Of a stretch of 64,000 nt of DNA, positions 1 to 64,000 are shown piece by piece. Below the pieces are notes generated by a model. It was not told the origin of the DNA and ran no database searches. It saw only the letters and a program-made list of their open reading frames with translations. Location of the stretch: positions 62,001-126,000 of the forward strand of contig JAPPFM010000009.1 of NCBI GenBank assembly GCA_028821605.1, in the 5' to 3' direction. Source of the DNA: Candidatus Poribacteria bacterium. GTDB taxonomy: Bacteria; Poribacteria; WGA-4E; WGA-3G. The translations under genes and the position numbers were made by a program. The stretch's first letter is position 1. Each line of letters starts with the position of its first letter.

Positions 1-364
1 GTCTTGTGGTCCAGTCTATCAAACATATCAGGAGCGTGTGCCTCGCTTTATACCGCAGTTTCATTCCTACCCAGATGCGTCTCCGCACGATTTTTGTTTT
101 GCACGTGCGATAAAAAGTGAAAAGCGGACCTTAACGGCGATCATCTGCGTCGTGGGGTTAATCTTCGCGAGACAAAGTACCAATCTGTTTTAGATATTCA
201 GGTGCGTTTTCCTCATAAGGCTTGAAACACTGTACGCTGTAGATTTCAGAAAAGATGTCAATAACCATGACTATAGTAAAACCTACAATTAATTAGACAT
301 TATGGAAGGGCGAGGTTACAAACCTCGCCAGCGGTGGTGAAGTGTTTTATGTTTTCCAAAACTG
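1..364. other. Leading region without a confident gene
   Basis: No convincing complete gene is visible. On the plus strand an open frame enters from the window edge and stops at about 190; it could be the 3' end of an upstream gene, but its composition does not identify it. On the minus strand a 36-codon frame (268 to 158, starting MVIDIFSEIY) has protein-like composition but no clear ribosome binding site. A palindromic repeat lies at 310-328. Confidence 0.4.
310..328. repeat. Small palindromic repeat (GCGAGGTT hairpin)
   Basis: GCGAGGTT and AACCTCGC are perfect inverse complements around an ACA loop. The hairpin is followed by CCAGC. Related hairpins with a GAGGTT or GAGATT arm occur near 62222 and 63261, so this belongs to a dispersed family. 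It could also act as a terminator for a gene to the left. Confidence 0.65.
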
Positions 365-1072
365 ATGCAGCAACTTTTCGGTAACAGAGACGTAATGTTT
401 GATAGAACTGCAAAAGTATCCAAAGTAACATGGAAAACAATACTCCTGAATCCATTGATTTTCGGGACTATGGCAATTCCATCGGATGGCGACAGCGCAC
501 TCCTATTGATTTGCACTGGTGTTACGGTGGCTATTTCAGGTTTAATGGTACTCGGTATTCCGCGTGTGCCTCGTTCTGTATTTTTTGCTTGCTATGTTAT
601 GTTTGTTTTAGGGTGTGGCATTGGAGGGATGGGACTGGCTAACCTATTAGAGCGTGAGTTCCCCGCTTTTCCAGATGTAAGTCAGTGGGAATGGATTCGG
701 TGGCTACCTTCAGCGTTTGAGAATCTGGCAATCTTGATATGGGTTTACGTTGTCCTGAACATATCTCCTGTAAACCGTTCCTTGTCTGTCAGTGCAATTC
801 TTGTCGCTGCTGCGGCTGGGTATTCGCTCACTTCTGATGCCCTCGCAATCAGAGATGCCCTCGTTTTCGGTGTGACTCGCGAAATCGCAGACTGGGAACA
901 GGCGATGGAATTTCTTTTGAACGGCTGCGCATTAGTAGTTTGGGCACGTCTCGTCATTAGGAAATTGGCTGCTACTTCAATGGAAGAGTTCGTTGGAAAG
1001 TGTACCCTGCTTGTTGGGGTTGTTTCGATTTTAGGAGGAATTTTTGGGATTCTGTGGGGCATCTTTTCGTGA
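365..1072 (+). CDS. Polytopic membrane protein of unknown function
   Basis: The 235-residue product is very hydrophobic. About six membrane segments can be seen, at roughly residues 42-62, 70-92, 115-135, 140-158, 182-200 and 212-234. I recognise no family and see no catalytic or binding motif. The start is uncertain: the first ATG is at 365 and a second at 395 removes ten residues; neither has a strong Shine-Dalgarno sequence. It stands alone between a palindromic repeat and a gene for a secreted protein with its own probable promoter, so the context does not suggest a role. Confidence 0.6.
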   Translation: MQQLFGNRDVMFDRTAKVSKVTWKTILLNPLIFGTMAIPSDGDSALLLICTGVTVAISGLMVLGIPRVPRSVFFACYVMFVLGCGIGGMGLANLLEREFPAFPDVSQWEWIRWLPSAFENLAILIWVYVVLNISPVNRSLSVSAILVAAAAGYSLTSDALAIRDALVFGVTREIADWEQAMEFLLNGCALVVWARLVIRKLAATSMEEFVGKCTLLVGVVSILGGIFGILWGIFS

Positions 1073-1104
1073 TGCCGAATTCACAATCTTCTTGACCTTG
1101 TTTG

Positions 1105-1110
1105 TATAAT
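1105..1110 (+). promoter_or_regulatory. Probable -10 element for the secreted protein at 1221
   Basis: TATAAT lies here with only a poor -35 (CACAAT) 17 bases upstream. It would give a transcript starting near 1117 and a leader of about 100 bases before the ATG at 1221. Confidence 0.4.
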
Positions 1111-1220
1111 AGTGTATCATGAAAAACGATAATGTTGTTCGACTTTCAAACGTATGTTCACAGGTGAGCGCGAATAGCCTGAAGCATACAATTTTTCAGA
1201 AACAGGAGGAGACACATCTT

Positions 1221-1910
1221 ATGAAAAAAATATGTTTCTTATTCATGGTTCCCTCCATCTTCCTGATACTGTTCGTTCTGCCTATTGACATCGCCTCGGC
1301 ACGAGCGTTTAACAACGATTTTGAGACAGGAGATCTCACCGATTGGGAGAAAGAAGGAGAGGCATTCGATTTCCAACCGACTTGGGGAGATAATCCAACG
1401 GCACGAAACCGGGGACAGCCCTCTCAACATCAGGGAGATTGGTGGTTAGGTTTGTATGAAAAGTACCAGGGACCGGATAAAGGGAAGAAACTCGGACAGA
1501 ATCCAGGTCAAACGCAAGGCGATGGACCTCAGGGCACCCTGACCTCAATTGAGTTCACCATTATAGGCGAAACGATGAATTTTCTTATTGGTGGTGGAAA
1601 CCATCCTTGGGATAAAGCCCCTGCTCCATGTTGTGTTAATCTTGAAATTAAAGGCAAAGTTGTACTGACTGCAACTGGGAATGCTACCGAAACAATGACT
1701 CGGAAAGAATGGGATGTCTCTGAATTTAAAGGTAAGACGGCTCAAATCGTTGTTATTGATAACAACAGCGGCGGATGGGGACATCCGAACTTTGATGATA
1801 TACACCAAGCTGATTCTAAGGGGAACAATATTCCTTGGGAACGGGTTCTATCTGTTGATGCTCGAGGAAAATTGGCTGTCACTTGGGCACAGATGAAAAA
1901 GTATTATTAG
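1221..1910 (+). CDS. Secreted protein with C-terminal KLAVTW tag
   Basis: The frame is open from 1119, but the ATG at 1221 is chosen because AGGAGGAG lies just upstream and the product then begins with a typical signal peptide (MKKICFLF..., cleaved around the SARA residues). The mature part of about 200 residues looks like a beta-sandwich: it begins with a FETGDLTDW segment, carries a GGGNHPWD loop and ends its fold with GGWGHPNFDDI, a pattern seen in carbohydrate-binding or lectin-like jelly-rolls. The last 18 residues, VDARGKLAVTWAQMKKYY, match the ends of two other secreted proteins here (38517 and 41573). The protein probably acts outside the cytoplasm; binding of a sugar polymer is a guess from the fold pattern. 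Confidence 0.75.
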   Translation: MKKICFLFMVPSIFLILFVLPIDIASARAFNNDFETGDLTDWEKEGEAFDFQPTWGDNPTARNRGQPSQHQGDWWLGLYEKYQGPDKGKKLGQNPGQTQGDGPQGTLTSIEFTIIGETMNFLIGGGNHPWDKAPAPCCVNLEIKGKVVLTATGNATETMTRKEWDVSEFKGKTAQIVVIDNNSGGWGHPNFDDIHQADSKGNNIPWERVLSVDARGKLAVTWAQMKKYY

Positions 1911-1948
1911 TTTGAGAATCAGACAGCACAAGTATTTTTCATTGCTTA

Positions 1949-1972
1949 GTGGGCGGACATGTTCCGCCCCAC
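1949..1972. terminator. Palindromic repeat, possible bidirectional terminator
   Basis: GTGGGCGGA and TCCGCCCCAC form a near-perfect hairpin between two convergent genes (ends at 1910 and 1975). It belongs by shape and sequence to the dispersed GTAG/GTGG hairpin family of this window, and its position suits a shared terminator. Confidence 0.55.
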
Positions 1973-1974
1973 AA

Positions 1975-2922
1975 TCATATCTGTGCTAACCCTGCACGCT
2001 CTCGGAAACGGTTGAACGTTTTCAGAATCCCCTGCTCCATCGTGTAGGCAGGAATAAATCCCATCTCTTCAGCGATAGGTGTTGCATCATAATCCCATGA
2101 GATACCGAACACACCGGGTTCTAACGTAATCTGTGCATCCGGCACCAACGTCTTGAGATATGCCACCCCCTCTTTGACGGGTCGGATACCGCCTTTTACA
2201 TTGAAAACACGCGTCTGTGTGGTCAGGCAGGTGCATGCCATGACGATTGAACGGGAGACATCCTCTACATATTGCCAATCCACTGCATCATCGCCAAATG
2301 GACACGTATGTGGTTCACCCATTGCCACCGCTTCGATCATCTGTGTCGTGAACGAACTCATTCCGCGTGTCCTACCGACACCATAGACAGCAGTAAACCG
2401 AAGTCCGATTGAATCAACACCATAAGCGTCAAAATAGTGTGTTGCGTATTTTTCATTGAGGGATTTGCACGCGCCGTAGATGAATTTAGGATAGTGTGGT
2501 GCGTCGTTGAGGATTTGTTCGTGATTGTAATCCTCTGGTGCGCCGAAGACAGCGACGCTGCTTGCCCAAACAACACGTTTGAGTTTGAAAATACGCGCCG
2601 CTTCCAATATATTGATCGTGCCTTCACAAACTACCTTTAGGGCTTCGGGTGGATTCGCATTGCACGCTGGTACCTGCCATGAGGCGAGATGAATAATCCG
2701 ATCAATTTCATGTTCTTGGATAGTCCGTAAGATGTGCGGTAGGTCGGTAATATCACCCTGCACAAAGGTGAACCCTTCAAGCTGTTCGTCCGTGAGTACC
2801 ATCTTTGGAATGGTTAGGTCGTAAGCAAAATCGTAAACGACTACCTTTTCACCGGCTGCTAACAGGTCGCGGATGACGTAGGTACCGATGCATCCCATGC
2901 CACCGGTGAGCAGATATGCCAT
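1975..2922 (-). CDS. NAD-dependent epimerase/dehydratase (extended SDR)
   Basis: This is a 315-residue extended short-chain dehydrogenase/reductase of the nucleotide-sugar epimerase type. The N-terminus has the Rossmann motif GGMGCIG, followed by an acidic residue (YDFAYD) that would bind the adenosine ribose of NAD. The catalytic pair is YGACK at about residue 155, with the Ser-rich WASSVAVFG strand before it. The ATG at 2922 is preferred over an ATG 21 bases upstream because AAGGAG precedes it. Substrate is probably a nucleotide sugar or a sugar derivative, but the C-terminal half does not identify it. It is followed upstream in the same direction by a Rieske protein and another SDR. Confidence 0.85.
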   Translation of the reverse strand: MAYLLTGGMGCIGTYVIRDLLAAGEKVVVYDFAYDLTIPKMVLTDEQLEGFTFVQGDITDLPHILRTIQEHEIDRIIHLASWQVPACNANPPEALKVVCEGTINILEAARIFKLKRVVWASSVAVFGAPEDYNHEQILNDAPHYPKFIYGACKSLNEKYATHYFDAYGVDSIGLRFTAVYGVGRTRGMSSFTTQMIEAVAMGEPHTCPFGDDAVDWQYVEDVSRSIVMACTCLTTQTRVFNVKGGIRPVKEGVAYLKTLVPDAQITLEPGVFGISWDYDATPIAEEMGFIPAYTMEQGILKTFNRFRERAGLAQI

Positions 2923-2994
2923 AATGTTTCTCCTTCTCTTCAATGGGCGCGATCGCGCGACCGCGCCCTCTTACGCAAATAGGTGCTAACTCGC

Positions 2995-3312
2995 TTAGAG
3001 AGGCGTTTCGACATCTACGAGAATATCTTCGCCCTCTACTTTAACAGCATAGGTGGGTAATTTCTCCTCACCTGGCCACACACATTCACCTGTTGTCACA
3101 TCGAACTCCCACATGTGGAGCGGGCAGGTAACACAGTTATTGTCTAAAAAGCCGTAACTCAAAACACCACCGAGGTGAGGACAGATATTGTTCATCGCAT
3201 AATATTCACCCTTTACATTGTAGATACCGATGAAAACGCCTTCAACTTTCACACCGAGACATTTACCGGGCTGAATCTGGTCGGTTGTCGCGGCTTTTAC
3301 AAATTGTGACAT
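2995..3312 (-). CDS. Rieske [2Fe-2S] ferredoxin-like protein
   Basis: The 105-residue protein has the two Rieske cluster motifs, CPHLGG (about residue 44) and CPLHMW (about residue 63), giving the Cys-His and Cys-His ligands. Its length is that of the stand-alone small ferredoxins that feed ring-hydroxylating oxygenases or sit as NirD-like subunits; no oxygenase large subunit is next to it. It lies between two SDR genes on the same strand, 72 bases before the epimerase start, so co-transcription is plausible. No signal peptide is seen, so it should be cytoplasmic. Confidence 0.88.
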   Translation of the reverse strand: MSQFVKAATTDQIQPGKCLGVKVEGVFIGIYNVKGEYYAMNNICPHLGGVLSYGFLDNNCVTCPLHMWEFDVTTGECVWPGEEKLPTYAVKVEGEDILVDVETPL

Positions 3313-3361
3313 AATGTCTCCGTCTTTTCGCGCCTCTTACGAAACACGAAATTAAAATCTC

Positions 3362-3390
3362 ATCGGAAAATACCTCTAAAATTTTCCGAT
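3362..3390. terminator. Perfect 10-bp hairpin, possible terminator
   Basis: ATCGGAAAAT and its exact inverse complement ATTTTCCGAT flank a 9-base loop. The hairpin is between the 3' end of the SDR gene (3516, minus) and the start of the Rieske gene, and could attenuate transcription. Confidence 0.5.
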
Positions 3391-3515
3391 TGATGCCATT
3401 ACTTTTGAAAGGTTTCGGTGCTGCGCTTTGATTCCGAGATGGACCAGAGCAGCAGACACCGGAGTTTACTTACGAAACCACACGAAAAATTTGTTTTACG
3501 TATCTTGTATAAGGT

Positions 3516-4304
3516 CTATGCGTCGTCCATTGGATACAGACTACATCCGCCATCTACGAGCAGTGTTGTTCCAGTCATATAATCTGCGGCGGGGCTGCAC
3601 AAAAATAGAAAGGCGTTTGCCACCGAATCAAGCGGTTGCATAACGCCGAGTGGAATCGCTTTTTGAGCACGGGCGCGGTAGATCGGATCCGTATCCCACT
3701 GTTGTTTTGCGAGTCCAACGCTGACGATTCCGGGCGCGACCGCATTTGCGCGAATGCCTTTGTCTGCCAATTCGCGTGCGAAGGAACGCATTAACTGTTT
3801 CATGGCAGCCTTGCTTGCGTTGTAGGGTCCAATCTCTGGCCAGGGCACGTCAGCGACCCAAGATGTTGTAAAAATAAGTTGTCCTTTAACACCGTCTTCA
3901 AGCATTGAACGGGATGCAGCACTGCCGAATAAAAACGCCGTTCGGGCATTGACCGCCATTGTCTCATCCCACTCTTCCGCTTTGTACGCCAGCAAGGGTT
4001 TCGGGATCACCATACCAATATGACACAACGCGACATGGATGGGTCCAAACTGTTTGCGTGCGCTACTGATCAACATATCGGTCTCATCGGTGTCCGTTAG
4101 ATCTGCCTTGACGTAGTTTATCTTCTCTATGTCAATTCCATTTTGACTGAGCCGGTCGGTTGCCAGTTGATCTGACAGGATGTCGTTCACCGTTACGTTC
4201 GCACCGTGTGCCATCAATTTTTTGACAATTCCAAGCCCAATCGCCCCACACCCGCCCGAAATTACGATATGCAATCCTGCGAGGGCATCCTCGCGAAAAA
4301 CCAT
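3516..4304 (-). CDS. Short-chain dehydrogenase/reductase (classical SDR)
   Basis: A 262-residue classical SDR. The cofactor loop is GGCGAIG near residue 17, an Asp follows the second strand (VNDIL), which favours NAD(H), and the catalytic YNASK lies near residue 160 with a preceding TTSW. The C-terminal TGTTLLVDGG segment is typical of the FabG-like branch. The ATG at 4304 is chosen over the upstream frame because GAGGAG sits at the right distance and the upstream extension runs into the preceding gene. It is 14 bases downstream of the gamma-glutamyltransferase gene and probably shares its transcript. Substrate unknown. Confidence 0.88.
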   Translation of the reverse strand: MVFREDALAGLHIVISGGCGAIGLGIVKKLMAHGANVTVNDILSDQLATDRLSQNGIDIEKINYVKADLTDTDETDMLISSARKQFGPIHVALCHIGMVIPKPLLAYKAEEWDETMAVNARTAFLFGSAASRSMLEDGVKGQLIFTTSWVADVPWPEIGPYNASKAAMKQLMRSFARELADKGIRANAVAPGIVSVGLAKQQWDTDPIYRARAQKAIPLGVMQPLDSVANAFLFLCSPAADYMTGTTLLVDGGCSLYPMDDA

Positions 4305-4318
4305 TCTCAGATCTCCTC

Positions 4319-5920
4319 TTATTTTCTCATTACTTTTCCTTCGCCTCGCGGGTCCGTACCGCCGTCTTGGCAAGTCCCATTTTCCCAGAGACGAATACCG
4401 TGTCCCGGTCCCCCGATCCCCGCGCTTGCTGTGATTTCGTGCCCAAATTCCCGCAACGCTTTAAGCGTGGCCTCACCTGCCCGCGGTTCGACCTGGATCG
4501 GTTCAGCACCATCGGTATGAAGTCGCGGTGCGTCCAATGCCTCTTGGATTGACACTTGTAGGTCAAAAAGACTGACGCTGATGTTAAGCTGGTTGTTTGG
4601 AATGGTCCTACCACCGGGTATACCGTAGGTGGCAAAAGGTATACCCTCTCGCGTGGCGAGAAAGGGAGCCATATTGTGGAGTGGGCGTTTTTCAGGTCCG
4701 ACAGAGTTCGCAAGCCCAGGTCTTGGGTCAAAACGCCCGACACCGTGCCCGAAGAGCAAGCCTGTTCCGGGTACTGTTACCATTGAACCGAATCCGCCGC
4801 CGTGTGTTTGTGTTAGGGATACCATATTCCCTTGTGCATCCGCAGTGGAGATATGACTTGTACAATTCATTGGTTCGTAATAGACGACTTCTCCGGGGTG
4901 TGGTGATTCAAGCCCTGCCTTCAGTTTCTCGCTGAGTGTAGCAGTGAGACTATCCGAGAGTTCTGCTTGGATGTCTATATCAACGACACGTGGGTCCCCG
5001 AATCGACGGAGCCTTTCGGGCCAGCAAATTTTCATCGCTTCAGCAAAGAGGTGAAACCTTTCAGGAAGGGACATCGCTGTCAGATCGAATTCCTCTATTA
5101 ATCGGAGCATCTGTAGGGTTGTCAGTCCACCTGCACCGAGTGGTGCTGTATAGACCGAATAGCCGCGATACTCAATTTCGTAAGGTTCCGTTATAAAAGG
5201 ACGGTAGTTCTTCAGGTCATCCGAGGTTAAGCACCCACCGAGTTCCTGAATGTGATTTGCGATTGTTTCGGCGATTGCGCCTTCATAGAACGCAGCGGAT
5301 CCACCTTCAGCGACCGCCTCCAAAGTTCGAGCGAGTTCAGGATTGGTGAGTCTTTCCCCTTTCTGAGGTGGTTTCCCATTTTTGAGAAAAACTCGCGCCG
5401 TTTCTGGAAAATCCTGTTTCCACCGTTCCGCATTCCCCGCTATCCCGCCGCGATTCGCACTGTTCGGTGCATAGCCGTGGCGTGCGGAATTGATAGCCGG
5501 ACGAAGAACATCCGCGAGTGGTAGACTCCCAAACTCCTCTAATGCCAAGCACAAACCAGCAACAACTCCCGGCACCCCGATGGATAGTGGTCCGTGAACG
5601 TTTACGCGTCCTGGCACTCGGTAACCTGCAGGCACGTCGGGGGCATCTTCAATCGTAAACATATTTTCGGAGGCGGCAGCTGGTGCTGCAGTGTTGTAAT
5701 CTATCGCGATCACATCTTCCGTTTTCCTGCGATAGATAAGCGCACAACCACCGTATCCGGCTATACCGTTATGTGAAGGTTCCACAACACCCTCTGCGAA
5801 GGCAGCGGCAACAGCGGCATCAACGGCGTTCCCACCTGCAAGGAGTATTTCAAACCCTGCTTGTGCAGTGCGAGGATGTGGTCCAACAACGGTACCGTAG
5901 TCTCTTTTATATGAATTCAC
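4319..5920 (-). CDS. Gamma-glutamyltransferase-family Ntn hydrolase
   Basis: The 533-residue product matches the gamma-glutamyltranspeptidase family, whose members cleave gamma-glutamyl bonds or acylated side chains after self-processing into two subunits. The processing nucleophile is seen at about Thr354 in CTSHISTADAQGN, followed by the family signature MVSLTQTHGGGFGS. The N-terminus has the usual ANPLAT-like GGNAVDAAVA segment. No signal peptide is present, unlike the periplasmic enzymes, so a cytoplasmic gamma-glutamyl or cephalosporin-acylase-like hydrolase is equally possible. The start is a GTG at 5920 behind an AAGGAAAGG sequence. A strong promoter reads into it from 5985. Confidence 0.85.
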   Translation of the reverse strand: MNSYKRDYGTVVGPHPRTAQAGFEILLAGGNAVDAAVAAAFAEGVVEPSHNGIAGYGGCALIYRRKTEDVIAIDYNTAAPAAASENMFTIEDAPDVPAGYRVPGRVNVHGPLSIGVPGVVAGLCLALEEFGSLPLADVLRPAINSARHGYAPNSANRGGIAGNAERWKQDFPETARVFLKNGKPPQKGERLTNPELARTLEAVAEGGSAAFYEGAIAETIANHIQELGGCLTSDDLKNYRPFITEPYEIEYRGYSVYTAPLGAGGLTTLQMLRLIEEFDLTAMSLPERFHLFAEAMKICWPERLRRFGDPRVVDIDIQAELSDSLTATLSEKLKAGLESPHPGEVVYYEPMNCTSHISTADAQGNMVSLTQTHGGGFGSMVTVPGTGLLFGHGVGRFDPRPGLANSVGPEKRPLHNMAPFLATREGIPFATYGIPGGRTIPNNQLNISVSLFDLQVSIQEALDAPRLHTDGAEPIQVEPRAGEATLKALREFGHEITASAGIGGPGHGIRLWENGTCQDGGTDPRGEGKVMRK

Positions 5921-5956
5921 AAGTCCTTTCCTTTCGCTGAAGGGCTAATACGTGGC

Positions 5957-5985
5957 ATTTTAAAAGTTTTTGACAGAATTGTCAA
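5957..5985 (-). promoter_or_regulatory. Sigma-70-type promoter for gamma-glutamyltransferase gene
   Basis: On the minus strand TTGACA (5985-5980) and TAAAAT (5962-5957) are separated by exactly 17 bases, about 35 bases before the GTG start. Confidence 0.75.
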
Positions 5986-6096
5986 GTATTTCAAGTATTG
6001 TATCTACTTTTTTTAGAAATTATGGTAAAATTCATAGTTAGAGATACATTCATGTTAAGCAAAGTTTAGAATATCGTTAGTAAATCCGTTAAAATC

Positions 6097-6125
6097 TTGA
6101 CATGCGCGCTGAAACCGTGTATAAT
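6097..6125 (+). promoter_or_regulatory. Consensus sigma-70-type promoter for nusB
   Basis: TTGACA at 6097-6102 and TATAAT at 6120-6125 are both perfect and 17 bases apart. The leader to the nusB ATG would be about 65 bases. Confidence 0.85.
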
Positions 6126-6195
6126 ACAAGGTAGCGTCTGTAGTGAGAAATCCTTCATGCGTTAATACTTTAGAACCGAAAAGTCAGGGCTCGTA

Positions 6196-6615
6196 ATGTC
6201 TCCTCGTAGACAATCTCGCATCGTTGCGATGCAAATGCTGTATCAAATTCAACTCACCGACGTACCGGTGCCAATCGTCATGGAGCGATTTTGGCAGAGC
6301 CAGAACACATCAACGGAACTCCGTCCGTTTGTGGTACAACTCGTTGAAGGCACCACTGCCCATCTGGAGGCAATTGATACAGTACTTCAAAACACATCCC
6401 AAAATTGGAAACTCCACCGGATGCCTGTCGTAGATCTCTCTATCCTACGATGTGCAACTTACGAAATCCTCTATCTCAGTGACATTGATGCGGCGACTTC
6501 AATTAACGAGGCTATTGAGATTGCCAAATCCTACAGCACCCCGGATTCGCCCAAATTTATCAATGGGGTCTTGGACGGTATACGGAAAAAGCATCCGAAT
6601 GTCCCTGAGGGCTAA
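6196..6615 (+). CDS. nusB: Transcription antitermination factor NusB
   Basis: The 139-residue protein has the NusB architecture: an Arg-rich N-terminus (MSPRRQSRIVAMQMLYQ) that contacts boxA RNA, and the all-helical core with the conserved LRCATYEILY and INEAIEIAKSY segments, ending in FINGVLDGI. NusB with NusE (ribosomal protein S10) binds boxA in rRNA leaders and supports antitermination. The length is normal. Here it is a single gene with a consensus promoter, not next to ribH or other usual partners. A palindromic element follows it. Confidence 0.95.
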   Translation: MSPRRQSRIVAMQMLYQIQLTDVPVPIVMERFWQSQNTSTELRPFVVQLVEGTTAHLEAIDTVLQNTSQNWKLHRMPVVDLSILRCATYEILYLSDIDAATSINEAIEIAKSYSTPDSPKFINGVLDGIRKKHPNVPEG

Positions 6616-6657
6616 AATACCTGACTACAGAACAGACCGCATGTCCCTAAAAAAATC

Positions 6658-6777
6658 AGGACTTACGCAAATTGAGAAAATATCGGACATTCAGACGCAA
6701 AAAATTGGTAATTTCCGTATTTAAACCCCCTAAATCCCCCTTATCAGGGGGACTTTAAGAGGGAATGCGTAAGTCCT
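6658..6777. mobile_element. 120-bp MITE-like element with 12-bp inverted ends
   Basis: AGGACTTACGCA and its exact inverse complement TGCGTAAGTCCT bound a 120-base segment that codes for nothing. Inside is a second hairpin, CCCCCTT...AGGGGG. The short A-rich flanks (AAAATC left, AAAAATC right) are similar. This is the form of a non-autonomous insertion element; only this one copy is in the window. It may also terminate nusB transcripts. Confidence 0.65.
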
Positions 6778-6816
6778 AAAAATCAGAAAGGTCAATGGCG
6801 CGTATAAAACCAGCAA

Positions 6817-8631
6817 ATGTTTAACCTAAAAAACCTAACGCTTTGTTTTCTGTTTCTGCTTCCGACGTACGTAAATGCTGCACAAGAATTTAAATTTGTT
6901 GGCGAGTTTGGCGATAAAGGTGAAGGTAAGGCACAGTTCGCTAAAACCTTGTTCATGGCGTTTGGACCTGACGGTGCTATCTATATAACAGATACGGATA
7001 ACTTCCGAATTCAGAAATTCGATGAAATGGGAGGCTTTGTATTTGACATTCAAATGGAGGTAGAAAGTGAGTTTCGGTTCATTAACCCTACGGCTATTGC
7101 TATCGGCACGGATAGCAGTATCTATGTAATGGATTGGATGTTCGTGCAGATTTCGGCCCCTGACCTCCAAACTACATCGGAACCCAAAATCTTTAACTAC
7201 GGTCCGTGTATTCATAAATTTGACGCACACGGCGTATTCGTCGCAAGTTACCCGATTCAAGATTTAAGCCAGCGAATAAAGGAACTTGAAACCGCCGTTC
7301 CCGGCTTGGATGCCCATGGCAATTATGCACTCATTATTCCACAAGGCGACACAAAACGGAAATTTTTGTTAGCAATAGATGTCCACGGCAATCTCTATGT
7401 TTGCGACAGTGATAGCCCGAATAAAGTCATTGTCAAACTGGATGCGAACGGCAAGCGGGTTGCACGATACCCTCTTGCCCAACCTGGGGCTGGACACCTC
7501 AGGCATCCGGTGGATATGACGGTCGATGGAACCGGAAATCTCTATATTGCTGATGAAAAGGGACATCGGGTGCTGAAATATAGTGCCGATGGAAAGTTCT
7601 TGAACGCTTTCGGTGAATACGGAGATGCATCCGGAAAATTTATAGCACCTTTCCGAATAACAGCATTGACAGATGGAACACTCCTTATCGCTGATACGGC
7701 GAAGTACTTGAAGGATTTCGTCTCCACGCTTCCGAGGCGACTTGACGATCCGATCCGATACTACGGTAATGATGCAAAGTTGTTTCGCTACCGGCTACGA
7801 CGTATCCAACGATTTACCACAGATGGTGTGTATACACAAAAATTGCTTATCCCGTTTCGGCGAGAAGTTGAAACCGATGTTGCTCTCCAACTCAAAGGGA
7901 TTGATGGAAGTGGAAACCTTTATTATCTTAACCCAGCAAAATTACGGTTTAGGAAGTACGCACCGACGACCTCCTTGATATCTTCAATGTTCCAAACGGA
8001 GCTTAAACTTCGCTATACACGCGATCTGCACGACGTTGAAATTGACAATCAGGATGATTTAGATGCCGATCTCTATACCAAATCCGATTTTGATGAACAG
8101 ATTATCCGAGATGCCGCATACGCAAATTTAATTTTCTCTTACGATTTCAACGAGGCGTATCGTGTCGCTTTATCCAATCGACTCACTTACGTTCGGATGA
8201 CAGATACGAGTTATTATCGCGCACGGGATTTTGAGGACTTCCGCGGACGGTTCAATCAAGACGATAGGGCAACTGAAAACTCTTGGGACGATCGGGTCCA
8301 GATTGATTTCACATGGATACGCGATCATCGCCTCTATAATTATCGCGAGGCGCGGGCATTTGCATACTTCAGTCTGATCCGCCTTGATTTCATAAACGAT
8401 GCCCTTGACCCGTTCAATTTACGATTCTTTGATTTCAACGCGAATCTCTCCGACTGGGGAGCAGGTCTACATTACGACTTAAGCCGAACGTTCCGCTTGA
8501 ATTTTGAAATCACACATTTCTTGGGTGAGAATCGATACACCTATATTGACGAAACGAATGTCCTCTATGCCACCGGTTTTCAGGAGGGGGGTCTAACACG
8601 CGCCGTGTTGTTCATAAATGGAATCTTTTGA
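6817..8631 (+). CDS. NHL propeller fused to probable outer-membrane beta-barrel
   Basis: The 604-residue protein starts with a signal peptide (cleaved near YVNAA). Residues about 25-390 contain NHL-type propeller blades, recognisable by repeats such as GPDGAIYITDTDNFRIQKF, VDGTGNLYIADEKGHRVL and DGTLLIADTAKYL. From about 400 the sequence changes to alternating aromatic and charged residues with many short strands (LRYTRDLHDVE, LSNRLTYVRM, LRFFDFNANLSDW, YDLSRTFRLNFEI) and ends in Phe (FINGIF), as proteins inserted by the BAM complex do. I infer an outer-membrane barrel that carries a propeller on the periplasmic or outer face. Ligand and role are unknown. Confidence 0.75.
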   Translation: MFNLKNLTLCFLFLLPTYVNAAQEFKFVGEFGDKGEGKAQFAKTLFMAFGPDGAIYITDTDNFRIQKFDEMGGFVFDIQMEVESEFRFINPTAIAIGTDSSIYVMDWMFVQISAPDLQTTSEPKIFNYGPCIHKFDAHGVFVASYPIQDLSQRIKELETAVPGLDAHGNYALIIPQGDTKRKFLLAIDVHGNLYVCDSDSPNKVIVKLDANGKRVARYPLAQPGAGHLRHPVDMTVDGTGNLYIADEKGHRVLKYSADGKFLNAFGEYGDASGKFIAPFRITALTDGTLLIADTAKYLKDFVSTLPRRLDDPIRYYGNDAKLFRYRLRRIQRFTTDGVYTQKLLIPFRREVETDVALQLKGIDGSGNLYYLNPAKLRFRKYAPTTSLISSMFQTELKLRYTRDLHDVEIDNQDDLDADLYTKSDFDEQIIRDAAYANLIFSYDFNEAYRVALSNRLTYVRMTDTSYYRARDFEDFRGRFNQDDRATENSWDDRVQIDFTWIRDHRLYNYREARAFAYFSLIRLDFINDALDPFNLRFFDFNANLSDWGAGLHYDLSRTFRLNFEITHFLGENRYTYIDETNVLYATGFQEGGLTRAVLFINGIF

Positions 8632-8833
8632 TGTTGGTATCGCAAGTTGGCATGGCATTAATAAATCGCGTGTAATCAACTGGAGCGATGTAATTTAAAA
8701 TCTGGTTGAAAAAACTTGCAATATCCCCGAAAATTGGATATTATCAGGTTCAAGATTGCTTTGAGGAGAATGCCCAAAAGCCCCTGTAGGTGGGCGAAGA
8801 ATTTTTAAAGTAGCCCAGAAGGAGGTTTCAACG
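8632..8833. other. Intergenic leader of the 8834 gene
   Basis: About 200 bases hold nothing identifiable apart from the strong ribosome binding site AGAAGGAGG just before the ATG at 8834. Confidence 0.5.
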
Positions 8834-9496
8834 ATGTGTACGTATGCATTATCGCAGCTATCCGAGGAAACGCTTAAGGCACTCGTGACACTGCACGAAG
8901 ATACAGGAGTGTCTGATAAGTGGCGCAAAATGCAAATAGCCCTCACCCCAGAAGAGAATGTATGGCTTAACAATATCAAATCAACCTTGCGTGACCGCCA
9001 ACTCGTACTTATGAACGAAGCGACTCTCTGGGCCCGTGCGATTTATCCGTTGTTGCTCCTTGCAGAAAAAGACTATATTCAAGCGTGGGCAGGCGTGCCA
9101 CTCAAAGCTACTTACGCCGCGTTTGAACTGGAGGAGGAAGCCGATGGTGCACTCGCCCCATCTGTTGGGGGGAGAATCCAACCTCCTTATCTTGTTGTGC
9201 ATGAGGCAAAACGCGGTATCAATGCACCGAACCCGCAATTTCAACTCTACGGTGAGATGCTCGCCGCCGCACGGCTCAATTGGGAAAATAACGCTAAGCC
9301 CGAACAAGAAATTTTTGGATGCTACACCGTCAATGACGCTTGGACCTTCACGCGCGGTGTGGTCAATGAGATTGAGAGTGAAAAACCGACACTTCACATT
9401 GAATTCGGACCCGTCTACAACGGCATTTTACAAGCCGAACGCATTGTGCAGATTCTGAAGTCTATTGTCGCGAGGCATGCAAAGGTTAGCACCTAA
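8834..9496 (+). CDS. Possible PD-(D/E)XK-like protein of unknown function
   Basis: The 220-residue protein has no signal peptide. Its second half reads like the core of a restriction-endonuclease-like fold: acidic residues in FELEEEADG, then a strand PPYLVVHEAKRG that gives an E-x-K pair near residue 128, then a helix with QFQLYGEM, resembling the Gln-Tyr helix of type I restriction HsdR N-terminal domains. The rest is not recognised. It could be a nuclease, or a degenerate non-catalytic relative. It begins an apparent operon with the NHL protein (14-base gap) and the nickel/cobalt transporter (6-base gap). The start has an excellent AGGAGG. Confidence 0.5.
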   Translation: MCTYALSQLSEETLKALVTLHEDTGVSDKWRKMQIALTPEENVWLNNIKSTLRDRQLVLMNEATLWARAIYPLLLLAEKDYIQAWAGVPLKATYAAFELEEEADGALAPSVGGRIQPPYLVVHEAKRGINAPNPQFQLYGEMLAAARLNWENNAKPEQEIFGCYTVNDAWTFTRGVVNEIESEKPTLHIEFGPVYNGILQAERIVQILKSIVARHAKVST

Positions 9497-9510
9497 CAGG
9501 AGGCATTACC

Positions 9511-10359
9511 ATGGCAACTTTTGGAACAGGTGATTATCAATATGAAGTCGTAGAAGGATGGGGTATGATTCCGCAACTCGGACTCGTTTCCGGCGTAGCG
9601 TGCGACTCGAATGACCGGGTCTATGTCTACAACCGTAGCCCACAACCCGCTATGCTCGTTTTCGAGGCTGATGGCACATTCGTCACTGAATGGGGCAAGG
9701 ATATTTTCCAGAAACCGCACGGCATCTGGATAAGTCCGGACGATGAAATCTATACCACAGATACCGTCGATCATACCGTGAGAAGATTTTCGCTCGACGG
9801 GGAGCTGTTAGAGACATTTGGGACTGTCAATCAACCGGGCGCGCCGGGGGGACCCTTTAATGAACCGACGCGTGCTGTCCTCTCAACATCTGGGGAGATG
9901 TACGTCTCTGATGGCTATGGGCAATCACGGGTACACCGAATGACAGCTGATGGTGAGGTCATCGTTTCATGGGGAGCACCGGGGACAGGAGCTGGCGAAT
10001 TTAACCTTCCACACGATGTCACCGTGGACCACAACGATCGGGTTTATATTCTTGACCGTGGTAACCTTCGCTGTCAGATTTTTAATAACGACGGCGAATA
10101 CTTGAGCGAATGGACAGACCTTCGCTCCCCGAACGACCTCTTTATTGACAGTGATAATGTTATCCATATCGCCGAGGGGGGACAACGCATCAGTATCATG
10201 ACGCTTGACGGAGAGGTCATCGGACGCTGGGGCGAAAAGGGAGACGCTCCCGGACAATTCAGCGATTCTCCACACGGTATCTGGATCGATTCAAACGGGA
10301 ACATCTATGTGAGTGAAGTCATTGCAGATAGGCGTTTCCAGAAATTCGCGAGGGTTTAA
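9511..10359 (+). CDS. NHL-repeat six-bladed beta-propeller protein
   Basis: The 282-residue product is essentially all NHL repeats: GVACDSNDRVYVYNRS, GIWISPDDEIYTTDTVDHTVRRF, AVLSTSGEMYVSDGYGQSRVHR, DVTVDHNDRVYILDRGN, LFIDSDNVIHIAEGGQ and GIWIDSNGNIYVSEV, so six blades. This resembles the propeller of peptidyl-alpha-hydroxyglycine alpha-amidating lyase, but an enzymatic role cannot be claimed. No signal peptide is seen. AGGAGG precedes the ATG. It lies in an operon-like run with the genes on either side. Confidence 0.85.
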   Translation: MATFGTGDYQYEVVEGWGMIPQLGLVSGVACDSNDRVYVYNRSPQPAMLVFEADGTFVTEWGKDIFQKPHGIWISPDDEIYTTDTVDHTVRRFSLDGELLETFGTVNQPGAPGGPFNEPTRAVLSTSGEMYVSDGYGQSRVHRMTADGEVIVSWGAPGTGAGEFNLPHDVTVDHNDRVYILDRGNLRCQIFNNDGEYLSEWTDLRSPNDLFIDSDNVIHIAEGGQRISIMTLDGEVIGRWGEKGDAPGQFSDSPHGIWIDSNGNIYVSEVIADRRFQKFARV

Positions 10360-10365
10360 TCGGTT

Positions 10366-11463
10366 TTGAAGAAACGTTATTCCTATTTTAGCAGCGCAGC
10401 TTGCAAGCGCATATTGCAAGCCAGTGTTATTTTTATCGGTATTGTCGGGTGTGCGTTGGTGTTTGCTGACGAAGGGCATGAACATTCAGGCGATCGGATA
10501 AAGGAACTCATAAACCGACCGCTTACGCTTCAACTGGCGATTGTTGCCCTTGTGGTTTCATTCGTGCTTGGTGGTTTGCACGCGCTAACACCGGGACACG
10601 GGAAAGCCATCGTCGCTGCTTACCTTGTCGGTTCTAAAGGCAGGGTAATTGACGCAATCTTCCTTGGGCTTGTCGTTACCTTTACACACACCTTCAGCGT
10701 TATAGCACTCGGAATTGTCATGCTGGTGGCACAGGGGTTTGCACCGGAGGATATCGTTCCGTGGTTGAGTCTGTTCTCTGGTATTTTGATTGTTGGTATT
10801 GGCGCGTGGCTGCTTACCAGAAACATGAAGCAGTACTACAGTGGTGCACATAGCCACGCGCATGGACATCATCACCCACACCCGCACAATCACTCACACG
10901 ACCACGACCATTCACATGACCATGATCACCCGCACGCAGACGACCACGATCACGGACACGACGATGAACATGGACATGACGACGACCACGATCACGACCA
11001 TCCGCACGCAGACGACCACGATCACGGACACGACGACCATTCACATGACCATTCGCATGATGATGATCATGGCCATTCACACGACCACGCCCTTACACAC
11101 AGTCATGGTGGGCGGACGCATAGCCACGCGCCGCCAGAACGTACCGGTTTTTGGGGGTTGCTATCGCTTGGTATCTCCGGTGGTATCGTGCCGTGTGTCG
11201 ATGCACTCATCGGACTCCTGTTCGCTATTAGTCTTGGCAAACTTGTGTGGGGTCTAATTATCCTATGCGCTTTCTCATTAGGGCTTGCCGCTGTGTTGGT
11301 CGCTATCGGTATTTTGATGGTGATGGCAAAACCGGTAATTGAGCGTTTCACTGGCGAAGGGGTCTGGCTACAACGCCTACCAATTATCAGTGCCGCTGTC
11401 GTCATCTTACTCGGGGCAATATTAGTCTTCAAAGCATTCAACACCGTCGGCATTGTATTATAA
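10366..11463 (+). CDS. Nickel/cobalt (RcnA/NiCoT-like) membrane transporter with His-rich loop
   Basis: The 365-residue protein has an N-terminal hydrophobic leader, three membrane segments, a cytosolic or periplasmic loop of about 90 residues made almost only of His and Asp (residues about 160-250), and three more membrane segments. The metal-transport signature LHALTPGHGKAIVAAYLVG lies in the first half and GGIVPCVDALIGLLFAIS in the second. Family members export or import Ni(II) or Co(II). The frame begins with a TTG directly after the NHL gene; no better start is present upstream of the hydrophobic leader. The His loop contains a 34-base exact DNA repeat (10931 and 11003, offset 72 bases, in frame), showing growth by duplication. 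Confidence 0.85.
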   Translation: MKKRYSYFSSAACKRILQASVIFIGIVGCALVFADEGHEHSGDRIKELINRPLTLQLAIVALVVSFVLGGLHALTPGHGKAIVAAYLVGSKGRVIDAIFLGLVVTFTHTFSVIALGIVMLVAQGFAPEDIVPWLSLFSGILIVGIGAWLLTRNMKQYYSGAHSHAHGHHHPHPHNHSHDHDHSHDHDHPHADDHDHGHDDEHGHDDDHDHDHPHADDHDHGHDDHSHDHSHDDDHGHSHDHALTHSHGGRTHSHAPPERTGFWGLLSLGISGGIVPCVDALIGLLFAISLGKLVWGLIILCAFSLGLAAVLVAIGILMVMAKPVIERFTGEGVWLQRLPIISAAVVILLGAILVFKAFNTVGIVL

Positions 11464-11540
11464 ACTCAAGTTGTTATCCAAATGTGAGTAGGAGTTTGTA
11501 ACATAAACTATCAGTTTGTGCATCATCCGACTCGGGATTC

Positions 11541-12404
11541 CTATTCGTTTAGCATTTGCGCAAACGCCTCAATGTTTGGCACCTTCGCAGCCGCCAGATG
11601 TAATTGCTTAAGTTTTTGCAAATCGTTTACCCGCTGCAGTGCAGGTGTTAATGCATTCACTGCCTCTGCTTGGAATTGGTCTGTCAACAAAGCCAAAGTG
11701 TTTTCGATCGTATTCTCTCTGGCAACTTCTTCGCGTAGGAGTTGGTAATACTTAGATTCTCTCATGAGTTCCTCCGGTATGCGTTCTTTGAAGAATTGTG
11801 CATCATGTACGATAGCACCGAATAAGGCGATTGCACAGAGCAAATCTGCTTGTGTCTTTTGATCAACCGGGGAGGTGCACGTCGCGTCAACACATGTTTG
11901 CACCCAGCGTTTGAGATCCATCCCCGCAGGCGGTCTCATGAGCGGTGTAAAGGGCAGGAGACCTGGAGCCTGCATCTCCAAAATTTCTTGACCCTCTATC
12001 TCAATGAGCCGTATCACTTTATAGCGATTAGCATGTTCGTAGCCGTTCCGCTTGTAGGCGTAACCCCCCGGATCATTCCTTCCGGCTTTTGGATGGAAAT
12101 AGATAACGTTAGAATAGACAGGCATCTCATATTTGCCAACGAGGTATCCCTGATATTGCGCGTTTCGTGCCCACATCGGCTTATCCGTACTCTCACGCAG
12201 TTGTAATTCGACATGCAAAATCGCTTCCTCTCCGTTGATCCGGACGCGCTTTGTAATGTCAGTGCGCCGCGCGATGATAGTTTGTTGTTCAGTTTCAAGG
12301 TCCTCAAGGACTTCAACATCGTCTTGGTCCAGGACGAATCGCGAAAGGTCGGCGGCGTGCTCTGTCCATAAATTTTTACCCATATTGTCGTAATCTTGTG
12401 CCAT
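11541..12404 (-). CDS. Rpn-family (YhgA-like) putative PD-(D/E)XK nuclease
   Basis: A 287-residue protein resembling the Rpn/YhgA family, annotated either as putative transposases or as recombination-promoting nucleases. The N-terminal half contains the nuclease-like core with Asp-rich FVLDQDDVEVLEDLETE, then ILHVELQLRES, where E-x-Q stands at the usual E-x-K position; an aromatic NVIYFHP strand follows. The C-terminal third is a helical coiled-coil-like region rich in Glu, Leu and Gln. The ATG at 12404 is preferred over the longer frame because GAGGT lies upstream and the extension overlaps the divergent promoter. Such genes are often multicopy and mobile. Confidence 0.7.
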   Translation of the reverse strand: MAQDYDNMGKNLWTEHAADLSRFVLDQDDVEVLEDLETEQQTIIARRTDITKRVRINGEEAILHVELQLRESTDKPMWARNAQYQGYLVGKYEMPVYSNVIYFHPKAGRNDPGGYAYKRNGYEHANRYKVIRLIEIEGQEILEMQAPGLLPFTPLMRPPAGMDLKRWVQTCVDATCTSPVDQKTQADLLCAIALFGAIVHDAQFFKERIPEELMRESKYYQLLREEVARENTIENTLALLTDQFQAEAVNALTPALQRVNDLQKLKQLHLAAAKVPNIEAFAQMLNE

Positions 12405-12452
12405 GAATATAGAATACCTCAAACCGTTGAGAATGTCAACATCAATTCGCTC

Positions 12453-12481
12453 TTGACAATTGAACTTTTCTCCCATATAGT
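12453..12481 (+). promoter_or_regulatory. Sigma-70-type promoter for the 12513 gene
   Basis: TTGACA at 12453-12458 and TATAGT at 12476-12481 are 17 bases apart, 31 bases before the ATG, in the 108-base space between divergent genes. Confidence 0.8.
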
Positions 12482-12512
12482 AACCGAAAAAAAAAAGGAG
12501 CCGCACCCTATT

Positions 12513-13394
12513 ATGTCCAACACAGTCGGAATTTTAAGCCCTGGTGATATGGGGCACACTGTCGGGAACGTCCTTCGTGAAAACGGTTTGCGCGTTATAA
12601 CTTGTCTGCACGGAAGAAGTCAACGCACCCGTGAACTCGCTGAGAAAGCAGGCATTGTGGATGTGCCGACGTATTCCCAACTCGTTACTGAAGCCGACCT
12701 TATCCTCTCAATTATGGTGCCTGCACAGGCGATGTCCGCTGCGTCCGCAGTCGCCGAGGCACTGCAACAGACGGATACAACGCTGACATACACCGATTGC
12801 AACGCCATCGCACCCCAGACGGTGCGCAAATTAGGAGACGTTATTACTGCAGCAGGCGGAACGTTCGTCGATGCCTCCATCATCGGTCCACCACCGCGTA
12901 CACCGGGGGCGACGCGGTTCTACGCGTCGGGACCGAACCTCAACACGTTTTCGGAACTCAACAATTACGGATTAGATGTACGGACTCTCGGAGACGAGAT
13001 AGGGCTTGCCTCTGCGATTAAGATGTGCTACGCCTCCCTAACGAAAGGGCTAACCGCGCTCTGTACCGAATTGCTCACGGCTGCATCGGTTTTGGAGGTT
13101 TCAGATGCCTTGATAGCAGAGTTTCAGTTGAGTCAATCGGCACTTTTTGAGCGGATGGAGAGAGGATTGCCGAGTATGCCACCGAAAGCGAGACGCTGGA
13201 TCGGTGAGATGGAGGAGATTTCGGCAACTTTTGCGCATGTCGGGTTGACACCGAACATCTTAACAGGCGCAGCGGACATGTACCGATTTGTTGGCGACAC
13301 GCACCTCGCTGATCTCCCACCGGAGGCACGTGACGAGTTTCCAGCCTTAGCAGAGTTGATTGAAATCTTAGCGAAAAATCTTAAATCGGAGTAG
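12513..13394 (+). CDS. NAD(P)-dependent 6-phosphogluconate-dehydrogenase-like oxidoreductase
   Basis: The 293-residue protein has an N-terminal Rossmann domain (VGILSPGDMGHTVGNVL) of the beta-hydroxyacid dehydrogenase type, the substrate-loop-like FVDASIIGPPPRTPGATRFYASG, and a helical C-terminal domain like DUF1932 that carries the conserved KMCYASLTKGLTAL helix (Lys at the usual catalytic position). The start is set by AAAAGGAG upstream of 12513. The substrate is probably a small hydroxyacid or sugar acid, unidentified. It has its own near-consensus promoter. Confidence 0.82.
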   Translation: MSNTVGILSPGDMGHTVGNVLRENGLRVITCLHGRSQRTRELAEKAGIVDVPTYSQLVTEADLILSIMVPAQAMSAASAVAEALQQTDTTLTYTDCNAIAPQTVRKLGDVITAAGGTFVDASIIGPPPRTPGATRFYASGPNLNTFSELNNYGLDVRTLGDEIGLASAIKMCYASLTKGLTALCTELLTAASVLEVSDALIAEFQLSQSALFERMERGLPSMPPKARRWIGEMEEISATFAHVGLTPNILTGAADMYRFVGDTHLADLPPEARDEFPALAELIEILAKNLKSE

Positions 13395-13445
13395 AGAATG
13401 GTATCTATCTTGTAGGATAACACTTATGAGCAGTACCTTTCCGAT

Positions 13446-14762
13446 TTAGTCCGTGGATTTATCCCGTACCGCTTCCGCTACGAGTCTCTCCAAATCTGCC
13501 CCTCTCGCATTATGCGAGATGAGTTTGCCCTCTCGGTCAATGAGCAACGGTGCAGGGATCGAACGAATGTTATACTGTCGCGAAATTGGACTGTCCCACC
13601 CTTTTCCACTAACAATCTGCCGCCAAGGAATGTTATTCGCTTTAATATAATCCCGAACTTCGTATTTATGATGATCAAGGCTGATCCCGATGACCTCAAA
13701 TCCCGCATTCTTATAGGTATCGTAAACCTTTTTGATATTTGGAATTTCGTCAATACACGGCGAGCACCATACTGCCCAAAAATCGAGCAAAACGACTTTT
13801 CCGCGGTAATCGCGAAGTGAGATCGGTTTACCATCAAAGTCAGTCGTAGAAAAATCAGGAACAGATTTCCCTATCAACGCTAACACTGGATCAAACTTGA
13901 TGTGATAAGCCTTCGCTATCTCTACATTGCCGAGTTTTTCATGAACTTGGGCAAGTTTCTGGAAGATATATCGGTTGTTCGATCCCTGCTTTTCCAATCC
14001 CTCATAGACCTGAAGCGCATCCCGATGCCGACCCACCATCTCAAGCATATCACCGAGGGTGAAGTTGTCTTTAATGTGTTCGGAGTCCATGACTGACTTG
14101 AAATTGTTGACGAGAATATCGACTTTTTGTTCCTGTTCGGTTTGGATGTAGAGTCGAACGAGTGCAGGATACAACTCGAAGATCCGTTCATTATTCGGAG
14201 CGTCCTGGAGTTTGACTTCAAGCGTGGCAATCGCTTTTTCGAGACTTCCATACATCGCCTCTGGTTCGTATATTGCCCAGGCAGCGGTTGATCGATAAAT
14301 ATTGGCGGAGAGACTTAAGTTTAAACACGTAAAATCTTCATTGGCGTGATGCCCGCAACGGACTATCGGTATGACCTCACCATAAATATAGTGCTTCTCG
14401 GCTGTCAATTCCTGAAAGCCAGCATCGAACTGTGCATAGTCGTAACTTACGGGCAATTCCGGATCAGTCCTACGATAATAACTTGGTTTGCCTCCGTTTT
14501 CATCTGCCGGACAGAGAAGATTGTTTTCATCCGCCAAGTATGGACCATGCAGATCCGAAAGCCACAGCGGAAGTTCCCCATGCTCTTTTTGGTAGGTTTG
14601 AAGTGCTTTGCCAATTGCAACTAAATTTTGCGTGCAAAGTTCTATATTTTTCTCGTTTTGTTTCGTAGGAAAGTCTTCATTCGACCTTTCTGTGGGTGTA
14701 TCTGCATAAGCAGAAGTTAATAGAATACTTAGCACTATTGCTACTGTCAAAATTACTTTCAT
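13446..14762 (-). CDS. Secreted TlpA-like thioredoxin with N-terminal pseudopilin-like and TPR-like regions
   Basis: The 438-residue protein has a signal peptide (MKVILTVAIVLSILLTSAYA). Residues about 35-85 (ELCTQNLVAIGKALQTYQKE followed by a CPAD segment) resemble the tail of DUF1559/pseudopilin-like proteins. Residues about 150-290 are helical and TPR-like. The C-terminal domain is a TlpA/ResA thioredoxin with WCSPC at about residue 329 and the cis-Pro loop SIPAPLLIDREG. It would be an exported disulfide oxidoreductase, perhaps reducing envelope thiols. The start at 14762 follows AAAGGAAA. It lies directly downstream of a membrane-tethered sigma factor gene and may be one of its outputs. 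Confidence 0.82.
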   Translation of the reverse strand: MKVILTVAIVLSILLTSAYADTPTERSNEDFPTKQNEKNIELCTQNLVAIGKALQTYQKEHGELPLWLSDLHGPYLADENNLLCPADENGGKPSYYRRTDPELPVSYDYAQFDAGFQELTAEKHYIYGEVIPIVRCGHHANEDFTCLNLSLSANIYRSTAAWAIYEPEAMYGSLEKAIATLEVKLQDAPNNERIFELYPALVRLYIQTEQEQKVDILVNNFKSVMDSEHIKDNFTLGDMLEMVGRHRDALQVYEGLEKQGSNNRYIFQKLAQVHEKLGNVEIAKAYHIKFDPVLALIGKSVPDFSTTDFDGKPISLRDYRGKVVLLDFWAVWCSPCIDEIPNIKKVYDTYKNAGFEVIGISLDHHKYEVRDYIKANNIPWRQIVSGKGWDSPISRQYNIRSIPAPLLIDREGKLISHNARGADLERLVAEAVRDKSTD

Positions 14763-14864
14763 TTGTGTTTCCTTTCCTCTGTTTCCAGAGCGTTTGTCAA
14801 ACAATGATATTTCCGTTATTTTGCCTCGTATAAGTTGAAAAATAGTGGACTGTCCACACTAAAA

Positions 14865-16412
14865 TTACGGTTTGTAGGTGTTTTTGCTTGGGTATTTCCC
14901 CGGGTTGAACGAAGAGTAATCTCTGGATTTCCGAGTCTTGGTATAGTATCTTATCAACTCATCAATATAGGTAGTTTTATAGGTTTCCCACGCCTCTATG
15001 GATGAGACACCCTGAATTTCGGTTTCCCAGAGATACGGATTATCCTTCAAAAATGCCAACTGATACCGGTGTCCCATAACAAAAAAATAATCCGCGAGGT
15101 TTTCTATAACGATATTTCTCTCCAAAAGAAGTTGAAGCCATGTATTTCGGGGATATCGTGCATCTATCTCTGTAAGCGTGAATTGACTGGGGATACCTTC
15201 CTTTGAAAGCAATTCCTGCCACGCGTGTAACCCCGCCACTTCGTCCGGATTGATTTCAGCGATACTTTCCCTCGAAAATACAGTTACTATGGTGTCTGAA
15301 TGCTTGAGGTTGTAAATTTCATCGAATACGTTCATCAGCTCCGGTATTGTTTGAGGACCCACGTATTCTTTCGATCTGTATGAGATGCCACCATTGAATT
15401 CCGTCCGGACTAATGCCATCTGTGAGGGATCCCATTTATCACCCACGTGCATCCATGCCATTGACTTTCCAATTGTTATTTGATCTGTTACTTGACCCGC
15501 TTGCCTTTGAAAAAAAACAGGGTCTTGTTCTACAGTGGCACCCAAAGCGGTAGCAACCTGCCCAACCTGATTCCGCACACCCGGCTTTGACGGAAAATCA
15601 AGGACAATAGATGCGTCAATAATCTCGACTGTCATCTCGGATGTCGCATCAAAACTGTAAGGCTGCTGAAAACGTACTGAGTATTGGTTGCTAATGCCAA
15701 GCCCTATCACAGTGAGAATAGCCATTGAGGTGGCGGTTGCCCACGGGACAACCGGTGTTTTTCCACCAGTAGGCGGTAGAGGCTTGATACGCGGAATTTC
15801 ACGCATGATGTTCTCGGTTAAATTGGGAGACAATTGAAAACTGCCGAGTGCCTCTCGAATCATAGGTTCATACTGCTTTAAGCGTTCCCGGGCACGGTGA
15901 ACACGCGTCGCAACGGTATTGACGGATACGCCTAAAAACTCACTTATCTCCGCGTATGTCATTTCACCGAAGTAGTAGAGTGTCAGTACGGTGCGATCGC
16001 TTTCCTTCAACTTTGCTAATAAGTTTTTAACCAGTTCGCGTTTAGTTTCCATTGCGTTTTCTGCCTGCTCTGCAGCGACGTGTCTGGAATATGAAGTGCT
16101 CTCTACCACTGTTATATCCGTCTCCTCCAATTGTTCTGTCTGGATCCGTTTCTTTCGGAGCCACGCGAGGCAGCGGCGGTTGGCGATGACATAAAGCCAT
16201 CCCGGAAACTGATTCGGATCTTTCAGCGTCGCCAATTTCCGATAGACTTGTAGAAACGCCTCCTGCGTAATATCTTCAGCGATATGGAAATCCCCAATTT
16301 TCCGCCATGCAAGTGCGTGAACCCGCTTCTGGTACTTCCTAACCAAGTCCGCAAAAGCAGCATCATCGCCTTCAAGGATACGTCGAATCAGTTCAGCATT
16401 GTTATTTCTCAT
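14865..16412 (-). CDS. Membrane-tethered ECF sigma factor with unknown C-terminal domain
   Basis: The 515-residue protein begins with a complete ECF sigma factor: region 2 at about 10-80 (FADLVRKYQKRVHALAWRKI, DITQEAFLQVYRKL, FPGWLYVIANRRCL) and region 4 at about 130-185 (LYYFGEMTYAEISEFLGVSV, RVHRARERLK). A single membrane helix follows at about 222-242. Then comes a juxtamembrane sequence that is shared with the three propeller fusions at 25-37 kb, with SEMTVEIIDASIVLD as its core. The last 230 residues are not recognised and carry no propeller motif; they should be extracytoplasmic. An IS605-type end lies only about 25 bases upstream of the ATG, and no Shine-Dalgarno is evident there, so the native promoter may be displaced. 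Confidence 0.85.
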   Translation of the reverse strand: MRNNNAELIRRILEGDDAAFADLVRKYQKRVHALAWRKIGDFHIAEDITQEAFLQVYRKLATLKDPNQFPGWLYVIANRRCLAWLRKKRIQTEQLEETDITVVESTSYSRHVAAEQAENAMETKRELVKNLLAKLKESDRTVLTLYYFGEMTYAEISEFLGVSVNTVATRVHRARERLKQYEPMIREALGSFQLSPNLTENIMREIPRIKPLPPTGGKTPVVPWATATSMAILTVIGLGISNQYSVRFQQPYSFDATSEMTVEIIDASIVLDFPSKPGVRNQVGQVATALGATVEQDPVFFQRQAGQVTDQITIGKSMAWMHVGDKWDPSQMALVRTEFNGGISYRSKEYVGPQTIPELMNVFDEIYNLKHSDTIVTVFSRESIAEINPDEVAGLHAWQELLSKEGIPSQFTLTEIDARYPRNTWLQLLLERNIVIENLADYFFVMGHRYQLAFLKDNPYLWETEIQGVSSIEAWETYKTTYIDELIRYYTKTRKSRDYSSFNPGKYPSKNTYKP

Positions 16413-16434
16413 CTAAAATACAGACTGGAGACCC

Positions 16435-17582
16435 CTACCTTTAGGTAGTGGGAGGAAAGCCCGCCCTCGTGTGTGAGACAACAGCGTTTTTTTTAAACAC
16501 TTGACATTCTCAGTAAGTTGTGGTTTAATATATGTATCATGTTGGAGACCAGCAGATTCAGCATTACCGCTTGGTAATGTGCTGGTTTCCTCCCACTGAA
16601 TCGGGGATAAAAGCGTGATACGTGAAACTCCATGAGGAAACGAAAAAAGAAAAAGAATCGCAGAACCTACAAGTTCCAACTGCGCGAACACCCCAAGAAT
16701 GTGCGTCTCGGGAATATGCTTGATGACCTTGCCGATGTCCATAACCACTTTCTCAAACTTGAGAAACGATACTATCGACGCTATGGTAAATATGCGGGGC
16801 GTTTCCGCCTGCAGCCGCACTTGACGAAGTTGCTCGAACGCACGCATCCACACTGGGCTTGGATACCCCGTGATACACTTGACGAAGTGATTATCCGTAT
16901 CCATGTCACTTATGAACGGTTCTTTGACGGACTTGGCGGACTTCCAAAGTTCAAGCGCAAAGGAAGATACCGTTCTGCGAAGTTCCAATCGGCGTATCTT
17001 CTTGAAGAAGGGCGTGTTCGTCTCTCTTTCAAAGCGTGGGACGAATCCACTCAAACCTTGAAATTCAACAAACGTTGGTTCTCTTTCCACCACCACCGCG
17101 ACTGGGACGGTAAAGTTTGCTATATCCAAATCCTTCGCGATCGTGTTGGAACCTATTGGCTTTACGTGGTTACAGACACCTCTACCACCGAACCCTATTC
17201 TGCTACAGGTGAGAGCGTAGGGATAGACTTCGGGATGGAGACATATCTCACACTCAGCACCGGCGAAAAGAAACAATCGCCACAATTTTTGAAACACGCC
17301 TTGAAAGAACTCCGAACACTGAGCAAAAGCCTTTCGCGTAAAGTCAAAGGTTCTAACAACTATTGGCGTTGTGTCAGACGACTTGCGCGATTGTATCGGA
17401 AACCTATAGCCAACCAACGCAAGGACTGGCACTACAAGGTTGCTACCGACCTGTGCAAAAGGTTTGATACGATTGCCATAGAGACGCTGAACCTTGTCTG
17501 TGGAGACTGCCTAAGACGTTTCCTCGGAAACGCTGCGGTCTACGAAGCACAAGCCCCACGCTTCAGCGTGTGGGTGCCTTGA
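16435..17582 (+). mobile_element. IS200/IS605-type element, defective
   Basis: A tnpB relic is bounded by hairpins: CTACCT/AGGTAG at 16435-16448, CATTACC/GGTAATG at 16562-16579, and CCACGC/GCGTGTGG at 17554-17574 in the sequence typical of IS605-type right ends. TTGACA-17-TTTAAT at 16501-16529 could drive tnpB. No tnpA is present, so it cannot move alone. The exact left boundary is uncertain; the hairpin at 16435 may belong to a second element end. Confidence 0.65.
16632..17582 (+). pseudogene. tnpB: TnpB (IS605 OrfB) with internal deletion
   Basis: The 316-codon frame begins as a normal TnpB: Lys/Arg-rich N-terminus, the WED/REC-like region with HPHWAWIPRDTLDEVI, and the first RuvC motif GIDFGMETYLTLS at about residue 212. 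The second RuvC motif is seen as IAIETLNL near 280. Straight after it the sequence jumps to the right-end-encoded tail (CLRRFLGNAAVYEAQAPRFS). The TS-x-x-C-x-x-C zinc ribbon and the third RuvC Asp (DRDxNAA) are missing, so about 80-100 residues have been lost by an in-frame deletion. RNA-guided nuclease activity is not expected. The element's right-end hairpin lies within the last codons. Confidence 0.82.
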
Positions 17583-17862
17583 CCAAACGCCTCAAAAAAG
17601 AAAGTGCCTTATTGGTATATAGTGACGCGACTTGAGGATAAAAACTTACACAATTCCGCGAAAGAATAGTATTTTTATGGAAAAATATCGATCAGAAGGA
17701 TGGAGAATATCGATCAGAAGGTTTGCCTAAAGTTACGAATCCCACTCAGAAAACAGATATCGGTCTTTTCGATGTTATTCTAAATTTTTTATTTTTAAAC
17801 AACAAAGATCAGAAGTTTTTATGCGTTCAGAAAGCCGTGATAGTTTGAAGAAGAAAATATCC
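17583..17862. other. AT-rich intergenic region with short direct repeat
   Basis: No gene is seen. The 16-mer AATATCGATCAGAAGG occurs at 17684 and again at 17706, with a partial third copy (AAAGATCAGAAG) near 17805. The region separates the IS605 relic from the 3' end of the ABC transporter gene. Its function, if any, is unknown. Confidence 0.5.
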
Positions 17863-19698
17863 TCAAACATACCATTGCGCTTGTGCTCTGAAGAACTGGG
17901 CATAAAGTCCATCATTTGCCAATAATGTCTCATGGTCCCCATCTTCCACAATTGTTCCGTTGTCAATTACAACGATCCGATCACAGGTACGTACAGAAGA
18001 GAGACGGTGTGAGATTAACACCGAAGTACGCCCGGCACTCCGTTCAATAAATCGTTCATAGATCGCCTGTTCGGCTAAAGGGTCCAGTGCAGCAGTCGGT
18101 TCATCGAGGACAACCAGCCATGGCGTTTCCCGCATAAAACCCCTTGCTGTTGCGATGCGTTGCCATTCACCACCGGAGAGGTCGCGTCCTCCAAAGGTGG
18201 GGCCTAACACAGTTTCGTAGCCTGCACTAAGTCCATCAATAACCGAAGCGGCACCACCAGCGATTGATGCCTCTTCCATACGTTCAGGATGTTCTAAGTC
18301 CCCAAAGATAATATTCTCGCGTGCAGTAAGGTGGTAGCACGTGAAATCCTGAAATACTGCACTACAATGCGCCAACCACTGCTGACTATTCTCTTCGTTT
18401 AAAGGTATATCGCCCACACGAATTGCGCCTGTTTGCGGTTTGTATAGCCCAAGAAGTAGACGTGCCAATGTAGATTTTCCTGCACCGTTGGGTCCAACGA
18501 GTGCAACCCGCTCCCCTTTATTCAGTGTTAGGTTCACCTGACGAAGCACCGGTTCTTGCGCATTTGGATAGAAAAATGAAACATTTTCTATCTGTAGATG
18601 TGAAGGTTCTTGTGAGGCTGTCAGATTGGGTGCTTTCTGAGGTGTTGAAGGTTCTTTACCGACTGTTTTAGTGTCCCGATCCAAAAACGAGTACAAATCT
18701 CCTGACAAACGGCGCATCTCGTCCGCAATCAATAGAAAATAACCAGCGACTCCGTTCCAGATGCCATCTAAGTTAACGATAGCGACGGCAGCAGCGATAT
18801 AGGTGCCGACTGTCAGTCTACCGCGAGAGACCTCCAGCAGTAAAAGAATAAGTGAACAAGCGTACAACAAGGCGCGTGAGATACCAATCGCAAGATGCGC
18901 TAAAAATTTACGCCGTTCAATTGTCTGCTGTTCTTGTATGAGTTCTTTCCATAACTTTCGCCAGCGTTCTATCCATGAGTCTTGTGCTTGATATAACCGC
19001 ACTTCCTTACCAGCACCGCGATCCGTCAGAATACCTTCTAACGCATCTCGTTCCCGTCGCTGTGGTGTCTGTTCGACATCAAGACTGTAGGCATCAACAG
19101 CGAAGCGTGAACCACTCCACCAAGACGCTATACCGGTCACCGTCGGCAACAGTGCTAACAACGGATGGAGACCCCACAGCACGATACCAAGCGCGGTGAC
19201 GCTGATTAATTGTTGAATGCTGTCAACAATCCACCAAACAATTTCTTCAAGTTCATCACCAGACATGGTGCGAGCGCGCGCCAACGCGTTTTGGAATTCT
19301 GGGGTCTGGAACTCGACTAACTCTATTGTATTAGATTTCCGTGCGATACCCTCACTAATCCAAATTTCGATATTTTCTCTGACATTGAGGCGTAAGGGTT
19401 CTCGTAACTGGTCTGCAAGCGTGCTATAGATTTGTAGACCAAGTAGACCGAGCAACCATGGGACAACCTGCTGCCACCAATCGGCATCGCCTATAGCAGC
19501 GGTGATTGCATTGACTAAACGTTCCGTCACGAAAAACTCTCCAGCAGGCAGAACGCCGAGGGATAGTGTGAGAAACATCATACCCGAAAGCGCGAGTGCC
19601 CCGCTCCGCCAGACAATCGCGAAAGTACGGAAGTATGCGATGATACTTTCTTTCGCAGCCAATCCCCATGTCTTCCATTTTCCATTAGCGTTTTGCAT
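17863..19698 (-). CDS. ABC transporter half-transporter (permease-ATPase fusion)
   Basis: The 611-residue protein has an N-terminal membrane domain of about six helices (residues about 30-330), then a nucleotide-binding domain with Walker A GPNGAGKST, Q-loop FQDFTCYH, signature LSGGEWQRIA, Walker B WLVVLDEPTAALDP and the H-loop ISHRLSSVRTC. It is a type IV exporter half, probably pairing with the similar protein encoded 60 bases upstream. The C-terminus LYAQFFRAQAQWYV mirrors that partner (LYARFFQAQAHWYQ). Substrate is unknown; lipids, peptides or drugs are typical. The proposed ATG at 19698 has only a weak Shine-Dalgarno. Confidence 0.9.
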   Translation of the reverse strand: MQNANGKWKTWGLAAKESIIAYFRTFAIVWRSGALALSGMMFLTLSLGVLPAGEFFVTERLVNAITAAIGDADWWQQVVPWLLGLLGLQIYSTLADQLREPLRLNVRENIEIWISEGIARKSNTIELVEFQTPEFQNALARARTMSGDELEEIVWWIVDSIQQLISVTALGIVLWGLHPLLALLPTVTGIASWWSGSRFAVDAYSLDVEQTPQRRERDALEGILTDRGAGKEVRLYQAQDSWIERWRKLWKELIQEQQTIERRKFLAHLAIGISRALLYACSLILLLLEVSRGRLTVGTYIAAAVAIVNLDGIWNGVAGYFLLIADEMRRLSGDLYSFLDRDTKTVGKEPSTPQKAPNLTASQEPSHLQIENVSFFYPNAQEPVLRQVNLTLNKGERVALVGPNGAGKSTLARLLLGLYKPQTGAIRVGDIPLNEENSQQWLAHCSAVFQDFTCYHLTARENIIFGDLEHPERMEEASIAGGAASVIDGLSAGYETVLGPTFGGRDLSGGEWQRIATARGFMRETPWLVVLDEPTAALDPLAEQAIYERFIERSAGRTSVLISHRLSSVRTCDRIVVIDNGTIVEDGDHETLLANDGLYAQFFRAQAQWYV

Positions 19699-19758
19699 TT
19701 TTTAATTGTTCCTTGCGGTTCGGTCAAGACAGACAGTTCCCATTCTTGTGAGCAATTC

Positions 19759-21594
19759 CTATTGGTACCAGTGTGCTTGTGCTTGAAAAAATCTGGCGTA
19801 GAGACCATCTTGGGCAAGTAACGCCTCGTGCGTGCCGTCTTCAACAATACGACCTTCATCTAATACCAAAATACGGTCAGAAAGACGCGCGGACCCGATG
19901 CGATGTGAAATCAGGAACGTCATCCGCCCCGACGCAAGTTCAACGAAACGTTGATAAAGTTCGACTTCGGCTTGTGGATCCAACGCTGCAGTCGGCTCGT
20001 CAAGCACAAGGACTTGCGGATTCCTAACTAAAGCCCGTGCAAGTGCAACTTTTTGCCATTCGCCTCCAGAGAGTTCCGCGCCTTCCCCTTCTTCGCCGAG
20101 TGAAGGGTCAAGGAAGGTATCCAAGCCACGCGGCAGCGTCTGAAAACGTGCCTCGATGCCAACCGCATTGATGACGCGCCAGAGCGCGTCGTCATCAATA
20201 TGGAGGTTCGGGGGCCCTGGCACCAATTCTTCACGCACAGGTCTACGAAATCGCGCAAAGTCTTGGAAAACGGCGGCACAGTTAAGTGCCATCTGTTCTG
20301 GGGCAATTGCGGCTATATTTTTGTCATCATATCGAATGGTGCCATCATCGGGCTGGTATAATCCGAGCAGTAGTTTGATAAGTGTTGACTTGCCCGCGCC
20401 ATTAACCCCTACAATACTAATTACCTCGCCGGGACGCACATGAAAGTTTATGTCTTGTAACACATCGTCGGTCGCGCCGGAATAGCGGAAACGTAGATTG
20501 CGGACTTCTACGCCTTGCTGTAGAGGTTGCGGGAATGTCTCGGTTCCTGACTGCGTCCGCGCTGTTTCTCCGCGTTCTAAGAGGAGATGCAAATCACGAA
20601 GCAAGGGGACATCTTCAAGTATTTTTTGTATTTCCCTAAGCAATCCCTCCAGGTCTCCTTGGAAGAATGCAGCAGCACCAGTAAGAATCACATAATCCCC
20701 AAGTGTGAGATTACCCTCCACAATACGCGCAGCGAGTATGCCAATCGCTACTGCATAAGCAATCATTTCAGCGATAGTCGTACCGATGGATCCTCTCGCT
20801 TCTGTCCAGATCTTTGCCAGCGATTCTTTCTGCCATTTTTGGTGGTTCGTTCGCCAGCGTCCAAAAAGCAGATTGAAAAGACCGTAAAGGCGTACTTCCT
20901 GTCCAGAGGAAGTGCCGAGCAATAAGCTCAGCATATAATCCATCATACGCCGGACGGGTGTTGCTGCGTAATCGTGGCTGTACCTGCTTTCGGCTGTCTT
21001 AACTTTAATCCAAGCGGAGGGTAGTGCGGGTAACACGACTACGAGTACCAACAGTGGATCCGCTATCCATAGGAGAACCCCGTACCCCGCTAATGTCACG
21101 CAGAGTTGCCCAATTTCCGTTATAAATCGCAGCAGGTTGGTGAGCCGATGCCCGAGTGCTTGTCGCGCCCGTTGTATCAAATCGTACGTCTGCGGTTGAT
21201 CAAAAACGGCAAAGTCGATATGCGTTGTCGCTTCAAGTAAGGCCCCCTGCTGATGGAGACCAATGAGGTTTTTCATTTTCCATTGCAGATATCCATCACA
21301 GGTGCCTGCTATATTTCTCAGCATTGCTAAAAGCACGAGTGCTGCTACCCATGGTGCTGCGGTTTCTAAACTCAAATCCGCTTCCTGATCGAGAAAAGCA
21401 GCGATGAGATTCACCAGTTCCCGACTTGCCCAGAGAATGCCTATAGGAATACACCCGTGTGCGAGTGTCAGCAGTGTTTGTGCAATCGCTCCGAATCGGC
21501 TGGCGTGCCACGCAACAAGGAAAAAACGACACAGCGTCTTTATTGCAGACGGACGGGATTCTGTATCGGGAGCATTAGAATTATCCGAAACCAT
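19759..21594 (-). CDS. ABC transporter half-transporter (permease-ATPase fusion)
   Basis: A 611-residue paralog of the downstream gene: membrane domain at about 30-330, Walker A GVNGAGKSTLIK, signature LSGGEWQKVALARAL, Walker B VLVLDEPTAALDP and H-loop ISHRIGSARLS. Both proteins have all catalytic motifs, so a heterodimer with two active sites or two homodimers are possible. The frame opens with a TTG at 21606, but the ATG at 21594 with GGAG ten bases upstream is the better start. The two genes form a simple operon. The product is an inner-membrane exporter of unknown substrate. Confidence 0.9.
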   Translation of the reverse strand: MVSDNSNAPDTESRPSAIKTLCRFFLVAWHASRFGAIAQTLLTLAHGCIPIGILWASRELVNLIAAFLDQEADLSLETAAPWVAALVLLAMLRNIAGTCDGYLQWKMKNLIGLHQQGALLEATTHIDFAVFDQPQTYDLIQRARQALGHRLTNLLRFITEIGQLCVTLAGYGVLLWIADPLLVLVVVLPALPSAWIKVKTAESRYSHDYAATPVRRMMDYMLSLLLGTSSGQEVRLYGLFNLLFGRWRTNHQKWQKESLAKIWTEARGSIGTTIAEMIAYAVAIGILAARIVEGNLTLGDYVILTGAAAFFQGDLEGLLREIQKILEDVPLLRDLHLLLERGETARTQSGTETFPQPLQQGVEVRNLRFRYSGATDDVLQDINFHVRPGEVISIVGVNGAGKSTLIKLLLGLYQPDDGTIRYDDKNIAAIAPEQMALNCAAVFQDFARFRRPVREELVPGPPNLHIDDDALWRVINAVGIEARFQTLPRGLDTFLDPSLGEEGEGAELSGGEWQKVALARALVRNPQVLVLDEPTAALDPQAEVELYQRFVELASGRMTFLISHRIGSARLSDRILVLDEGRIVEDGTHEALLAQDGLYARFFQAQAHWYQ

Positions 21595-21690
21595 TTTTAT
21601 CTCCAATAAAAAGAGTCTACGGCGTTTAATCCGAAGACTTTAAAAAAAATCACTTAAAGTTTCAAAACGGACGGATTGTGATCTGCAAAA

Positions 21691-21736
21691 GAACTGGCAC
21701 CAGATAAATTTTTCAGGACTCATCCGGTGCCAGTTC
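21691..21736. terminator. Hairpin, possible terminator of the 21748 gene
   Basis: GAACTGGCACC and GGTGCCAGTTC form a perfect 11-bp stem around a 24-base loop, directly downstream of the minus-strand gene that ends at 21748. Confidence 0.5.
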
Positions 21737-21747
21737 CGTAGCAGGTT

Positions 21748-22557
21748 TTATTGTTCTGCGTTCTGCACTTCAGGTTCTGGACGTGTAACGATCCACTCTT
21801 GGAAAGCTGCCATGTCTCCAAAAAACGATCGCATGAGCGCGAATTCACCGGGGGCGGCAATCGCGCACCGCAGAAGCCCTTCCTGCTCCCCGTAAGTCTC
21901 TAAGCGGTTACGCCAGGCTTCTTGAAACACCTTACTGTCTTCTGTCATGAATATGGAAGACATACCGATTTGTACGATTTTGGTGTGCCAGCCGGATACT
22001 TCTTCATCGCTCTCCATCAAGGGTTCTATCAAATGCGTCTGCTGGAGTTCATTAAGTTCCTTCATATTGTCCCGTGGGTCTTCAACTGTGGTGCCCCACT
22101 CTCGAACAACGAAGTAGTAATTCTCCCAAATTTTTAGTTCTTCTTCCGTCATACCTACTCCGATAGTGGCTTTGATTCTGGAGAGTGCGGCAGCTTTGAT
22201 ATTTTCTGTTGGCATCGCGTTGACGTACGCCGGAAAGTCTTCGTAGTCCGCTCCTTCTTGTGCTTTCAAATAGGCGAGATAAGGATCGCTTGACAGAATA
22301 TTTTCTAAATCGCTTGGTGTTTGTGCTACGGAGGGATCCCCTATGGCTTCAAGAAGTTGGGACAAAAGTTCCTCCTGTTCTTCAGTCAAAGGTTCACGTG
22401 CAGACTCTCTTAGTGCTCGTCTGTGTTGTCTGTGTTTCTCGGTCATCTGTTCCATCTCCTCCATCATTTTCCCAAACCATGGAACAACAAACACAGCACC
22501 ACCAACGAGAAGAAGAACACCTATACCGATAAGAATCAGAAATATTGGTTTTTTCAT
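21748..22557 (-). CDS. Single-pass membrane protein, member of a local paralog family
   Basis: The 269-residue protein begins with one membrane helix (MKKPIFLILIGIGVLLLVGG) and then a helical, acidic domain that should lie outside the cytoplasm. The segments DLENILSSDPYLAYLK and, at the end, YGEQEGLLRCAIAAPGEFAL...FQEW match the protein at 23717 and, more distantly, those at 24568 and 29096. The family is not one I recognise. All members sit among the sigma-propeller genes, which suggests they are accessories or targets of that system. AGGAGG precedes the ATG. Confidence 0.7.
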   Translation of the reverse strand: MKKPIFLILIGIGVLLLVGGAVFVVPWFGKMMEEMEQMTEKHRQHRRALRESAREPLTEEQEELLSQLLEAIGDPSVAQTPSDLENILSSDPYLAYLKAQEGADYEDFPAYVNAMPTENIKAAALSRIKATIGVGMTEEELKIWENYYFVVREWGTTVEDPRDNMKELNELQQTHLIEPLMESDEEVSGWHTKIVQIGMSSIFMTEDSKVFQEAWRNRLETYGEQEGLLRCAIAAPGEFALMRSFFGDMAAFQEWIVTRPEPEVQNAEQ

Positions 22558-22675
22558 CCGGTGCCTCCTTTTTTGCTAAATTATTTTAACCGCATCATAG
22601 CATTTTTTGAGGCGGATTGCAATCTTTTAAGCAGATAGCATTGTCTAAAATTCATATATGACTCCAAAACTAAAA

Positions 22676-22940
22676 TTAAAGGAAAACTGAAACGGATCTC
22701 GTGACCAATTCTCGCATGTCTTTGTAGTAAACCGTTAATTTGAGTTCCGTTTGTGGTGATAACTCGTGTTCTAACTCCATGATGTAATGCTCAGTCAGGC
22801 TCGGTTTTAGGTCTCGATTTCCATCTGCCTTTAGTACCTGATACGCGAATGGACTCTGTTCATATCTACCGTACGTAGGCAAACCTGAGCGTAGAAGTCG
22901 TTGGCAGCGTGAAACTAAAACTTCCGCGTGGCTGAATTAA
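22676..22940 (-). pseudogene. Relic of a TonB-dependent receptor C-terminal region
   Basis: Two overlapping reading frames together give about 85 residues of TonB-dependent receptor barrel. In the first (22940 to about 22870) PRGSFSFTLPTTSTLRFAY matches the usual strand before the G-R-F/Y turn; the second frame then continues with GRYEQSPFAY, NRDLKPSLTEHYIMELEHEL and LKLTVYYKDM, typical receptor barrel segments. A frameshift near 22870 and loss of both ends show that it is dead. No other part of the receptor is present nearby. An 82-bp repeat begins 22 bases upstream of the fragment. Confidence 0.65.
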
Positions 22941-22962
22941 AAATTCTCGTTGACAGGAAATA

Positions 22963-23045
22963 GGATTTTTCAACAGAACGCAAAACAGCCAAACATACAA
23001 GGGACCTTCAATTCCCACGATAGTTTGGCTGTAATTGCGAAACAG
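22963..23045. repeat. 82-bp stem-loop repeat, copy A
   Basis: CAGCCAAAC and GTTTGGCTG pair around a loop that holds GGGACCTTCAATTCCC, itself able to fold. The flanks GAACGC and TTGCGAAACAG are also conserved. Near-identical copies lie at 28980 and 33561. This one is directly downstream of the minus-strand gene ending at 23060, where a terminator is expected. Confidence 0.7.
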
Positions 23046-23059
23046 AGTTTTATTTTTTT

Positions 23060-23491
23060 TTATTTTCTTTGCAGCCAGAGGGTGAGCATCCCTGCCCCTG
23101 CTCCGATGACAGTTATAGTTGGATAATACCACCACAAGAATCGGTTCCGTTTTTTCTTGATGGCTTCTCTTCGTTTTTGGATTTTCATAATCGCTCTTTT
23201 CCCTTTTTCAAGAGAAGCGAAATCGTTGTTTACTAACATCCAGCGTTGAACAAACAGTTCATCCTCAGTAAGTTTGTGAATTTCTGCCTGCCATTCATCT
23301 AATGGCGTTAACCAGCGTCCAAAACTGGTAACACCTATTATTATAAGGCTTGGAAGTCCGAGGATTGACTTGCTTTCTTTATCAGTGGACAAATTATTGG
23401 AGGATTGGGCTTGTGCGGCAGGCAATATTGTGGTAAACGCGAATACGAAAATAAGCAGGGTTGAGATCGCTCTCAGGGCGATTTTTGCCAT
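23060..23491 (-). CDS. Small membrane protein with signal peptide
   Basis: The 143-residue product has a signal peptide or first helix (residues 8-28, ending PAAQAQ), a possible short hydrophobic segment at about 44-58, a helical middle rich in Lys and Arg, and a C-terminal membrane helix (about 122-140). No family is recognised. It stands between members of the local paralog family and may belong to the same operon, although 225 bases of hairpin-rich DNA separate it from the gene upstream. Shine-Dalgarno: TTAGGAG-like before the ATG. Confidence 0.6.
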   Translation of the reverse strand: MAKIALRAISTLLIFVFAFTTILPAAQAQSSNNLSTDKESKSILGLPSLIIIGVTSFGRWLTPLDEWQAEIHKLTEDELFVQRWMLVNNDFASLEKGKRAIMKIQKRREAIKKKRNRFLWWYYPTITVIGAGAGMLTLWLQRK

Positions 23492-23519
23492 GTTGTTCTC
23501 CTAAAGGATTGATCTGAAA

Positions 23520-23673
23520 AAACTCACCTTTAACCCAATTCGAGAAGACTCCGAAGTCGGTAAGTCGTTCAGGATTTGTCAGGTGAGTTTAAATTCAAGG
23601 GCAACAAATCAAGTTGAACTCATCATTTGAGTTTGTGTCCTAAGCCGTATTACATCAAAGTAGGTTGGCTTAG
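23520..23673. other. Structured intergenic region with three stem-loops
   Basis: Three inverted repeats lie in sequence: AAACTCACCT/AGGTGAGTTT (23520 and 23581, 10-bp perfect stem, 51-base loop), AACTCA/TGAGTT (23617-23633), and CTAAGCC/GGCTTAG (23640-23673). Read on the minus strand they sit in the leader of the gene starting at 23491. They may be a terminator followed by a structured leader. No known riboswitch is recognised. Confidence 0.45.
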
Positions 23674-23716
23674 CGAGATAAAATATTCAATTTTTTCCCT
23701 CACTGATAAAACAGGT

Positions 23717-24571
23717 TCATTCATCTGTTTTTTCTTTTTTCTCTTCAGGCTCCGCTTCTGTTTTCAAAGATGTCTGGATCCATTTTTCAAATGCTGCGGT
23801 GTCCTCAAAAAACGAACGGACGAGAGCGAATTCAGTTGGCGTTGCAATCGCACACCGCAGTAGCCCCTCCGACGAACCGTGTTTTTCCAAACGCTCGCGC
23901 CACGCGTCATGAAAAACTTCAGTGTCCGTCTGTGCTGTAAGAGTGGAAACCATAGACATCTGCGTCAATTCTGATATATGGGAAAACAATTCCGCCGCTG
24001 GGTAAATTCCCATCAAGGGTTCCATCAAGTTTTTGGTTTGAAAGGCGACAAGTGCATTGGTTTTACCAAGAATGTCTGGTTCCTCCACGAGCAGCGAGCG
24101 GAATTTGAAGTAGTAATCTGTGCAAATTGATAGTGCTTTCGCCTTCGTATTTGGAGGTAACGCTTCTTTCAAAGAAAACAACACTTTGGTTTTTCGCTTC
24201 GGTGTTGGCATCACCGCAACGTAGTCTAAGAAATCTTTATACGTTTTCCCAGTTTCTGATTTCAGATAGGCTAAGTAGGGTTCACTGGATAAGATGTCAT
24301 CTAACGCACCGGTATTTTTAGACAGTTGACGCAGCAGTTTTTGTTGTGTCTCAGTCAAAGGTTTCTTGACTAATTCCTCCAGTGCCTTTTTACGCTTCTC
24401 GTGATCCTCCATTACATCTTCCACTCCCTGCATCATTTCACCTACCAATTCATTTCCTGCTTCCGTTTCGGGTTCGATTTCTTCGGCACCTTCAGCGGTA
24501 TTGTGAATGTAGAGGGAGAAAAGTAGAAACAGTAAGAAAAGAATCCTGAATTTTACAACGTTTTGCTTCAC
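23717..24571 (-). CDS. Secreted helical protein, member of a local paralog family
   Basis: The 284-residue protein has a signal peptide (FRILFLLFLLFSLYIHNTAEGA) and a helical acidic body. It is the closest relative of the protein at 21748: both contain ILSS(D/E)PYLAYLK and the C-terminal EGLLRCAIATPTEFAL...FEKW. It starts with GTG at 24571, overlapping the stop of the upstream gene as GTGA, so translation is probably coupled. The tail is Lys/Glu-rich. Function unknown; the location suggests a role in the envelope branch of the sigma-propeller island. Confidence 0.7.
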   Translation of the reverse strand: MKQNVVKFRILFLLFLLFSLYIHNTAEGAEEIEPETEAGNELVGEMMQGVEDVMEDHEKRKKALEELVKKPLTETQQKLLRQLSKNTGALDDILSSEPYLAYLKSETGKTYKDFLDYVAVMPTPKRKTKVLFSLKEALPPNTKAKALSICTDYYFKFRSLLVEEPDILGKTNALVAFQTKNLMEPLMGIYPAAELFSHISELTQMSMVSTLTAQTDTEVFHDAWRERLEKHGSSEGLLRCAIATPTEFALVRSFFEDTAAFEKWIQTSLKTEAEPEEKKEKTDE

Positions 24572-25740
24572 GGTTGAACCTCCGGTGATAAAGATTGGGG
24601 TGTCAGTTGACGAATGTCCGGTTTCGATGGTGCTGATTCTGTTGATTGTTCAGAGAGCCATGTTTCTATTTCAGCAGGTGAATCGAAACGTTCCAAAAGC
24701 CAGTTTGCGCCTTCTGTGTCGGTTTCAAGCAGCTGCAGCAAGCCCTCATCTGTTCCGTGCTGAGATAGGATTTCCTTGATAGAATTTATTCTCGCCGTGG
24801 ACATTGGCGTAGGTAAATCTATTTCAGATTCCTTTGCTACGACCGGCGCACTTCCGCTTGGATCAACAGGTTGAGATTCAATCGTTTCTGTCGTGTCTGT
24901 CGCGGTTTGTGGTGTTGGTGTTGACACTGCTGCTGAATCTTGGGGATTGATTTCTGTAAGCATCTGTGTGAATGTAGACATGTCTTCTGGGATATCATAC
25001 TGAATGTTCTCTAACTCGCCTCCTACAAGGATTTGTTGCGTCATCCAGTCCATCTGTTGACCTATCTCTCCTTTAAAGTTGGCAAGTGCCCAAAATTGGA
25101 AATCTTGCTCCCGAGCGAGATTCATCGTAACAGCCGACATTACCTCTTGAAAGTTGCCAGGTGTCGCGGCAACTATTTCGTGGATTCGCTGTGCCATTTC
25201 CACTTCATAATCCTCAGGTTCACCTTCAGGAAAATGCCTTCGGAAAGCCTCTTGTGAAATTTTCGCGAAATCAATCTTGGGACCGTTTTCACCCATAAAA
25301 ATGTTCATGTATTCTTGGATGTTGAAATCAGGAAATTCACCCTCCTCTAAACCTTCCATTTTTTCCTCCATGTACTTCATAGCTGCATCCATTCGGGCTG
25401 CGAACTCTGGACCCATAGCCTCCTTAATACGTTCAGGGTCTTTTGAACGCAGTGCTTCTTTGAGTTTGTCCATATCTACGTCTGACCCAAATGTTTCGGA
25501 GAGTGTCTCTTTGAGTTTATCCACATCTGCGTCTGACCCAAATGCTTGGGAGAACGCATCAGTTTCAGTAAGGGGGTTTGCTCCATTGTTTTCGGGCATA
25601 TCGGCTGGCTTTATACTTTTCTGAACAGACTCCCTTTCGACGGGTGCTGCGACTTTGGAACTTGGTGCGCGTAAAAACGCAAAGCCAATAAGAGAGACAA
25701 AGCACAGTCCTATAATAATCGGAAACAGACGATTTTTCAT
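24568..25740 (-). CDS. Membrane-anchored acidic protein with C-terminal paralog module
   Basis: The 390-residue protein has an N-terminal helix (LFPIIIGLCFVSLIGFAFL), a region with two near-identical segments (SQAFGSDADVDKLKETLSE and SETFGSDVDMDKLKEALRS), a helical domain, a Thr/Gln/Pro linker and a C-terminal module with HGTDEGLLQLLE and ETWLSEQ that resembles the ends of its neighbours. The ATG at 25740 is chosen because AGGAGG precedes it and the helix then starts at residue 5. It begins 19 bases after the sigma-propeller gene that ends at 25760, and its stop overlaps the next gene by four bases, so the three are very likely co-expressed. Confidence 0.7.
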   Translation of the reverse strand: MKNRLFPIIIGLCFVSLIGFAFLRAPSSKVAAPVERESVQKSIKPADMPENNGANPLTETDAFSQAFGSDADVDKLKETLSETFGSDVDMDKLKEALRSKDPERIKEAMGPEFAARMDAAMKYMEEKMEGLEEGEFPDFNIQEYMNIFMGENGPKIDFAKISQEAFRRHFPEGEPEDYEVEMAQRIHEIVAATPGNFQEVMSAVTMNLAREQDFQFWALANFKGEIGQQMDWMTQQILVGGELENIQYDIPEDMSTFTQMLTEINPQDSAAVSTPTPQTATDTTETIESQPVDPSGSAPVVAKESEIDLPTPMSTARINSIKEILSQHGTDEGLLQLLETDTEGANWLLERFDSPAEIETWLSEQSTESAPSKPDIRQLTPQSLSPEVQP

Positions 25741-25759
25741 GAAAGACCTCCTGTCTTTA

Positions 25760-28700
25760 TCAATTGTTTTCGTTTTCAAGTGAGATGTGGAACATCCCGC
25801 GTTGTTTAGTGGCTACATAAAGCCTATTACCATTAACAGTAGCAGAGATAATACTGTCTGGTACCTCTGGCGATATTTTTTCCCATTCACCCCGCTTATT
25901 CAATCGGTGTGCACCCCCACTGCCGACACCATAAACCGTTGTGCCAGCCGCAGTCATTCGGTCTATGATAGTGTTCATCCCTGTTTTGTCAGTAATCACG
26001 CGCCAATGTTCACCGTCTTCTGATGTCAGAATCCCTGCGTTCGTTGCGACGTACACCGTTGAACCTGCAAACACTATCTCGTTGATATGCGCAAAGCGAA
26101 GCGGTAGGTTTGGCGTTAGGTCCTTCCACGTATTGCCGCCATCAAATGATCGAAATAGATGACCATCACGTTTTCCGACGTAGACGGTTTCATAGGAAAC
26201 AGCAAGTTTGAGGTTTTCCATACTGTCTCCCAGGCTTTCAATATCCTTTGGGAGTTCCGCCATATCTATCAGTCCAGTATTGAACCATTCGGATTCACCG
26301 CGTTTCCATCGAAAAAGCCTGCGCTTATATTCCACGTAGAACGTCTCGCCGCTGACTGCGAATCCACTGGGATACTTCTCCAGATGTTGCATTGGGTCCG
26401 TCTGCTGAACTATATCAGTGAAGTCATCTGCTTTTTCAGCATCACCAGAAGTGTTATCTGCTATATTTTCTTTGGGGACTTTCTGCGATACTGCCTTTAA
26501 TTTGTCTATGGAGAGATCACCTCGGAAAGGTGGAACCCCTTGGATAGGTACGAAGATACTGCCATCCGCAGAAAGATGAAAAATGAGCAGTTCATTTTCT
26601 TCTTTCGCTGCAATACCGTAGAATATATCGTCAGAAATAGCGGACTTAGAGGAAACCAAAAAATCGTTAGGAACGACTTCTTTTTCTGATTTTAGTGTAG
26701 GTTCTCCAGAATCAAGGCGAAGTGCTTTCCAAGACTCCCCGCCATCAGTGGACCTGGTAATAGACGTGTTAGTATTGGTATAGAGGGCATTCTTGAACGC
26801 AACTAAGTTATATATTCTGGTGCCCACCATCCCCTTCATAAATGAATGCCACGATTCACCGCCATCGGTTGAACGGGTGGGACCGAAGTACCCACCTTTG
26901 AAAAGTGTATTTTCGTCCGACACCACAGCAGGAAATATACTCGCCATCATGGAATTCATCATTGAATTTGGGTCAAGAATATCAGTACCGAGTTCAGTCC
27001 ATGTGTTTCCACCATCCATTGAGCGGAATGTGCCCATCATTCCCAGTGCTAAGACGGTTTCTCCAGCCGCTAAAACTTTAATACCTGGCGACACTTTCAT
27101 TGTAAACAAATTGCTCGTCGGGGTTATCTCAGTCCATGAGTTTCCCAAATCTGTTGAATGGAAGAGTTCCCATGCCTGCGAATTGTTGCCAGGCATAAGT
27201 TGCTTCACGTACGCAGCTCTACCTTCAGCGGTCATAAGTTGATATAAATCGGGACCTGTTCCAACGTAGAGGTTGTTTCCAGAGACTGCCAAGGAGTGGA
27301 TAGCGTTGGTGGTATCCACCGGTAATTTTTCCCACGTGCCTGCGTGTAAGCGGTAAAGCCCTTGGGTTGTACCAACAAATACCGTGTTTTCAACAGCGGC
27401 AATTGCGAGAATGATTCTGCCTTCTACTTTATCTACTAACGGGGTCCATTGTTTATCGGCATCCGTAGATCGGAAAACCTGCTCGTCAAGGGCAAGGTAG
27501 CGTCCATCATCCGTTATAACGAGTCCGACAGCATGTCCTTTCGGACGCTCGCCAAGCGATTTCCAGTTCTCACCTCTGTCCGTTGAAGCAATCACTTCAT
27601 TGGTAGAGACGAGATAGAGCGTATCCCCTCGCTCTGCCATCGGCGCGTTCCCCGTAATCGGTACAGAGGCATTGATGAGTGCCCATGTAGACGCGTCTGG
27701 TGTCAATTTATAGATACCAATGGATGAAGCAGCGTATATGTCGCCTGTAGCACTTACCTGTAAACCTAACACAGAAGCCTCTGCTGGACCACTTGCTTGT
27801 ACCCACTGCTGCTGTGTTGACGGGCGCGTCTCCTTTTCTACCCGTCCTGCCCCGAGTACAACAGGGTCCGAAAGTTGCGGACCCGTACTGCCGCGCTTAC
27901 CGGTGTTCTCGAAACGTCCGGCTTGGTTCCGTAAATCCGGTTTTGCCTGTGAGTCAAGTACGATAGGTGCGTCAATAATGTCAACGGTGATTTCGGACTG
28001 CGCGTTCAGATTGTAGGGTTTCTGAAAGCGAGCAAGGTATTGGGATCCCACACCCATTATGAGAAAGATAACAATGGCGGTTGTAGCGGTGATAGCCCAC
28101 GGCATGAGTGGCTTGTTGATCGTAGGACTTACCGGCTTTATATCGGCGACTTGCCTGATGATGTTTTCAGTGAAATTTGTAGGGAGATGTACGTTGCCAA
28201 GCGTTTCTTGGATCATGTTTTCTTGCTCTTTTAGGCGATTCCGTGCGCGTTGGAGGCGACTCTTGACTGTGTTTGGTGATACACCCAAAAACTCACCGAT
28301 CGCTTTAGATGTCATTTCTCCGAGATAGTGGAGTGTCACGACCGTGCGTTCACTCTCCGGCAGTTTTTCTAAAAGGTTTCTAACGCGTCTGCGACGATAT
28401 TCGACAGATGCTTCCTCGCGCTGCTCATCTTCGTAGTGACGATAAGACGATTCGTCTATCTCCTCCCCACTCGTGGTTTCCAAAGATTCTATTGGCGGTT
28501 TCTGCTTTCGATGCCAATCGATACAAATCCGATCCGCAATCACATAGAGCCATCCAGCAAACTGGTTCGGATTCTTCAACGTTGCGAGTTTCTGGTATGC
28601 CTTGAGGAAGGTGTCCTGCGTGAGTTCTTCGGCAATATGGAAATCGCCAATCTTCCGCCACGCGAGCGCGTGGACGCTTTTCTGGTATTTTTTCACCAGC

Positions 28701-28765
28701 GTCGTAAAAGCATTTTCGTTGCCTGTCAAGAATTGGTTAACCAGTTGGGCATCTTCGTTTTTCAT
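25760..28765 (-). CDS. ECF sigma factor - TM helix - Asp-box propeller fusion (copy 1)
   Basis: The 1001-residue chain has three parts. Residues 1-190 are a complete ECF sigma factor: region 2 with HALAWRKIGDFHIAEELTQD and FAGWLYVIADRICIDW, region 4 with LHYLGEMTSKAIGEFLGVSP and KSRLQRARNRLKE. Residues 221-241 are one membrane helix, followed by a juxtamembrane sequence with SEITVDIIDAPIVLD shared by all four tethered sigma factors here. Residues about 310-1000 are a propeller with many Asp-boxes (STDRGENW, STDLGNSW, SMDGGNTW, STDGGESW twice, SFDGGNTW), as in BNR/sialidase-type and Ycf48-like proteins. The sigma part is expected in the cytoplasm and the propeller outside. No anti-sigma factor gene is adjacent. 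Confidence 0.88.
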   Translation of the reverse strand: MKNEDAQLVNQFLTGNENAFTTLVKKYQKSVHALAWRKIGDFHIAEELTQDTFLKAYQKLATLKNPNQFAGWLYVIADRICIDWHRKQKPPIESLETTSGEEIDESSYRHYEDEQREEASVEYRRRRVRNLLEKLPESERTVVTLHYLGEMTSKAIGEFLGVSPNTVKSRLQRARNRLKEQENMIQETLGNVHLPTNFTENIIRQVADIKPVSPTINKPLMPWAITATTAIVIFLIMGVGSQYLARFQKPYNLNAQSEITVDIIDAPIVLDSQAKPDLRNQAGRFENTGKRGSTGPQLSDPVVLGAGRVEKETRPSTQQQWVQASGPAEASVLGLQVSATGDIYAASSIGIYKLTPDASTWALINASVPITGNAPMAERGDTLYLVSTNEVIASTDRGENWKSLGERPKGHAVGLVITDDGRYLALDEQVFRSTDADKQWTPLVDKVEGRIILAIAAVENTVFVGTTQGLYRLHAGTWEKLPVDTTNAIHSLAVSGNNLYVGTGPDLYQLMTAEGRAAYVKQLMPGNNSQAWELFHSTDLGNSWTEITPTSNLFTMKVSPGIKVLAAGETVLALGMMGTFRSMDGGNTWTELGTDILDPNSMMNSMMASIFPAVVSDENTLFKGGYFGPTRSTDGGESWHSFMKGMVGTRIYNLVAFKNALYTNTNTSITRSTDGGESWKALRLDSGEPTLKSEKEVVPNDFLVSSKSAISDDIFYGIAAKEENELLIFHLSADGSIFVPIQGVPPFRGDLSIDKLKAVSQKVPKENIADNTSGDAEKADDFTDIVQQTDPMQHLEKYPSGFAVSGETFYVEYKRRLFRWKRGESEWFNTGLIDMAELPKDIESLGDSMENLKLAVSYETVYVGKRDGHLFRSFDGGNTWKDLTPNLPLRFAHINEIVFAGSTVYVATNAGILTSEDGEHWRVITDKTGMNTIIDRMTAAGTTVYGVGSGGAHRLNKRGEWEKISPEVPDSIISATVNGNRLYVATKQRGMFHISLENENN

Positions 28766-28766
28766 C

Positions 28767-28860
28767 AGTTTACTCCCATGAGATACGGATGTGTGGTTTT
28801 AAAACATGACCCTCGTACTGCCTTCACTAATTAATGACGTAATTTAAAATGCGGAAAGTT
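28767..28860 (-). promoter_or_regulatory. Conserved upstream region of sigma-propeller gene 1
   Basis: On the minus strand this region shares CGTCATTAAT...and GGTCRYG(Y)...TTAAAACC blocks with the regions before the other two sigma-propeller genes (33349 and 36656). Such a block upstream of each copy is what an autoregulated ECF promoter would look like, but the -35/-10 cannot be fixed by eye. Confidence 0.45.
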
Positions 28861-28979
28861 GCATAATGGAAAAAAAGTTGAAAAAATTATATCACAACTT
28901 CACTGAAATGTTCTTTTGATATAGTGAAAAGGAGAATTTGCCGATTGTTTGTGGCGAATACTGCTGTATTTTTTAGATC

Positions 28980-29061
28980 GGATTTTCAGCAGAACGCGAA
29001 AAAGCCAAACCTGTGAGGGACCTTCAATTCCCACAATGGTTTGGCTGTAATTGCGAAACAG
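28980..29061. repeat. 82-bp stem-loop repeat, copy B
   Basis: AGCCAAACC and GGTTTGGCT pair perfectly around GGGACCTTCAATTCCC. It matches the copies at 22963 and 33561. It lies just downstream of the minus-strand gene ending at 29096, and it is the distal part of an intergenic block of about 295 bases that is duplicated at 33348-33642. Confidence 0.7.
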
Positions 29062-29095
29062 AAAATCGTTATAGTGTTTATTGTATTGTTGCTTC

Positions 29096-29893
29096 TTATT
29101 GATGAAACTCTCCAGCCATCCATTTCAACAACACTTTTGGGTCCGTAAAATCTTTGAGAATATATCCGATTAACACGGGGTCCTCAAGCGCGATCCAAAT
29201 AAGCACATCACGTTCGCCGTGTTTATTGAGAAGTTCCTGAGCGAGTGCAGCATCTACCTGCTCAGTTTTTTGGACGTAAAAGCCAAGTTCCACGGTAAAG
29301 AAAATGATTTCCTCCTCATTTAAAGCATTGCCCTCGCCGTCTACAAAATGCTTAAGCCCTATATTTATTGCAGGGCCTTTCATCAACTTCACCAATTCGT
29401 CTTGAAAAATATCAGGATCTTCGTCATGGTATTCACGGGTTAGAACATGTCTATAGTGTACTGCGAAAAGATGTGCATTCGCCGCATCTTCTTCGTCAGG
29501 TTTCTCAAGATGGTGCTTTAAAAATGGCAGGTATCGCGACAGATGAGATGCTGCGATTTTCCAGAATGCATCATAAGTTTGATATTGAGCTTCTATCGGA
29601 TGGTTATGCCTGAGGAAGTCTAAATAGGTTTTGGACGTGACAAGCCGTCGGAGGGTTTTGAAACCTTCATCTAAAATGTCACCAGGGTTTTCACGTTTGA
29701 GGTGTTCAAACGTCTCCTCGATCGTTGGTGGTCGTGCGATTGGCTCAATACCATCCTCCGTGTCAATGTTCTCTTTTTCGGGTTTGAGAGTGCTTGGATC
29801 GGGACTTGATTGACACGCAAAAAATAATGATCCCGCTAAAAGGAGATAGATCTGCAGTTGGTTGAAAAAACGCTCACACTTAAAGAATCGCAT
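29096..29893 (-). CDS. Putative lipoprotein, distant member of the local paralog family
   Basis: The 265-residue protein has an N-terminal hydrophobic stretch ending SLFFACQSS, a possible lipobox with Cys near residue 27, then a Pro/Glu-rich linker and a helical domain. LRRLVTSKTYLDFLRHN corresponds to the ILSSxPYLAYLK segment of its relatives, and the end (KHGERDVLIWIALEDPVLIG...LLKWM) matches their C-terminal module. It sits between two sigma-propeller genes with another lipoprotein 21 bases upstream. Function unknown. Confidence 0.68.
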   Translation of the reverse strand: MRFFKCERFFNQLQIYLLLAGSLFFACQSSPDPSTLKPEKENIDTEDGIEPIARPPTIEETFEHLKRENPGDILDEGFKTLRRLVTSKTYLDFLRHNHPIEAQYQTYDAFWKIAASHLSRYLPFLKHHLEKPDEEDAANAHLFAVHYRHVLTREYHDEDPDIFQDELVKLMKGPAINIGLKHFVDGEGNALNEEEIIFFTVELGFYVQKTEQVDAALAQELLNKHGERDVLIWIALEDPVLIGYILKDFTDPKVLLKWMAGEFHQ

Positions 29894-29914
29894 GTTCGTT
29901 ATATCCTCAGAAGG

Positions 29915-30346
29915 TTAGGGTAATTCTGCTATGTGTCGCTGTGGTTTTAGCGTTATCTCAATCTGCTTTCTACCTGTGCTCCAATTAAGTATGAGTTCGA
30001 CTTTATACGTTAGGAAAGAATCAATGGGATTCTCCAAATCTGTGGGTTCTGTCTTGCTAAATGTAAGGTATAGCGTCACAATGTTGTCGATTTGTTCCCA
30101 TTGATGTTCGTAATCTTCGTGATTAATGACGACTTCAATGATTTTTAAATCCATCGGGGGTTGTGAGAAAACCACCTCTATTTTAGCCTCCCAGCTCTGG
30201 TCGCTGAGTTCGTAGATTTTGGCTTCCTTCACCTTGGCAATGCGGGCGGCTTCTGTTGGATCAATGTACCTATCCGCATTGCACCCAAACAAACAGCCAA
30301 GCAGTACAATAAATATCAAAGGTTTTCTAAGCAGATGATTTTTCAT
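29915..30346 (-). CDS. Small putative lipoprotein
   Basis: A 143-residue protein with a clear lipoprotein signal: LIFIVLLGCLFGC, with the acylated Cys in the LFGC box near residue 22. The mature part has several strand-like segments (WEAKIEVVFSQPP, VTLYLTFSKTEP, YKVELILNWSTG, KQIEITLKP) and looks like a small beta-sandwich. No family is recognised. It is 88 bases downstream of the sigma-propeller gene ending at 30435 and 21 bases before the next lipoprotein gene, so all three may be one transcript. Confidence 0.72.
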   Translation of the reverse strand: MKNHLLRKPLIFIVLLGCLFGCNADRYIDPTEAARIAKVKEAKIYELSDQSWEAKIEVVFSQPPMDLKIIEVVINHEDYEHQWEQIDNIVTLYLTFSKTEPTDLENPIDSFLTYKVELILNWSTGRKQIEITLKPQRHIAELP

Positions 30347-30434
30347 TTATATGCTTCCTTAATCTGTCAAGGAAATGGTGCTTGCGTGTTTGCGAGCGTT
30401 CAGAGTTTAAGGTTGCTGTGTTCGGTTCAGCTGC

Positions 30435-33347
30435 CTACCATTCTTTCTCAAGAGGAACATAAAACATCCCACGCTGTTCAGTCGCAATATAAAGTCTGTC
30501 GCCTTTAGCCACGAAAGAGATGACACTATCTGGCACTTCTGGCGAAATCTTTTCCCATTCCTCACGATTATTCAATCGATAGACACCTTCGTCACCAGCA
30601 CCGTAAACTGTTGTGGTATCCACAGCAATTTGATCGATGAGGGTGTGCGTTCCTGCCGTGTCGGTGATTGCGTGCCAATGTTTATCGTCTCCTAATCTCA
30701 AGACCCCCGCGTCTGTAGCAACATACACTGTTGAACCCGCAAAGATTATATCATTGAAACGCTCAAAACGCAGTGGAAGATTTGAAGTCAAGTCCTTCCA
30801 TGTGCTGCCACTATCAAACGATTGAAAGAGGTGGCCATCGCGTTTTCCGACGTAGACGGTTTCATCGGAAACAGCAAGATTCAAACCTTTTATAATATCA
30901 TAGTCATCATTGGCGGATTCTCCTGTATCTATGAGTCCGGTCCTAAACCATTCCGATTCACCGCGTTTCCACCGAAGAAGCTCTCGCTTGTATTCTACAT
31001 AGAAGGTTTTGCCACTGACTGCAAATGCACCGGGAAATTTTTCGAGGGAATCCATTAAATCTGCCCACGCCTTTAGATCTGTTATAGAAAATTTTTTGCC
31101 AAGAGCTGGTGTGCCTTGGATAGGAATTAACACATTACCATTCGCGGAGAGACGGCAGAGATGAAATGTATTCTCTGTGGCTGAACCAGATGCGATGCCA
31201 TACAGGACACCGTCAGCAATTGCTAATTTTGGAAAAATCAGTGGGAAAGTAGAACTGTTTTCCTCTACCGGTTTTAGTGTGAGTTCGCCTGAAGCCAACC
31301 GAATATGTTTCCACGATTCACCGCCATCGCTGGATTTAGAAACACCCTTGGTGGTACTCGTGTAAAGTTCATTTTTGAACCCCACTAAGTTGAATACTGC
31401 GATACCTGCTATTCCATCCATAAATGAGTGCCATGATTCGCCACCATCGGTTGAGCGTGTAAGTCCAGAGACTCCGGCTTTGAGGAATGTATTTTCATTC
31501 ACTGCTACCACAGGGGTCCAAGTAAGTATTGTCATTGAATCCTTACCCAATTTTGTCCACGTTTTTCCACCGTCGCTTGAATGGAAACTTATCAATCCTA
31601 ATACCAGAATACCCTTTTCAGCTGCCAAGACTTTAACGCCCGACGAGATTTTCATCATGTGCGAATTGCTTGTCGGCGTTATATCGGTCCACGAATCGCC
31701 CAAATCGGTTGAGTGGAAGACTTCCCATGTCCTTACATCCGAATTGATGTTGCTCATAACGTTCTCTAAATACGTCTGTCTGCCTTCAGGGTCTCCCAAC
31801 TGAGAGAGGTCGCGTCCTGTTCCGATATAGAGATTATTCCCCGAGACTGACAAAGAGTGGATGGCTTTCGTGGTATCTATCGACAATTTCTCAGATGTCC
31901 CTGAATGTAAACGATAGAGACCTTGGTTTGTCCCAACAAACACTGTGTTTTCAATAGCAGCGACTGAAAGAACCTCACCCTCTACCACGTCATTGTTAAG
32001 TGGTGTCCACTGCTTACCCACATCCGTAGATTGGAAAATACCTTCATCTCGAAACGCAAGGTACAATGCATCATCCGTTATCACGAGTCCAATAACGCGT
32101 CCCTGTGGACGCTCGCCAAGTTTTGTCCATGTCTCGCCTCTATCTTTTGACGCAAACACACCACTGGGAAAAACGAGATAGAGGGTGTCGTTTCGTTCTG
32201 CCATCGGTATTCCGTGGTTGTCTGTGGTAACCTCTGGAGGGAGCGGACTCACGAGCGTCCAGGCAGTGGCATCTGGTGCTAATCTGTAGATACCGATTTT
32301 AGAAGTAGCATAGACATCTCCCCATGAACTTACTAATACACCCGATACTGAACCCGCTTTTTCAGGCCCGCTTGCCTGTATCCACTGCTGTTTTGTTGAC
32401 GGACGCGTCTCCTTTTCTACCTGTGCCGCGGCAAGCAGTACGGGTTCGGAAACTTGCGGACCGGCACCGCTGCTTTTACCGGTAGTATCGAAACGTCCGG
32501 ATTGGTTTCGTAGATCAGGCTTTGCTTGCGTATCAAGTACGATGGGCGCATCAATGATTTCAACGGTTGTTTCAGATTGTGCGTTCAAGTTGTAGGGCTT
32601 CTGAAAACGGGCGAGGTATTGCGAACCCACACCCATCATGAGAAAAATAAAAACGGCTGTTGCAGCAGAGAGTGCCACCGGCACTAACGGTCTGCTGCTC
32701 ATAGGGGGTGTTGGCTTTATATTAGCAGTTTGTCGTATAATATTCTCGGTGAAGTTGGCAGGCAAGTGTACGCTGCCGAGTGTTTCTTGAATCATGTTTT
32801 CATGCTCCTTTAGACGATTCCGTGCGCGTTGGAGGCGACTTTTTACTGTATTTGGGGACACACCTAAAAACTCACTGATCGCTTTATAGGTCATTTCTCC
32901 AAGATAGTGAAGTGTCACAACTGTGCGTTCGCTCTCCGGTAGTTTTTCAAGGAGGTTTTTGATGCGTCTGCGCCGATGTTCGACGGAGGCTTCCATGCGC
33001 TGTTCGTCTTCGTAGTGGCGGTAAGACGATTCTTCTATTTCTTCTCCACTCGTGGTTTCTAAAGATTTCATCGGAGGTTTCTGCTTTCGATGCCAAGCGA
33101 TACAAAGCCGATCAGCAATCACATAAAGCCAGCCAGCGAACTGGTTCGGATTCTTCAACGTTCCAAGTTTCTGGTATGCTTTGAGAAAAGTATCCTGCGT
33201 CAGTTCCTCTGCGATGTGGAAGTCGCCAACCTTCCGCCATACCAGCGCGTGGATGCTCTTCTGGTGTTTTTTCACCAGCAGGGTGAAGGCATTCTCGTCA
33301 CCTGACAAAAAGCGGTTGACGAGTTGTGCATCTTCGGTTTTCATCAA
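30435..33347 (-). CDS. ECF sigma factor - TM helix - Asp-box propeller fusion (copy 2)
   Basis: A 970-residue paralog of the proteins at 25760 and 33736, closest to the latter. Sigma region 2 (HALVWRKVGDFHIAEELTQD) and region 4 (LHYLGEMTYKAISEFLGVSP) are intact. A membrane helix follows near 220-240 (VALSAATAVFIFLMMGVGSQ) and then the shared SETTVEIIDAPIVLD sequence. The propeller has Asp-boxes such as SKDRGETW, STDLGDSW, SSDGGKTW, STDGGESW, SSDGGESW and SFDSGSTW. The start follows a TAGGAG motif. It is transcribed ahead of two lipoprotein genes. Difference between the copies is greatest within the propeller, which fits different ligands. Confidence 0.88.
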   Translation of the reverse strand: MMKTEDAQLVNRFLSGDENAFTLLVKKHQKSIHALVWRKVGDFHIAEELTQDTFLKAYQKLGTLKNPNQFAGWLYVIADRLCIAWHRKQKPPMKSLETTSGEEIEESSYRHYEDEQRMEASVEHRRRRIKNLLEKLPESERTVVTLHYLGEMTYKAISEFLGVSPNTVKSRLQRARNRLKEHENMIQETLGSVHLPANFTENIIRQTANIKPTPPMSSRPLVPVALSAATAVFIFLMMGVGSQYLARFQKPYNLNAQSETTVEIIDAPIVLDTQAKPDLRNQSGRFDTTGKSSGAGPQVSEPVLLAAAQVEKETRPSTKQQWIQASGPEKAGSVSGVLVSSWGDVYATSKIGIYRLAPDATAWTLVSPLPPEVTTDNHGIPMAERNDTLYLVFPSGVFASKDRGETWTKLGERPQGRVIGLVITDDALYLAFRDEGIFQSTDVGKQWTPLNNDVVEGEVLSVAAIENTVFVGTNQGLYRLHSGTSEKLSIDTTKAIHSLSVSGNNLYIGTGRDLSQLGDPEGRQTYLENVMSNINSDVRTWEVFHSTDLGDSWTDITPTSNSHMMKISSGVKVLAAEKGILVLGLISFHSSDGGKTWTKLGKDSMTILTWTPVVAVNENTFLKAGVSGLTRSTDGGESWHSFMDGIAGIAVFNLVGFKNELYTSTTKGVSKSSDGGESWKHIRLASGELTLKPVEENSSTFPLIFPKLAIADGVLYGIASGSATENTFHLCRLSANGNVLIPIQGTPALGKKFSITDLKAWADLMDSLEKFPGAFAVSGKTFYVEYKRELLRWKRGESEWFRTGLIDTGESANDDYDIIKGLNLAVSDETVYVGKRDGHLFQSFDSGSTWKDLTSNLPLRFERFNDIIFAGSTVYVATDAGVLRLGDDKHWHAITDTAGTHTLIDQIAVDTTTVYGAGDEGVYRLNNREEWEKISPEVPDSVISFVAKGDRLYIATEQRGMFYVPLEKEW

Positions 33348-33348
33348 A

Positions 33349-33440
33349 TTTCTCCTACGTAGAATACAACAGCGTGGTTTTAACGCGCGACCATCGAACT
33401 GCTGTTACTATTAATGACGCGATTTAAAAGACAGAATGGT
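33349..33440 (-). promoter_or_regulatory. Conserved upstream region of sigma-propeller gene 2
   Basis: This block is nearly identical to 36656-36745: a palindromic CCTACGTAGG next to the ribosome binding site, then blocks reading on the minus strand GTCATTAATAGTAACAGCAG and GGTCGCGCGTTAAAACC. The AAC and CGTT words about 18 bases apart resemble ECF-type -35 and -10 elements; this assignment is inference. Confidence 0.5.
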
Positions 33441-33560
33441 GCATAACAACAAAAAAGTTGAGAAAATTATATCACAACTACGCTGAAATGTTTCTTTTCA
33501 TATAGTGAAAGGTGGAATTTACTGATTGTTTGTAGCGAATACTACTGTATTTTTTACATC

Positions 33561-33642
33561 AGATTTTTCAGCAGAACGCGAAACAGCCAAACCTATGAAG
33601 GATCTTCAATTCCCACAATAGTTTGGCTGTAACTGCGAAATA
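33561..33642. repeat. 82-bp stem-loop repeat, copy C
   Basis: CAGCCAAAC and GTTTGGCTG pair as in copies A and B; the loop differs slightly (GGATCTTCAATTCCC). It lies about 95 bases beyond the 3' end of the sigma-propeller gene ending at 33736. Confidence 0.7.
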
Positions 33643-33735
33643 GAACTTAATTTTTTGTTTTTCGTTTTGATTTACTTTTCAGACATAGTTAATCACTTGG
33701 TAATTCAGAAATTAACACCATCACGATACGCTTGC

Positions 33736-36654
33736 CTACCGTTCTTCTTCAAGAGGAACGTAGAACATCCCGCGATGTTTGGTGACGATATAAAGTCTAT
33801 CGTCCTTAATAACCAGCGACTTGACGCTATCTGGTGCTTCTGGCGAGAGTTTTTCCCATTCCTCACGATCATTTAATCGATAGACACCTTCGTCCCCAGC
33901 ACCGTAAACTGTTGTAGTATCCACAGCAATTTGATCAATGAGGGTGTGCGTTCCTGCTGTATCGGTGATTGCATGCCAATGTTCACCGTCTTTTGAAGTC
34001 AAGACACCCGCGTCTGTAGCAACGTACACTATTGCACCCGCAAAGATTATATCATTGAAACGCTCAAAACGCAGTGGTAAGTTTGAGGTTAAATCGCTCC
34101 ATGTGCTGCCACTATCAAATGACTGAAAAAGGCTGCCATCGCGTTTCCCGACATAGACGGTTTCCTCAGAGACAGCAAGCTTAAGACTTTTCGGACCATC
34201 ATTACCATCGTTGGAGGGTTCGCTTGTATCTATGAGTCCAGTGTTAAACCATTCCGACTCGCCGCGTTTCCACCGGAGGAGCTGCCGTTTGTGCTCTACA
34301 TAGAAGGTCTTGCCGCTGACCGCAAATGCGCTCGGAGATCTTTCGCGTTGACGTATTATATCTGCCCACGCCTTTGTATCTGTGATGAGGGGATCTTCAC
34401 CGAGTGTCGGTGTTTCTCGGATCGGAACTAACACATTGCCATTCGCAGAGAGGCGACAGATATGCAATTTATTCTGCGGAACTGAAGCAGTAGCGGCTCC
34501 ATAGAGGATGCCATCCGCAATCGTTAATTTTGGAGAAATCAGTGGCTTAGTGGAACTGGCTTTCTTTGTAGGTTTTAGTGTGAACCAGCCGAAATCCATG
34601 GGAACATCTTTCCACGATTCGGCACCATCGCTGGATTTGAAAGCACCTTTGGATGTGCTCGTATAAAGTTCGTCCTTAAATCTCCTTAAGTTGTATATGT
34701 TAGTACTTACGATGCCATCCGTAAATAGATGCCACGATTCGCCACCATCGGTTGAGCGTGTAAGCCCAGGTGTTTCAACTTTAAAAAATGTATTTTCATC
34801 CACTGCTACTGCAGGGGTCCAACTAAGTATAGTCATTGAATCTCTACTCAATTCTGTCCATGTTTTTCCACCGTCGGTTGAGCGGAAACTTACCATTCCT
34901 AATGCCAGAATGCTATTCCCAGCTGCCAAGACTTTAACGCCCGACGAGATTTTCATCATGTGTGAATTGCTTGTCGGTGTTATATCGGTCCACGATTCAC
35001 CCAAATCGGTTGAGTGGAAAATCTCCCATTTCCTGACATTAGTGTTGCTCTTAAGTTCCTCCATAAGTTTCTCCATGTACGCTGACGTTCCTTCAGGGCT
35101 TCTCAATTGAGAAAGGTCGCGTCCAGTTCCGACATAGAGATTATTGCCAGAGACTGACAAAGAACGGATGGCTTTCGTGGTATCTATCAACAATTTCTCG
35201 CATGTCCCTGAATGTAAACGATAGAGGCCCTTGTTTGTTCCGACAAACACTGTATTTTCAATAGCAGCGACTGAGAAAACCTCGCTATCTGACACTTCAT
35301 TGTTGAGCTGTGTCCACTGCTTACCCGCATCTGTAGACCGGAAAATGCCTTCATTTCGAAACACAAGGTACAATGCATCATCCGTTATCACGAGCCCAAT
35401 AACGCGTCCGTTCGGACGCTCGCCAAGTTTCGTCCATGTCTCACCTCTATCTTTTGATGCAAACACACCATTGGGAAAAACAAGATAGAGGGTATCGTTT
35501 CGTTCTTCTATCGGTATTCCGTGGTTGTCTACAGAAGCCTCTGCGGGAAGTGGACTCACGAGCGTCCATGCAGGGGTATCGGGTGGTAATCTATAGATAC
35601 CGATTCGTGAAGTCGCGTAGACATCCCCCCATGAACTTACCAATAAGCCTGATGCTGAGGTGCCTTCTTCTGGACCGCTCGCTTGTATCCACTGCTGTTT
35701 TGTTGGCGGGCGCGTCTCCTTTTCTATCTGTGCAGCGGCAAGCAGCACGGGTTCAGAAACCTGTGGACCGGCACCTTCACCTTTACCGGTGATATCGAAA
35801 CGTCCCGCTTGATTCCGTAAATCCGGCTTTGCCTGTGTATCAAGGACAATGGGGGCATCAACAATTTCAATGGTGGTTTCAGATTGTGCGTTCAGGTTGT
35901 AAGGTTTCTGAAAACGAGCGAGGTGCTGCGAACCCACACCCATTATGAGAAAAATAAAAATGGCTGTTGTGGCTGAGAGTGCCCATGGCATGAGCGGTTT
36001 ACTGTTCGTAGGCGATACCGGTTTTATGGTAGCGATTCGCTGCATAATATTTTCGGTGAAAGTAGTGGGTAGATGTACGCTTCCGAGTGTTTCTTGAATC
36101 ATGTTTTCTTGCTCCTTTAGGCGATTCCGGGCGCGTTGGAGACGGCTCTTAACCGTGTTTGGAGACACGCCTAAAAATTCGCTAATCGCTTGGCATGTCA
36201 TTTCTCCAAGATAGTGGAGTGTTACGACTGTGCGTTCGCTCTCCGGTAGTTTTTCCAATAGATTGCTGATGTATCCGCGACGGTATTCAGCAGATGCCTC
36301 GTTGCGTTGTTCATCTTCATAATGCCGATAAGATGATTCCTCTATCTCCTCTCCACTCGTGGTTTCTAAGGATTCCATCGGTGGCTTCTGCTTTCGGTGC
36401 CAAGCGATACAAAGCCGATCAGCAATCACATAGAGCCAGCCAGCGAACTGGTTCGGATTCTTCAACGTTCCAAGTTTCTGGTATGCCTTGAGGAAGGTAT
36501 CCTGTGTGAGTTCCTCGGCAATATGGAAATCGTCAACCTTCCGCCATACCAGCGCGTGGATGCTTTTCTGGTGTTTTTTTACCAACGAAGTGAAGGCATT
36601 CTCGTCACCTGACAAAAAGCGGTGTACGAGTTGTGCATCTTCGGTTTTCATCAA
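33736..36654 (-). CDS. ECF sigma factor - TM helix - Asp-box propeller fusion (copy 3)
   Basis: The 972-residue protein has the same order as the other two: ECF sigma factor (HALVWRKVDDFHIAEELTQD; LHYLGEMTCQAISEFLGVSP), membrane helix near 222-242 (ALSATTAIFIFLIMGVGSQ), the juxtamembrane SETTIEIVDAPIVLD, then an Asp-box propeller (SKDRGETW, STDAGKQW, STDLGESW, STDGGKTW, STDGGESW, SSDGAESW, SFDSGSTW). All sigma determinants look intact, so it is not obviously decayed. It is the first of three tandem copies on the minus strand; the spacer to copy 2 is 388 bases and includes that copy's own conserved upstream block, so each copy probably has its own promoter. Confidence 0.88.
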   Translation of the reverse strand: MMKTEDAQLVHRFLSGDENAFTSLVKKHQKSIHALVWRKVDDFHIAEELTQDTFLKAYQKLGTLKNPNQFAGWLYVIADRLCIAWHRKQKPPMESLETTSGEEIEESSYRHYEDEQRNEASAEYRRGYISNLLEKLPESERTVVTLHYLGEMTCQAISEFLGVSPNTVKSRLQRARNRLKEQENMIQETLGSVHLPTTFTENIMQRIATIKPVSPTNSKPLMPWALSATTAIFIFLIMGVGSQHLARFQKPYNLNAQSETTIEIVDAPIVLDTQAKPDLRNQAGRFDITGKGEGAGPQVSEPVLLAAAQIEKETRPPTKQQWIQASGPEEGTSASGLLVSSWGDVYATSRIGIYRLPPDTPAWTLVSPLPAEASVDNHGIPIEERNDTLYLVFPNGVFASKDRGETWTKLGERPNGRVIGLVITDDALYLVFRNEGIFRSTDAGKQWTQLNNEVSDSEVFSVAAIENTVFVGTNKGLYRLHSGTCEKLLIDTTKAIRSLSVSGNNLYVGTGRDLSQLRSPEGTSAYMEKLMEELKSNTNVRKWEIFHSTDLGESWTDITPTSNSHMMKISSGVKVLAAGNSILALGMVSFRSTDGGKTWTELSRDSMTILSWTPAVAVDENTFFKVETPGLTRSTDGGESWHLFTDGIVSTNIYNLRRFKDELYTSTSKGAFKSSDGAESWKDVPMDFGWFTLKPTKKASSTKPLISPKLTIADGILYGAATASVPQNKLHICRLSANGNVLVPIRETPTLGEDPLITDTKAWADIIRQRERSPSAFAVSGKTFYVEHKRQLLRWKRGESEWFNTGLIDTSEPSNDGNDGPKSLKLAVSEETVYVGKRDGSLFQSFDSGSTWSDLTSNLPLRFERFNDIIFAGAIVYVATDAGVLTSKDGEHWHAITDTAGTHTLIDQIAVDTTTVYGAGDEGVYRLNDREEWEKLSPEAPDSVKSLVIKDDRLYIVTKHRGMFYVPLEEER

Positions 36655-36655
36655 A

Positions 36656-36745
36656 TTTCTCCTACGTAGGATACAGCTGCACGGTTTTAACGCGCGACCA
36701 TCGGACTGCTGTTACTATTAATGACGCGTTTTAAAGAGCCAAAGG
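36656..36745 (-). promoter_or_regulatory. Conserved upstream region of sigma-propeller gene 3
   Basis: Nearly identical to 33349-33440 through the CCTACGTAGG palindrome, the GGTCGCGCGTTAAAACC block and GTCATTAATAGTAACAGCAG. Similarity to the other copies ends near 36765, marking the edge of the duplicated unit. Confidence 0.5.
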
Positions 36746-36973
36746 TTGCATAGTGGCAAAAAATTGATATACTGCAGGAGCTGCCCCGGTCGCGATTTAT
36801 CCCATAATCCGCCAAGTTCATAAAAATCCGAGATTCAGACAGAGCATTTCGGTGAAATATTTTACATCTAACTCACGTTAAATTAATACCTATGGTGTTG
36901 TTTGTAATCGCACCGATCATCTGGAACTGAACACCGACAACTGATAACTGACAACCATTTGAAAATGTTTCGC
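36746..36973. other. Intergenic DNA with ACTGATAACTGA-type tract
   Basis: No gene is seen. At 36924-36956 there is a tract of degenerate words (AACTGAACACCGACAACTGA, then TAACTGACAACC). Similar tracts are found near 43521, 43588, 44788, 55997, 56947 and 62149. Confidence 0.5.
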
Positions 36974-37002
36974 TTGACATAACTCGGAAGAAGCAGTATA
37001 CT
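36974..37002 (+). promoter_or_regulatory. Sigma-70-type promoter giving a near-leaderless transcript
   Basis: TTGACA at 36974-36979 and TATACT at 36997-37002 are 17 bases apart. The ATG of the MOSC gene is at 37013, so transcription would begin about four bases before it and no Shine-Dalgarno fits in between. Confidence 0.8.
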
Positions 37003-37012
37003 AAAGCGTATC

Positions 37013-37654
37013 ATGAAACTCTTATCCATAAATGTTTCAAAACCGAAGCCTATTCAATACGGCGGTAAGACTATCCAAACCGGTATTTTCAAGGAACCGG
37101 TGTCAGGCACTGTCATGCTCAGAGAGAAGAACATTGACGGTGATGGACAAGGCGATCTACGGGTGCATGGTGGCACCTATAAAGCCATCTACGGGTATCC
37201 GATTGAGCATTATGCCCACTGGCAGCAGGAATTGCAAAGAGACGACTTGACGTACGGACAGTTCGGCGAAAATCTCACCATTGAGGGTTTACTGGAAGCA
37301 TCTGTTCATATCGGTGATGTTTTTCAAATAGGTTCAACGGTAAAATTACAGATTACGCAACCGCGTGTGCCGTGTTTTAAGCTTGCATACAAAATGGGAC
37401 TCCCGGAGTTCCCCAAACAGTTTTTAGAAAGTAGGCGCGTAGGTTTCTATTTCCGGGTGCTTGAAGAAGGCGAAATCACCGCTGGTGATGCGATTGCACG
37501 CATTGAGGTCGCACCGGAATCGATGAGTGTCACGGAGATCGTCAACCTCCGTTATTTTAATAGGGACAATCATGAGAAGATCGCACAAGCGAGAAAGCTG
37601 CCTGCCCTCTCACCGAGTTGGAAACGGGATTTTACGAAAATACTAAACGGATGA
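37013..37654 (+). CDS. MOSC-domain protein (YiiM-like)
   Basis: The 213-residue protein matches the YiiM type of MOSC proteins, which handle molybdenum cofactor sulfur chemistry and detoxify N-hydroxylated compounds in some bacteria. Seen are [31 protein letters not shown], and the MOSC Cys in [11 protein letters not shown] near residue 121. The C-terminal 40 residues ([12 protein letters not shown]...) form the short helical 3-alpha tail found in YiiM. Its stop overlaps the nagB start by ATGA. The transcript is probably leaderless, as the promoter's -10 ends 10 bases before the ATG. Confidence 0.85.
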
Positions 37655-38382
37655 ATATTTTTAAAGCAACCACCAAACGAGAAACGAGCGAAGCGGCGGC
37701 ACACGTCGCCAGCACAAAGCTGCGCGAGGCACTTGATGCAAATGGAAGTGCAAGTTTCATTGTCGCGACGGGTGCATCGCAATTTGACTTCCTTGCCGCA
37801 CTCACCGCAGATGAAACGATTGACTGGGACAACACGACGATGTTCCATCTGGATGAATACATCGGCATCCCTGAGACGCATCCCGCAAGCTTTCGCAAAT
37901 ATCTGCGGGAACGCCTCGTGGACATCGTGCGTCCGGGAACGGTACATTTCCTGAACAGTGAAGCGGACGAACCGCAAGTCGAATGTGATCGGCTCAATCA
38001 GATTATCTCGCAACATCAGATTGATGTCGCGTTTGTAGGCATCGGCGAGAATGGACATCTTGCCTTCAACGATCCACCGGCAGATTTTGAGACAGAGGAT
38101 CCTTACATCCTTGTTGAATTAGATGAGGCGTGCCGTCTACAGCAGGTGGGTGAAGGCTGGTTCACTGGACTTGACGCGGTGCCAACCCAAGCGATTTCGA
38201 TGTCCATCCGCCAAATCATGAAGGCGCAAGCGATTATTTGCACTGTGCCGGATGAACGGAAAGCGGAGGCGGTTCGGGATTGCTTACACGGCGAAATAAC
38301 GCCGATGCACCCAGCCTCTATCTTGCAGACACATCCGGATTGTACAGTATTTCTCGATACTGGATCGGCATCTCTGTTATAA
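37651..38382 (+). CDS. nagB: Glucosamine-6-phosphate deaminase
   Basis: The 243-residue protein belongs to the NagB/SOL family and should convert glucosamine 6-phosphate to fructose 6-phosphate and ammonia. Motifs: phosphate-binding GASQFDF, the general-base loop [16 protein letters not shown] near residue 70, and the signature [13 protein letters not shown] near 130-142. In the last, Asn stands before the catalytic GH as in some Bacillus enzymes. The ATG at 37651 overlaps the MOSC gene's TGA, so it is translationally coupled; no independent ribosome binding site is needed. With the Gfo/Idh/MocA genes that follow, it suggests amino-sugar catabolism. Confidence 0.9.
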
Positions 38383-38424
38383 GGTAGGGTTGAATGAAGA
38401 TTAAGAATTTAATTCGGTAATTGT

Positions 38425-38449
38425 GGGCAGGTACAAGACCTGCCCCTAC
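38425..38449. repeat. Palindromic repeat with CCCCTAC end
   Basis: GGGCAGGT and ACCTGCCC pair around ACAAG, followed by CCTAC. It belongs to the GTAG...CTAC hairpin family and lies between convergent genes ending at 38382 and 38517, where it may terminate both. Confidence 0.6.
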
Positions 38450-38516
38450 AACATTTTTTTACGGATAACATTACCGAAGTATTTATTTAAACTTCATGTA
38501 ACTTTACCAATGGGAC

Positions 38517-39245
38517 CTAACGAACGGCTTTAATCCGTCCCCAAGTGACAGCAAGTTTGTCTTGTGGCGCAACGTCAAACGGAATCTGACCTAAGGCGTA
38601 GAGGATTGAACGGTGGATGAGTTCCCAACCATCGTCTGTTACCTGCTCCCAACCTGTGGAGTGGGGCCAGATGTTAACGTGTATCGCTTTCGTAGAGCCT
38701 TTAATCGTTTTCGCACCTTTTTCATAGACAGAGATGGCGACGAGATCGTCGTTGTCAGCGCGCACGGCTAATATATCAATATCACCTTCAAAACCGCTGC
38801 ACGTCATGAGTGCTATGGCGGGTTTGCTGACTGTGATGTCGCCCTTGAAGCCTTCGGTTATCGGATGCTCAGTATCAACGATGGTGAGATCATCACCCGC
38901 ATCAGAGTTGAATGTGCCGTCCGCAGCAAACCCCATGTCATCATAAGTCCACGTCTCGGCATTGACGACTGGGACAGTTGAGTTTTTGTAAGCGTCCAAA
39001 ATGTTAGCACTGGAAGTTGATTCTGAAATAAAGACGAGATCAATATCTGCGAGATTGACAGGATGTTTCGCCAAGTGCTGATGGGGTTCAATGACGTAAC
39101 CCCACTCTTTGAGGTGCTCTATCAGTGGAGCATCCTTCGGATCGGGTTCACCGGAGCCAACGAGTACCAGTTTTTCACCCGCAGCGATAACAAAACCTAC
39201 AGCGAAAAGTAGCACGAAAATCGATAAAAAAAAGTGGCGATACAT
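38517..39245 (-). CDS. Secreted ThuA-like/GATase-fold protein with C-terminal KLAVTW tag
   Basis: The 242-residue protein has a signal peptide (FFLSIFVLLFAVGFVIAAG) followed by a domain with alternating strands like the ThuA/class I glutamine amidotransferase fold (KLVLVGSG, DIDLVFISES, PVVNAETW, HPITEGFKGD, ...IHVNIWPHSTGW and ILYALGQ). HPITEGF-type and W-x-HS-x-GW segments are typical of ThuA-like proteins in carbohydrate gene clusters. The last 18 residues, VAPQDKLAVTWGRIKAVR, are the tag shared with the proteins at 1221 and 41573. AGGAGG precedes the ATG. Enzymatic activity is not established. Confidence 0.75.
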   Translation of the reverse strand: MYRHFFLSIFVLLFAVGFVIAAGEKLVLVGSGEPDPKDAPLIEHLKEWGYVIEPHQHLAKHPVNLADIDLVFISESTSSANILDAYKNSTVPVVNAETWTYDDMGFAADGTFNSDAGDDLTIVDTEHPITEGFKGDITVSKPAIALMTCSGFEGDIDILAVRADNDDLVAISVYEKGAKTIKGSTKAIHVNIWPHSTGWEQVTDDGWELIHRSILYALGQIPFDVAPQDKLAVTWGRIKAVR

Positions 39246-39367
39246 GAGAATAATTATCCTCCTTTTGGATTAGAGTTTAGGAGTGTGGGGCATCTGCAGG
39301 CAACACTCTAAGCGTGTGGCAGATCCTCCCAAAGAATTTGATTGGATTTCAAATTAGGCTTAGATAT

Positions 39368-39396
39368 ACTCTACAGGAAGACACAAGACAAGTCAA
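39368..39396 (-). promoter_or_regulatory. Sigma-70-type promoter for the 38517 gene
   Basis: On the minus strand TTGACT (39396-39391) and TAGAGT (39373-39368) are 17 bases apart, leaving a leader of about 115 bases that contains an imperfect ATCTG...CAGAT hairpin. Confidence 0.6.
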
Positions 39397-39448
39397 GCAC
39401 TTTTGATTTGGTGTGTTCAAACCAGGTTTAGGGAAATGGAGGGTGTGA

Positions 39449-40510
39449 ATGAAGAAAGATGCAGTTAAAGTTGGAATCATTGGTGTCGGTGGAACAATCG
39501 GTAGCACAACTGTGATTCTCAACGGAGAACCGAATGTCCAACTTGTCGCTTTGGCAGACCCAGATGCCAACCGTCGGAAAAGAGTCTTGGGCGACATTAA
39601 AGGTGTACGCGTTTTTGATGATTACAAGCAGATGTTCGACGCGTGTGATTTAGACGCTGTCTGCATTGGACTTCCGACGTGGATGCACGCTCCGGTTTCA
39701 CTGGAGGCGGTGGAGCGCGGGATGCATGTGCTCTGTGAGAAACCCCCCTCAAACGATGCAGCGGAGTTAATACCCGTCACGCAACTTGCCGCAAGCAAAG
39801 GCTTGGTCTATATGTTTGTTCGGCAATCTCGGTTCACAGCACAGTTGACGGAAGGACGCAGACTGGTGCAAGCCGGGGAACTCGGTGACGTATACTATGC
39901 TGAAACTCGGTGGATACGCACACGGTGGTGCTCTGCCCGCGGATGGCGACACGATAAGGAAAAAGGCGGTGGGGTGCTGCTTGATCTCGGTATCCACGCC
40001 ATTGACAACGTCTGGTTTATGATGGGGTGTCCCCGTCCTACAGAAGCAATGGCTGGGTTATATTGCAACTTCTCCCATCTCGCACCCCCTGAGCAGACCT
40101 ATACCGCAGACGATGCCGCGTGCGGATTTGTACGGTTTGAGAATGGATGTACCCTGCATTTTGCTGTCGCATTTTCGCTGAATACTACAAACCGGCATGC
40201 TCCAGCAAAAGGGAGCGATTTGGTCAAAAGCGAGGTTCAGGAGTTCCATCTTTACGGCACGAAGGCAGGACTCGAAAGTGGAAAGCTGCTGGTTGGAACA
40301 CCGGACGGTGTTAAGGTCACACCCATGAAACCAGCACCACAAAAGGCAGATGATATAACGCTTCAGGCACAAGAATTCATCCGAGCGATTCGGGAGGGAG
40401 ATGAACCCCTCAATCCCGGTTCAGAGGCGGTGATGTTGATGCAGATGCTCGATGCATCAATGAAATCCAGCGAAATTGGCAGTGCCGTTGCGATTCCGCC
40501 AATTTCATAA
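39449..40510 (+). CDS. Gfo/Idh/MocA family oxidoreductase
   Basis: A 353-residue NAD(P)-dependent sugar or inositol dehydrogenase-like protein. The N-terminal Rossmann domain has GIIGVGGTIGS and CEKPPSNDAAE (the conserved E-K-P near residue 97). The C-terminal alpha/beta domain has GGVLLDLGIHAIDNVWFMMG, with the Asp and His of the usual catalytic region. GGAGG lies before the ATG. It is followed after 21 bases by a PhyH gene, a frequent pairing in this kind of genome. Substrate unknown. Confidence 0.9.
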   Translation: MKKDAVKVGIIGVGGTIGSTTVILNGEPNVQLVALADPDANRRKRVLGDIKGVRVFDDYKQMFDACDLDAVCIGLPTWMHAPVSLEAVERGMHVLCEKPPSNDAAELIPVTQLAASKGLVYMFVRQSRFTAQLTEGRRLVQAGELGDVYYAETRWIRTRWCSARGWRHDKEKGGGVLLDLGIHAIDNVWFMMGCPRPTEAMAGLYCNFSHLAPPEQTYTADDAACGFVRFENGCTLHFAVAFSLNTTNRHAPAKGSDLVKSEVQEFHLYGTKAGLESGKLLVGTPDGVKVTPMKPAPQKADDITLQAQEFIRAIREGDEPLNPGSEAVMLMQMLDASMKSSEIGSAVAIPPIS

Positions 40511-40531
40511 GTTCAAAATGGAGAAGTAGTA

Positions 40532-41419
40532 ATGTCTGTACAACATGATCAGATCGGACTCACAGCACAACAGAAACAGCAATTTCTCGACGATGGTTTT
40601 CTGTTCGTCCGAAACGTGCTGCCAAACGAAGCACTTCAACCTTTGATTGATGAATTGGCGCAAAAGGTTGATGATGGAACGCAGGCAGCAGTCAAACACG
40701 GGATCCTTGATCCGTCGGACACTTATGATGATGAACCTTTTGACAAGAGATTGGGGATGGTATCAAGTGCCTGTTCCGATCCGGACTGGATTTGGAGCAA
40801 CTATTTCCGCGACCAGAAGATTCGGACCGCCGGAATGTTCACGCTCCGAACGGCACCTACGCTCCTTGATGTCGTCGCATCTCTTATTGGTGATGAGATT
40901 TTGGCACATCCACAGTTTAATTACCGTGCCAAGCTGCCGAACCAAGATGTTACGGTCATCCCGTGGCATCAGGACTTGGCGTATCTCATCCCGGAAGAAG
41001 CCGGTGAAACATTGGTGGTGAATGTCTGGCTCCCGCTCATTCAGGCGACTGAAGAGAATGGGTGCATGCAAGTTATCCGAGGTTCACATCTTTTCAATCT
41101 GATTGACCACAACTATCAGGATCCAACACCCGGGCACACCGGCGGCAGGGGAATTAGCGATGTGGAATTACCGCCCGGTGACATCGTCACTGCTGAACTG
41201 GATGGAGGGGATGTCTTACTAACGAGTGAACGGGTTGTGCATCGTGGTCTTCCGAACCGCTCCAACACCGTCCGTTGGAGTGTTGATACGCGCTACAGTC
41301 AAATCGGTTTGCCCACAGGTCGTGCCTCCGTTCCGGGTTTTGTCGCTCGGAGTCGGGTAAACCCTGAGAGCATTGCGAAGTCTCATCACGACTGGAATCG
41401 CCTATTTACCTCAATTTAA
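40532..41419 (+). CDS. Phytanoyl-CoA dioxygenase (PhyH) family protein
   Basis: The 295-residue protein is a non-heme Fe(II)/2-oxoglutarate oxygenase of the PhyH family. The iron triad is visible as PWHQDLAYL (His and Asp near residues 149-151) and RVVHRGLPNRSNTVRWSVD (His near 233), with the Arg that would bind 2-oxoglutarate nearby. It is probably co-transcribed with the preceding oxidoreductase. Substrate cannot be told; members act on lipids, amino acids or small metabolites. Confidence 0.88.
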   Translation: MSVQHDQIGLTAQQKQQFLDDGFLFVRNVLPNEALQPLIDELAQKVDDGTQAAVKHGILDPSDTYDDEPFDKRLGMVSSACSDPDWIWSNYFRDQKIRTAGMFTLRTAPTLLDVVASLIGDEILAHPQFNYRAKLPNQDVTVIPWHQDLAYLIPEEAGETLVVNVWLPLIQATEENGCMQVIRGSHLFNLIDHNYQDPTPGHTGGRGISDVELPPGDIVTAELDGGDVLLTSERVVHRGLPNRSNTVRWSVDTRYSQIGLPTGRASVPGFVARSRVNPESIAKSHHDWNRLFTSI

Positions 41420-41480
41420 TGACCCAAGCACATGTTACAGCAAGTTTTTAGGCAGGGCACTTTGCATGACCACAAAAATC

Positions 41481-41509
41481 TTGACATTCCCGGATTTTTG
41501 TGTTAGTCT
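41481..41509 (+). promoter_or_regulatory. Probable promoter of the LamG gene
   Basis: TTGACA at 41481-41486 and TAGTCT at 41504-41509, 17 bases apart, about 60 bases before the ATG. Confidence 0.6.
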
Positions 41510-41572
41510 AAAGAGGTATGAAATTAACTAAAAGAACATCACTTACATCTACCTTAGAGGAGGTAGTATATC

Positions 41573-42340
41573 ATGATGTATCGAATAGGACTGTCCTTTC
41601 TGATTTTCGCTGGATTGGTGCTGATGCCTTTCAGTGCGACAGCGTTGGATCTAAAGGATAAAGAGCTGCTGCTCTACATTCCTTTTAACGAAGGCAAGGG
41701 AAAAGCGATGGAAGATCTTTCTCCACACGGAAACGACGCAGAACTCGTTGGTGATGGGGATTGGGTTGATGGTAAATTCGGAAAAGCCATGGAATTTGGT
41801 CAAGCGGGAGAGGTCAAAGCTCCATATATTGAACTCAACGAAAAGAGTTTTACAGTGACAATGTGGGTTAAGCCAGCACTCAGTGGTGCAGACCAGCAGT
41901 GTGTTTTCACACAAACACAGGTCAACGCGCAGAATACAAGCTTGCACTATCGTATCTACAATAGTGGCACCGTTCGCATGGGGTTTTATGCCAATGACCT
42001 TGATGCGCCAGCTGCGGTTAAAGCCGACAAATGGGCACATATCACGTTCTGGCTGGATGTAAAAGGCAAATCCCGACAGATTTACATTGACGGTAAGTCT
42101 GTGGTAGAGGACGCAGGCAAAGCTGGGATTGAGTACCTTGGAACGGCAGGCGATACGATGATCGGCTCGTGGGGCGCGACCGGACAAAAGTTCAATGGGA
42201 TCATTGATGAGGTAACGGTATGGGATCGCGCTTTGTCGGAAGACGATATTGCGCGGAGCATGGAAGACCTAACTGCTTTGCCTGTAGATCCCGCGGATAA
42301 ACTCGCAACCACTTGGGCAAGTGTCAAAGCGTGGCGTTAG
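41573..42340 (+). CDS. Secreted LamG/concanavalin A-like protein with C-terminal KLATTW tag
   Basis: The 255-residue protein has a signal peptide (LSFLIFAGLVLMPFSATA) and one LamG-like lectin/glucanase domain: LYIPFNEGKGKAMEDLSPHG, FTVTMWVKPALSG, WAHITFWLDVKGKSRQIYID and GIIDEVTVWDRALSEDDI. It should bind glycans or proteins outside the cell. The last 18 residues, VDPADKLATTWASVKAWR, are the tag seen on the proteins at 1221 and 38517. GGAGG is positioned for the ATG at 41573 or the next ATG directly after it. It lies downstream of the oxidoreductase and PhyH genes but has its own promoter. Confidence 0.85.
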   Translation: MMYRIGLSFLIFAGLVLMPFSATALDLKDKELLLYIPFNEGKGKAMEDLSPHGNDAELVGDGDWVDGKFGKAMEFGQAGEVKAPYIELNEKSFTVTMWVKPALSGADQQCVFTQTQVNAQNTSLHYRIYNSGTVRMGFYANDLDAPAAVKADKWAHITFWLDVKGKSRQIYIDGKSVVEDAGKAGIEYLGTAGDTMIGSWGATGQKFNGIIDEVTVWDRALSEDDIARSMEDLTALPVDPADKLATTWASVKAWR

Positions 42341-42389
42341 ATCCCAATTTTCGTTAATCTATCCGTCATATTTCAACACGTGTTAAGAT

Positions 42390-42416
42390 GTAGTGGTGCA
42401 TCAAACGCACCACTAC
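42390..42416. terminator. Perfect GTAG...CTAC hairpin between convergent genes
   Basis: GTAGTGGTGC and GCACCACTAC form a 10-bp perfect stem around ATCAAAC. It lies between genes ending at 42340 and 42469 and is likely to stop transcription from both sides; in sequence it belongs to the dispersed hairpin family. Confidence 0.65.
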
Positions 42417-42468
42417 GTAACTTCCTTCCATATAGACACTTACAACCACACCTACTTTTTCAGATTCG

Positions 42469-43503
42469 CTATATTGAACCGTCCCCGAACTTCTTCTGAA
42501 ACAGCGATACCGTATTGTGGTCAGGGTGGTTCGGAAGTTCAGCGGGTGCTTCCCATTTTTCCGGAACATCCGTTAACTTCACGGGCTTACCATCATTTTC
42601 CAGAACAGATCTCCAACCTGCCAGGAAAACGTTCGTTTTGTGCAAAATCTGTTCAAAGGTCTGTGGCATCTCGTTGTGGAGTGCCATGTTTTGGAACGCC
42701 CAAATCGTCGGCACCCAGACCTCCGTTTTGTCAAACGGATAACCGGTGCCGGTGTGGATTCTAAAATTCTCACCGCCGTAGGCTTCCTGCGTGTGAATTT
42801 GCACCGTACCCCAAGAACCGCTCACCTGATGGAGTATGCCGTAGAATTGTCGTCCCTCGCTGTCAACATGTTCCAAAGTGATGACTCCGGGTGGGCTATG
42901 CCAACTATCCGCTCGATACCCGACGGACACAACTGAGTTCCCCGCTTCTGCGATCGCTTTGCAGACCATGTAGACACCGTGAATACCGTGGGTTGGGTAG
43001 TCGTCAAACGAGTTGGTCGCCGTGTAGCAGACGATCTGTTTATCGGTTGCCCATGCCTTCGCACGTGAGATGGCATCGTTGTGTTCATGGCTTGATGGCG
43101 CAAGGATGGTCGCCCCGTGCTTTTCCGCGAGTTCAATCATTTGCTGTGCTTTGGCGAGGGAGTTCGCAAACGGGCGGTTAATCAGGTTTGGCAGCCCAGC
43201 CTCCAGATACGGTTCATGGAGGATGTGGTTCCACGGGTGGTTGTAGTAGCCACCTGAGATTATGCCGTCCACTTTCCCCAACATATCATCAAAGTTCTTG
43301 ACGGCTGTGCAACCGTAGGTCGTGGCAATCGCTTGCGCCTCCTCGTACTCAATATCCCAGCAGTGCGTGATCCGCATTCCTGTGAATGGGGTATCTTTCT
43401 CTCCTGCACGCGGATTGATGTGCGGTGCCCACAACGGCATGTGCGAATATGAAGCAACGTTCAGAAATCCGACACGGAAAGGTTCAGTATTAGGTGCTTG
43501 CAT
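42469..43503 (-). CDS. Divergent Gfo/Idh/MocA-like protein
   Basis: The 344-residue protein has the fold order of the Gfo/Idh/MocA family (N-terminal Rossmann-like part with RVGFLNVASYSHMPLWAPH, DGIISGGYYNHPWNH; C-terminal domain with HGIHGVYMVCKAIAEAG). The usual G-x-G-x-x-G is not clear, and the E-K-P motif is replaced by LINRPFANSLAKAQ. It may bind cofactor or substrate in another way or be a non-enzymatic paralog. It is followed upstream by a canonical member and a sugar isomerase on the same strand, which suggests a shared catabolic route. Confidence 0.78.
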   Translation of the reverse strand: MQAPNTEPFRVGFLNVASYSHMPLWAPHINPRAGEKDTPFTGMRITHCWDIEYEEAQAIATTYGCTAVKNFDDMLGKVDGIISGGYYNHPWNHILHEPYLEAGLPNLINRPFANSLAKAQQMIELAEKHGATILAPSSHEHNDAISRAKAWATDKQIVCYTATNSFDDYPTHGIHGVYMVCKAIAEAGNSVVSVGYRADSWHSPPGVITLEHVDSEGRQFYGILHQVSGSWGTVQIHTQEAYGGENFRIHTGTGYPFDKTEVWVPTIWAFQNMALHNEMPQTFEQILHKTNVFLAGWRSVLENDGKPVKLTDVPEKWEAPAELPNHPDHNTVSLFQKKFGDGSI

Positions 43504-43520
43504 GGCTATCTCCTTTCATA

Positions 43521-43603
43521 GTTCTCAGTCTTCGGTTCTCAGTCGTCAGTTAAAAGAGGTATCTGATGTGTGTCAAGGTTTTCTTGTACTGATAACTGAT
43601 AAC
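43521..43603. repeat. Degenerate TTCTCAGT/ACTGATAA tract
   Basis: GTTCTCAGTCTTCGGTTCTC at 43521 and ACTGATAACTGATAAC at 43588 are tracts of the same degenerate word in opposite orientations. They fill the space between two Gfo/Idh/MocA genes. Confidence 0.5.
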
Positions 43604-43608
43604 TTTTA

Positions 43609-44769
43609 TCACATTGAAACCCAGGTCGAACCGTTCTCACAAGATTCAACGGCTTTGTAAATGAACTGCATACCCCTCAATCCATCATAGACTGTCGGAA
43701 AATCATACGCCTCGGTTTCCATTGGGTCGCCGTCAATGTGCTGTCGAATGGCTTCAACAACACCCACATAAATCGTCGCGAATGCCTCTAAATACCCTTC
43801 GGGGTGTCCAGTCGGGATACGCGCGCCTGCCGCCGCTGCATCGGAGAGATAGCCCTGACCGCGGGTAAGCGTCTGCCTCGGTTCACCGTAGCGATAAAGT
43901 TCAAGATAGTTCGGATTCTCCTGTGCCCATTTCACCGCGCCCTGTTCGGCATAGACGCGAAGCGTAAGCCCGTTTTCTTCTCCGGTGGCGACTTGACTTA
44001 TGCTGAGAACGCCCTTTCCACCTCCCTTGAAACGGAGCAAGGCGTTGACATCCTCATCCAGTACCCTGTCCGGAAGGAATGTGCTTTTGTCAGCACAGAG
44101 TTCAGTAATCGGATCGCCGGTGACGTATTCGAGTAAGTTAACGCAGTGCGTGCCAACATCGCCCATTGTGCCGCCGATACCTGACTGTGACGGATCCACA
44201 CGCCATTCCGCTTGCTTCTGACCGAGTTTCTCGTGCGGTACCATCAGGAAATCCTGAAGATATTCAACGATAACCTTACGGATTTGTCCCATTGAACCTT
44301 CCGCGAATAGGTCACGCGCATGCCGCACGAGTGGATGCCCCGTATAGTTGTGTGTCAACGCAAAGACAAGCCCTGAATCTTCGACGAGTTGGACAAGAGC
44401 CTCTGCCTCATCAAGGCTGTAAGTCATCGGCTTATCGCAGACAACGTGGAAACCTGCATCCAAAAAGGTCTTCGCGATGTCAAAGTGGGAGATGTTCGGC
44501 GTGACAATGCTCACAAAGTCAATACGTTCATCTTCGGGGAGTGCAGCCTCGGCTGCCGCCATCTCCGCGTAACTATCGTAACAACGGTTTGTGTCGAGAT
44601 ACAGTTCTTCACCGGTGATTCGTGTGTTTTCCGGATCGCGTGAGAAGCATCCGGCGACGACTTCGATTTGCTGATCAAGCGTGGCAGCAATACGGTGAAC
44701 ACCACCAATAAAGGCACCCTGTCCGCCGCCTACCATACCCATTCGTAATTTACGTTTCCAAGATTCCAT
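43609..44769 (-). CDS. Gfo/Idh/MocA family oxidoreductase
   Basis: A 386-residue member with the typical GMVGGGQGAFIGGVHRIA dinucleotide loop, CDKPMTYSLDEAEAL (K-P at about residue 115) and GGTMGDVGTHCVNLLEYVTG with the catalytic-region Asp and His. Length and motifs fit a sugar or inositol dehydrogenase. It lies 105 bases upstream of the divergent member at 42469 and about 120 bases after the sugar isomerase gene; repeats separate all three, so they may be single transcripts or one operon. Substrate unknown. Confidence 0.9.
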   Translation of the reverse strand: MESWKRKLRMGMVGGGQGAFIGGVHRIAATLDQQIEVVAGCFSRDPENTRITGEELYLDTNRCYDSYAEMAAAEAALPEDERIDFVSIVTPNISHFDIAKTFLDAGFHVVCDKPMTYSLDEAEALVQLVEDSGLVFALTHNYTGHPLVRHARDLFAEGSMGQIRKVIVEYLQDFLMVPHEKLGQKQAEWRVDPSQSGIGGTMGDVGTHCVNLLEYVTGDPITELCADKSTFLPDRVLDEDVNALLRFKGGGKGVLSISQVATGEENGLTLRVYAEQGAVKWAQENPNYLELYRYGEPRQTLTRGQGYLSDAAAAGARIPTGHPEGYLEAFATIYVGVVEAIRQHIDGDPMETEAYDFPTVYDGLRGMQFIYKAVESCENGSTWVSM

Positions 44770-44787
44770 AGTGATTCACTCCGATTT

Positions 44788-44893
44788 AGTTATCAGTTAT
44801 CAGTTTGCCTCGCAGTGAGAGTATTCAGTTAAGATACCTTCTGATGCGTATCAGTCCTCTCTTTAACCGAAAACCGAGAACCGACAATTATCT
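44788..44893. repeat. Degenerate TATCAGTTATCAG tract
   Basis: TAGTTATCAGTTATCAGTTT at 44788 and ACCGAAAACCGAGAACCGAC near 44868 are further members of the dispersed ACTGATAACTGA word family. No gene is seen here. Confidence 0.5.
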
Positions 44894-45943
44894 TCAATTC
44901 AATCCAAGAATGTCTCGATTCCGCTCCACATCCGTTTCACCGCCTGCGAAGTCATCAAAGGCAACATCGGTTGTTTCGATGATATGTTTAGCGATAAACG
45001 GTGCACCTTCTGCTGCGCCCTGCTCTGGGCTTTTAACACAACATTCCCATTCCAGCACTGCCCAACTGTCGTAGCCTGCCTCGGTCAACAGTGTAAACAC
45101 CTGTGTGAAATCCACCTGTCCATCACCGAGCGAACGGAATCTCGCTGCACGACCAGCCCATGACTGATAACCGCCATAGACCCCAACCCGACCTGTCGGA
45201 CGGAACTCGGCATCCTTAACATGAAATCCCTTGATGCGTTCCGCGTAAAGTCGGATGAAGTCGATATAGTCGAGTTGCTGAAGGAGAAAATGGCTCGGAT
45301 CGTAGTTGAGACAAGCAGCGGGATGGTCGTCCGTGTAATCCAGGAACATCTCATACGTTGCACCATCGTAAATGTCCGAACCCGGGTGGAGTTCGTAGGC
45401 GAAGACCTGACCGTTCTCGTGTGCCAGATCCAGAAGTGGTCGCCACCGTGCAGCGAGTTCTTTGAACGCCTCTTCAATGATTCCATCGGGACGTTGGGGC
45501 CACGGATAGACGGTGTGCCACGCAAAACCACCTGAAAGCACAGGAATGACATCCAGTCCCATGTTAACCGAGGCGTGGACACATTTGGTCAATTCGCCCG
45601 CTGCCCATGCCGTCCTTTCGTCACCGCGCAAACCGGGCGGATGGAATGCCTCAAACATGACTTCATAAGCGGGATGCACAGCCAGGACCTGACCAGCGAG
45701 GTAACCTGCTACTTCCGTGGCTTCAAGCCCCATTTCGTTGAGTGTTCCTTTGAATTCATCGCAATAGGTTTTCGACTCGGCAGCTTTCCCGATGTCAATG
45801 ACACGGTCGTCCCAATTGGGGATTTGGACACCTTTGTACCCCAAGCTTGCAACCCATTTCCCAATATTTTCCATAGTATCGTATGGTGCCTCGTCCCGCA
45901 TGAATTGGGCGAGAAAGATAGCTGGACCTTTGATTCTCGGCAT
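44894..45943 (-). CDS. Sugar phosphate isomerase/epimerase (AP endonuclease-type TIM barrel)
   Basis: The 349-residue protein belongs to the xylose isomerase-like TIM barrel family. Metal-ligand-type segments are visible: FAYELHPGSDIYDG (Glu and His), ACLNYDPSHFLLQQLDY (Asp and His), IKGFHVKDAEF (His and Asp) and WAVLEWECC (Glu). GGAGG precedes the ATG. It likely isomerises or epimerises a sugar or polyol made by the neighbouring oxidoreductases; the substrate cannot be read from the sequence. Confidence 0.9.
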   Translation of the reverse strand: MPRIKGPAIFLAQFMRDEAPYDTMENIGKWVASLGYKGVQIPNWDDRVIDIGKAAESKTYCDEFKGTLNEMGLEATEVAGYLAGQVLAVHPAYEVMFEAFHPPGLRGDERTAWAAGELTKCVHASVNMGLDVIPVLSGGFAWHTVYPWPQRPDGIIEEAFKELAARWRPLLDLAHENGQVFAYELHPGSDIYDGATYEMFLDYTDDHPAACLNYDPSHFLLQQLDYIDFIRLYAERIKGFHVKDAEFRPTGRVGVYGGYQSWAGRAARFRSLGDGQVDFTQVFTLLTEAGYDSWAVLEWECCVKSPEQGAAEGAPFIAKHIIETTDVAFDDFAGGETDVERNRDILGLN

Positions 45944-46136
45944 TGTTCCTCCACTCTTTTCTTTCTGTAAGTTCCAAGAATATAAGAGATCTGAGTGTTA
46001 TTACTAAGTGCTTCACTCTGTTTCAAATCGGCGAAAAATAAATTACCAAATGTTCACGAACTTTGGGTATAATATATAAGAGTACCTGTGAAATGTCAAG
46101 AGTTTTGGAGACTACAAGTTTAGTGAGAGGAAAAAA

Positions 46137-46982
46137 GTGGAGCAACCTATCTATGGATTAACTGTTCGCAAGGTAACGAAACATTTTCACCGAACCAAGC
46201 GGACAAATGATAAACTGCGTTTTCATCAGAAGATTCAGCACGTGTTCAAGCGAGAGAAAGAGGTCATCCGGGCAGTTGATGACATCTCCTTAGAGGTTAA
46301 CATCGGGGAAATCTATGGTATTCTCGGTGCAAATGGCTCAGGGAAGTCAACCTTGATTCGTCTTATTTCAACGCTACTTACCCCCGATGCTGGGAGTATT
46401 CACGTCTTTGGAGACGATGTTGTAACGGAGAGTCTAAAGGTGAGACAGATAATGAACCGTGTGTCTGTCGAAGCCTCGTTCTTTAAACGCCTCTCTTCAG
46501 CAGAAAATCTGATTTATGCCGCCCGCCTCTACGGTATTCCGGCTGTTGAAGCCGAGCGAAAATCAAAGCAGATTTTGGAAAGACTCGGTTTTGACCCAGA
46601 TCGGATGAACGAAGAGATGGAGCACCTATCACGTGGGATGCAACAGAAAGTCGCAATCGCTCGCGCACTACTCACCACCCCTATGCTTCTTCTGCTTGAT
46701 GAGCCGACAACAGGACTCGATCCCAAATCCAAGCGCGATGTGCAAGCCTTTATTGAGGAGATCCGCCAAGAACGGAATGCTGTCATCGTCCTAACGACAC
46801 ACGATATGGCGGAGGCTGAAAGATTGTGTGATAAAATCGCAATTATTGACAAGGGACGATTTATCGCTGAGGGGACCGTTGAAGAACTCATTGCTAACAC
46901 GCCATCAGAGAATGGGGACCTCGGAACATTGGAGGACGTTTTTATTGCCCTCACTGGAAAACAGATCGAGGAGGAAGAGTAG
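46137..46982 (+). CDS. ABC transporter ATP-binding protein (ABC-2 exporter)
   Basis: The 281-residue ATPase has Walker A GANGSGKST near residue 65, Q-loop VSVEASFFKRLS, signature LSRGMQQKVAIARAL (LSRGM in place of LSGGQ, common in NatA/DrrA-type exporters), Walker B LLLLDEPTTGLDP and H-loop LTTHDMAEAERL. It starts with GTG at 46137 behind GAGAGG. The permease gene follows after 23 bases. Together they form an ABC-2 type exporter at the inner membrane with unknown cargo (lipids, polysaccharide or drug). Confidence 0.92.
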   Translation: MEQPIYGLTVRKVTKHFHRTKRTNDKLRFHQKIQHVFKREKEVIRAVDDISLEVNIGEIYGILGANGSGKSTLIRLISTLLTPDAGSIHVFGDDVVTESLKVRQIMNRVSVEASFFKRLSSAENLIYAARLYGIPAVEAERKSKQILERLGFDPDRMNEEMEHLSRGMQQKVAIARALLTTPMLLLLDEPTTGLDPKSKRDVQAFIEEIRQERNAVIVLTTHDMAEAERLCDKIAIIDKGRFIAEGTVEELIANTPSENGDLGTLEDVFIALTGKQIEEEE

Positions 46983-47005
46983 TTTCCCACAAGCTACACC
47001 CAAAA

Positions 47006-47812
47006 ATGCTGAATCTTATACGTGAAACCGTTGTCTCTTACGCCTTTATTGAACGCAACTTTAATCTACTGAAGCGGTATCTGAGTTGGGAAATTCTCTT
47101 TTTCAGTTACTCCATCGTCAATGCGCTGACGATTGGCTTGATTATGGTCGGGCGTGGTACCAGTAAAGATGTGCTCTACCTCGTCATTGGTGCGTTGATC
47201 TGGGGATTTCTCTCCATTATGATGCGTGAGGTCAGCGACGCTATTACGTGGGAGAGATGGGAAGGCACGATCGAATATACCTTTATGGCACCCATCTATC
47301 GTATTACCCATCTTGTTGGGTCTTGCTTCTTTGCAATCCTATATGGACTCTTACGAACCGGTTTAGTTTTGGCGATAATGCCTTTCTTTTTCGGTGAACA
47401 CATTGACTTAGGAAATGCAAATTGGCTAACGATGGTGGTCACTGTTGGGATCTCAAGTCTCTCTTTCATTGGGATTGGTTTGATGGCGGCGATCTTCCCG
47501 TTACTTTCACCGGAAAAGGGACAAGCTGCAACAGGTATCATTCAATCAATGCTCCTCTTAGTCTCCGGTATCTATTATGAAATTGAGGTATTACCGGAAT
47601 GGATCCAACCGATTTCCAAAATTTCGCCTGCCACCTATACGCTTAGATCCATTCGTGCAGCGATACTGGATAATGCTTCGATTGCAAGCCAACTGGGAAA
47701 CCTATTTCTATTACTCATCATTGGTGTTCTACTCATTCCACTCGGATTTTGGATTTTCCATTTGGGTGAAAAATATGCCAAACGCGTCGGTAGACTAAAG
47801 AGAAGTGGATAG
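47006..47812 (+). CDS. ABC-2 type transporter permease
   Basis: A 268-residue integral membrane protein with about six helices (for example LFFSYSIVNALTIGLIMVG, VLYLVIGALIWGFLSIMM, VTVGISSLSFIGIGLMAAIF, IIQSMLLLVSGIYYEI, LFLLLIIGVLLIPLGFWIF). The ISPATYTLRSIRAAIL segment is typical of ABC-2 permeases. It is the partner of the ATPase gene immediately upstream. Confidence 0.9.
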   Translation: MLNLIRETVVSYAFIERNFNLLKRYLSWEILFFSYSIVNALTIGLIMVGRGTSKDVLYLVIGALIWGFLSIMMREVSDAITWERWEGTIEYTFMAPIYRITHLVGSCFFAILYGLLRTGLVLAIMPFFFGEHIDLGNANWLTMVVTVGISSLSFIGIGLMAAIFPLLSPEKGQAATGIIQSMLLLVSGIYYEIEVLPEWIQPISKISPATYTLRSIRAAILDNASIASQLGNLFLLLIIGVLLIPLGFWIFHLGEKYAKRVGRLKRSG

Positions 47813-48152
47813 GCTGTTATACCTATCTTGTATTTAAATTTGATGGGTGCGATTTCAAACCATACCATAACTGTCAATTTTAGAAAAATGAACCGTCTCG
47901 AGCCCAGGCCCGGTAGGTTCGGTTTGCAACCGAACCGGATTTACGCGGAAACCTTGAAGACTTCAAAACCTTCTTGAATCCCGTAGGGATGGTATCTGTA
48001 TAGAAAAACGCAACCTCACAGACCCAAGCCCCGTAGGGGCGGCATTTGTAGGGACGTTCCTATAAAATACAGCGAAACATCCCTAAATTGACACCTATAA
48101 GTGCAATTTCAAACAATACCAGTAACCATAACTATTTAACATGGAGGAGTCA
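47813..48152. repeat. Repeat-filled intergenic region upstream of tricorn gene
   Basis: No gene is seen. There is a 9-bp perfect hairpin GGTTCGGTT-TGC-AACCGAACC at 47916-47936; two units of the form CCCGTAGGG..GG.AT.TGTA near 47990 and 48040 (the second inside GCCCCGTAGGGGCGGC); and a direct repeat of TGCRATTTCAAAC near 47847 and 48102. Such units look like a tandem build-up of the small palindromic elements of this genome. Confidence 0.6.
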
Positions 48153-51100
48153 ATGTCAGGATATTATAGATTTCCGACAGTTTGTCGGGATACTATTGTT
48201 TTTGTATGTGAAGATGATTTATGGACGGTTCCCGTCGAAGGTGGGATCGCAAGACGACTCACGTCGAATCTCGGCGCGACAAGTTCGCCACGCTTATCAC
48301 CGGATGGTGAACGACTTGCGTTCACGGGACGTGAAGAGGGACCGTCAGAGGTTTATGTGATGTCTGCGCTCGGCGGTGAGGCGAAGCGACTCACTTATCA
48401 AGGGGGCAATGCTGCTATCGTCGATTGGGATGCCGATGGTAAGACGATTCTCTATTCGAGCAATGCTGGACTGGCTTTTGATCCGTGGATATGGAAAATC
48501 TGTGCAGACGGGGGTGAACCGCAACGTCTGTCTTACGGTCCAGCGAATCATATTGATTTCAGTGATGCTGGTGGGGTTGTCCTCGGCAGATTAACGCGAG
48601 AACCCGCACGCTGGAAACGCTACCGCGGCGGCACAGCAGGACAACTCTGGGTAGACATTGAAGGGGACGGACAGTTCCAGCCACTTACGCCTGTGGATAG
48701 TAATTTCACGACACCGATGTGGATCGGTGAACGTATCTATTTTATTTCGGACCATGAGGGTGTTGGTAATATCTACTCCTGTCTTCCTACCGGTGAAGAC
48801 ATTCAACGCCACACGCATCAGGATACCTACTACTGCCGTTCTGCACAAACAGATGGCACACGGATTGTCTATCATACGGGGGCTGACCTGTTTGTTTATG
48901 AAATCGAAAACGACACTGAAACCCGTGTTGATGTCCAATTCCACAGTCCACGTATCCAGCGACAGCGGAAATTCGTCACTGCATCGCGCTACCTACAAGA
49001 TTATGCCCCGACCCCGGACGGTCACGCCTTGGCACTGACGGTTCGAGGGAAACCCTTCACGATGGCGAATTGGGAGGGAGCGGTTCTCCAGCACGGCGAG
49101 CATAGTGGAACCCGTTACCGCTTCACACAGTGGCTCAACGACGGCAAGCGTCTCGTTACCCTCTCTGATGCTAAAGGTGAAGAAGCACTCGAAATCCACA
49201 CCCGTGATGTAGGGGCTGGGTTACCCAGCCCCTACACTCGCCTTGACGCGCTTGACATCGGACATGTTCGACGGCTTACGGTTGCTCCCCAAACTGAAGA
49301 TGACGAGAAGGATCAGTTACTTCTTATCAATAACCGTCTTGAACTTTTGCATATCAATTTAGAGACACAAGAGATTCGGGTACTCGACAAAGGTCATTAT
49401 CGCAATATTCAAGATGTCGCATGGTCGCCTGATGGTAAATGGTGCGCGTATAGTTTTGCAGCGACAGAAACCACCCGTTCAATCAAACTCTGCAGGATTG
49501 AAACAGGCGAGACATGGTTCGTCACGGATCCAGAATTCAACGATTTCGGTCCCGCATGGGATCCAGAGGGCAAGTATCTCTATTTTCTCTCTTACCGTGA
49601 GTTCAATCCGGTCTACGATGCACTCCACTTCGATCTGGGGTTTCCTACGGCAATGCGTCCATTGCTGGTAACCTTGCAAAAGACGTTGGGCAATCCATTC
49701 GTGCCGGAGCCTCGTCCGCTTGAAGAGGAGAAGGAGGATAAGGACAAAGAGGATGAGGAGCAGGACGAAAAAGACAAGGCATCTGACGAGAAATCTGAGA
49801 AGAAGAAAGATAAACGTGAACCGATTACCATAGATTTGGAAGGTATCACACAGCGCGTCGTCGCGTTTCCGTATCCGCATGGACGTTATGGGCAGATCGC
49901 TGGTATTGAAGGCAAAGCGATTTTTACGTCGTTTCCGGTCCAAGAAACACCATCGGATGATGATAGTAGTCCGAGAGGTGTACTCCATGCCTACGACTTC
50001 AAGGATCAGAAAAAGGAGACGCTTGTCTCCGGTATTAGTGACTTTCAACTTTCGCGCGATGCGAAGACACTTGTTTATTCTACAGGCGGTCGGTTGCGCG
50101 TTCTCAAGGCTGGCAAAAAGGCTGAGGGAGAATCCAAATCCGAGAGCAGGGGTGGTCCGAGTCGGCAGACCGGTTGGATTGACCTGAATCGTATCAAAGC
50201 CTCCGTCGTTCCGACTGCTGAGTGGCATCAGATGTATCGAGAAGCGTGGCGGCTTCAGCGGGATTATTTCTGGACAGAGGATATGTCGGATGTCGATTGG
50301 GAGCATGTGTACCAACGCTATCTGCCGCTCCTTGAACGGATCGCGACACGCGGTGAATTTTCGGACTTGATGTGGGAGATGCAGGGAGAACTCGGCACCT
50401 CGCATGCGTATGAAATGGGTGGCGATTATCGGAGTTCACCGAATTACGCGCAGGGGTTTCTCGGTGCTGATTTTATCTACGATGCGGAGCGTAAGGGTTA
50501 TCGTATCACGCACATCCCACGCGGCGATGGCTGGGAGGTAGCGAAGGATTCACCGCTCAACGCGCCGGGAATTAATATCCGAGAAGGGGATGTATTGCTG
50601 GCTATCGCCGGGCAGCGTGTCAGTGAAAATGTTTCGCCGGGTGAACTGCTCGTGAGCCTTGCGAATCAAGAGGTCCAAGCGACATTCCGAAGTGCGGACG
50701 ATGACGAGGAACGCGTCGTCACGCTCAAGGTATTGGGCGGTGAAAGCGAACTTCGGTATCGCGAATGGGTGTCCAAAAATCGGCGGTACGTCCATGAGAA
50801 AACGGATGGTAAAGTCGGATATGTTCATATTCCTGACATGGGACGGCGTGGGTATGCAGAATTTCACCGCGGTTTTCTCACAGAAGTGAGTTATCCCGGA
50901 CTATTGGTTGACGTACGTTACAACGGCGGTGGTCATGTCTCGCAACTGCTTTTAGAGAAGTTATCTCGCCGTCGCATTGGGTATGACGTGCCACGATGGG
51001 GGACACCGCACCCATATCCAGATGCCTCGGTCTTGGGTCCGATGGTCGCTGTCACGAATGAGAACGCGGGTTCCGATGGTGATATTTTCTCACACTGTTT

Positions 51101-51431
51101 CAAGTTGATGGAGTTGGGTTTGCTTATCGGGAAGCGGACGTGGGGTGGCGTTATCGGTATCTCACCGCATCAAATGTTCGTGGATAGAGGCGGAACGACG
51201 CAACCGGAGTATTCCTTCTGGTTTGTTGATGTCGGCTGGAACGTTGAGAACTACGGCACGGATCCGGATATTGAGGTGGATTATCGTCCACAAGACTACA
51301 CCACCGAGAACGATCCGCAGCTCGACCGCGCAATTGAAGAACTCCTCCGACAGATGGAGGAGAACCCACCGCAACTCCCCGATTTCGGTGAGCGTCCGCG
51401 TTTAACCTTGCCCACGTTGCCGAAAGCGTGA
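48153..51431 (+). CDS. Tricorn protease homolog (S41 family)
   Basis: The 1092-residue protein has the tricorn order. Residues about 1-330 and 330-660 are two propellers with LSPDGERLAFTGREEG and WSPDGKWCAYSF-type blades; then come a helical domain with His at about 751 (GTSHAYEMGG), a PDZ domain at about 800-880 (REGDVLLAIAGQRVSE), and the S41-like core with Ser at about 974 (NENAGSDGD) and a Glu near 1032 (VENYG). It should degrade peptides released by larger proteases, in the cytoplasm as no signal peptide is seen. A highly charged Glu/Lys linker at about 524-556 splits the second propeller. The ATG at 48153 is chosen because GGAGG precedes it. A palindromic repeat is inserted in frame at 49209. 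Confidence 0.93.
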   Translation: MSGYYRFPTVCRDTIVFVCEDDLWTVPVEGGIARRLTSNLGATSSPRLSPDGERLAFTGREEGPSEVYVMSALGGEAKRLTYQGGNAAIVDWDADGKTILYSSNAGLAFDPWIWKICADGGEPQRLSYGPANHIDFSDAGGVVLGRLTREPARWKRYRGGTAGQLWVDIEGDGQFQPLTPVDSNFTTPMWIGERIYFISDHEGVGNIYSCLPTGEDIQRHTHQDTYYCRSAQTDGTRIVYHTGADLFVYEIENDTETRVDVQFHSPRIQRQRKFVTASRYLQDYAPTPDGHALALTVRGKPFTMANWEGAVLQHGEHSGTRYRFTQWLNDGKRLVTLSDAKGEEALEIHTRDVGAGLPSPYTRLDALDIGHVRRLTVAPQTEDDEKDQLLLINNRLELLHINLETQEIRVLDKGHYRNIQDVAWSPDGKWCAYSFAATETTRSIKLCRIETGETWFVTDPEFNDFGPAWDPEGKYLYFLSYREFNPVYDALHFDLGFPTAMRPLLVTLQKTLGNPFVPEPRPLEEEKEDKDKEDEEQDEKDKASDEKSEKKKDKREPITIDLEGITQRVVAFPYPHGRYGQIAGIEGKAIFTSFPVQETPSDDDSSPRGVLHAYDFKDQKKETLVSGISDFQLSRDAKTLVYSTGGRLRVLKAGKKAEGESKSESRGGPSRQTGWIDLNRIKASVVPTAEWHQMYREAWRLQRDYFWTEDMSDVDWEHVYQRYLPLLERIATRGEFSDLMWEMQGELGTSHAYEMGGDYRSSPNYAQGFLGADFIYDAERKGYRITHIPRGDGWEVAKDSPLNAPGINIREGDVLLAIAGQRVSENVSPGELLVSLANQEVQATFRSADDDEERVVTLKVLGGESELRYREWVSKNRRYVHEKTDGKVGYVHIPDMGRRGYAEFHRGFLTEVSYPGLLVDVRYNGGGHVSQLLLEKLSRRRIGYDVPRWGTPHPYPDASVLGPMVAVTNENAGSDGDIFSHCFKLMELGLLIGKRTWGGVIGISPHQMFVDRGGTTQPEYSFWFVDVGWNVENYGTDPDIEVDYRPQDYTTENDPQLDRAIEELLRQMEENPPQLPDFGERPRLTLPTLPKA
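49209..49235. repeat. 27-bp perfect palindrome inside the tricorn coding sequence
   Basis: GTAGGGGCTGGG and its exact inverse complement flank TTA. It is read in frame as VGAGLPSPYT and lengthens a loop of the second propeller by nine codons. It is the only family member in the window that lies within a gene. Confidence 0.8.
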
Positions 51432-51512
51432 TATGATATGCATAACTTCACGGTTGAAAGGGAATGTGTCTGTTGAAGGCACATTCCTTAAACAATGAAA
51501 AGGATAACACTT

Positions 51513-51842
51513 ATGATACCCGCTATAACGAAGTTAATCATAAAGATTGAGCAGCTTGAATGGGATTTGGCAGAGGTGAAAAAGGAGTTAATCAAACTTC
51601 AAGCACCTTTGATGAAGTCGCTCACACCTGAAGAATTCCAGGCCGCGCGTTTAGCACGGGTACAGGCACAGAATGAGAGACGGCACTCATCAATTGAAAA
51701 GGCACTCGGAAAACCCGATCCTGATGCTAAAACTCTTACGGCTGAGGAACTCCAGCAGCTTCAATTGGAAGAAGGGGTAAAGCCAGAGGCTAACATAGGT
51801 AGTCGTGCTATTATCGAAGAGCGGGAGAGACGGAGCAAGTGA
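51513..51842 (+). CDS. Small coiled-coil protein of unknown function
   Basis: The 109-residue product is strongly helical and charged (LIIKIEQLEWDLAEVKKELIKL; LTPEEFQAARLARVQAQNER) with heptad spacing, so it may form coiled coils. The ATG at 51513 has AAAGGA in front; a start six codons earlier is possible. No family is recognised. It is 75 bases upstream of a relic toxin-antitoxin gene and could have been part of that module, or a short antitoxin-like protein itself. Confidence 0.5.
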   Translation: MIPAITKLIIKIEQLEWDLAEVKKELIKLQAPLMKSLTPEEFQAARLARVQAQNERRHSSIEKALGKPDPDAKTLTAEELQQLQLEEGVKPEANIGSRAIIEERERRSK

Positions 51843-51917
51843 ACTTTTTCTGGTTAGATCTAAGTGCAATGGTCTGTCATGATGCGACTGGCGTACTTAT
51901 GTAAACGATAATCAACA

Positions 51918-52439
51918 ATGCGGCATACACATCCAAGAGAACTACAAATCTACCAGACACCAAACGGGCGAGAACCTTTTACCGAATGGTTTGAATCAAT
52001 TCAGAATCAGGAGACGCGAGACACAATTCAAAAAATGGGAAAATTAAGAACATGGCGCGCCTATCTAACTGAACGGTTTGCTGCTGATCAAGAAACGGCA
52101 ATTCGGTATCTCAAATTCTCACTTGAAGAATACCAAATTGACGGTGATACGCCTTTGCTGCTGCTTGCATTAAAAACCATTGTGGAATCGCAGGGCGGGA
52201 TTTCCGGACTCGCTAAGAAGACCGGACTTACCCCAGAAGTCCTTTCCAACATTCTAACCAGCGACGAAGCACCGCGAGTTGACACACTCATCACTATCCT
52301 CAACGCACTCGGATGTCAGATCTCGATTGAACCCATAGCAGACACAGACCATCGTCTTAAACCCAAGCGCGAAGAAGGAACAGACGTAAACACGGCTGTG
52401 CAGAAAGGCGTAGAGCAAATAGGTGTGAACCGCCCCTAA
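51918..52439 (+). CDS. Collapsed HigB-HigA-type toxin-antitoxin fusion
   Basis: The 173-residue protein joins two normally separate genes. Residues about 6-38 (RELQIYQTPNGREPFTEWFE) match the N-terminus of HigB/Gp49-like RelE-fold toxins. Residues 40-140 match the probable addiction-module antidote family: WRAYLTERFAADQETAIRYL, LLLLALKTIVESQGGISGLA, then a helix-turn-helix (LAKKTGLTPEVLSNIL) and LITILNALGCQISIE. The toxin's middle and end, with its catalytic residues, are gone, so a deletion from within the toxin gene to the antitoxin start is inferred. The Met at residue 40 may be the original antitoxin start. The product can probably bind DNA but is not a ribonuclease. Confidence 0.72.
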   Translation: MRHTHPRELQIYQTPNGREPFTEWFESIQNQETRDTIQKMGKLRTWRAYLTERFAADQETAIRYLKFSLEEYQIDGDTPLLLLALKTIVESQGGISGLAKKTGLTPEVLSNILTSDEAPRVDTLITILNALGCQISIEPIADTDHRLKPKREEGTDVNTAVQKGVEQIGVNRP

Positions 52440-52458
52440 CCACTTCGTCACAATAGCA

Positions 52459-52688
52459 CGTAGGTTGGGTTGAACGGTTATCTTACTGAAAACCTCACAA
52501 AGAAAATAACTTTCAAATTCACCGAAGAACCTAAAATTACCAAGATTCGAGTGAAACCCAACGTATTTCCACATCGGCAGCGTTTTGAGTGTTGGGTTTC
52601 GCCATCTCAATCTAAACGGCACCGAAAATCAAAATGCTCTATATAAACTGACGAGCTCTTGGTCTTTTACCGCTCAACCCAACCTACG
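52459..52688. mobile_element. 230-bp MITE, copy 1
   Basis: The ends CGTAGGTTGGGTTGAACGG and CCGCTCAACCCAACCTACG are inverse complements with one mismatch over 19 bases. Inside, GAAACCCAAC and GTTGGGTTTC form a second, central inverted repeat. It has no coding capacity. A full second copy lies at 60742-60973. Confidence 0.85.
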
Positions 52689-52756
52689 GAACACTCGAAT
52701 TCTAATGTTGAACTCCCTTAAATATATCTTTATTTTCAAAGAGAAACGAAAATACT

Positions 52757-53959
52757 ATGCATATACTCTGTGCCAATGTAGGAAGCACCTCGTTCAAATA
52801 CCAAATTATTGATATGGAAACTACGACCTCTCTCGTCAAAGGAGGCGTGGAACGTATCGGTAATTCACCATCTGCCTTCACGCATGCGGTGCCGGGCAAA
52901 CCTGCCCGCGAAGGCGAGATTGATGCGCCAACACATATTGCTGCGATTGCGCACGCCATAGATCTCATTACCGATCCCGAAGTCGGATGCTTTGAAGATT
53001 TGGGACAATTGGACGGTGTCGGTTTCAAAACGATTCTTGCGAGAGGCTACTGGCGTTCGGCGCGGATTACCGAAGACGTAATAACCGCACTGGAGACATC
53101 CACGCCACTCGCCCCGATGCATAATCCTGCCTATATCGCGTCTATCCGTGCCTTTCAGGAACTGCTTCCAGCAACACCGCTTGTTGCTGTTTTTGAGACA
53201 TGGTTCCATCAGACAATCCCGGATTACGCCGCCGAATTCGGTGTACCTCGTTTCTGGGTAGAACAACACGACATCCGTCGGTACGGCTACCACGGTGCTT
53301 CCCACCGATACATCTCTGAACGTGTACCGCAGCTGCTTGGACGAGAAACAGGAGAAGGATTACGTATTATCTCTTGTCACCTCGGCGGGAGTTCATCTCT
53401 CTGCGCTATCAAGGATGGGGAATCTATTGACACGTCAATGGGAACGTCTACCCAATACGGGATGATTCAGTCTACCCGTTGTGGTGAGTTGGATGCATTT
53501 GCGGTGCTGTATATGCTCGACAAAGAGCGGTTCTCTACGGATGAAATCCGCCGTCAGTTGATTGAGGATTCTGGGTTGAAAGGAATCTCTGGAACGAGCG
53601 GGGATATGCGTGATGTAGAAGCAGCAATCGCAGCAGGTAACGATAATGCCCGTTTGGCGTTGGATACTTATGTCTATGGTGTAAAAAAGTATATCGGTGC
53701 GTATATCGCCGCGCTTGGTGGGGTAAATGTCATTGCTTTCGCTGGTGGTATCGGAGAGAAAAGTGCTACAACACGTGCGAAGGTCTGCGAGGGACTTGAG
53801 TGGTGCGGTATTCACTTGGATGCCGTGAAAAATGAGCAGGCGACCGGTGAAACTGATCTCTCTGCGGACGACAGTCGCACTAAAATTCTCATCGTTTCTA
53901 CGAATGAAGAATTGATCGTATCACGTGAAACAGCACGGGTTCTCAAGGCACACTGTTGA
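52757..53959 (+). CDS. ackA: Acetate kinase family protein
   Basis: The 400-residue protein has the acetokinase fold: N-terminal NVGSTSFKYQIID phosphate loop (NxGSSSxK in the family, here S-T-S), FETWFHQTIP, the signature RRYGYHGASHRY, and GVNVIAFAGGIGEKSATTR near the end. Such enzymes transfer phosphate between ATP and acetate or propionate. It is divergent: the usual MGTRxGDLDPG region reads QSTRCGELDAFAVLYM, so Asp is replaced by Glu and the Pro-Gly is lost. No phosphotransacetylase gene is near. A related carboxylate kinase is possible. Confidence 0.82.
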   Translation: MHILCANVGSTSFKYQIIDMETTTSLVKGGVERIGNSPSAFTHAVPGKPAREGEIDAPTHIAAIAHAIDLITDPEVGCFEDLGQLDGVGFKTILARGYWRSARITEDVITALETSTPLAPMHNPAYIASIRAFQELLPATPLVAVFETWFHQTIPDYAAEFGVPRFWVEQHDIRRYGYHGASHRYISERVPQLLGRETGEGLRIISCHLGGSSSLCAIKDGESIDTSMGTSTQYGMIQSTRCGELDAFAVLYMLDKERFSTDEIRRQLIEDSGLKGISGTSGDMRDVEAAIAAGNDNARLALDTYVYGVKKYIGAYIAALGGVNVIAFAGGIGEKSATTRAKVCEGLEWCGIHLDAVKNEQATGETDLSADDSRTKILIVSTNEELIVSRETARVLKAHC

Positions 53960-53987
53960 TAGGAATCGCGAGCACAGCTCGCTCCTA
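53960..53987. terminator. Palindromic repeat between convergent genes
   Basis: TAGGA...GCGAGC-ACA-GCTCGC...TCCTA forms a hairpin with one internal mismatch. It lies directly after the acetate kinase stop and before the convergent permease gene, a likely terminator of both and a member of the dispersed hairpin family. Confidence 0.6.
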
Positions 53988-54007
53988 CAAAGAGAATAGA
54001 ATTCACT

Positions 54008-54802
54008 TTACATCAAGTACTCTCGTTCCTTGAAAATTCGGATGGCGAGCCACAGCAGCACCGCTGTCAGTAAAAAGACTACCAGAAGTGCTACCCATGT
54101 TGATGGGGGTGAGGTCCCTAAGAATTCATTGAAATCGCTTCGGGGCAGTTTGTAACGCGGAAATAGGACAAAAAGATAGTGGGAGATAGAGGTTCGCTTG
54201 ATTCCTGTTGGCATCATCGGACTTGATGTAATCCGTTCCCATCCCATCACAAATAGCAACCCCCATAATACTGGATTCTTGAATTTGACCGCCAAGACCG
54301 CAGCGAGTGCACCGTAAACTAACAATCCCAATCCCATTGAGCCGGTGTAGTGCAAACTCATCCCCAAGTGAAAAAGCACACCCTTCTGTAGTTTCGGGTG
54401 TGTTATCATGATACCGGTCAGAATCAGGTGGGATGCGGCAATAATCGCAATAGTACCGACGAAGTATGCAGCGAATTTGCTGAGCAGGATTGTCGATTTG
54501 TGGAGAGGACGCATCTGAAGATACATCAAACCTTTACCGTCAATTTCATCAGAGATGATCGCAGTACCGTAAAAAATCGCCGATAGGTTCATCAAGAGTC
54601 CATAGAGTGAGAGTGTTATGAGTGGGATGAATCGGTTGATACTTCCACTCCCTCGTCCCATGAACCGAAATGCGAGCGCGATAACAAGTGATAACAGACA
54701 TCCAAGCAAAATCAACACAGTCCGTCGGCTCCAGAACATTTGACGGAAGGTCGCCTTGAAGAGTGCGAAATAGGCAGGAAATGTGTTTGTATTGGTAGCC
54801 AT
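54008..54802 (-). CDS. ABC-2 type permease subunit without adjacent ATPase
   Basis: The 264-residue protein has about six membrane helices (TVLILLGCLLSLVIALAFRF, LITLSLYGLLMNLSAIFYG, FAAYFVGTIAIIAASHLILTG, MGLGLLVYGALAAVLAV, LLVVFLLTAVLLWLAIRIF). The GTAIISDEIDGKGLMYLQMRPL segment is typical of ABC-2 permeases of the NosY/CcmB-like or bacteriocin-export type. The ATG at 54802 follows AAAGG and is preferred over one 45 bases upstream. No ATPase gene is next to it, so it must use a distant one or be an orphan. Confidence 0.78.
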   Translation of the reverse strand: MATNTNTFPAYFALFKATFRQMFWSRRTVLILLGCLLSLVIALAFRFMGRGSGSINRFIPLITLSLYGLLMNLSAIFYGTAIISDEIDGKGLMYLQMRPLHKSTILLSKFAAYFVGTIAIIAASHLILTGIMITHPKLQKGVLFHLGMSLHYTGSMGLGLLVYGALAAVLAVKFKNPVLWGLLFVMGWERITSSPMMPTGIKRTSISHYLFVLFPRYKLPRSDFNEFLGTSPPSTWVALLVVFLLTAVLLWLAIRIFKEREYLM

Positions 54803-55139
54803 TAATAACCTTTCAGTGGGTGAGAGTCTCTTAAATAATATTAACATTAATCTGTGAGTTTCTCAAGTATTTTACATGGCAGCGTTGAATGATCTTTTCT
54901 CATTTATGCATCGGATTGCAAAATTAAAGATAGATATGCTATGATACCGTATTAATGATAAGATTTTCTGGCGTTAAGGGAACCAAATATATGTTTCCGA
55001 GGTTTCCTACCCTCTTCTTAGCCTAAGATTGCAAGCCTGTAATGAAATGGAAGGGTTTTTGCTTGGGTGTTTCCTGGCTCTACGGAGGGGTAGGTCAATT
55101 CTAAACCCACTTTAACGAACCGCAAGGAAAATTAAAAAA
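54803..55139. other. Intergenic region between divergent genes
   Basis: No gene is seen. The 19-mer TTTTTGCTTGGGTGTTTCC at 55056 differs by one base from a word at 14881 inside the tethered sigma gene's 3' end. GCAAGGAAAATT before 55140 serves as ribosome binding site of the PhyH gene. Promoter elements are not clear. Confidence 0.4.
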
Positions 55140-55991
55140 ATGAATCAGCATGATTTTACCGTCACCGATTCGGAGATTAATTTTTTCAAGACGTTCGGTT
55201 ATCTCAGTTTTCCGCAACTCATGGCGGATCGGATTACGGCGATCCAAGACGCTTTTGAAGATGTCTGGGAAGAGAGGGGCGGAGGTCATAACGGTAAACC
55301 GCACGAAGGCACAGCCCGTTCCTGCATCGTACCGTTCATCGATCAGAGCGAGGAGTTAGCATCGTTATTAGATGATCCAAGGATTTTGGCAATCGCGAAG
55401 ACGTTGCTCGGCGATGATTTCAACTATATGGGGAGTGATGGCAACTTTTACGTCGGTGATACCGGATGGCATTCTGATGGTGGACATAAGTTAGAAGACC
55501 CGATGCATATTAAGATTGCCTTCTATCTTGATCCACTGACTCGCGACACCGGCGCGCTCCGCGTCATTCCGGGTAGCCATCTCTTTGGCGATAACTATGC
55601 CGATGCACTCTCTCAGCAAGCTGGAAAGAGCCAAGATTTCTGGGAAATACACGGGAAAGATGTCCCCGCAACAGTTTTTGAGACAACCCCCGGTGATCTG
55701 GTGCTGTTTAACCATAACACGAAACATGCCGCCTTCGGAGGCGGAACACGTCGGCGCATGTTTACGATGAATCTTTGCCAACGCTATCCTGATGATAAAT
55801 TAGATGCGCTGCAAGCCTATATCGCAGGATCGGCGCGCTTCTGGATTGATCGGAAGTACGGCGAGAAGATGATACGGACAGCGACATCGGAACGGTGGAT
55901 ACATCTTGAACAGGTGCGGGCAAACGATGGACATCTCGCCGAACTCTCGCGTCAAGCGCAAGAACGGATGAGTGAGCCTTCACGCGGGTGA
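55140..55991 (+). CDS. Phytanoyl-CoA dioxygenase (PhyH) family protein
   Basis: The 283-residue protein is a second Fe(II)/2-oxoglutarate oxygenase. Iron ligands are seen in GWHSDGGHKLED (His and Asp near residues 109-111) and in FNHNTKHAAFGGGTRRRMF (His near 200, with the Arg that binds 2-oxoglutarate). GALRVIPGSHLFGD is the typical strand between. It is convergent with a sugar isomerase gene. Similar only in outline to the PhyH protein at 40532. Substrate unknown. Confidence 0.88.
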   Translation: MNQHDFTVTDSEINFFKTFGYLSFPQLMADRITAIQDAFEDVWEERGGGHNGKPHEGTARSCIVPFIDQSEELASLLDDPRILAIAKTLLGDDFNYMGSDGNFYVGDTGWHSDGGHKLEDPMHIKIAFYLDPLTRDTGALRVIPGSHLFGDNYADALSQQAGKSQDFWEIHGKDVPATVFETTPGDLVLFNHNTKHAAFGGGTRRRMFTMNLCQRYPDDKLDALQAYIAGSARFWIDRKYGEKMIRTATSERWIHLEQVRANDGHLAELSRQAQERMSEPSRG

Positions 55992-56040
55992 GAATAGTTT
56001 TCGGTTGTCAGTAAAGAATATCGGCTTCCTTTGATGGATG

Positions 56041-56862
56041 CTATGCATGTTCCCATGCGTTTTGGACGTAGGCGATTGACTGTTCAAACCCGTTTTTTCC
56101 TGAACGGCTGGCTTCTTCAATGCTGAACCAGCCGTCGTAGTCTGCCTGTCTCATCCTCGAAAAGATTTGCGGAATCGGTGAGGCACCGGTACCAACACGG
56201 ACCGCTTCAAACACGCCGACTTCACGCAGGTCGAAGATATGTAGCACAACGACCCGATGGACAACTTTTTCCAGAAGTGCAAGTACATCTTCACCAAGAA
56301 CGAGTGGATTCGCTGTGTCGAAGCAGACACCGAGGGGTGTATCGGAGAGGGCATCTAATATCTCTAAGAAAATCTCTGTGGGTTGTGAGAAGTCCCAATA
56401 ATTCCACGGCGCGCCTTTGGTGTGGTTCTCGTACGCAAGGGTGATACCGTGTTTTTCCGCTTCGTCAAGCGCACGACGAAACCCATCTATTACCCAACGC
56501 ACGCCTACTTCGCGTTCAATACCCGGATGGTTTTGTCCCGCTGTCACGCGAATAAATCTCGCGCCTAACGCTTTTGCCAATGCAATATCCGCCTTCAGAT
56601 CGGTTAATTCTTGGGCCCGTTGCGCTGCATCGGGATGTGTAAAGTCGGAATAGCAGGCGAGCATGCACGGTTCTATGCTGCACCTTTCGAGGGCTGTGCG
56701 TGTATCTCTTATCGTTTCCCCATCGCGCTTTGGGAAGAATTTGATACTAAAATCAACCGCATCTAACCCTAATTCAGCACCAAACCGAATCCAATCGGCG
56801 ACGGTGCTTTTTCCTGTGAAGATGTCGTCGTAAAGAGAGACAGGAAGGCAGCTAAGTTTCAT
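56041..56862 (-). CDS. Sugar phosphate isomerase/epimerase (TIM barrel)
   Basis: The 273-residue protein is a xylose isomerase-like TIM barrel: LDAVDFSIKFF strand, ARFIRVTAGQN, the metal-ligand segments ITLAYENHTKG (Glu), GVCFDTANPLV (Asp), VVVLHIFDLREVG (His) and WFSIEEA (Glu). It is shorter than the other family member here and probably acts on a different sugar. It lies about 125 bases after the DUF6785-like gene's stop, same strand, with a repeat in between. Confidence 0.88.
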   Translation of the reverse strand: MKLSCLPVSLYDDIFTGKSTVADWIRFGAELGLDAVDFSIKFFPKRDGETIRDTRTALERCSIEPCMLACYSDFTHPDAAQRAQELTDLKADIALAKALGARFIRVTAGQNHPGIEREVGVRWVIDGFRRALDEAEKHGITLAYENHTKGAPWNYWDFSQPTEIFLEILDALSDTPLGVCFDTANPLVLGEDVLALLEKVVHRVVVLHIFDLREVGVFEAVRVGTGASPIPQIFSRMRQADYDGWFSIEEASRSGKNGFEQSIAYVQNAWEHA

Positions 56863-56885
56863 TGTTATTTCCTTTCTTCCGTGAT

Positions 56886-56986
56886 GGGTTTTGAAACCCC
56901 GTTATTGTTATTTTTTCGCTGGCGGGATTTGAAACTCCGCTGCTAACAATTAATAACCGACTACTGACCGCTGACTATTGACAACG
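56886..56986. repeat. Two GGG(T/A)TTTGAAAC hairpins and an ACTGAC-type tract
   Basis: GGGTTTTGAAACCC at 56886-56899 and GCGGGATTTGAAACTCCGC near 56932 are small palindromes of the same shape. They are followed at 56947 by TTAATAACCGACTACTGACC and a further TGACTATTGACAAC, the degenerate word family. No gene. Confidence 0.55.
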
Positions 56987-56987
56987 T

Positions 56988-58910
56988 TTAAAACATAAAT
57001 CGATACATTGGACGTTCTAAGGCGATACCGATGAGTGTCCAAATGGCACCGAGGGTAAATTCGCCTATAACTAAACCGATAAAAAACGGCATCGCGCGGC
57101 GATAGGTGCGCAGACCACCCGCCTGAAAAAGAATCGCTTTTATCCCCCACGACAAGAAGATTGAGAACCAATACCAACTTGTGTTCCAGAAACTGAGCGA
57201 CAAGGCATAGCCTGCTGGATGGAAGGGCCACCAGATAAAGCGGCGGCGTAACACCATTAGGAGTGTTGTTAAGGCGATTGCTCCACCTGAGGCTGAGACG
57301 GCACCTACGTCTATAGATTGTGGGTTGATGAGCCACTGCTTCAATTGTTCGTAAGTCCAGCGGCATTGCGCCTGTTCGCCGTAGACTGCTCCGCCGTAGT
57401 GATAGCCTTGTGCATAATATGCCCACGCCGATGAAATTGTTCCGACGATCGTCACCAGGATAATGGCAACAATAAAGCGATTGTGCGACAGCCCACGGAC
57501 CTGTGCGACCTTGAAACCTTCTAACATAATTGGCATCGGATGAGAGCGGTAGGAGCGGTTGAAGCCGTGAAACATACTGAACGTGGTTAATCCCTCTGCT
57601 CCTATGCGACGGGTGCCTAAAAAGGAAACGAGTACTTTATCTGGTCTCCAAGGCACGTCGTGTGCCGGTGGTCCGACTTCAGCGCGAATACGGGTAATGG
57701 CAATGGCTAACGCGAAGAAAAGTGTGAAGTAGCCGAAGATACTGAAGATCGGTGTCCCTGTGCTTTTGAAGAAAAAGAGAATGAAGATGCTGCCGAGTAT
57801 CAATCCAATTATCGCATATCGGATATGTGTTGAGGGAGTGCCATCTGTAGGAGGTTCAACGTTGTTTCCTCGAAAGGCGTTTTTCACCTGCCGCACGATG
57901 AATTTCCGCGTAAGCCATATCGCAGAGACCCCTAAGCAAAACCAGGCACCGAACGATTGGGCATCGAGAAACGGAAATCCCGGTAGATGCCCAATACCTG
58001 CCATCGTGCCCCATACACGCATCATTTTGTGGAACAGGTAGAAAAACCAGATGGAGAACGAGAGTTCTAATGGGATGAAAAAACTCATCCCGATAGCAAA
58101 CGGATAGACAGCGATGGGCAATCTACCGATGGCGTTCAGCGGTTTTGTCTGGAAATACTGTCCCAAATTGTAGAGACTTCCACCTAATCCTGGAACGACT
58201 GGGAAGAGAAAGTGGAGTCCGTTAAGGAGATTAATCCCACCTGCCAGTACAGCACCTAACAAAAACAGTCGATTGCTCAGGAGGATGCGACCCCCGTTTT
58301 CGGTCAAGTGCAATGGAATCTGAATGACAGGGTAACTGAGTTTTTCGTGGTTTACCCATTGGTGTCGGATGAGGATCGTGATGCAGAGCATCATGCACGT
58401 TAGCACGATAATCAGAGCCGACCACCAGAGCACAGGTGGCATCCAGAGTTGTAGGTGTTGTACAGTGTGGAGTGAGTCGTCCCCTTGATAGAAGCTTGCC
58501 AATACGCCTCGCTCTTTGATAGTAAGCCAATCCGGCATGTGTCGATGGAACAGTTCGCCCCATTCGTTCTCTGGACTTGCGAACCAGATAGGATAGGTGA
58601 GCAGGGGCCACAATATCTGAAGTGTGTCGTGTCCTGCAATAGAGGAAGCGATGGATACGAGTAGGTAAACCACCATCAATTCAGCATCAGTGAGACTGGC
58701 ACTTTTCCGAATTGCACGAAGTAACGGGTTTGCCGCCATTAAGATTAGCACGACGAAAATGACGTTGAAGTAGACGGTGGAGACGGTAGGGAAACTCTGA
58801 CCTGTGCCATAACCGCTGGGACCCCAATTAATCATGAGCCAATAGGAGTTCGGGATAGTGATGAGGAGTGCGAGAAGCACAGCGCGGAAGCTGACATTTC
58901 TTTTTGACAT
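56988..58910 (-). CDS. Large polytopic membrane protein (DUF6785/DUF6784-like)
   Basis: The 640-residue protein has about 14 membrane helices. The WGPSGYGTGQSFPTVSTVYFN start, the ASLTDAELMVVYLLVSIASS and the NHEKLSYPVIQIPLHLTENG segment followed by an aromatic-rich end agree with a family I know as DUF6785/DUF6784, frequent in Poribacteria and Planctomycetes and distantly like oligopeptide (OPT) transporters. Transport function is inferred only. A consensus promoter sits 20 bases upstream of the ATG, leaving a very short leader. Confidence 0.75.
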   Translation of the reverse strand: MSKRNVSFRAVLLALLITIPNSYWLMINWGPSGYGTGQSFPTVSTVYFNVIFVVLILMAANPLLRAIRKSASLTDAELMVVYLLVSIASSIAGHDTLQILWPLLTYPIWFASPENEWGELFHRHMPDWLTIKERGVLASFYQGDDSLHTVQHLQLWMPPVLWWSALIIVLTCMMLCITILIRHQWVNHEKLSYPVIQIPLHLTENGGRILLSNRLFLLGAVLAGGINLLNGLHFLFPVVPGLGGSLYNLGQYFQTKPLNAIGRLPIAVYPFAIGMSFFIPLELSFSIWFFYLFHKMMRVWGTMAGIGHLPGFPFLDAQSFGAWFCLGVSAIWLTRKFIVRQVKNAFRGNNVEPPTDGTPSTHIRYAIIGLILGSIFILFFFKSTGTPIFSIFGYFTLFFALAIAITRIRAEVGPPAHDVPWRPDKVLVSFLGTRRIGAEGLTTFSMFHGFNRSYRSHPMPIMLEGFKVAQVRGLSHNRFIVAIILVTIVGTISSAWAYYAQGYHYGGAVYGEQAQCRWTYEQLKQWLINPQSIDVGAVSASGGAIALTTLLMVLRRRFIWWPFHPAGYALSLSFWNTSWYWFSIFLSWGIKAILFQAGGLRTYRRAMPFFIGLVIGEFTLGAIWTLIGIALERPMYRFMF

Positions 58911-58929
58911 CTTTTGAGTTTCCCGTTTT

Positions 58930-58958
58930 CATTATACAGGGAACATCGGAAATTGTCA
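58930..58958 (-). promoter_or_regulatory. Consensus sigma-70-type promoter for the 56988 gene
   Basis: On the minus strand TTGACA (58958-58953) and TATAAT (58935-58930) are both perfect and 17 bases apart; the predicted leader is only about 12 bases. Confidence 0.85.
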
Positions 58959-59040
58959 ACGATGCGTAAAAAAGAGGGTGTGTAAATATTTTGGCATGAT
59001 GTATTGAGTGATATATGTGTTGAAAGAGAAAAAGAAAAGG

Positions 59041-59176
59041 GGTATCCTTCCCTAAGAAAAACAAAGACTCAACTTTTATTTATAGGAGAGGATACCTCAT
59101 GGATATTTTATCAGTTGCCACCCAAGAAGTTCAAGAGATTTTTTCAGGTCACTTACCCCCAAAGAATTTGACATAA
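59041..59176 (+). mobile_element. Possible insertion-sequence relic with hairpin and 25-codon ORF
   Basis: GGTATCCTTCCCTA (59041) and TAGGAGAGGATACC (59083) form a 14-bp stem with two mismatches. The second arm contains the ribosome binding site of a 25-codon frame (59099-59176, MDILSVATQEVQEIFSGH...), which is cut off by TAA. A hairpin leader followed by a truncated N-terminus fits the left end of an IS transposase gene, but the family is not recognised. Confidence 0.35.
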
Positions 59177-59195
59177 TCTCAAAATATGCTAAACT
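59168..59195 (+). promoter_or_regulatory. Probable promoter of the 59216 gene
   Basis: TTGACA at 59168-59173 and TAAACT at 59190-59195 with a 16-base spacer. The -35 overlaps the end of the short ORF at 59099. Confidence 0.6.
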
Positions 59196-59215
59196 CTATA
59201 CAAAGGAGACACACA

Positions 59216-60271
59216 ATGAAAAAACCGATTCGCTTAGGACTGATTGGCTGTGGCGGCATTGTGCAAATTACGCATGCGCGTGCCTACCGTTCCCTCACAG
59301 ATACTGTTCAGGTGACTGCGCTCGCAGATGTCGTTCCCGAAAATCTGAAGAAGGTCGGGGAACTGTTTGACATCCCCGCGGAAGGGCAATATACAAGTTA
59401 TCAGGAGATGTTAGCACACGCGAAAATTGATGTCGTGACGATTGCCACACCGCACTCACTTCACGCTGAACAGGTCATCGAAGCCGCAAACGCAGGCGTA
59501 GCTATTATCTCCGAAAAACCGATGGCAACAACGCTGGAAGAAGCGGATACTATTATGGAAGCAGTCCGCCGCAACGGCGTGCCTTACACGGTGGTGCATA
59601 ACTATATCTTCACCGCGGGGATGCGTGCAGCGATGACAGAACTGGATGCCCTCGGTGAATCGCATTTCGGACGGAGCGTTGGCATGGGATTGAAGCCTGC
59701 TGACTTCTCAGCGGATCACCCTACGCCTGCCTTCGCGTGGCGCGCCAGTAAAGCGAAAGGCGGTGGCTGTATTATCGACACGAGTTACCATGAAATCTAT
59801 TCCGTCTGCACACTGATGCGATCCCCAGTGCGTTATGTTGAGGGACGGGTCCAAACACTACGGCTTGACATTGATGTTGACGACATCGCCATGCTTTTAT
59901 GTGAACACGAAAACGGTGCTGTCACGACGGTTTCAGGGGCGTGGTGCGTGCCAGGGACGGATTCTGGCTGGTGTGAAATGCACGCTGAAAACGGCTCTCT
60001 ACGCGTCAACCATCGCCACAACGTGGAAAATGCGCTCCGTCGTTTCACGAGGGCAGATGGATGGCAACAGTTGGAACTCCCTGAATTTGACGAAGCCGAG
60101 CAGCAGGACGCAAGTGGACATGCCCGCTATTTCAAGGAGACCTTCAATGCGCTTGCGACAGAGACAGTACTGCCGGTGCCTGCAGAGAAGGCGTATCACA
60201 ATCTTGCGATTATTGAAGCAGCGCGTAAAGCAACAACGGAACGTCGCGCCATTGAAATTCCACCGCCATAG
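59216..60271 (+). CDS. Gfo/Idh/MocA family oxidoreductase
   Basis: A 351-residue member with the dinucleotide loop GLIGCGGIVQITHARAY, the SEKPMATTLEEAD motif (Lys near residue 100) and GGGCIIDTSYHEIYSVCTLM in the catalytic region, where the usual H is preceded by Ser-Tyr. The ATG at 59216 is set by AAAGGAG; the frame continues ten codons upstream. It is followed after 16 bases by a small secreted protein gene. Substrate unknown; the C-terminal WCVPGTDSGWCEMHAENGSL suggests a sugar-binding face. Confidence 0.9.
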   Translation: MKKPIRLGLIGCGGIVQITHARAYRSLTDTVQVTALADVVPENLKKVGELFDIPAEGQYTSYQEMLAHAKIDVVTIATPHSLHAEQVIEAANAGVAIISEKPMATTLEEADTIMEAVRRNGVPYTVVHNYIFTAGMRAAMTELDALGESHFGRSVGMGLKPADFSADHPTPAFAWRASKAKGGGCIIDTSYHEIYSVCTLMRSPVRYVEGRVQTLRLDIDVDDIAMLLCEHENGAVTTVSGAWCVPGTDSGWCEMHAENGSLRVNHRHNVENALRRFTRADGWQQLELPEFDEAEQQDASGHARYFKETFNALATETVLPVPAEKAYHNLAIIEAARKATTERRAIEIPPP

Positions 60272-60287
60272 GGACAAAGGAGCTAAG

Positions 60288-60719
60288 ATGAAAAGAGGTC
60301 TACTATTTCACGTCTTAGTCGTTTTGATGTTAGGATTGAGTTTGAACATGTCCTTGCGCTGCTTGGCACAGCAGAACACAGTAGCCCTTGATGCAAAATC
60401 GGACGCTGAATACGATGCCGAAGACGACGTGAACACAACGTTGTGGCTTGCTGCCGGTGGGATTTTAGGTGTGGCGGGTAATCTTCCGCTCGGTGCTGTG
60501 GCTGTCGGTGGGGCTTACTTTTATCAACCTATTCCGCCTGCAGAGAGGCTCCTTGGCAAACCGCCAGCATACATCAGTGCTTACACAGATGCTTACAAAG
60601 CAAGCTCACGCAATCTGAGATTGAGTGCCGCCGCAAAGGGAGCACTCGGCGGGGCGACTGTGTTCTGCTTATTAGGGGTGCTTAAGATAAAACCGTGGGC
60701 AGATTTCGTTGTCTGGTAA
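60288..60719 (+). CDS. Small secreted or membrane protein of unknown function
   Basis: The 143-residue protein begins with a signal peptide (LLFHVLVVLMLGLSLNMSLRCLAQ) and has two further hydrophobic stretches, at about residues 52-75 (LWLAAGGILGVAGNLPLGAVAVGG) and 116-135 (GALGGATVFCLLGVL). Between them lies PPAERLLGKPPAYISAYTDAYK. The frame is open for another 151 codons upstream, but AAAGGAG before 60288 and the signal peptide fix the start. It probably shares the transcript of the oxidoreductase before it. Confidence 0.72.
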   Translation: MKRGLLFHVLVVLMLGLSLNMSLRCLAQQNTVALDAKSDAEYDAEDDVNTTLWLAAGGILGVAGNLPLGAVAVGGAYFYQPIPPAERLLGKPPAYISAYTDAYKASSRNLRLSAAAKGALGGATVFCLLGVLKIKPWADFVVW

Positions 60720-60741
60720 TGTAAAGGTAAGTTTGAAGCAA

Positions 60742-60973
60742 CGTAGGTTGGGTTGAACGGAACCGACTAAGAATCGCAGAAAGAATATAACTTTCAAAGT
60801 CCATCAAGAAACCTAAAATCACCAAATACGAGTGAAACCCAACACATTCTCACACCTACGGCGTTCAAATTGTTGGGTTTCGCTATATCCATCACACCAA
60901 TGAGTCATCAAAGAGCGGAAGCCTCTGTATAAACGAGATGGGTCTTGTCTTTTACCGCTCAACCCAACCTACG
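60742..60973. mobile_element. 230-bp MITE, copy 2
   Basis: Same ends as the copy at 52459 (CGTAGGTTGGGTTGAACGG; CCGCTCAACCCAACCTACG) and the same internal GAAACCCAAC/GTTGGGTTTC repeat. The copies share long blocks such as TATAACTTTCAAA... and TTTTACCGCTCAACC, but the middle has diverged. No obvious target-site duplication is visible. Confidence 0.85.
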
Positions 60974-61007
60974 CGCTTAAGTCGAACTCACGTTAAAATA
61001 GCACACA

Positions 61008-62129
61008 CTATCCACGCAAGAGATGCCGCAACGCGTTTGCGATGATATCCTCTTCCCCTGCATTGAGGGTGTAAGCATTAATCACAACGGTTTCTTTGCC
61101 CTGCGTGTTCACCTTGATACGCGGCGTACCAGCATCCAATTCTTGAGCGACCTGTGCAGCATCTTTGCCACTCTTGGCAGAGTCAAATGTCACATGCAGG
61201 TTTGACAACGTATGGCTCTTTTCTTGGTAATGAACCTCGCACGATACACCATCAAGATTTTCAAGGTTTTCCGCAAGCACAGCATATCTTCCGTCCTGTT
61301 CCTTCGACCGCGCCTCATGATTTGTCGATAGCCAGATGTCAATGGCAGTCACCAACCCGATAATCTCCTGCCGGTCTACCTTCATACCACGCCCAACAGG
61401 TCTCGGTCCGATGAACCCGTGCTTCCGCACGACTTCAATGAGATCCTTCCTTCCACAGACGAATCCTGTAGAGTGCGGCGCGTTGAAATACTTGCCACCG
61501 AAACAGACGAGGTCGGCAGATTGGGCGTTCCGATAGAAGTACTCGAGTGGATAGATCTGGGAAGCAGCGTCAGCAATCAACGGCAAGCCGTGCGAATGCG
61601 CAATCCCAATCGCCTCCTTTAGTGGGACAGCGTTCCCTTGATTGGGTTGGATGAGATACGCGACTGCCGCTGTGTTCTCGCCGATAGCACTCTCCAACAT
61701 TTCCGCGGTGCAGCCGTTTTCGTCACCCACAGATATGAGTTTACTCCCCGGAATCGTAAACGCACGGTCGTAGGAATAGTGTTGCATCCTCTGAAAAACG
61801 ATTTCGTCCTTCAGTCCGGTGGTATCTGGAAGTTGTGCGCACTTGTCAGGATCGTCTCCTGTCATAACCGCTGCTGATGCCAAGACGAGTGCAGCATAGC
61901 ATCCAGCGGTGATATACGCATCTTCAACCCCTAATTGTTCAGCGATGAATTGTCCCGATTTTTCGAGCAATTCTTCCATTTCGACGTAACTTTCATCTGC
62001 TTGGCGCATTGCATCCCGGACGGTTGCAGAGGGTGTAGAACCGCCGCGGACAGTCTGGTTGCCGGTCGCATTAATGACGGGGCGTGCGCCGAGTTTTTTG
62101 TAGACATTTCCCCAACCTGTATTCGCCAT
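61008..62129 (-). CDS. PLP-dependent SelA-like aminotransferase-fold enzyme
   Basis: The 373-residue protein matches the fold type I PLP enzymes related to SelA and D-glucosaminate-6-phosphate ammonia-lyase (DgaE). Motifs: LGARPVINATGNQTVRGGST at the N-terminus, EDAYITAGCYAALVLASAA, the PLP Asp in LIADAASQIYP, and the Schiff-base Lys in CFGGKYFNAPHSTG near residue 228. It is unlikely to be true SelA, as no selB or tRNA-Sec is near; a lyase or aminotransferase for an amino sugar acid is more probable. AAGGAGG precedes the ATG. Confidence 0.8.
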   Translation of the reverse strand: MANTGWGNVYKKLGARPVINATGNQTVRGGSTPSATVRDAMRQADESYVEMEELLEKSGQFIAEQLGVEDAYITAGCYAALVLASAAVMTGDDPDKCAQLPDTTGLKDEIVFQRMQHYSYDRAFTIPGSKLISVGDENGCTAEMLESAIGENTAAVAYLIQPNQGNAVPLKEAIGIAHSHGLPLIADAASQIYPLEYFYRNAQSADLVCFGGKYFNAPHSTGFVCGRKDLIEVVRKHGFIGPRPVGRGMKVDRQEIIGLVTAIDIWLSTNHEARSKEQDGRYAVLAENLENLDGVSCEVHYQEKSHTLSNLHVTFDSAKSGKDAAQVAQELDAGTPRIKVNTQGKETVVINAYTLNAGEEDIIANALRHLLRG

Positions 62130-62148
62130 GAGACAGCCTCCTTGGAAT

Positions 62149-62244
62149 GGTTGTCGGTTGTCAATTATCAGTCGTCAGTTTTCAGCAATCGGTTTCCGTC
62201 AGCAATCAGTAGTCGATAGATGAGATTTGAGATCTCGCCAGTAC
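62149..62244. repeat. Degenerate TCAGTC/TATCAG tract and GAGATT hairpin
   Basis: From 62149 the DNA is built of GGTTGTC, AATTATCAG, TCGTCAGTT, TCAGCAATC-type words. At 62222 GAGAT...ATCTCGCCAGTACAGG repeats the hairpin-plus-CCAG arrangement seen at 310. No gene is present up to the mrp stop. Confidence 0.55.
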
Positions 62245-62279
62245 AGGCAGTTATGTAAGTTCTGTTGTCTTTATCGGAC

Positions 62280-63230
62280 TTATAGGATAGTCAATTCATC
62301 GTCGTCGTCGCTTTCTGCTAACACCGCTCCTAACTCCTGCGCGACGGTGCCGAACGCTTCGGATTGTGGCGATTCTGGATGTCCAGCGACAATCGGTACG
62401 CCGATGTCCCCCGCAGTGCAGACCTCAGCATCAAGCGGAATCTGCCCTAAGAACGCAACACCGAATCGTTCACTGGTGTTTCTACCACCATCCGCTCTAA
62501 AGATCTCCGTCTTTTCATTGCAGTGCGGACAGAGGAAATAACTCATATTTTCAATGATACCGAGAATAGGGACACCGAGGCGTTCAAACATTGCAACACC
62601 GCGTCGGACATCGGCGAGCGCGACATCTTGAGGGGTCGTAACAATGAGTGCACCGGTAAGCGGAAGTGCCTGCGTTAGAGAGAGTGCGACATCACCCGTC
62701 CCCGGCGGAAGATCAATGATCAGATAATCCAGTTCACCCCAGTCTACATCACCGAGAAGTTGGCGAATAGCACCGTGTAACATCGGTCCTCGCCAGATCA
62801 TCGCCTGCTCTTCTGGCACCATAAACCCAATTGACATGAGCTTAATGTCGTGCCGAACGAGTGGAATAATCTTACGTTCCGGACTCGTCTTCGGCTGTTC
62901 CTGAATACCCATCATCGTCGGGATACTGGGACCGTAGGCATCTGCATCCAGCAAACCGACTGCACTCCCTGCATTCGCCAAGGAGATCGCGAGGTTGGTG
63001 GCGACAGTAGATTTTCCTACGCCGCCCTTTCCACTGGCAACCGCGATTTTATATTTGATATTTGGTAACGTTATATTCTGTTGTTGCTGCTGTGGCTGTG
63101 GTGTCGGTTGCCGCGGTTGTCGCCCAGAAATCTGTGAACCGCTGATGACTTGAAGTTCGGGATGTCCTTTCGCTGCAGAACTGGGCTGAGATTTTGGCTT
63201 CTCTTTCTCGCCTTTCTTTAAAAATCGCAT
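62280..63230 (-). CDS. mrp: Mrp/NBP35-family ATP-binding iron-sulfur carrier protein
   Basis: The 316-residue P-loop ATPase delivers [4Fe-4S] clusters to apoproteins. It has the deviant Walker A GKGGVGKSTVATN, VGLLDADAYGPSIP, the LIIDLPPGTGDVALSL switch region and the CPHC cluster-binding motif in YFLCPHCNEKTEIF. The N-terminal 60 residues are a Gln/Pro-rich tail instead of the DUF59 domain of longer homologs. The start at 63230 follows AGGAG; the frame extends 23 codons upstream. It is a single gene. Confidence 0.93.
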   Translation of the reverse strand: MRFLKKGEKEKPKSQPSSAAKGHPELQVISGSQISGRQPRQPTPQPQQQQQNITLPNIKYKIAVASGKGGVGKSTVATNLAISLANAGSAVGLLDADAYGPSIPTMMGIQEQPKTSPERKIIPLVRHDIKLMSIGFMVPEEQAMIWRGPMLHGAIRQLLGDVDWGELDYLIIDLPPGTGDVALSLTQALPLTGALIVTTPQDVALADVRRGVAMFERLGVPILGIIENMSYFLCPHCNEKTEIFRADGGRNTSERFGVAFLGQIPLDAEVCTAGDIGVPIVAGHPESPQSEAFGTVAQELGAVLAESDDDDELTIL

Positions 63231-63260
63231 AGTTACGCTCCTAATTGATTTGATTTTATT

Positions 63261-63281
63261 GACGAGGTTACAGATCTCGTC
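63261..63281. repeat. Palindromic repeat (GACGAG hairpin)
   Basis: GACGAG...CTCGTC flanks GTTACAGAT, followed by AGTGCAAG. It is close in form to the hairpins at 310 and 62222 and lies just upstream of the mrp start. Confidence 0.6.
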
Positions 63282-63330
63282 AGTGCAAGTGTATAGCACC
63301 TATTAATGTTACGACACAACACAAAATAGT

Positions 63331-63360
63331 TTAACATTTTTTCTCGCAATTTTGTATAAT
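63331..63360 (+). promoter_or_regulatory. Probable promoter of the ThuA gene
   Basis: TATAAT at 63355-63360 with TTAACA 18 bases upstream. The leader to 63452 would be about 85 bases. Confidence 0.6.
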
Positions 63361-63451
63361 ACGTATACCAGAAAGCGCGCGATTCCAAAACTTACCGATT
63401 TAATCAAGTCCGATACGATCTCGCGTACCACAATAGCACAAAGGAGTTTTT

Positions 63452-64000
63452 ATGAACATTCTGATGTTACGCCATTCCGCTGGCTTTGAACATTCCTACT
63501 TACCGAATGCAGAGGTTACGCTGAAGGAGATTGGCGCAGCAAACGGTTGGAACGTCACCACAACACACCGATGCGACCGGATTACGGCTGAAAACCTTGA
63601 AAATCAAGACATCCTCGCGTTCGCAACGACGGGTAACTTACCCTTTGACGATGACCAAAAAGAAGCACTACTGAGTTTCGTGCGCAACGGAAAAGCGTTT
63701 TTCGGCATCCATAACGCAACAGATACATGCTACGATTGGCCCGAATACGGCGAGATGCTCGGTGGCTATTTCGCCGGACATCCGTGGCACGAAGAAGTGA
63801 ACGTCATCGTTGAAGATAGCGATCATCCATCAACCCGTATGCTGGGGAGCAGCTTTAAAGTTGTTGACGAAATCTATACGTTCAAAGAGTGGGATCGCTC
63901 TAAAACACACGTACTGATGCGTTTGGACAATGACTCCATCGATCTCTCCCGCGGTAACCGTGAGGACCACGATTACGCACTCGGCTGGTGCCACACCTAC
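63452..64000 (+). CDS. ThuA-like domain protein (3' end outside window)
   Basis: The frame starts at 63452 behind AAAGGAG and is open to the window edge (183 codons). The product begins MNILMLRHSAGFEHSYLPNA and has FATTGNLPFDDDQKEALLSF, GKAFFGIHNATDTCYDWPEYG, GGYFAGHPWHEEVNV, DHPSTRMLGSSF and DEIYTFKEWDRSKTHVLMRL. These are the hallmarks of ThuA proteins, a class I glutamine amidotransferase-like fold linked to trehalose and other sugar metabolism. The C-terminus with the last conserved His-rich segment (ALGWCHTY) is reached at the edge. Confidence 0.9.
   Translation, partial: MNILMLRHSAGFEHSYLPNAEVTLKEIGAANGWNVTTTHRCDRITAENLENQDILAFATTGNLPFDDDQKEALLSFVRNGKAFFGIHNATDTCYDWPEYGEMLGGYFAGHPWHEEVNVIVEDSDHPSTRMLGSSFKVVDEIYTFKEWDRSKTHVLMRLDNDSIDLSRGNREDHDYALGWCHTY

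Follow-up and report, generated by a model that had tools for sequence, protein, structure and literature searches.

Envelope proteins encoded beside propeller-bearing ECF sigma factors in Candidatus Poribacteria: candidate partners of membrane-tethered regulators

What part might be played by a family of envelope proteins whose genes are interleaved with those of propeller-bearing sigma factors? The question is raised by a 64,000-nt stretch of DNA (the window) from an uncultured sponge-associated Candidatus Poribacteria bacterium (GCA_028821605.1, contig JAPPFM010000009.1, positions 62,001-126,000), in which all features discussed here lie on the minus strand. Four genes, P1 (21748..22557, 269 amino acids; open reading frame, blastp, and family alignment), P2 (23717..24571, 284 amino acids; open reading frame, family alignment, and model), P3 (24568..25740, the annotated open reading frame extending to 25779; family alignment), and P4 (29096..29893, 265 amino acids; open reading frame and family profiles), had been described preliminarily as encoding proteins with a common C-terminal module, and family profiles bore this out. 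Hydropathy indicates hydrophobic anchors with few residues ahead of them at the N-termini of P1 and P3 and a signal-like N-terminus for P2, and a lipobox-like FFAC was read by eye in P4, where no 19-residue hydropathy window exceeds 1.6, in keeping with the signal, anchor, or lipobox noted earlier for all four.

P1 is a paralogue of P2 (blastp 1.2e-54, 42%), and according to the family profiles P1, P2, and P4 are homologous over about 200 residues. Single-sequence blastp detected the C-terminal module in P3 and P4 weakly, mostly at E values of about 0.01-0.1 in a ten-protein database. In hhalign comparisons, the P1/P2 family aligned with the P4 family over 207 columns (probability 98.3, E 1.6e-14), the P4 family with the P3 family over 187 columns (probability 96.9, E 1.8e-10), and the P1/P2 family with the P3 family over only 47 columns at the C-terminus (probability 91). 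Leave-window-out profiles and reversed alignments served as controls for homology: reversing one alignment dropped these three comparisons to probabilities of 0.5-5, and among the 257 open reading frames of the window a P4-family HMM without the window row recovered P2 (1.1e-18), P1 (6.5e-15), and P3 (3.7e-4), the best unrelated reading frame coming next at 0.025. Other profiles without window rows fell short: P4 scored 0.009 and P3 3.3 against the P1/P2 HMM, and P4 scored 0.89 against the P3 HMM. Judged from these alignments, P3 certainly has the C-terminal module in common with P1, P2, and P4 and probably, via P4, most of the family fold, and the module, which in P3 sits on a flexible linker, is the end of a longer architecture common to the P proteins. 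A second segment, earlier ascribed to three of the proteins, is exact in P1 (ILSSDPYLAYLK) and P2 (ILSSEPYLAYLK) and only loose in P4 (LVTSKTYLDFLR), where it falls in register in the profile alignment of the P1/P2 and P4 families.

No Pfam family was found for P1-P4, the sole matches being below cut-offs, and NCBIfam gave a single sub-threshold match, to the type II secretion protein GspM, which was located on the anchor of P1 and judged to be due to it. A sequence search of the PDB with the P proteins returned a best E value of 0.15 and nothing matching. The model of P2 is all-helical (pLDDT 87) and had no Foldseek match to solved structures at E <= 0.001; its best VIA-align Z of 6.1 (rmsd 4.3, 88 residues) lies in the chance range for helical models. 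A fold search with P3 gave nothing significant, which says little because the model is poor (pLDDT 62). The P-protein family is therefore new in the sense of being without a counterpart in the libraries searched (Pfam, NCBIfam, and solved structures).

The neighbouring regulators S1 (25760..28765, 1001 amino acids; domain matches and hydropathy), S2 (30435..33347, 970 amino acids; domain matches and hydropathy), and S3 (33736..36654, 972 amino acids; open reading frame, blastp, and hydropathy) are sigma-propellers, in S1 an ECF sigma domain, one transmembrane helix, and an Asp-box/Sortilin-like propeller, and E0 (14865..16412; Pfam and hydropathy) represents another type of tethered ECF sigma factor, one that lacks the propeller. 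ECF sigma regions 2 and 4 scored above Pfam cut-offs in S1 and E0 and above the TIGR02937 cut-off in S1 and S2, and S3 was assigned through its 80% identity to S2. By hydropathy, the single transmembrane helix spans residues 219-245 (S1), 218-243 (S2), 220-243 (S3), and 222-240 (E0), with the sigma domain ahead of it and a further domain beyond it in each case; S3 has an extra, weaker hydrophobic segment inside its propeller. S1-S3 are recent paralogues with 63-80% identity.

The preliminary description had two of the P genes following a sigma-propeller gene closely enough to imply one transcript. Most relatives of P3 start at a conserved residue, Met14, and this is most likely the true start (25740), leaving a gap of 19 bp between S1 and P3 rather than an overlap; all 16 P3 genes that come immediately after a sigma-propeller gene, or after a fragment of one, are at most 35 bp from it or overlap it. 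The start of P2 in turn overlaps the stop of P3 by 4 bp (GTGA). P4 follows S2 only after PY (29915..30346; open reading frame), a gene for a small lipobox-bearing protein, with gaps of 88 bp (S2-PY) and 21 bp (PY-P4), an order also found in locus L048. PX (23060..23491), a gene for a small signal-bearing protein without a Pfam match, recurs in related loci when gene orders are compared. The C-terminal tail of P3 reads E-V/I/T-Q/K-P in all 16 of these proteins. The tail was considered as a ligand of the propeller; in the window its conservation is confounded because the same bases also serve P2 as ribosome-binding site and overlapping start codon. The P3 proteins of loci L052 and L083, with no P2 immediately after them, keep the tail as E-T-K-P.

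P1 is probably outside the sigma transcript, as far as its flanking signals indicate. A sigma70-like promoter, TTGCAA-N17-TATGAT, in which TG precedes the second hexamer, was placed at 22594..22622, and TTGnnn-N17-TAYSAT occurs upstream of 27 of 28 P1-type genes, the window included. The call rests on this conservation; simple promoter and terminator scans found sites no more frequently than in shuffled sequence. Directly after P1 lies a probable terminator, a hairpin followed by a T-rich run (21690..21737; -36.1 kcal/mol, z -5.9 for a 101-nt stretch). The remnant of a TonB-dependent-receptor-like gene (22685..22937), intact at the same place in relatives, was recognized from matches of 90% over 63 amino acids (tblastn) and 90.7% over 247 bp (blastn).

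A motif search revealed three copies in the window of an ECF-type promoter motif, before S1 (28832..28863; TGCAAC-N18-CGTCATTA), S2 (33412..33443), and S3 (36719..36750). Across 100 loci, 29 of 37 matches lay no more than 400 bp ahead of a sigma-propeller gene, and in the genome of the window 10 of the 12 sites with flanks examined precede an ECF gene. With a looser pattern, the background was 5 matches across 0.74 Mb taken from random regions and 2 across 1.59 Mb when the sequence was reversed. Profile scores were above threshold for 28/45 sigma-propeller genes versus 0/593 control genes, the former count being partly circular because the profile was trained on sigma-propeller sites, which does not apply to the control and non-sigma counts. 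Since this conserved promoter precedes them, the sigma-propeller genes look autoregulated. Within 250 bp upstream of P1/P2-type genes it was found in none of 75 cases, and upstream of P3 and P4 genes in 0/49 and 1/34, respectively; the idea that P genes have an ECF promoter of their own was consequently rejected, and expression of P2, P3, and P4 would require read-through. The earlier proposal that the P proteins are partners of the propellers or members of their regulon could be retained for P2, P3, and P4, because gene order is conserved, gaps are tight, and the sigma promoter looks autoregulatory. As a regulon member P1 had to be withdrawn, on account of its sigma70-like promoter and the lack of the sigma-propeller promoter at all 75 P1/P2-type genes.

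Chances are roughly even, as we read the sequences, that P2, P3, and P4 are extracytoplasmic partners co-produced with ECF sigma factors tethered to the membrane. A credible, if not a probable, alternative is that they are plain regulon products, envelope effectors without contact to the sigma factor: a regulon member would be expected to share a transcript with a sigma gene that looks autoregulatory, and the promoter motif is also present ahead of TonB-receptor-like genes (loci L065 and L115) and, in two genomes, of a gene for an ABC ATPase, all of which look like ordinary targets. Two fusions count against plain effectors, which are not expected to be joined to regulators. In genome G067 the P1/P2 domain forms the C-terminal end of a protein with M56 (BlaR1) peptidase and redoxin domains whose gene adjoins that of a BlaI repressor, and residues of about 415-497 of E0 (14922-15170) recur in P3-like proteins carrying the C-terminal module, so that a P3-associated domain is built into a tethered sigma factor.

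ECF genes are plentiful in these bacteria (83 in the genome of the window, 23-104 per genome in 8 genomes) and S1-S3 arose recently, so the closeness of P and sigma genes might reflect mere hitch-hiking amid abundant ECF genes and recent duplications. This is improbable in view of the neighbourhoods, scored in fetched flanks of about 9 kb around well-flanked loci, where counts refer to loci rather than independent events: an ECF sigma gene was present at 30/36 P1/P2-type and 11/15 P4-type loci versus 5/40 random windows, and a sigma-propeller gene at 18/36 P1/P2-type loci versus 1/40 random windows. The order sigma-propeller, P3, P2, a TonB-receptor-like or DUF3352 gene, and P1 is furthermore found in many genomes of the genus and partly kept in two further genera, with small gaps. 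The refuting case named in the preliminary description, family members widely found with no tethered sigma factor nearby, did not arise for P1/P2-type and P4-type loci, with the reservation that their ECF neighbours include non-propeller types (ECF-FtsZ fusions in 12 of the 30, which represent one common gene order, and plain ECF genes in 4 of the 11). It largely did arise for P3-only relatives, where 3/10 loci had an ECF gene and there was no enrichment. No ECF gene was present at 6/36 P1/P2-type loci, two of which hold a propeller fragment, 4/15 P4-type loci, and 7/10 P3-only loci. Sigma-propellers were detected in all 52 genomes holding P1/P2 and all 42 holding P4, and P1/P2 or P4 in 0/17 genomes without a detected sigma-propeller, a co-occurrence that kinship alone could produce. 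With ten candidates scored per genome, most genomes of the family to which the window belongs had at least ten sigma-propeller matches; only some sigma-propellers are adjoined by P genes, and the P proteins are therefore not required by all of them.

That P1-P4 are anti-sigma factors gripping the sigma domain directly, as had also been suggested and as their position beside ECF genes, the usual place for such factors in the available part of PMC8103513, might imply, is very unlikely, since they are almost wholly extracytoplasmic by hydropathy, with almost no cytoplasmic residues, and matched no anti-sigma domain in Pfam or NCBIfam.

The sequence supports a sigma-propeller that comprises a cytoplasmic ECF sigma domain, one transmembrane helix, and a large propeller, and whose gene has its own ECF-type promoter; translation of P3 and P2 follows immediately on that of S1, and translation of P4 follows that of S2 and PY. 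If P2, P3, and P4 are partners of the tethered sigma factors, the P proteins would be at the outer side of the inner membrane, lipobox-bearing P4 alternatively on a periplasm-facing membrane, where they may touch the propeller or one another and set the timing of sigma release, probably by regulated proteolysis. Once active, the sigma factor would increase its own level together with those of P2, P3, and P4, and these three would thus constitute an arm of feedback, whereas P1, with its separate promoter and own terminator, would give a steady background of the same fold. An extracytoplasmic protein of the RseB type modulates the proteolytic release of a sigma factor held at the membrane, and by this analogy it is slightly more likely that the P proteins restrain the sigma factor than that they aid its release.

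The control of E. coli RpoE by RseA/RseB, DegS, and RseP (PMC8103513, available part) is alike as a working idea only, no homology being claimed, and differs in that here the sigma factor itself is tethered. According to the available part of PMC8999054, IutY (ECF243), a fusion of a sigma factor to its membrane-bound anti-sigma factor that Prc and RseP release, is likewise an ECF sigma tethered through a C-terminal part with an extracytoplasmic domain; here, in contrast, a large Asp-box propeller forms the ectodomain, further proteins with helical ectodomains are encoded alongside, and proteolytic release is only proposed. In the same source, ECF52-type sigma factors such as SCO4117 are single polypeptides that combine a sigma domain with a transmembrane part and an extracytoplasmic binding domain, whereas Pfam found no zinc-finger anti-sigma domain in the sigma factors of the window, whose companion protein family is new. 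ECF57 proteins carry propeller-type (WD40-like) repeats C-terminal to the ECF domain (PMC8999054, available part); the propellers described here are of the Sortilin/YCF48/BNR type and lie past a transmembrane helix, a comparison made by description rather than by ECF-group phylogeny. With regard to FecI-FecR-FecA, no FecR-type anti-sigma factor was found by Pfam among P1-P4, PX, and PY, and the intact receptor-like protein of L048, in which CarboxypepD_reg-like domains and, slightly under the cut-off, a plug domain were matched, lacks an N-terminal signalling domain, the window holding only the remnant. Literature searches on Poribacteria and on tethered or propeller-bearing sigma factors, judged by their listings, turned up no account of a sigma-propeller/P-protein system.

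BlaR1 carries its sensor at the C-terminus. In G067 the P1/P2 domain occupies this very place in an M56 protein encoded beside BlaI, whereas the P proteins of the window are separate and adjoin sigma factors. We tentatively suggest that the P family may be a modular extracytoplasmic input part plugged into different membrane-bound gene switches in Poribacteria; it might occur as free-standing proteins produced along with propeller-tethered sigma factors, as the terminal sensor of a BlaR1-type protease, and, by way of a common domain, within another tethered sigma factor. If so, it would be a signal-input device absent from the libraries searched. Sigma factors with regulatory extensions are poorly understood; 26 ECF groups carry extensions and 15 of these are still to be studied, according to the available part of PMC8999054. 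Since an operon, a candidate promoter, and candidate partners are found together here, the control of a tethered sigma factor would be directly testable with a reporter.

The window covers positions 62001-126000 of contig C9 in genome G000. On its minus strand, the genes for the four proteins with a common C-terminal module (P1 to P4) lie in the order S3, S2, PY, P4, S1, P3, P2, PX, P1 and two ABC transporter genes, where PX and PY are small signal- or lipobox-bearing proteins. The sigma-propellers S3 (33736-36654), S2 (30435-33347) and S1 (25760-28765) were assigned by blastp and hydropathy and, for S1 and S2, also by Pfam; each displays one transmembrane segment near residue 220-245 in hydropathy analysis and, beyond the ECF sigma part, a large Asp-box/Sortilin/YCF48-like propeller. 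S1 is separated by 19 bp from P3, counted from the conserved Met14 of the latter, and the P3 stop and P2 start overlap by 4 bp; for all 16 P3 genes found immediately downstream of a sigma-propeller gene or a fragment of one, the distance was at most 35 bp or the two overlapped. Comparison of gene strings from 80 loci and 20 more reveals a recurrent order of sigma-propeller, P3, P2, a TonB-receptor-like or DUF3352 gene, and P1; many members of the genus share it, and two other genera show it in part. In the window, a decayed TonB-receptor-like gene is present between P2 and P1 (22685-22937), where relatives keep intact copies. Upstream of S1 and S2 and adjoining this remnant, three intergenic segments (28983-29059, 33562-33653 and 22933-23055) show 86-91% identity to one repeated segment of locus L048. 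The ORF at 16632-17582, judged by eye, resembles a TnpB-type protein of the kind associated with transposons.

The four proteins had been described as related in the preliminary description. P1 and P2 are clear paralogues, and P3 and P4 are weakly similar to them in pairwise blastp. Family alignments built from collected relatives (P1/P2, 45 rows; P4, 19 rows; P3, 20 rows) were compared as profiles, and P1/P2 matched P4 over 207 columns (E 1.6e-14), P4 matched P3 over 187 columns (E 1.8e-10) and P1/P2 matched P3 over 47 columns (E 8.9e-7); with reversed alignments, probabilities fell to 0.5 to 5. When profiles lacking the window rows were run on the 257 window ORFs, the P4 profile retrieved P1, P2, P3 and P4, and the P1/P2 profile its own members plus only P4 (0.009); P1 (4e-7), P2 (0.009) and, weakly, P4 (0.89) came up with the P3 profile. 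By these profile comparisons and leave-window-out searches, P1, P2 and P4 are a single family by full-length sequence, to which P3 is joined through P4. The P2 model consists of helices throughout (pLDDT 87, pTM 0.80), and in that of P3, an anchor and a helical domain are connected through a linker of low confidence (273-324) to a helical C-terminal module set apart at 328-379; neither a PDB sequence search nor fold searches with both models gave a convincing match to a solved structure.

Named relatives retrieved with the P1/P2 family belong to Candidatus Poribacteria. In a survey of 84 genomes of the phylum, 58 of them from the window's family, P1/P2 proteins are present in 52 (51 of the 58, and G067, of the same order), P4 in 42, every one in the window's family, and P3-like proteins in 59, seven of them outside it. 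Sigma-propellers, for which no more than 10 candidates per genome were scored at E <= 1e-80, were detected in 67 genomes, including 52/52 with P1/P2, 42/42 with P4 and 58/59 with P3-like proteins; the 17 genomes in which none was detected hold P1/P2 in 0/17, P4 in 0/17 and P3-like proteins in 1/17 (G066). On one 289-kb contig (G017:C2), a P4-P4-P3 unit occurs in three near-identical copies near 29-33 kb, 267-271 kb and 285-288 kb, by duplication or as an assembly effect.

The proposed co-occurrence with sigma genes was analyzed at loci where the P member is flanked by 7.5 kb or more on either side, excluding 37 near-end loci. An ECF gene was found within the fetched stretch at 30/36 P1/P2-type and 11/15 P4-type loci but at just 3/10 P3-only loci, compared with 5/40 random windows of similar size (sigma-propeller in 1/40), so that the association stands for the first two types; Fisher values overstate the independence of the loci because the genomes are ECF-rich (83 ECF genes in the window's own) and the loci are related by descent. 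The 30 positive P1/P2-type loci comprise 18 with sigma-propellers and 12 with an ECF-FtsZ fusion gene two genes downstream of the P1/P2-family gene; no ECF gene was found in L051, L053, L091, L098, L056 and L084, the last two of which hold a propeller fragment. One such fusion gene, at L044:12762-16796 (G000:C56:40761-44795), encodes in a single 1344-aa frame an ECF sigma factor, the whole of FtsZ and roughly the N-terminal 800 residues of DNA polymerase III alpha, with each of the three parts above NCBIfam cut-offs. This frame also occurs in L061, L089, L096, L100, L102, L105, L107 and L108, and as a 986-aa version in L101; a shorter frame of 553-556 aa with sigma and FtsZ only is found in three genomes (L062, confirmed by Pfam, L092 and L106).

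Upstream of the sigma-propeller genes, we detected the motif TGCA[AC]C-N17/18-C[AG]TCA[CT]TA, an arrangement that we take to be an ECF-type promoter. The window holds three copies, before S1, S2 and S3. Among the 37 matches in 100 loci, 29 are followed within 400 bp by a sigma-propeller gene, and 2 others are followed by a TonB-receptor-like gene. With a weight matrix, 28/45 sigma-propeller, 2/16 TonB-receptor-like and 1/34 P4 genes exceeded the threshold, as did 10/874 other genes of the same loci, and none did among P1/P2 (0/75), P3 (0/49), DUF3352 (0/22) and control genes (0/593). The window's whole genome contains 13 sites versus 4 with the pattern read backwards; of 12 with flanks read, an ECF gene comes next after 10 and an ABC ATPase gene after one, the remaining site having nothing in reach. 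These counts point to autoregulation of the tethered sigma factors of the S1-S3 group. The motif precedes an ABC ATPase gene in two genomes (G000:C2:13893 and G017:C1:2273138), a likely further target. P1 is probably a separate, sigma70-driven gene, because TTGnnn-N17-TAYSAT is common to 27/28 P1-type genes and P1 is followed in the window by a strong hairpin whose tail is T-rich.

In G067, a BlaI repressor gene is directly followed by a single ORF that combines, in this order, an M56 BlaR1 peptidase, a redoxin and a P1/P2 domain (L043:5897-9114 for the repressor gene and the fusion). The C-terminal domain of E0 (14865-16412), the second tethered sigma factor of the window, which has no propeller, recurs together with the C-terminal module in P3-like proteins (L232, L236, L247-L250; E 1e-5 to 1e-15). 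By domain content, the fusion and the E0 domain, few events each, tie the P family to membrane-bound transcription control beyond the window's operon. Directly after E0, a redoxin protein with an N-terminal extension is encoded (13446-14804), a 92% identical copy of which adjoins an E0 relative in L071.

No description of the P family was found in the portions of literature searched on Poribacteria and on tethered or propeller-extended sigma factors, and the words sigma, propeller, FtsZ and ECF do not appear in the main text, as far as accessible, of the Poribacteria single-cell genome paper (PMC3909097). According to the accessible sections of PMC8999054, ECF57 members carry WD40-like repeats, and IutY and ECF48/52/53 are, like S1-S3, tethered sigma factors, whose release by proteolysis is known for IutY and proposed for the others. 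Anti-sigma-like control in the usual sense, as had been suggested, is disfavoured because almost no part of the P proteins is cytoplasmic. The main rival is that P2, P3 and P4 are plain regulon products. P2, P3 and P4, predicted from their signals to lie outside the cytoplasm, are made together with the tethered sigma factors and most likely target the ectodomains of these or influence how the sigma domain is set free; sequence data support the homology, the operon and the promoter motif, and physical contact, proteolysis and the sign of control are inferred.

Follow-up and report, generated by a model that had tools for sequence, protein, structure and literature searches.

The window, a 64,000-nucleotide stretch of a Poribacteria genome, carries three fusion genes on its minus strand, ORFs A, B, and C, each joining an ECF sigma domain, a membrane helix (TM), a juxtamembrane segment, and an Asp-box propeller in a single chain. 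A fourth gene leads the same cassette into another C-terminal domain, and envelope protein and ABC exporter genes lie among and downstream of the fusions:

33736..36654 (-): ORF C, 972 aa, fusion of sigma, TM, and Asp-box propeller (ORF call, Pfam, hydropathy, AF2)
36106..36654 (-): ECF sigma domain of ORF C (regions 2 and 4), residues 1 to 183 (Pfam, structure match)
35935..35991 (-): membrane helix of ORF C, about residues 222 to 240 (hydropathy)
35800..35922 (-): conserved juxtamembrane segment of ORF C, residues 245 to 285, core QKPYNLNAQSETTIEIVDAPIVLDTQAKPDLRNQAG (no covering Pfam family)
33739..35703 (-): twin seven-bladed Asp-box propeller of ORF C, residues 318 to 972 (Pfam, AF2, fold search)
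30435..33347 (-): ORF B, 970 aa, fusion of sigma, TM, and Asp-box propeller; TM about 32628 to 32684, propeller 30438 to 32396 (ORF call, Pfam, hydropathy)
29096..29893 (-): 265-aa protein of the partner family, with a signal resembling that of lipoproteins (LFFAC)
25760..28765 (-): ORF A, 1001 aa, fusion of sigma, TM, and Asp-box propeller; TM about 28049 to 28105, propeller 25763 to 27817 (ORF call, Pfam, hydropathy)
24568..25779 (-): 403-aa partner gene, downstream, with a single hydrophobic anchor at the N terminus; 20-nt overlap with the end of ORF A (operon)
23717..24571 (-): partner-family envelope protein, 284 aa; 4-nt overlap with the 403-aa gene
21748..22557 (-): 269-aa envelope protein of the partner family
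17863..21606 (-): pair of ABC exporter half-transporters (611 and 615 aa), on the strand of the fusions and downstream of ORFs A to C
16413..17432 (-): 339-aa gene leading into the fourth fusion
14865..16412 (-): fourth member, same sigma-TM-juxtamembrane cassette with another C-terminal domain of about 200 residues, 515 aa

In ORFs A to C, Pfam places Sigma70_r2 at about residues 23 to 90 and Sigma70_r4_2 at about 126 to 179, both well above their cutoffs (PF04542, 47 to 53 bits against 24; PF08281, 59 to 67 bits against 25.7), and TIGR02937 scores 97 to 105 bits against 42.9. Alignment to solved ECF factors covers the whole sigma part (SigW 5wuq, residues 8 to 181, E 2e-30; Escherichia coli SigE 1or7, E 2e-22), in agreement with the complete sigma factor, regions 2 and 4, claimed in the initial annotation. 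Among the best 25 rows per protein, no sigma equivalog or subfamily model for the named NCBI ECF subfamilies (SigW, RpoE, Planctomycete gvs1, etc.) exceeded its cutoff, TIGR02989 reaching 76 bits against 124.6. Translation of ORFs B and C more likely begins at the ATG of codon 2, which follows an AGGAG.

Hydropathy analysis gives a single strong segment from residue 221 or 222 in all three chains, right behind the sigma domain and where one membrane helix had been proposed; ORF C shows a weaker second window at 869, within the propeller. The juxtamembrane core described earlier, SETTVEIIDAPIVLD, is found in the window fusions. Downstream of the helix, each chain contains six or seven Asp boxes (S.D.G..W), and Pfam matches to DUF6242, Sortilin-Vps10, PSII_BNR, and BNR cover about residues 350 to 970, as expected for the Asp-box propeller of roughly 650 residues that had been read from the sequence; AF2 and Foldseek refine it to a twin seven-bladed form. 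The full-length AF2 model (nine sequences) is fair over residues 319 to 972 and poor over the sigma part, and a separate model of the N-terminal 290 residues has a pLDDT of 42, so that an inhibitory sigma contact is unreadable in these models. In Foldseek the propeller lies nearest to GH74 xyloglucanase 6p2l (E 1.5e-23), and VIA-align superposes it on GH74 2cn3 with a Z score of 22.6 over 562 residues (rmsd 6.1, 20% identity); the outer domain thereby shows the twin seven-bladed fold of GH74. Hybrid sensors of Bacteroides, BT4673 and BT4663, follow with their outer domains among the next Foldseek matches. The twin propeller is probably a glycan- or protein-binding sensor, and its fold suggests that a glycan may be the ligand.

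A modular family of fusions in Poribacteria

Sigma70_r2 matches the genome (5.99 Mb) 82 times, over 40 of these matches lying in open frames of at least 500 residues, and at least 42 chains share the cassette of sigma domain, helix, and juxtamembrane segment. The three tandem copies first described are real ORFs, and their number understates the case, since the window holds a fourth member and the genome at least 42, belonging to a lineage-wide modular family. Conservation runs through helix and juxtamembrane region, and the segment common to the 42 members reads RFQKPYSFxAxSExTVEIIDAPIVLDxxxKPxVRNQxG, so that the conserved core holds well beyond the window. No Pfam family explains it (best E 0.009 with 42 regions searched). 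A search of other genomes for the same domain order, which the initial annotation had suggested, recovered the cassette in 69 of 85 Poribacteria genomes by its helix-juxtamembrane profile, several of them single contigs, and in 0 of 302 genomes outside the phylum. By this profile search these Poribacteria genomes contain at least about 1,670 copies in all, with at least 52 in the fullest genome.

Could the fusions be separate genes joined by misassembly or frameshift? The draft assembly, with its repetitive paralogs, leaves room for such an error, which had been named as a possible refutation. However, orthologous tandem arrays recur at this locus in OX638352.1, a chromosome record of 5.75 Mb (locus L009), and in two other assemblies (L010 and L011), with two fusions in each stretch read compared with three in the window. 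The frames are intact, synteny is conserved, and the architecture is identical in the 69 genomes. Values of dN/dS, 0.04 to 0.08 for the sigma part and 0.22 to 0.28 for the propeller, indicate that both parts are kept under purifying selection and that the sensor evolves faster. Given the independent assemblies and this selection, we regard an artifact as refuted, its probability being negligible. One shortened Asp-box fusion (C48:60452-61966, plus strand), in which homology runs past a TAA stop, is probably a decaying member.

The cassette is joined to varied C-terminal domains. Asp-box propellers account for 21 of the 42 and WD40 domains for at least six; the others include Kelch, Reg_prop, redoxin/thioredoxin, M16-like peptidase, GHL15, and Big_5 domains, and a C-type lectin domain that comes with carboxypeptidase-regulatory repeats. 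On a cassette tree that excludes the recognition helix, the Asp-box label changes at least seven times and the WD40 label at least four, on well supported branches. At C16:47523-89846 (L034 to L036), a 42-kb cluster of ten fusion genes alternates with genes for exported and ABC-2 type permease-like proteins, and near neighbors on the cassette tree bear Asp-box, WD40, and other domains.

Sensor domains also occur in proteins without a sigma part. For 12 of the 42 fusions, a non-sigma homolog of their own C-terminal domain lies within three genes, compared with a mean of 3.0 and a maximum of 8 in 2000 permuted neighborhoods, and the N termini of these homologs are mostly signal-peptide-like. A general rule of one exported homolog beside each fusion was rejected, as the remaining 30, including the three window fusions, have none. 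An exported Asp-box version, with a signal peptide, occurs once in the genome (C10_230541) and aligns to most of the ORF C propeller.

Fusions that lack the helix are observed as well. Two join sigma to an Asp-box propeller (C59:17447-20254 and C59:22347-25106, both minus strand; L062), with the juxtamembrane segment absent too and no promoter match upstream in a two-block matrix scan; the propeller is accordingly not always exported. Others join sigma to repeat-like, redoxin, and M61-peptidase domains (C13:57880-60060, plus strand; C55:88171-89928, C51:3792-5738, and C2:38467-41448, minus strand). The variety of these helix-free proteins marks the sigma domain as a promiscuous fusion partner in Poribacteria.

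Predicted promoters upstream of the fusion genes

Upstream of the fusion genes we observe an ECF-like pattern, AATTATGCAACC-N15-CGCGTCACTATA, with the consensus ATGCAMC-N19-GTCAYTA and a GTC-type -10 element. Four sites are predicted in the window:

36717..36755 (-): predicted ECF-type promoter of ORF C, CACTATGCAACC-N15-CGCGTCATTAAT (PWM 29.4; conserved in L009 and L010)
33410..33448 (-): predicted promoter of ORF B, TGTTATGCACCA-N15-CGCGTCATTAAT (PWM and genome-wide pattern)
28830..28868 (-): predicted promoter of ORF A, CATTATGCAACT-N15-TACGTCATTAAT (PWM and genome-wide pattern)
17618..17655 (-): predicted promoter before the 339-aa gene leading into the fourth fusion, AATTGTGTAAGT-N14-CGCGTCACTATA (PWM 26.7)

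With a two-block matrix, 29 of the 42 fusions, the window three included, reach 16 or higher, where shuffled sequence peaks at 14. Since this matrix was trained on the same upstream regions that it scored, independent checks were made. In a scan of 780 kb of sigma loci there were 66 promoter matches, compared with 2 in a reversed control; almost all of the 66 lie immediately upstream of a fusion gene or of the gene that opens its operon. A strict pattern matched the whole genome 14 times (3 when reversed), three of the 14 being the window genes, and a wider pattern with a spacer of N17 to N20 matched 25 times (2 in the control). The promoter also precedes 41 of the 48 fusions fetched from other Poribacteria genomes. 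At the orthologous loci the sites are kept in L009 and L010 and were not found in L011. The promoter-binding residues of regions 2 and 4, whose loss would have counted against the earlier proposal, are not lost and are matched to the upstream promoter. Each predicted promoter is probably controlled by its own fusion.

Several wider-pattern matches outside the fetched sigma loci precede exported-protein or ABC transporter genes. At C2:251661 (L076), C54:73628 (L077), and C2:13892 (L075) the pattern stands before exported TolB/PD40-like arrays and ABC transporter operons; with no fusion gene in the stretch read, these sites are candidate remote targets.

Variation within the -35 block was compared with about 290 protein columns. 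Across 29 fusions, base 3 of the block (TGC) covaries most strongly with S170 (p 5e-6) and N166 (p 1e-5), both within the region 4.2 recognition helix. In a larger set of 67 promoters S170 ranks first (p 4e-12) and N166 third, and some other columns rise too, probably through shared descent. A sign test over independent lineages gives only three or four contrasts, all in the expected direction, so that with ancestry counted the covariation is suggestive and not significant.

Proposed signaling mechanism and related systems

Six zf-HC2 anti-sigma genes are present in the genome, all six beside stand-alone ECF genes and none beside any of the 42 fusions. Within the fusions, the HxxxCxxC motif is found in residues 170 to 330 of 0 of 42, and the linker of about 36 residues from sigma4 to the helix is free of Cys in all 42. 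The one conserved Cys is at column 82 (41 of 42), the next best column being 154 (8 of 42). Neither the window proteins nor the 42 juxtamembrane regions gave a FecR or STN match in Pfam. The genome also encodes one RseP-like site-2 protease (S2P).

We consider it probable that each fusion is an autoregulated one-piece receptor whose outer domain controls a tethered sigma factor, itself freed probably by regulated proteolysis. The ECF sigma would lie in the cytoplasm, one helix would span the membrane, and the C-terminal domain would lie outside together with the juxtamembrane segment; at rest the sigma domain would be kept at the membrane without a separate anti-sigma factor. A signal read outside would free it, most likely via regulated intramembrane proteolysis at the juxtamembrane/helix region. 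The freed sigma would then drive the ATGCAMC-N19-GTCAYTA promoter before its own gene or operon, and this activation would amplify the receptor together with the co-transcribed exported proteins and ABC exporters.

This layout requires an outer propeller, and the extracytoplasmic placement in the initial annotation very probably holds on strong indirect evidence, namely, the exported homolog C10_230541 and the occurrence of other members' sensors as exported neighbors; the positive-inside signal is weak (2.3 versus 1.7 K+R in 15-residue flanks). The propeller and juxtamembrane segment might instead be cytoplasmic, with a peripheral hydrophobic stretch and the propeller as a scaffold. A scaffold role is proposed for the WD40 extensions of ECF57, thought to work via protein interaction (PMC8999054), and a cytoplasmic propeller would suit the sigma-propeller members without a helix in this same genome. 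Such an arrangement appears very improbable for the window fusions, as helix and juxtamembrane segment are kept in 42 of 42 whatever the sensor, the same sensor domains are found as exported proteins, and lectin, peptidase, and glycosidase-type sensors suit the outside. A different question is what the outer domain senses. It could be the exported neighbor homolog, competing or assembling with it, so that the switch would report partner export or folding or the envelope state. The excess of homologous neighbors (12 of 42 fusions against 3 expected) and the partner-family envelope genes that overlap or follow ORF A speak for this. We think it unlikely nonetheless, because 30 of 42 fusions, those in the window among them, lack an adjacent own-sensor homolog and the GH74 and hybrid-sensor folds favor glycan binding.

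As to how the sigma acts, regulators of the CadC/ToxR type bind DNA at the membrane, and a comparable tethered mode, in which the sigma is never cut loose and the signal alters its exposure so that RNA polymerase is recruited at the membrane, is the main rival. It would fit the lack of a recognizable protease site or anti-sigma domain, the short sigma-helix linker with neither Cys nor HxxxCxxC, and the location of the promoters at the fusion gene itself. Yet a sigma on so short a tether must bind the large holoenzyme and reach its promoter, and the known membrane-anchored fused ECFs are released by proteolysis, as in IutY, or thought to be, as in ECF52 (PMC8999054). We therefore rate tethered action as rather unlikely. 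Proteolytic release is, we infer, the leading mechanism, given the absence of an anti-sigma factor and of a zinc finger or Cys, the RseP-like protease, and the precedent of IutY, a fused ECF released by Prc and RseP (PMC8999054).

Single chains that combine an ECF with membrane and outer parts are already known from IutY and ECF52 (PMC8999054). IutY (ECF243) of Pseudomonas putida likewise combines an ECF sigma, a helix, and an outer signaling part in a single chain without a separate anti-sigma factor (PMC8999054); its extension, however, is a fused anti-sigma of the iron cell-surface signaling kind, whereas the Poribacteria fusions have no FecR/STN-type domain by Pfam, a linker of about 36 residues, and large interchangeable outer domains. 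ECF52/53/48 of Actinobacteria (e.g., SCO4117) share the ECF sigma, the C-terminal membrane helix, which hydropathy also finds in our fusions, and an outer domain including a carbohydrate-binding domain, but place a ZAS zinc finger between sigma and helix, where 0 of 42 Poribacteria fusions have the motif or a Cys. ECF57 and the WD40-ECFs of Planctomycetes (PMC8999054, PMC8567305) resemble them in lineage-specific expansion and a C-terminal propeller, WD40 in some Poribacteria members. ECF57 differs in the two conserved cysteines that join sigma2 and sigma4, where the Poribacteria fusions conserve C82 only; the latter also keep helix and juxtamembrane cassette constant, and half of their sensors are Asp-box. 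As these tested defining features of ECF52, ECF243, and ECF57 failed, secure membership is limited to the ECF superfamily. SigI/RsgI of cellulolytic Clostridia are multi-copy polysaccharide-sensing pairs with a similar layout of many paralogs, outer polysaccharide-sensing domains, one helix, and juxtamembrane self-cleavage of RsgI (PMC10575876), yet sigma and membrane receptor are two proteins there and one in Poribacteria. In Bacteroides hybrid two-component systems (BT4663, BT4673), whose sensors are among the best PDB fold matches of the propeller, with GH74 nearer, a twin-propeller outer sensor and transcriptional control also share one chain, the output being a histidine kinase/regulator instead of a sigma factor.

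Single-chain ECF fusions are thus known, and their lineage-wide modular form is new, as are the ECF-type promoters before 29 of 42 fusion genes, the suggestive tracking of residues 166 and 170 by -35 variants, and the mostly exported sensor homologs adjoining 12 fusions. The open-access literature searched contained no mention of ECF sigma factors in Poribacteria, which is not proof of novelty. Tentatively, the cassette of sigma, helix, and juxtamembrane trigger may be a portable Poribacteria invention that has repeatedly replaced the signal peptide of exported proteins. A genome would then hold up to about 50 such receptors, each a single autoregulated chain whose promoter diverges in step with its recognition helix, and these would partly stand in for anti-sigma pairs and two-component sensors. 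Poribacteria are an uncultured sponge-symbiont lineage. If the proposed mechanism is true, they would use the simplest outside-to-promoter signaling design, one protein, tens per genome, offering a handle on what sponge symbionts sense. With its promoter predicted, each receptor could be tested in a laboratory host with no need to culture Poribacteria, and the exchange of sensors on an unchanging cassette lends itself to engineered biosensors.

The partner envelope family of the window (21748 to 25779 and 29096 to 29893) is without a Pfam match, and its members share the ending HGxxEGLLxxxxxxPxxxxLxxxFxDxxxFxxW. The family was rejected as a companion of all fusions, as it adjoins few clusters only; it also occurs near fusions on C2 and C16 and near a further sigma fusion gene. 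This last (C56:40761-44795, plus strand; L068:6762-10793) is a very unusual frame of 1344 residues that combines an ECF sigma with a complete FtsZ and with a PHP/DNA polymerase III alpha chain. It is found end to end at 80 to 91% identity in three closed or near-closed genomes, which carry separate FtsZ and DnaE too, and a fourth genome has a 554-aa sigma-FtsZ frame.
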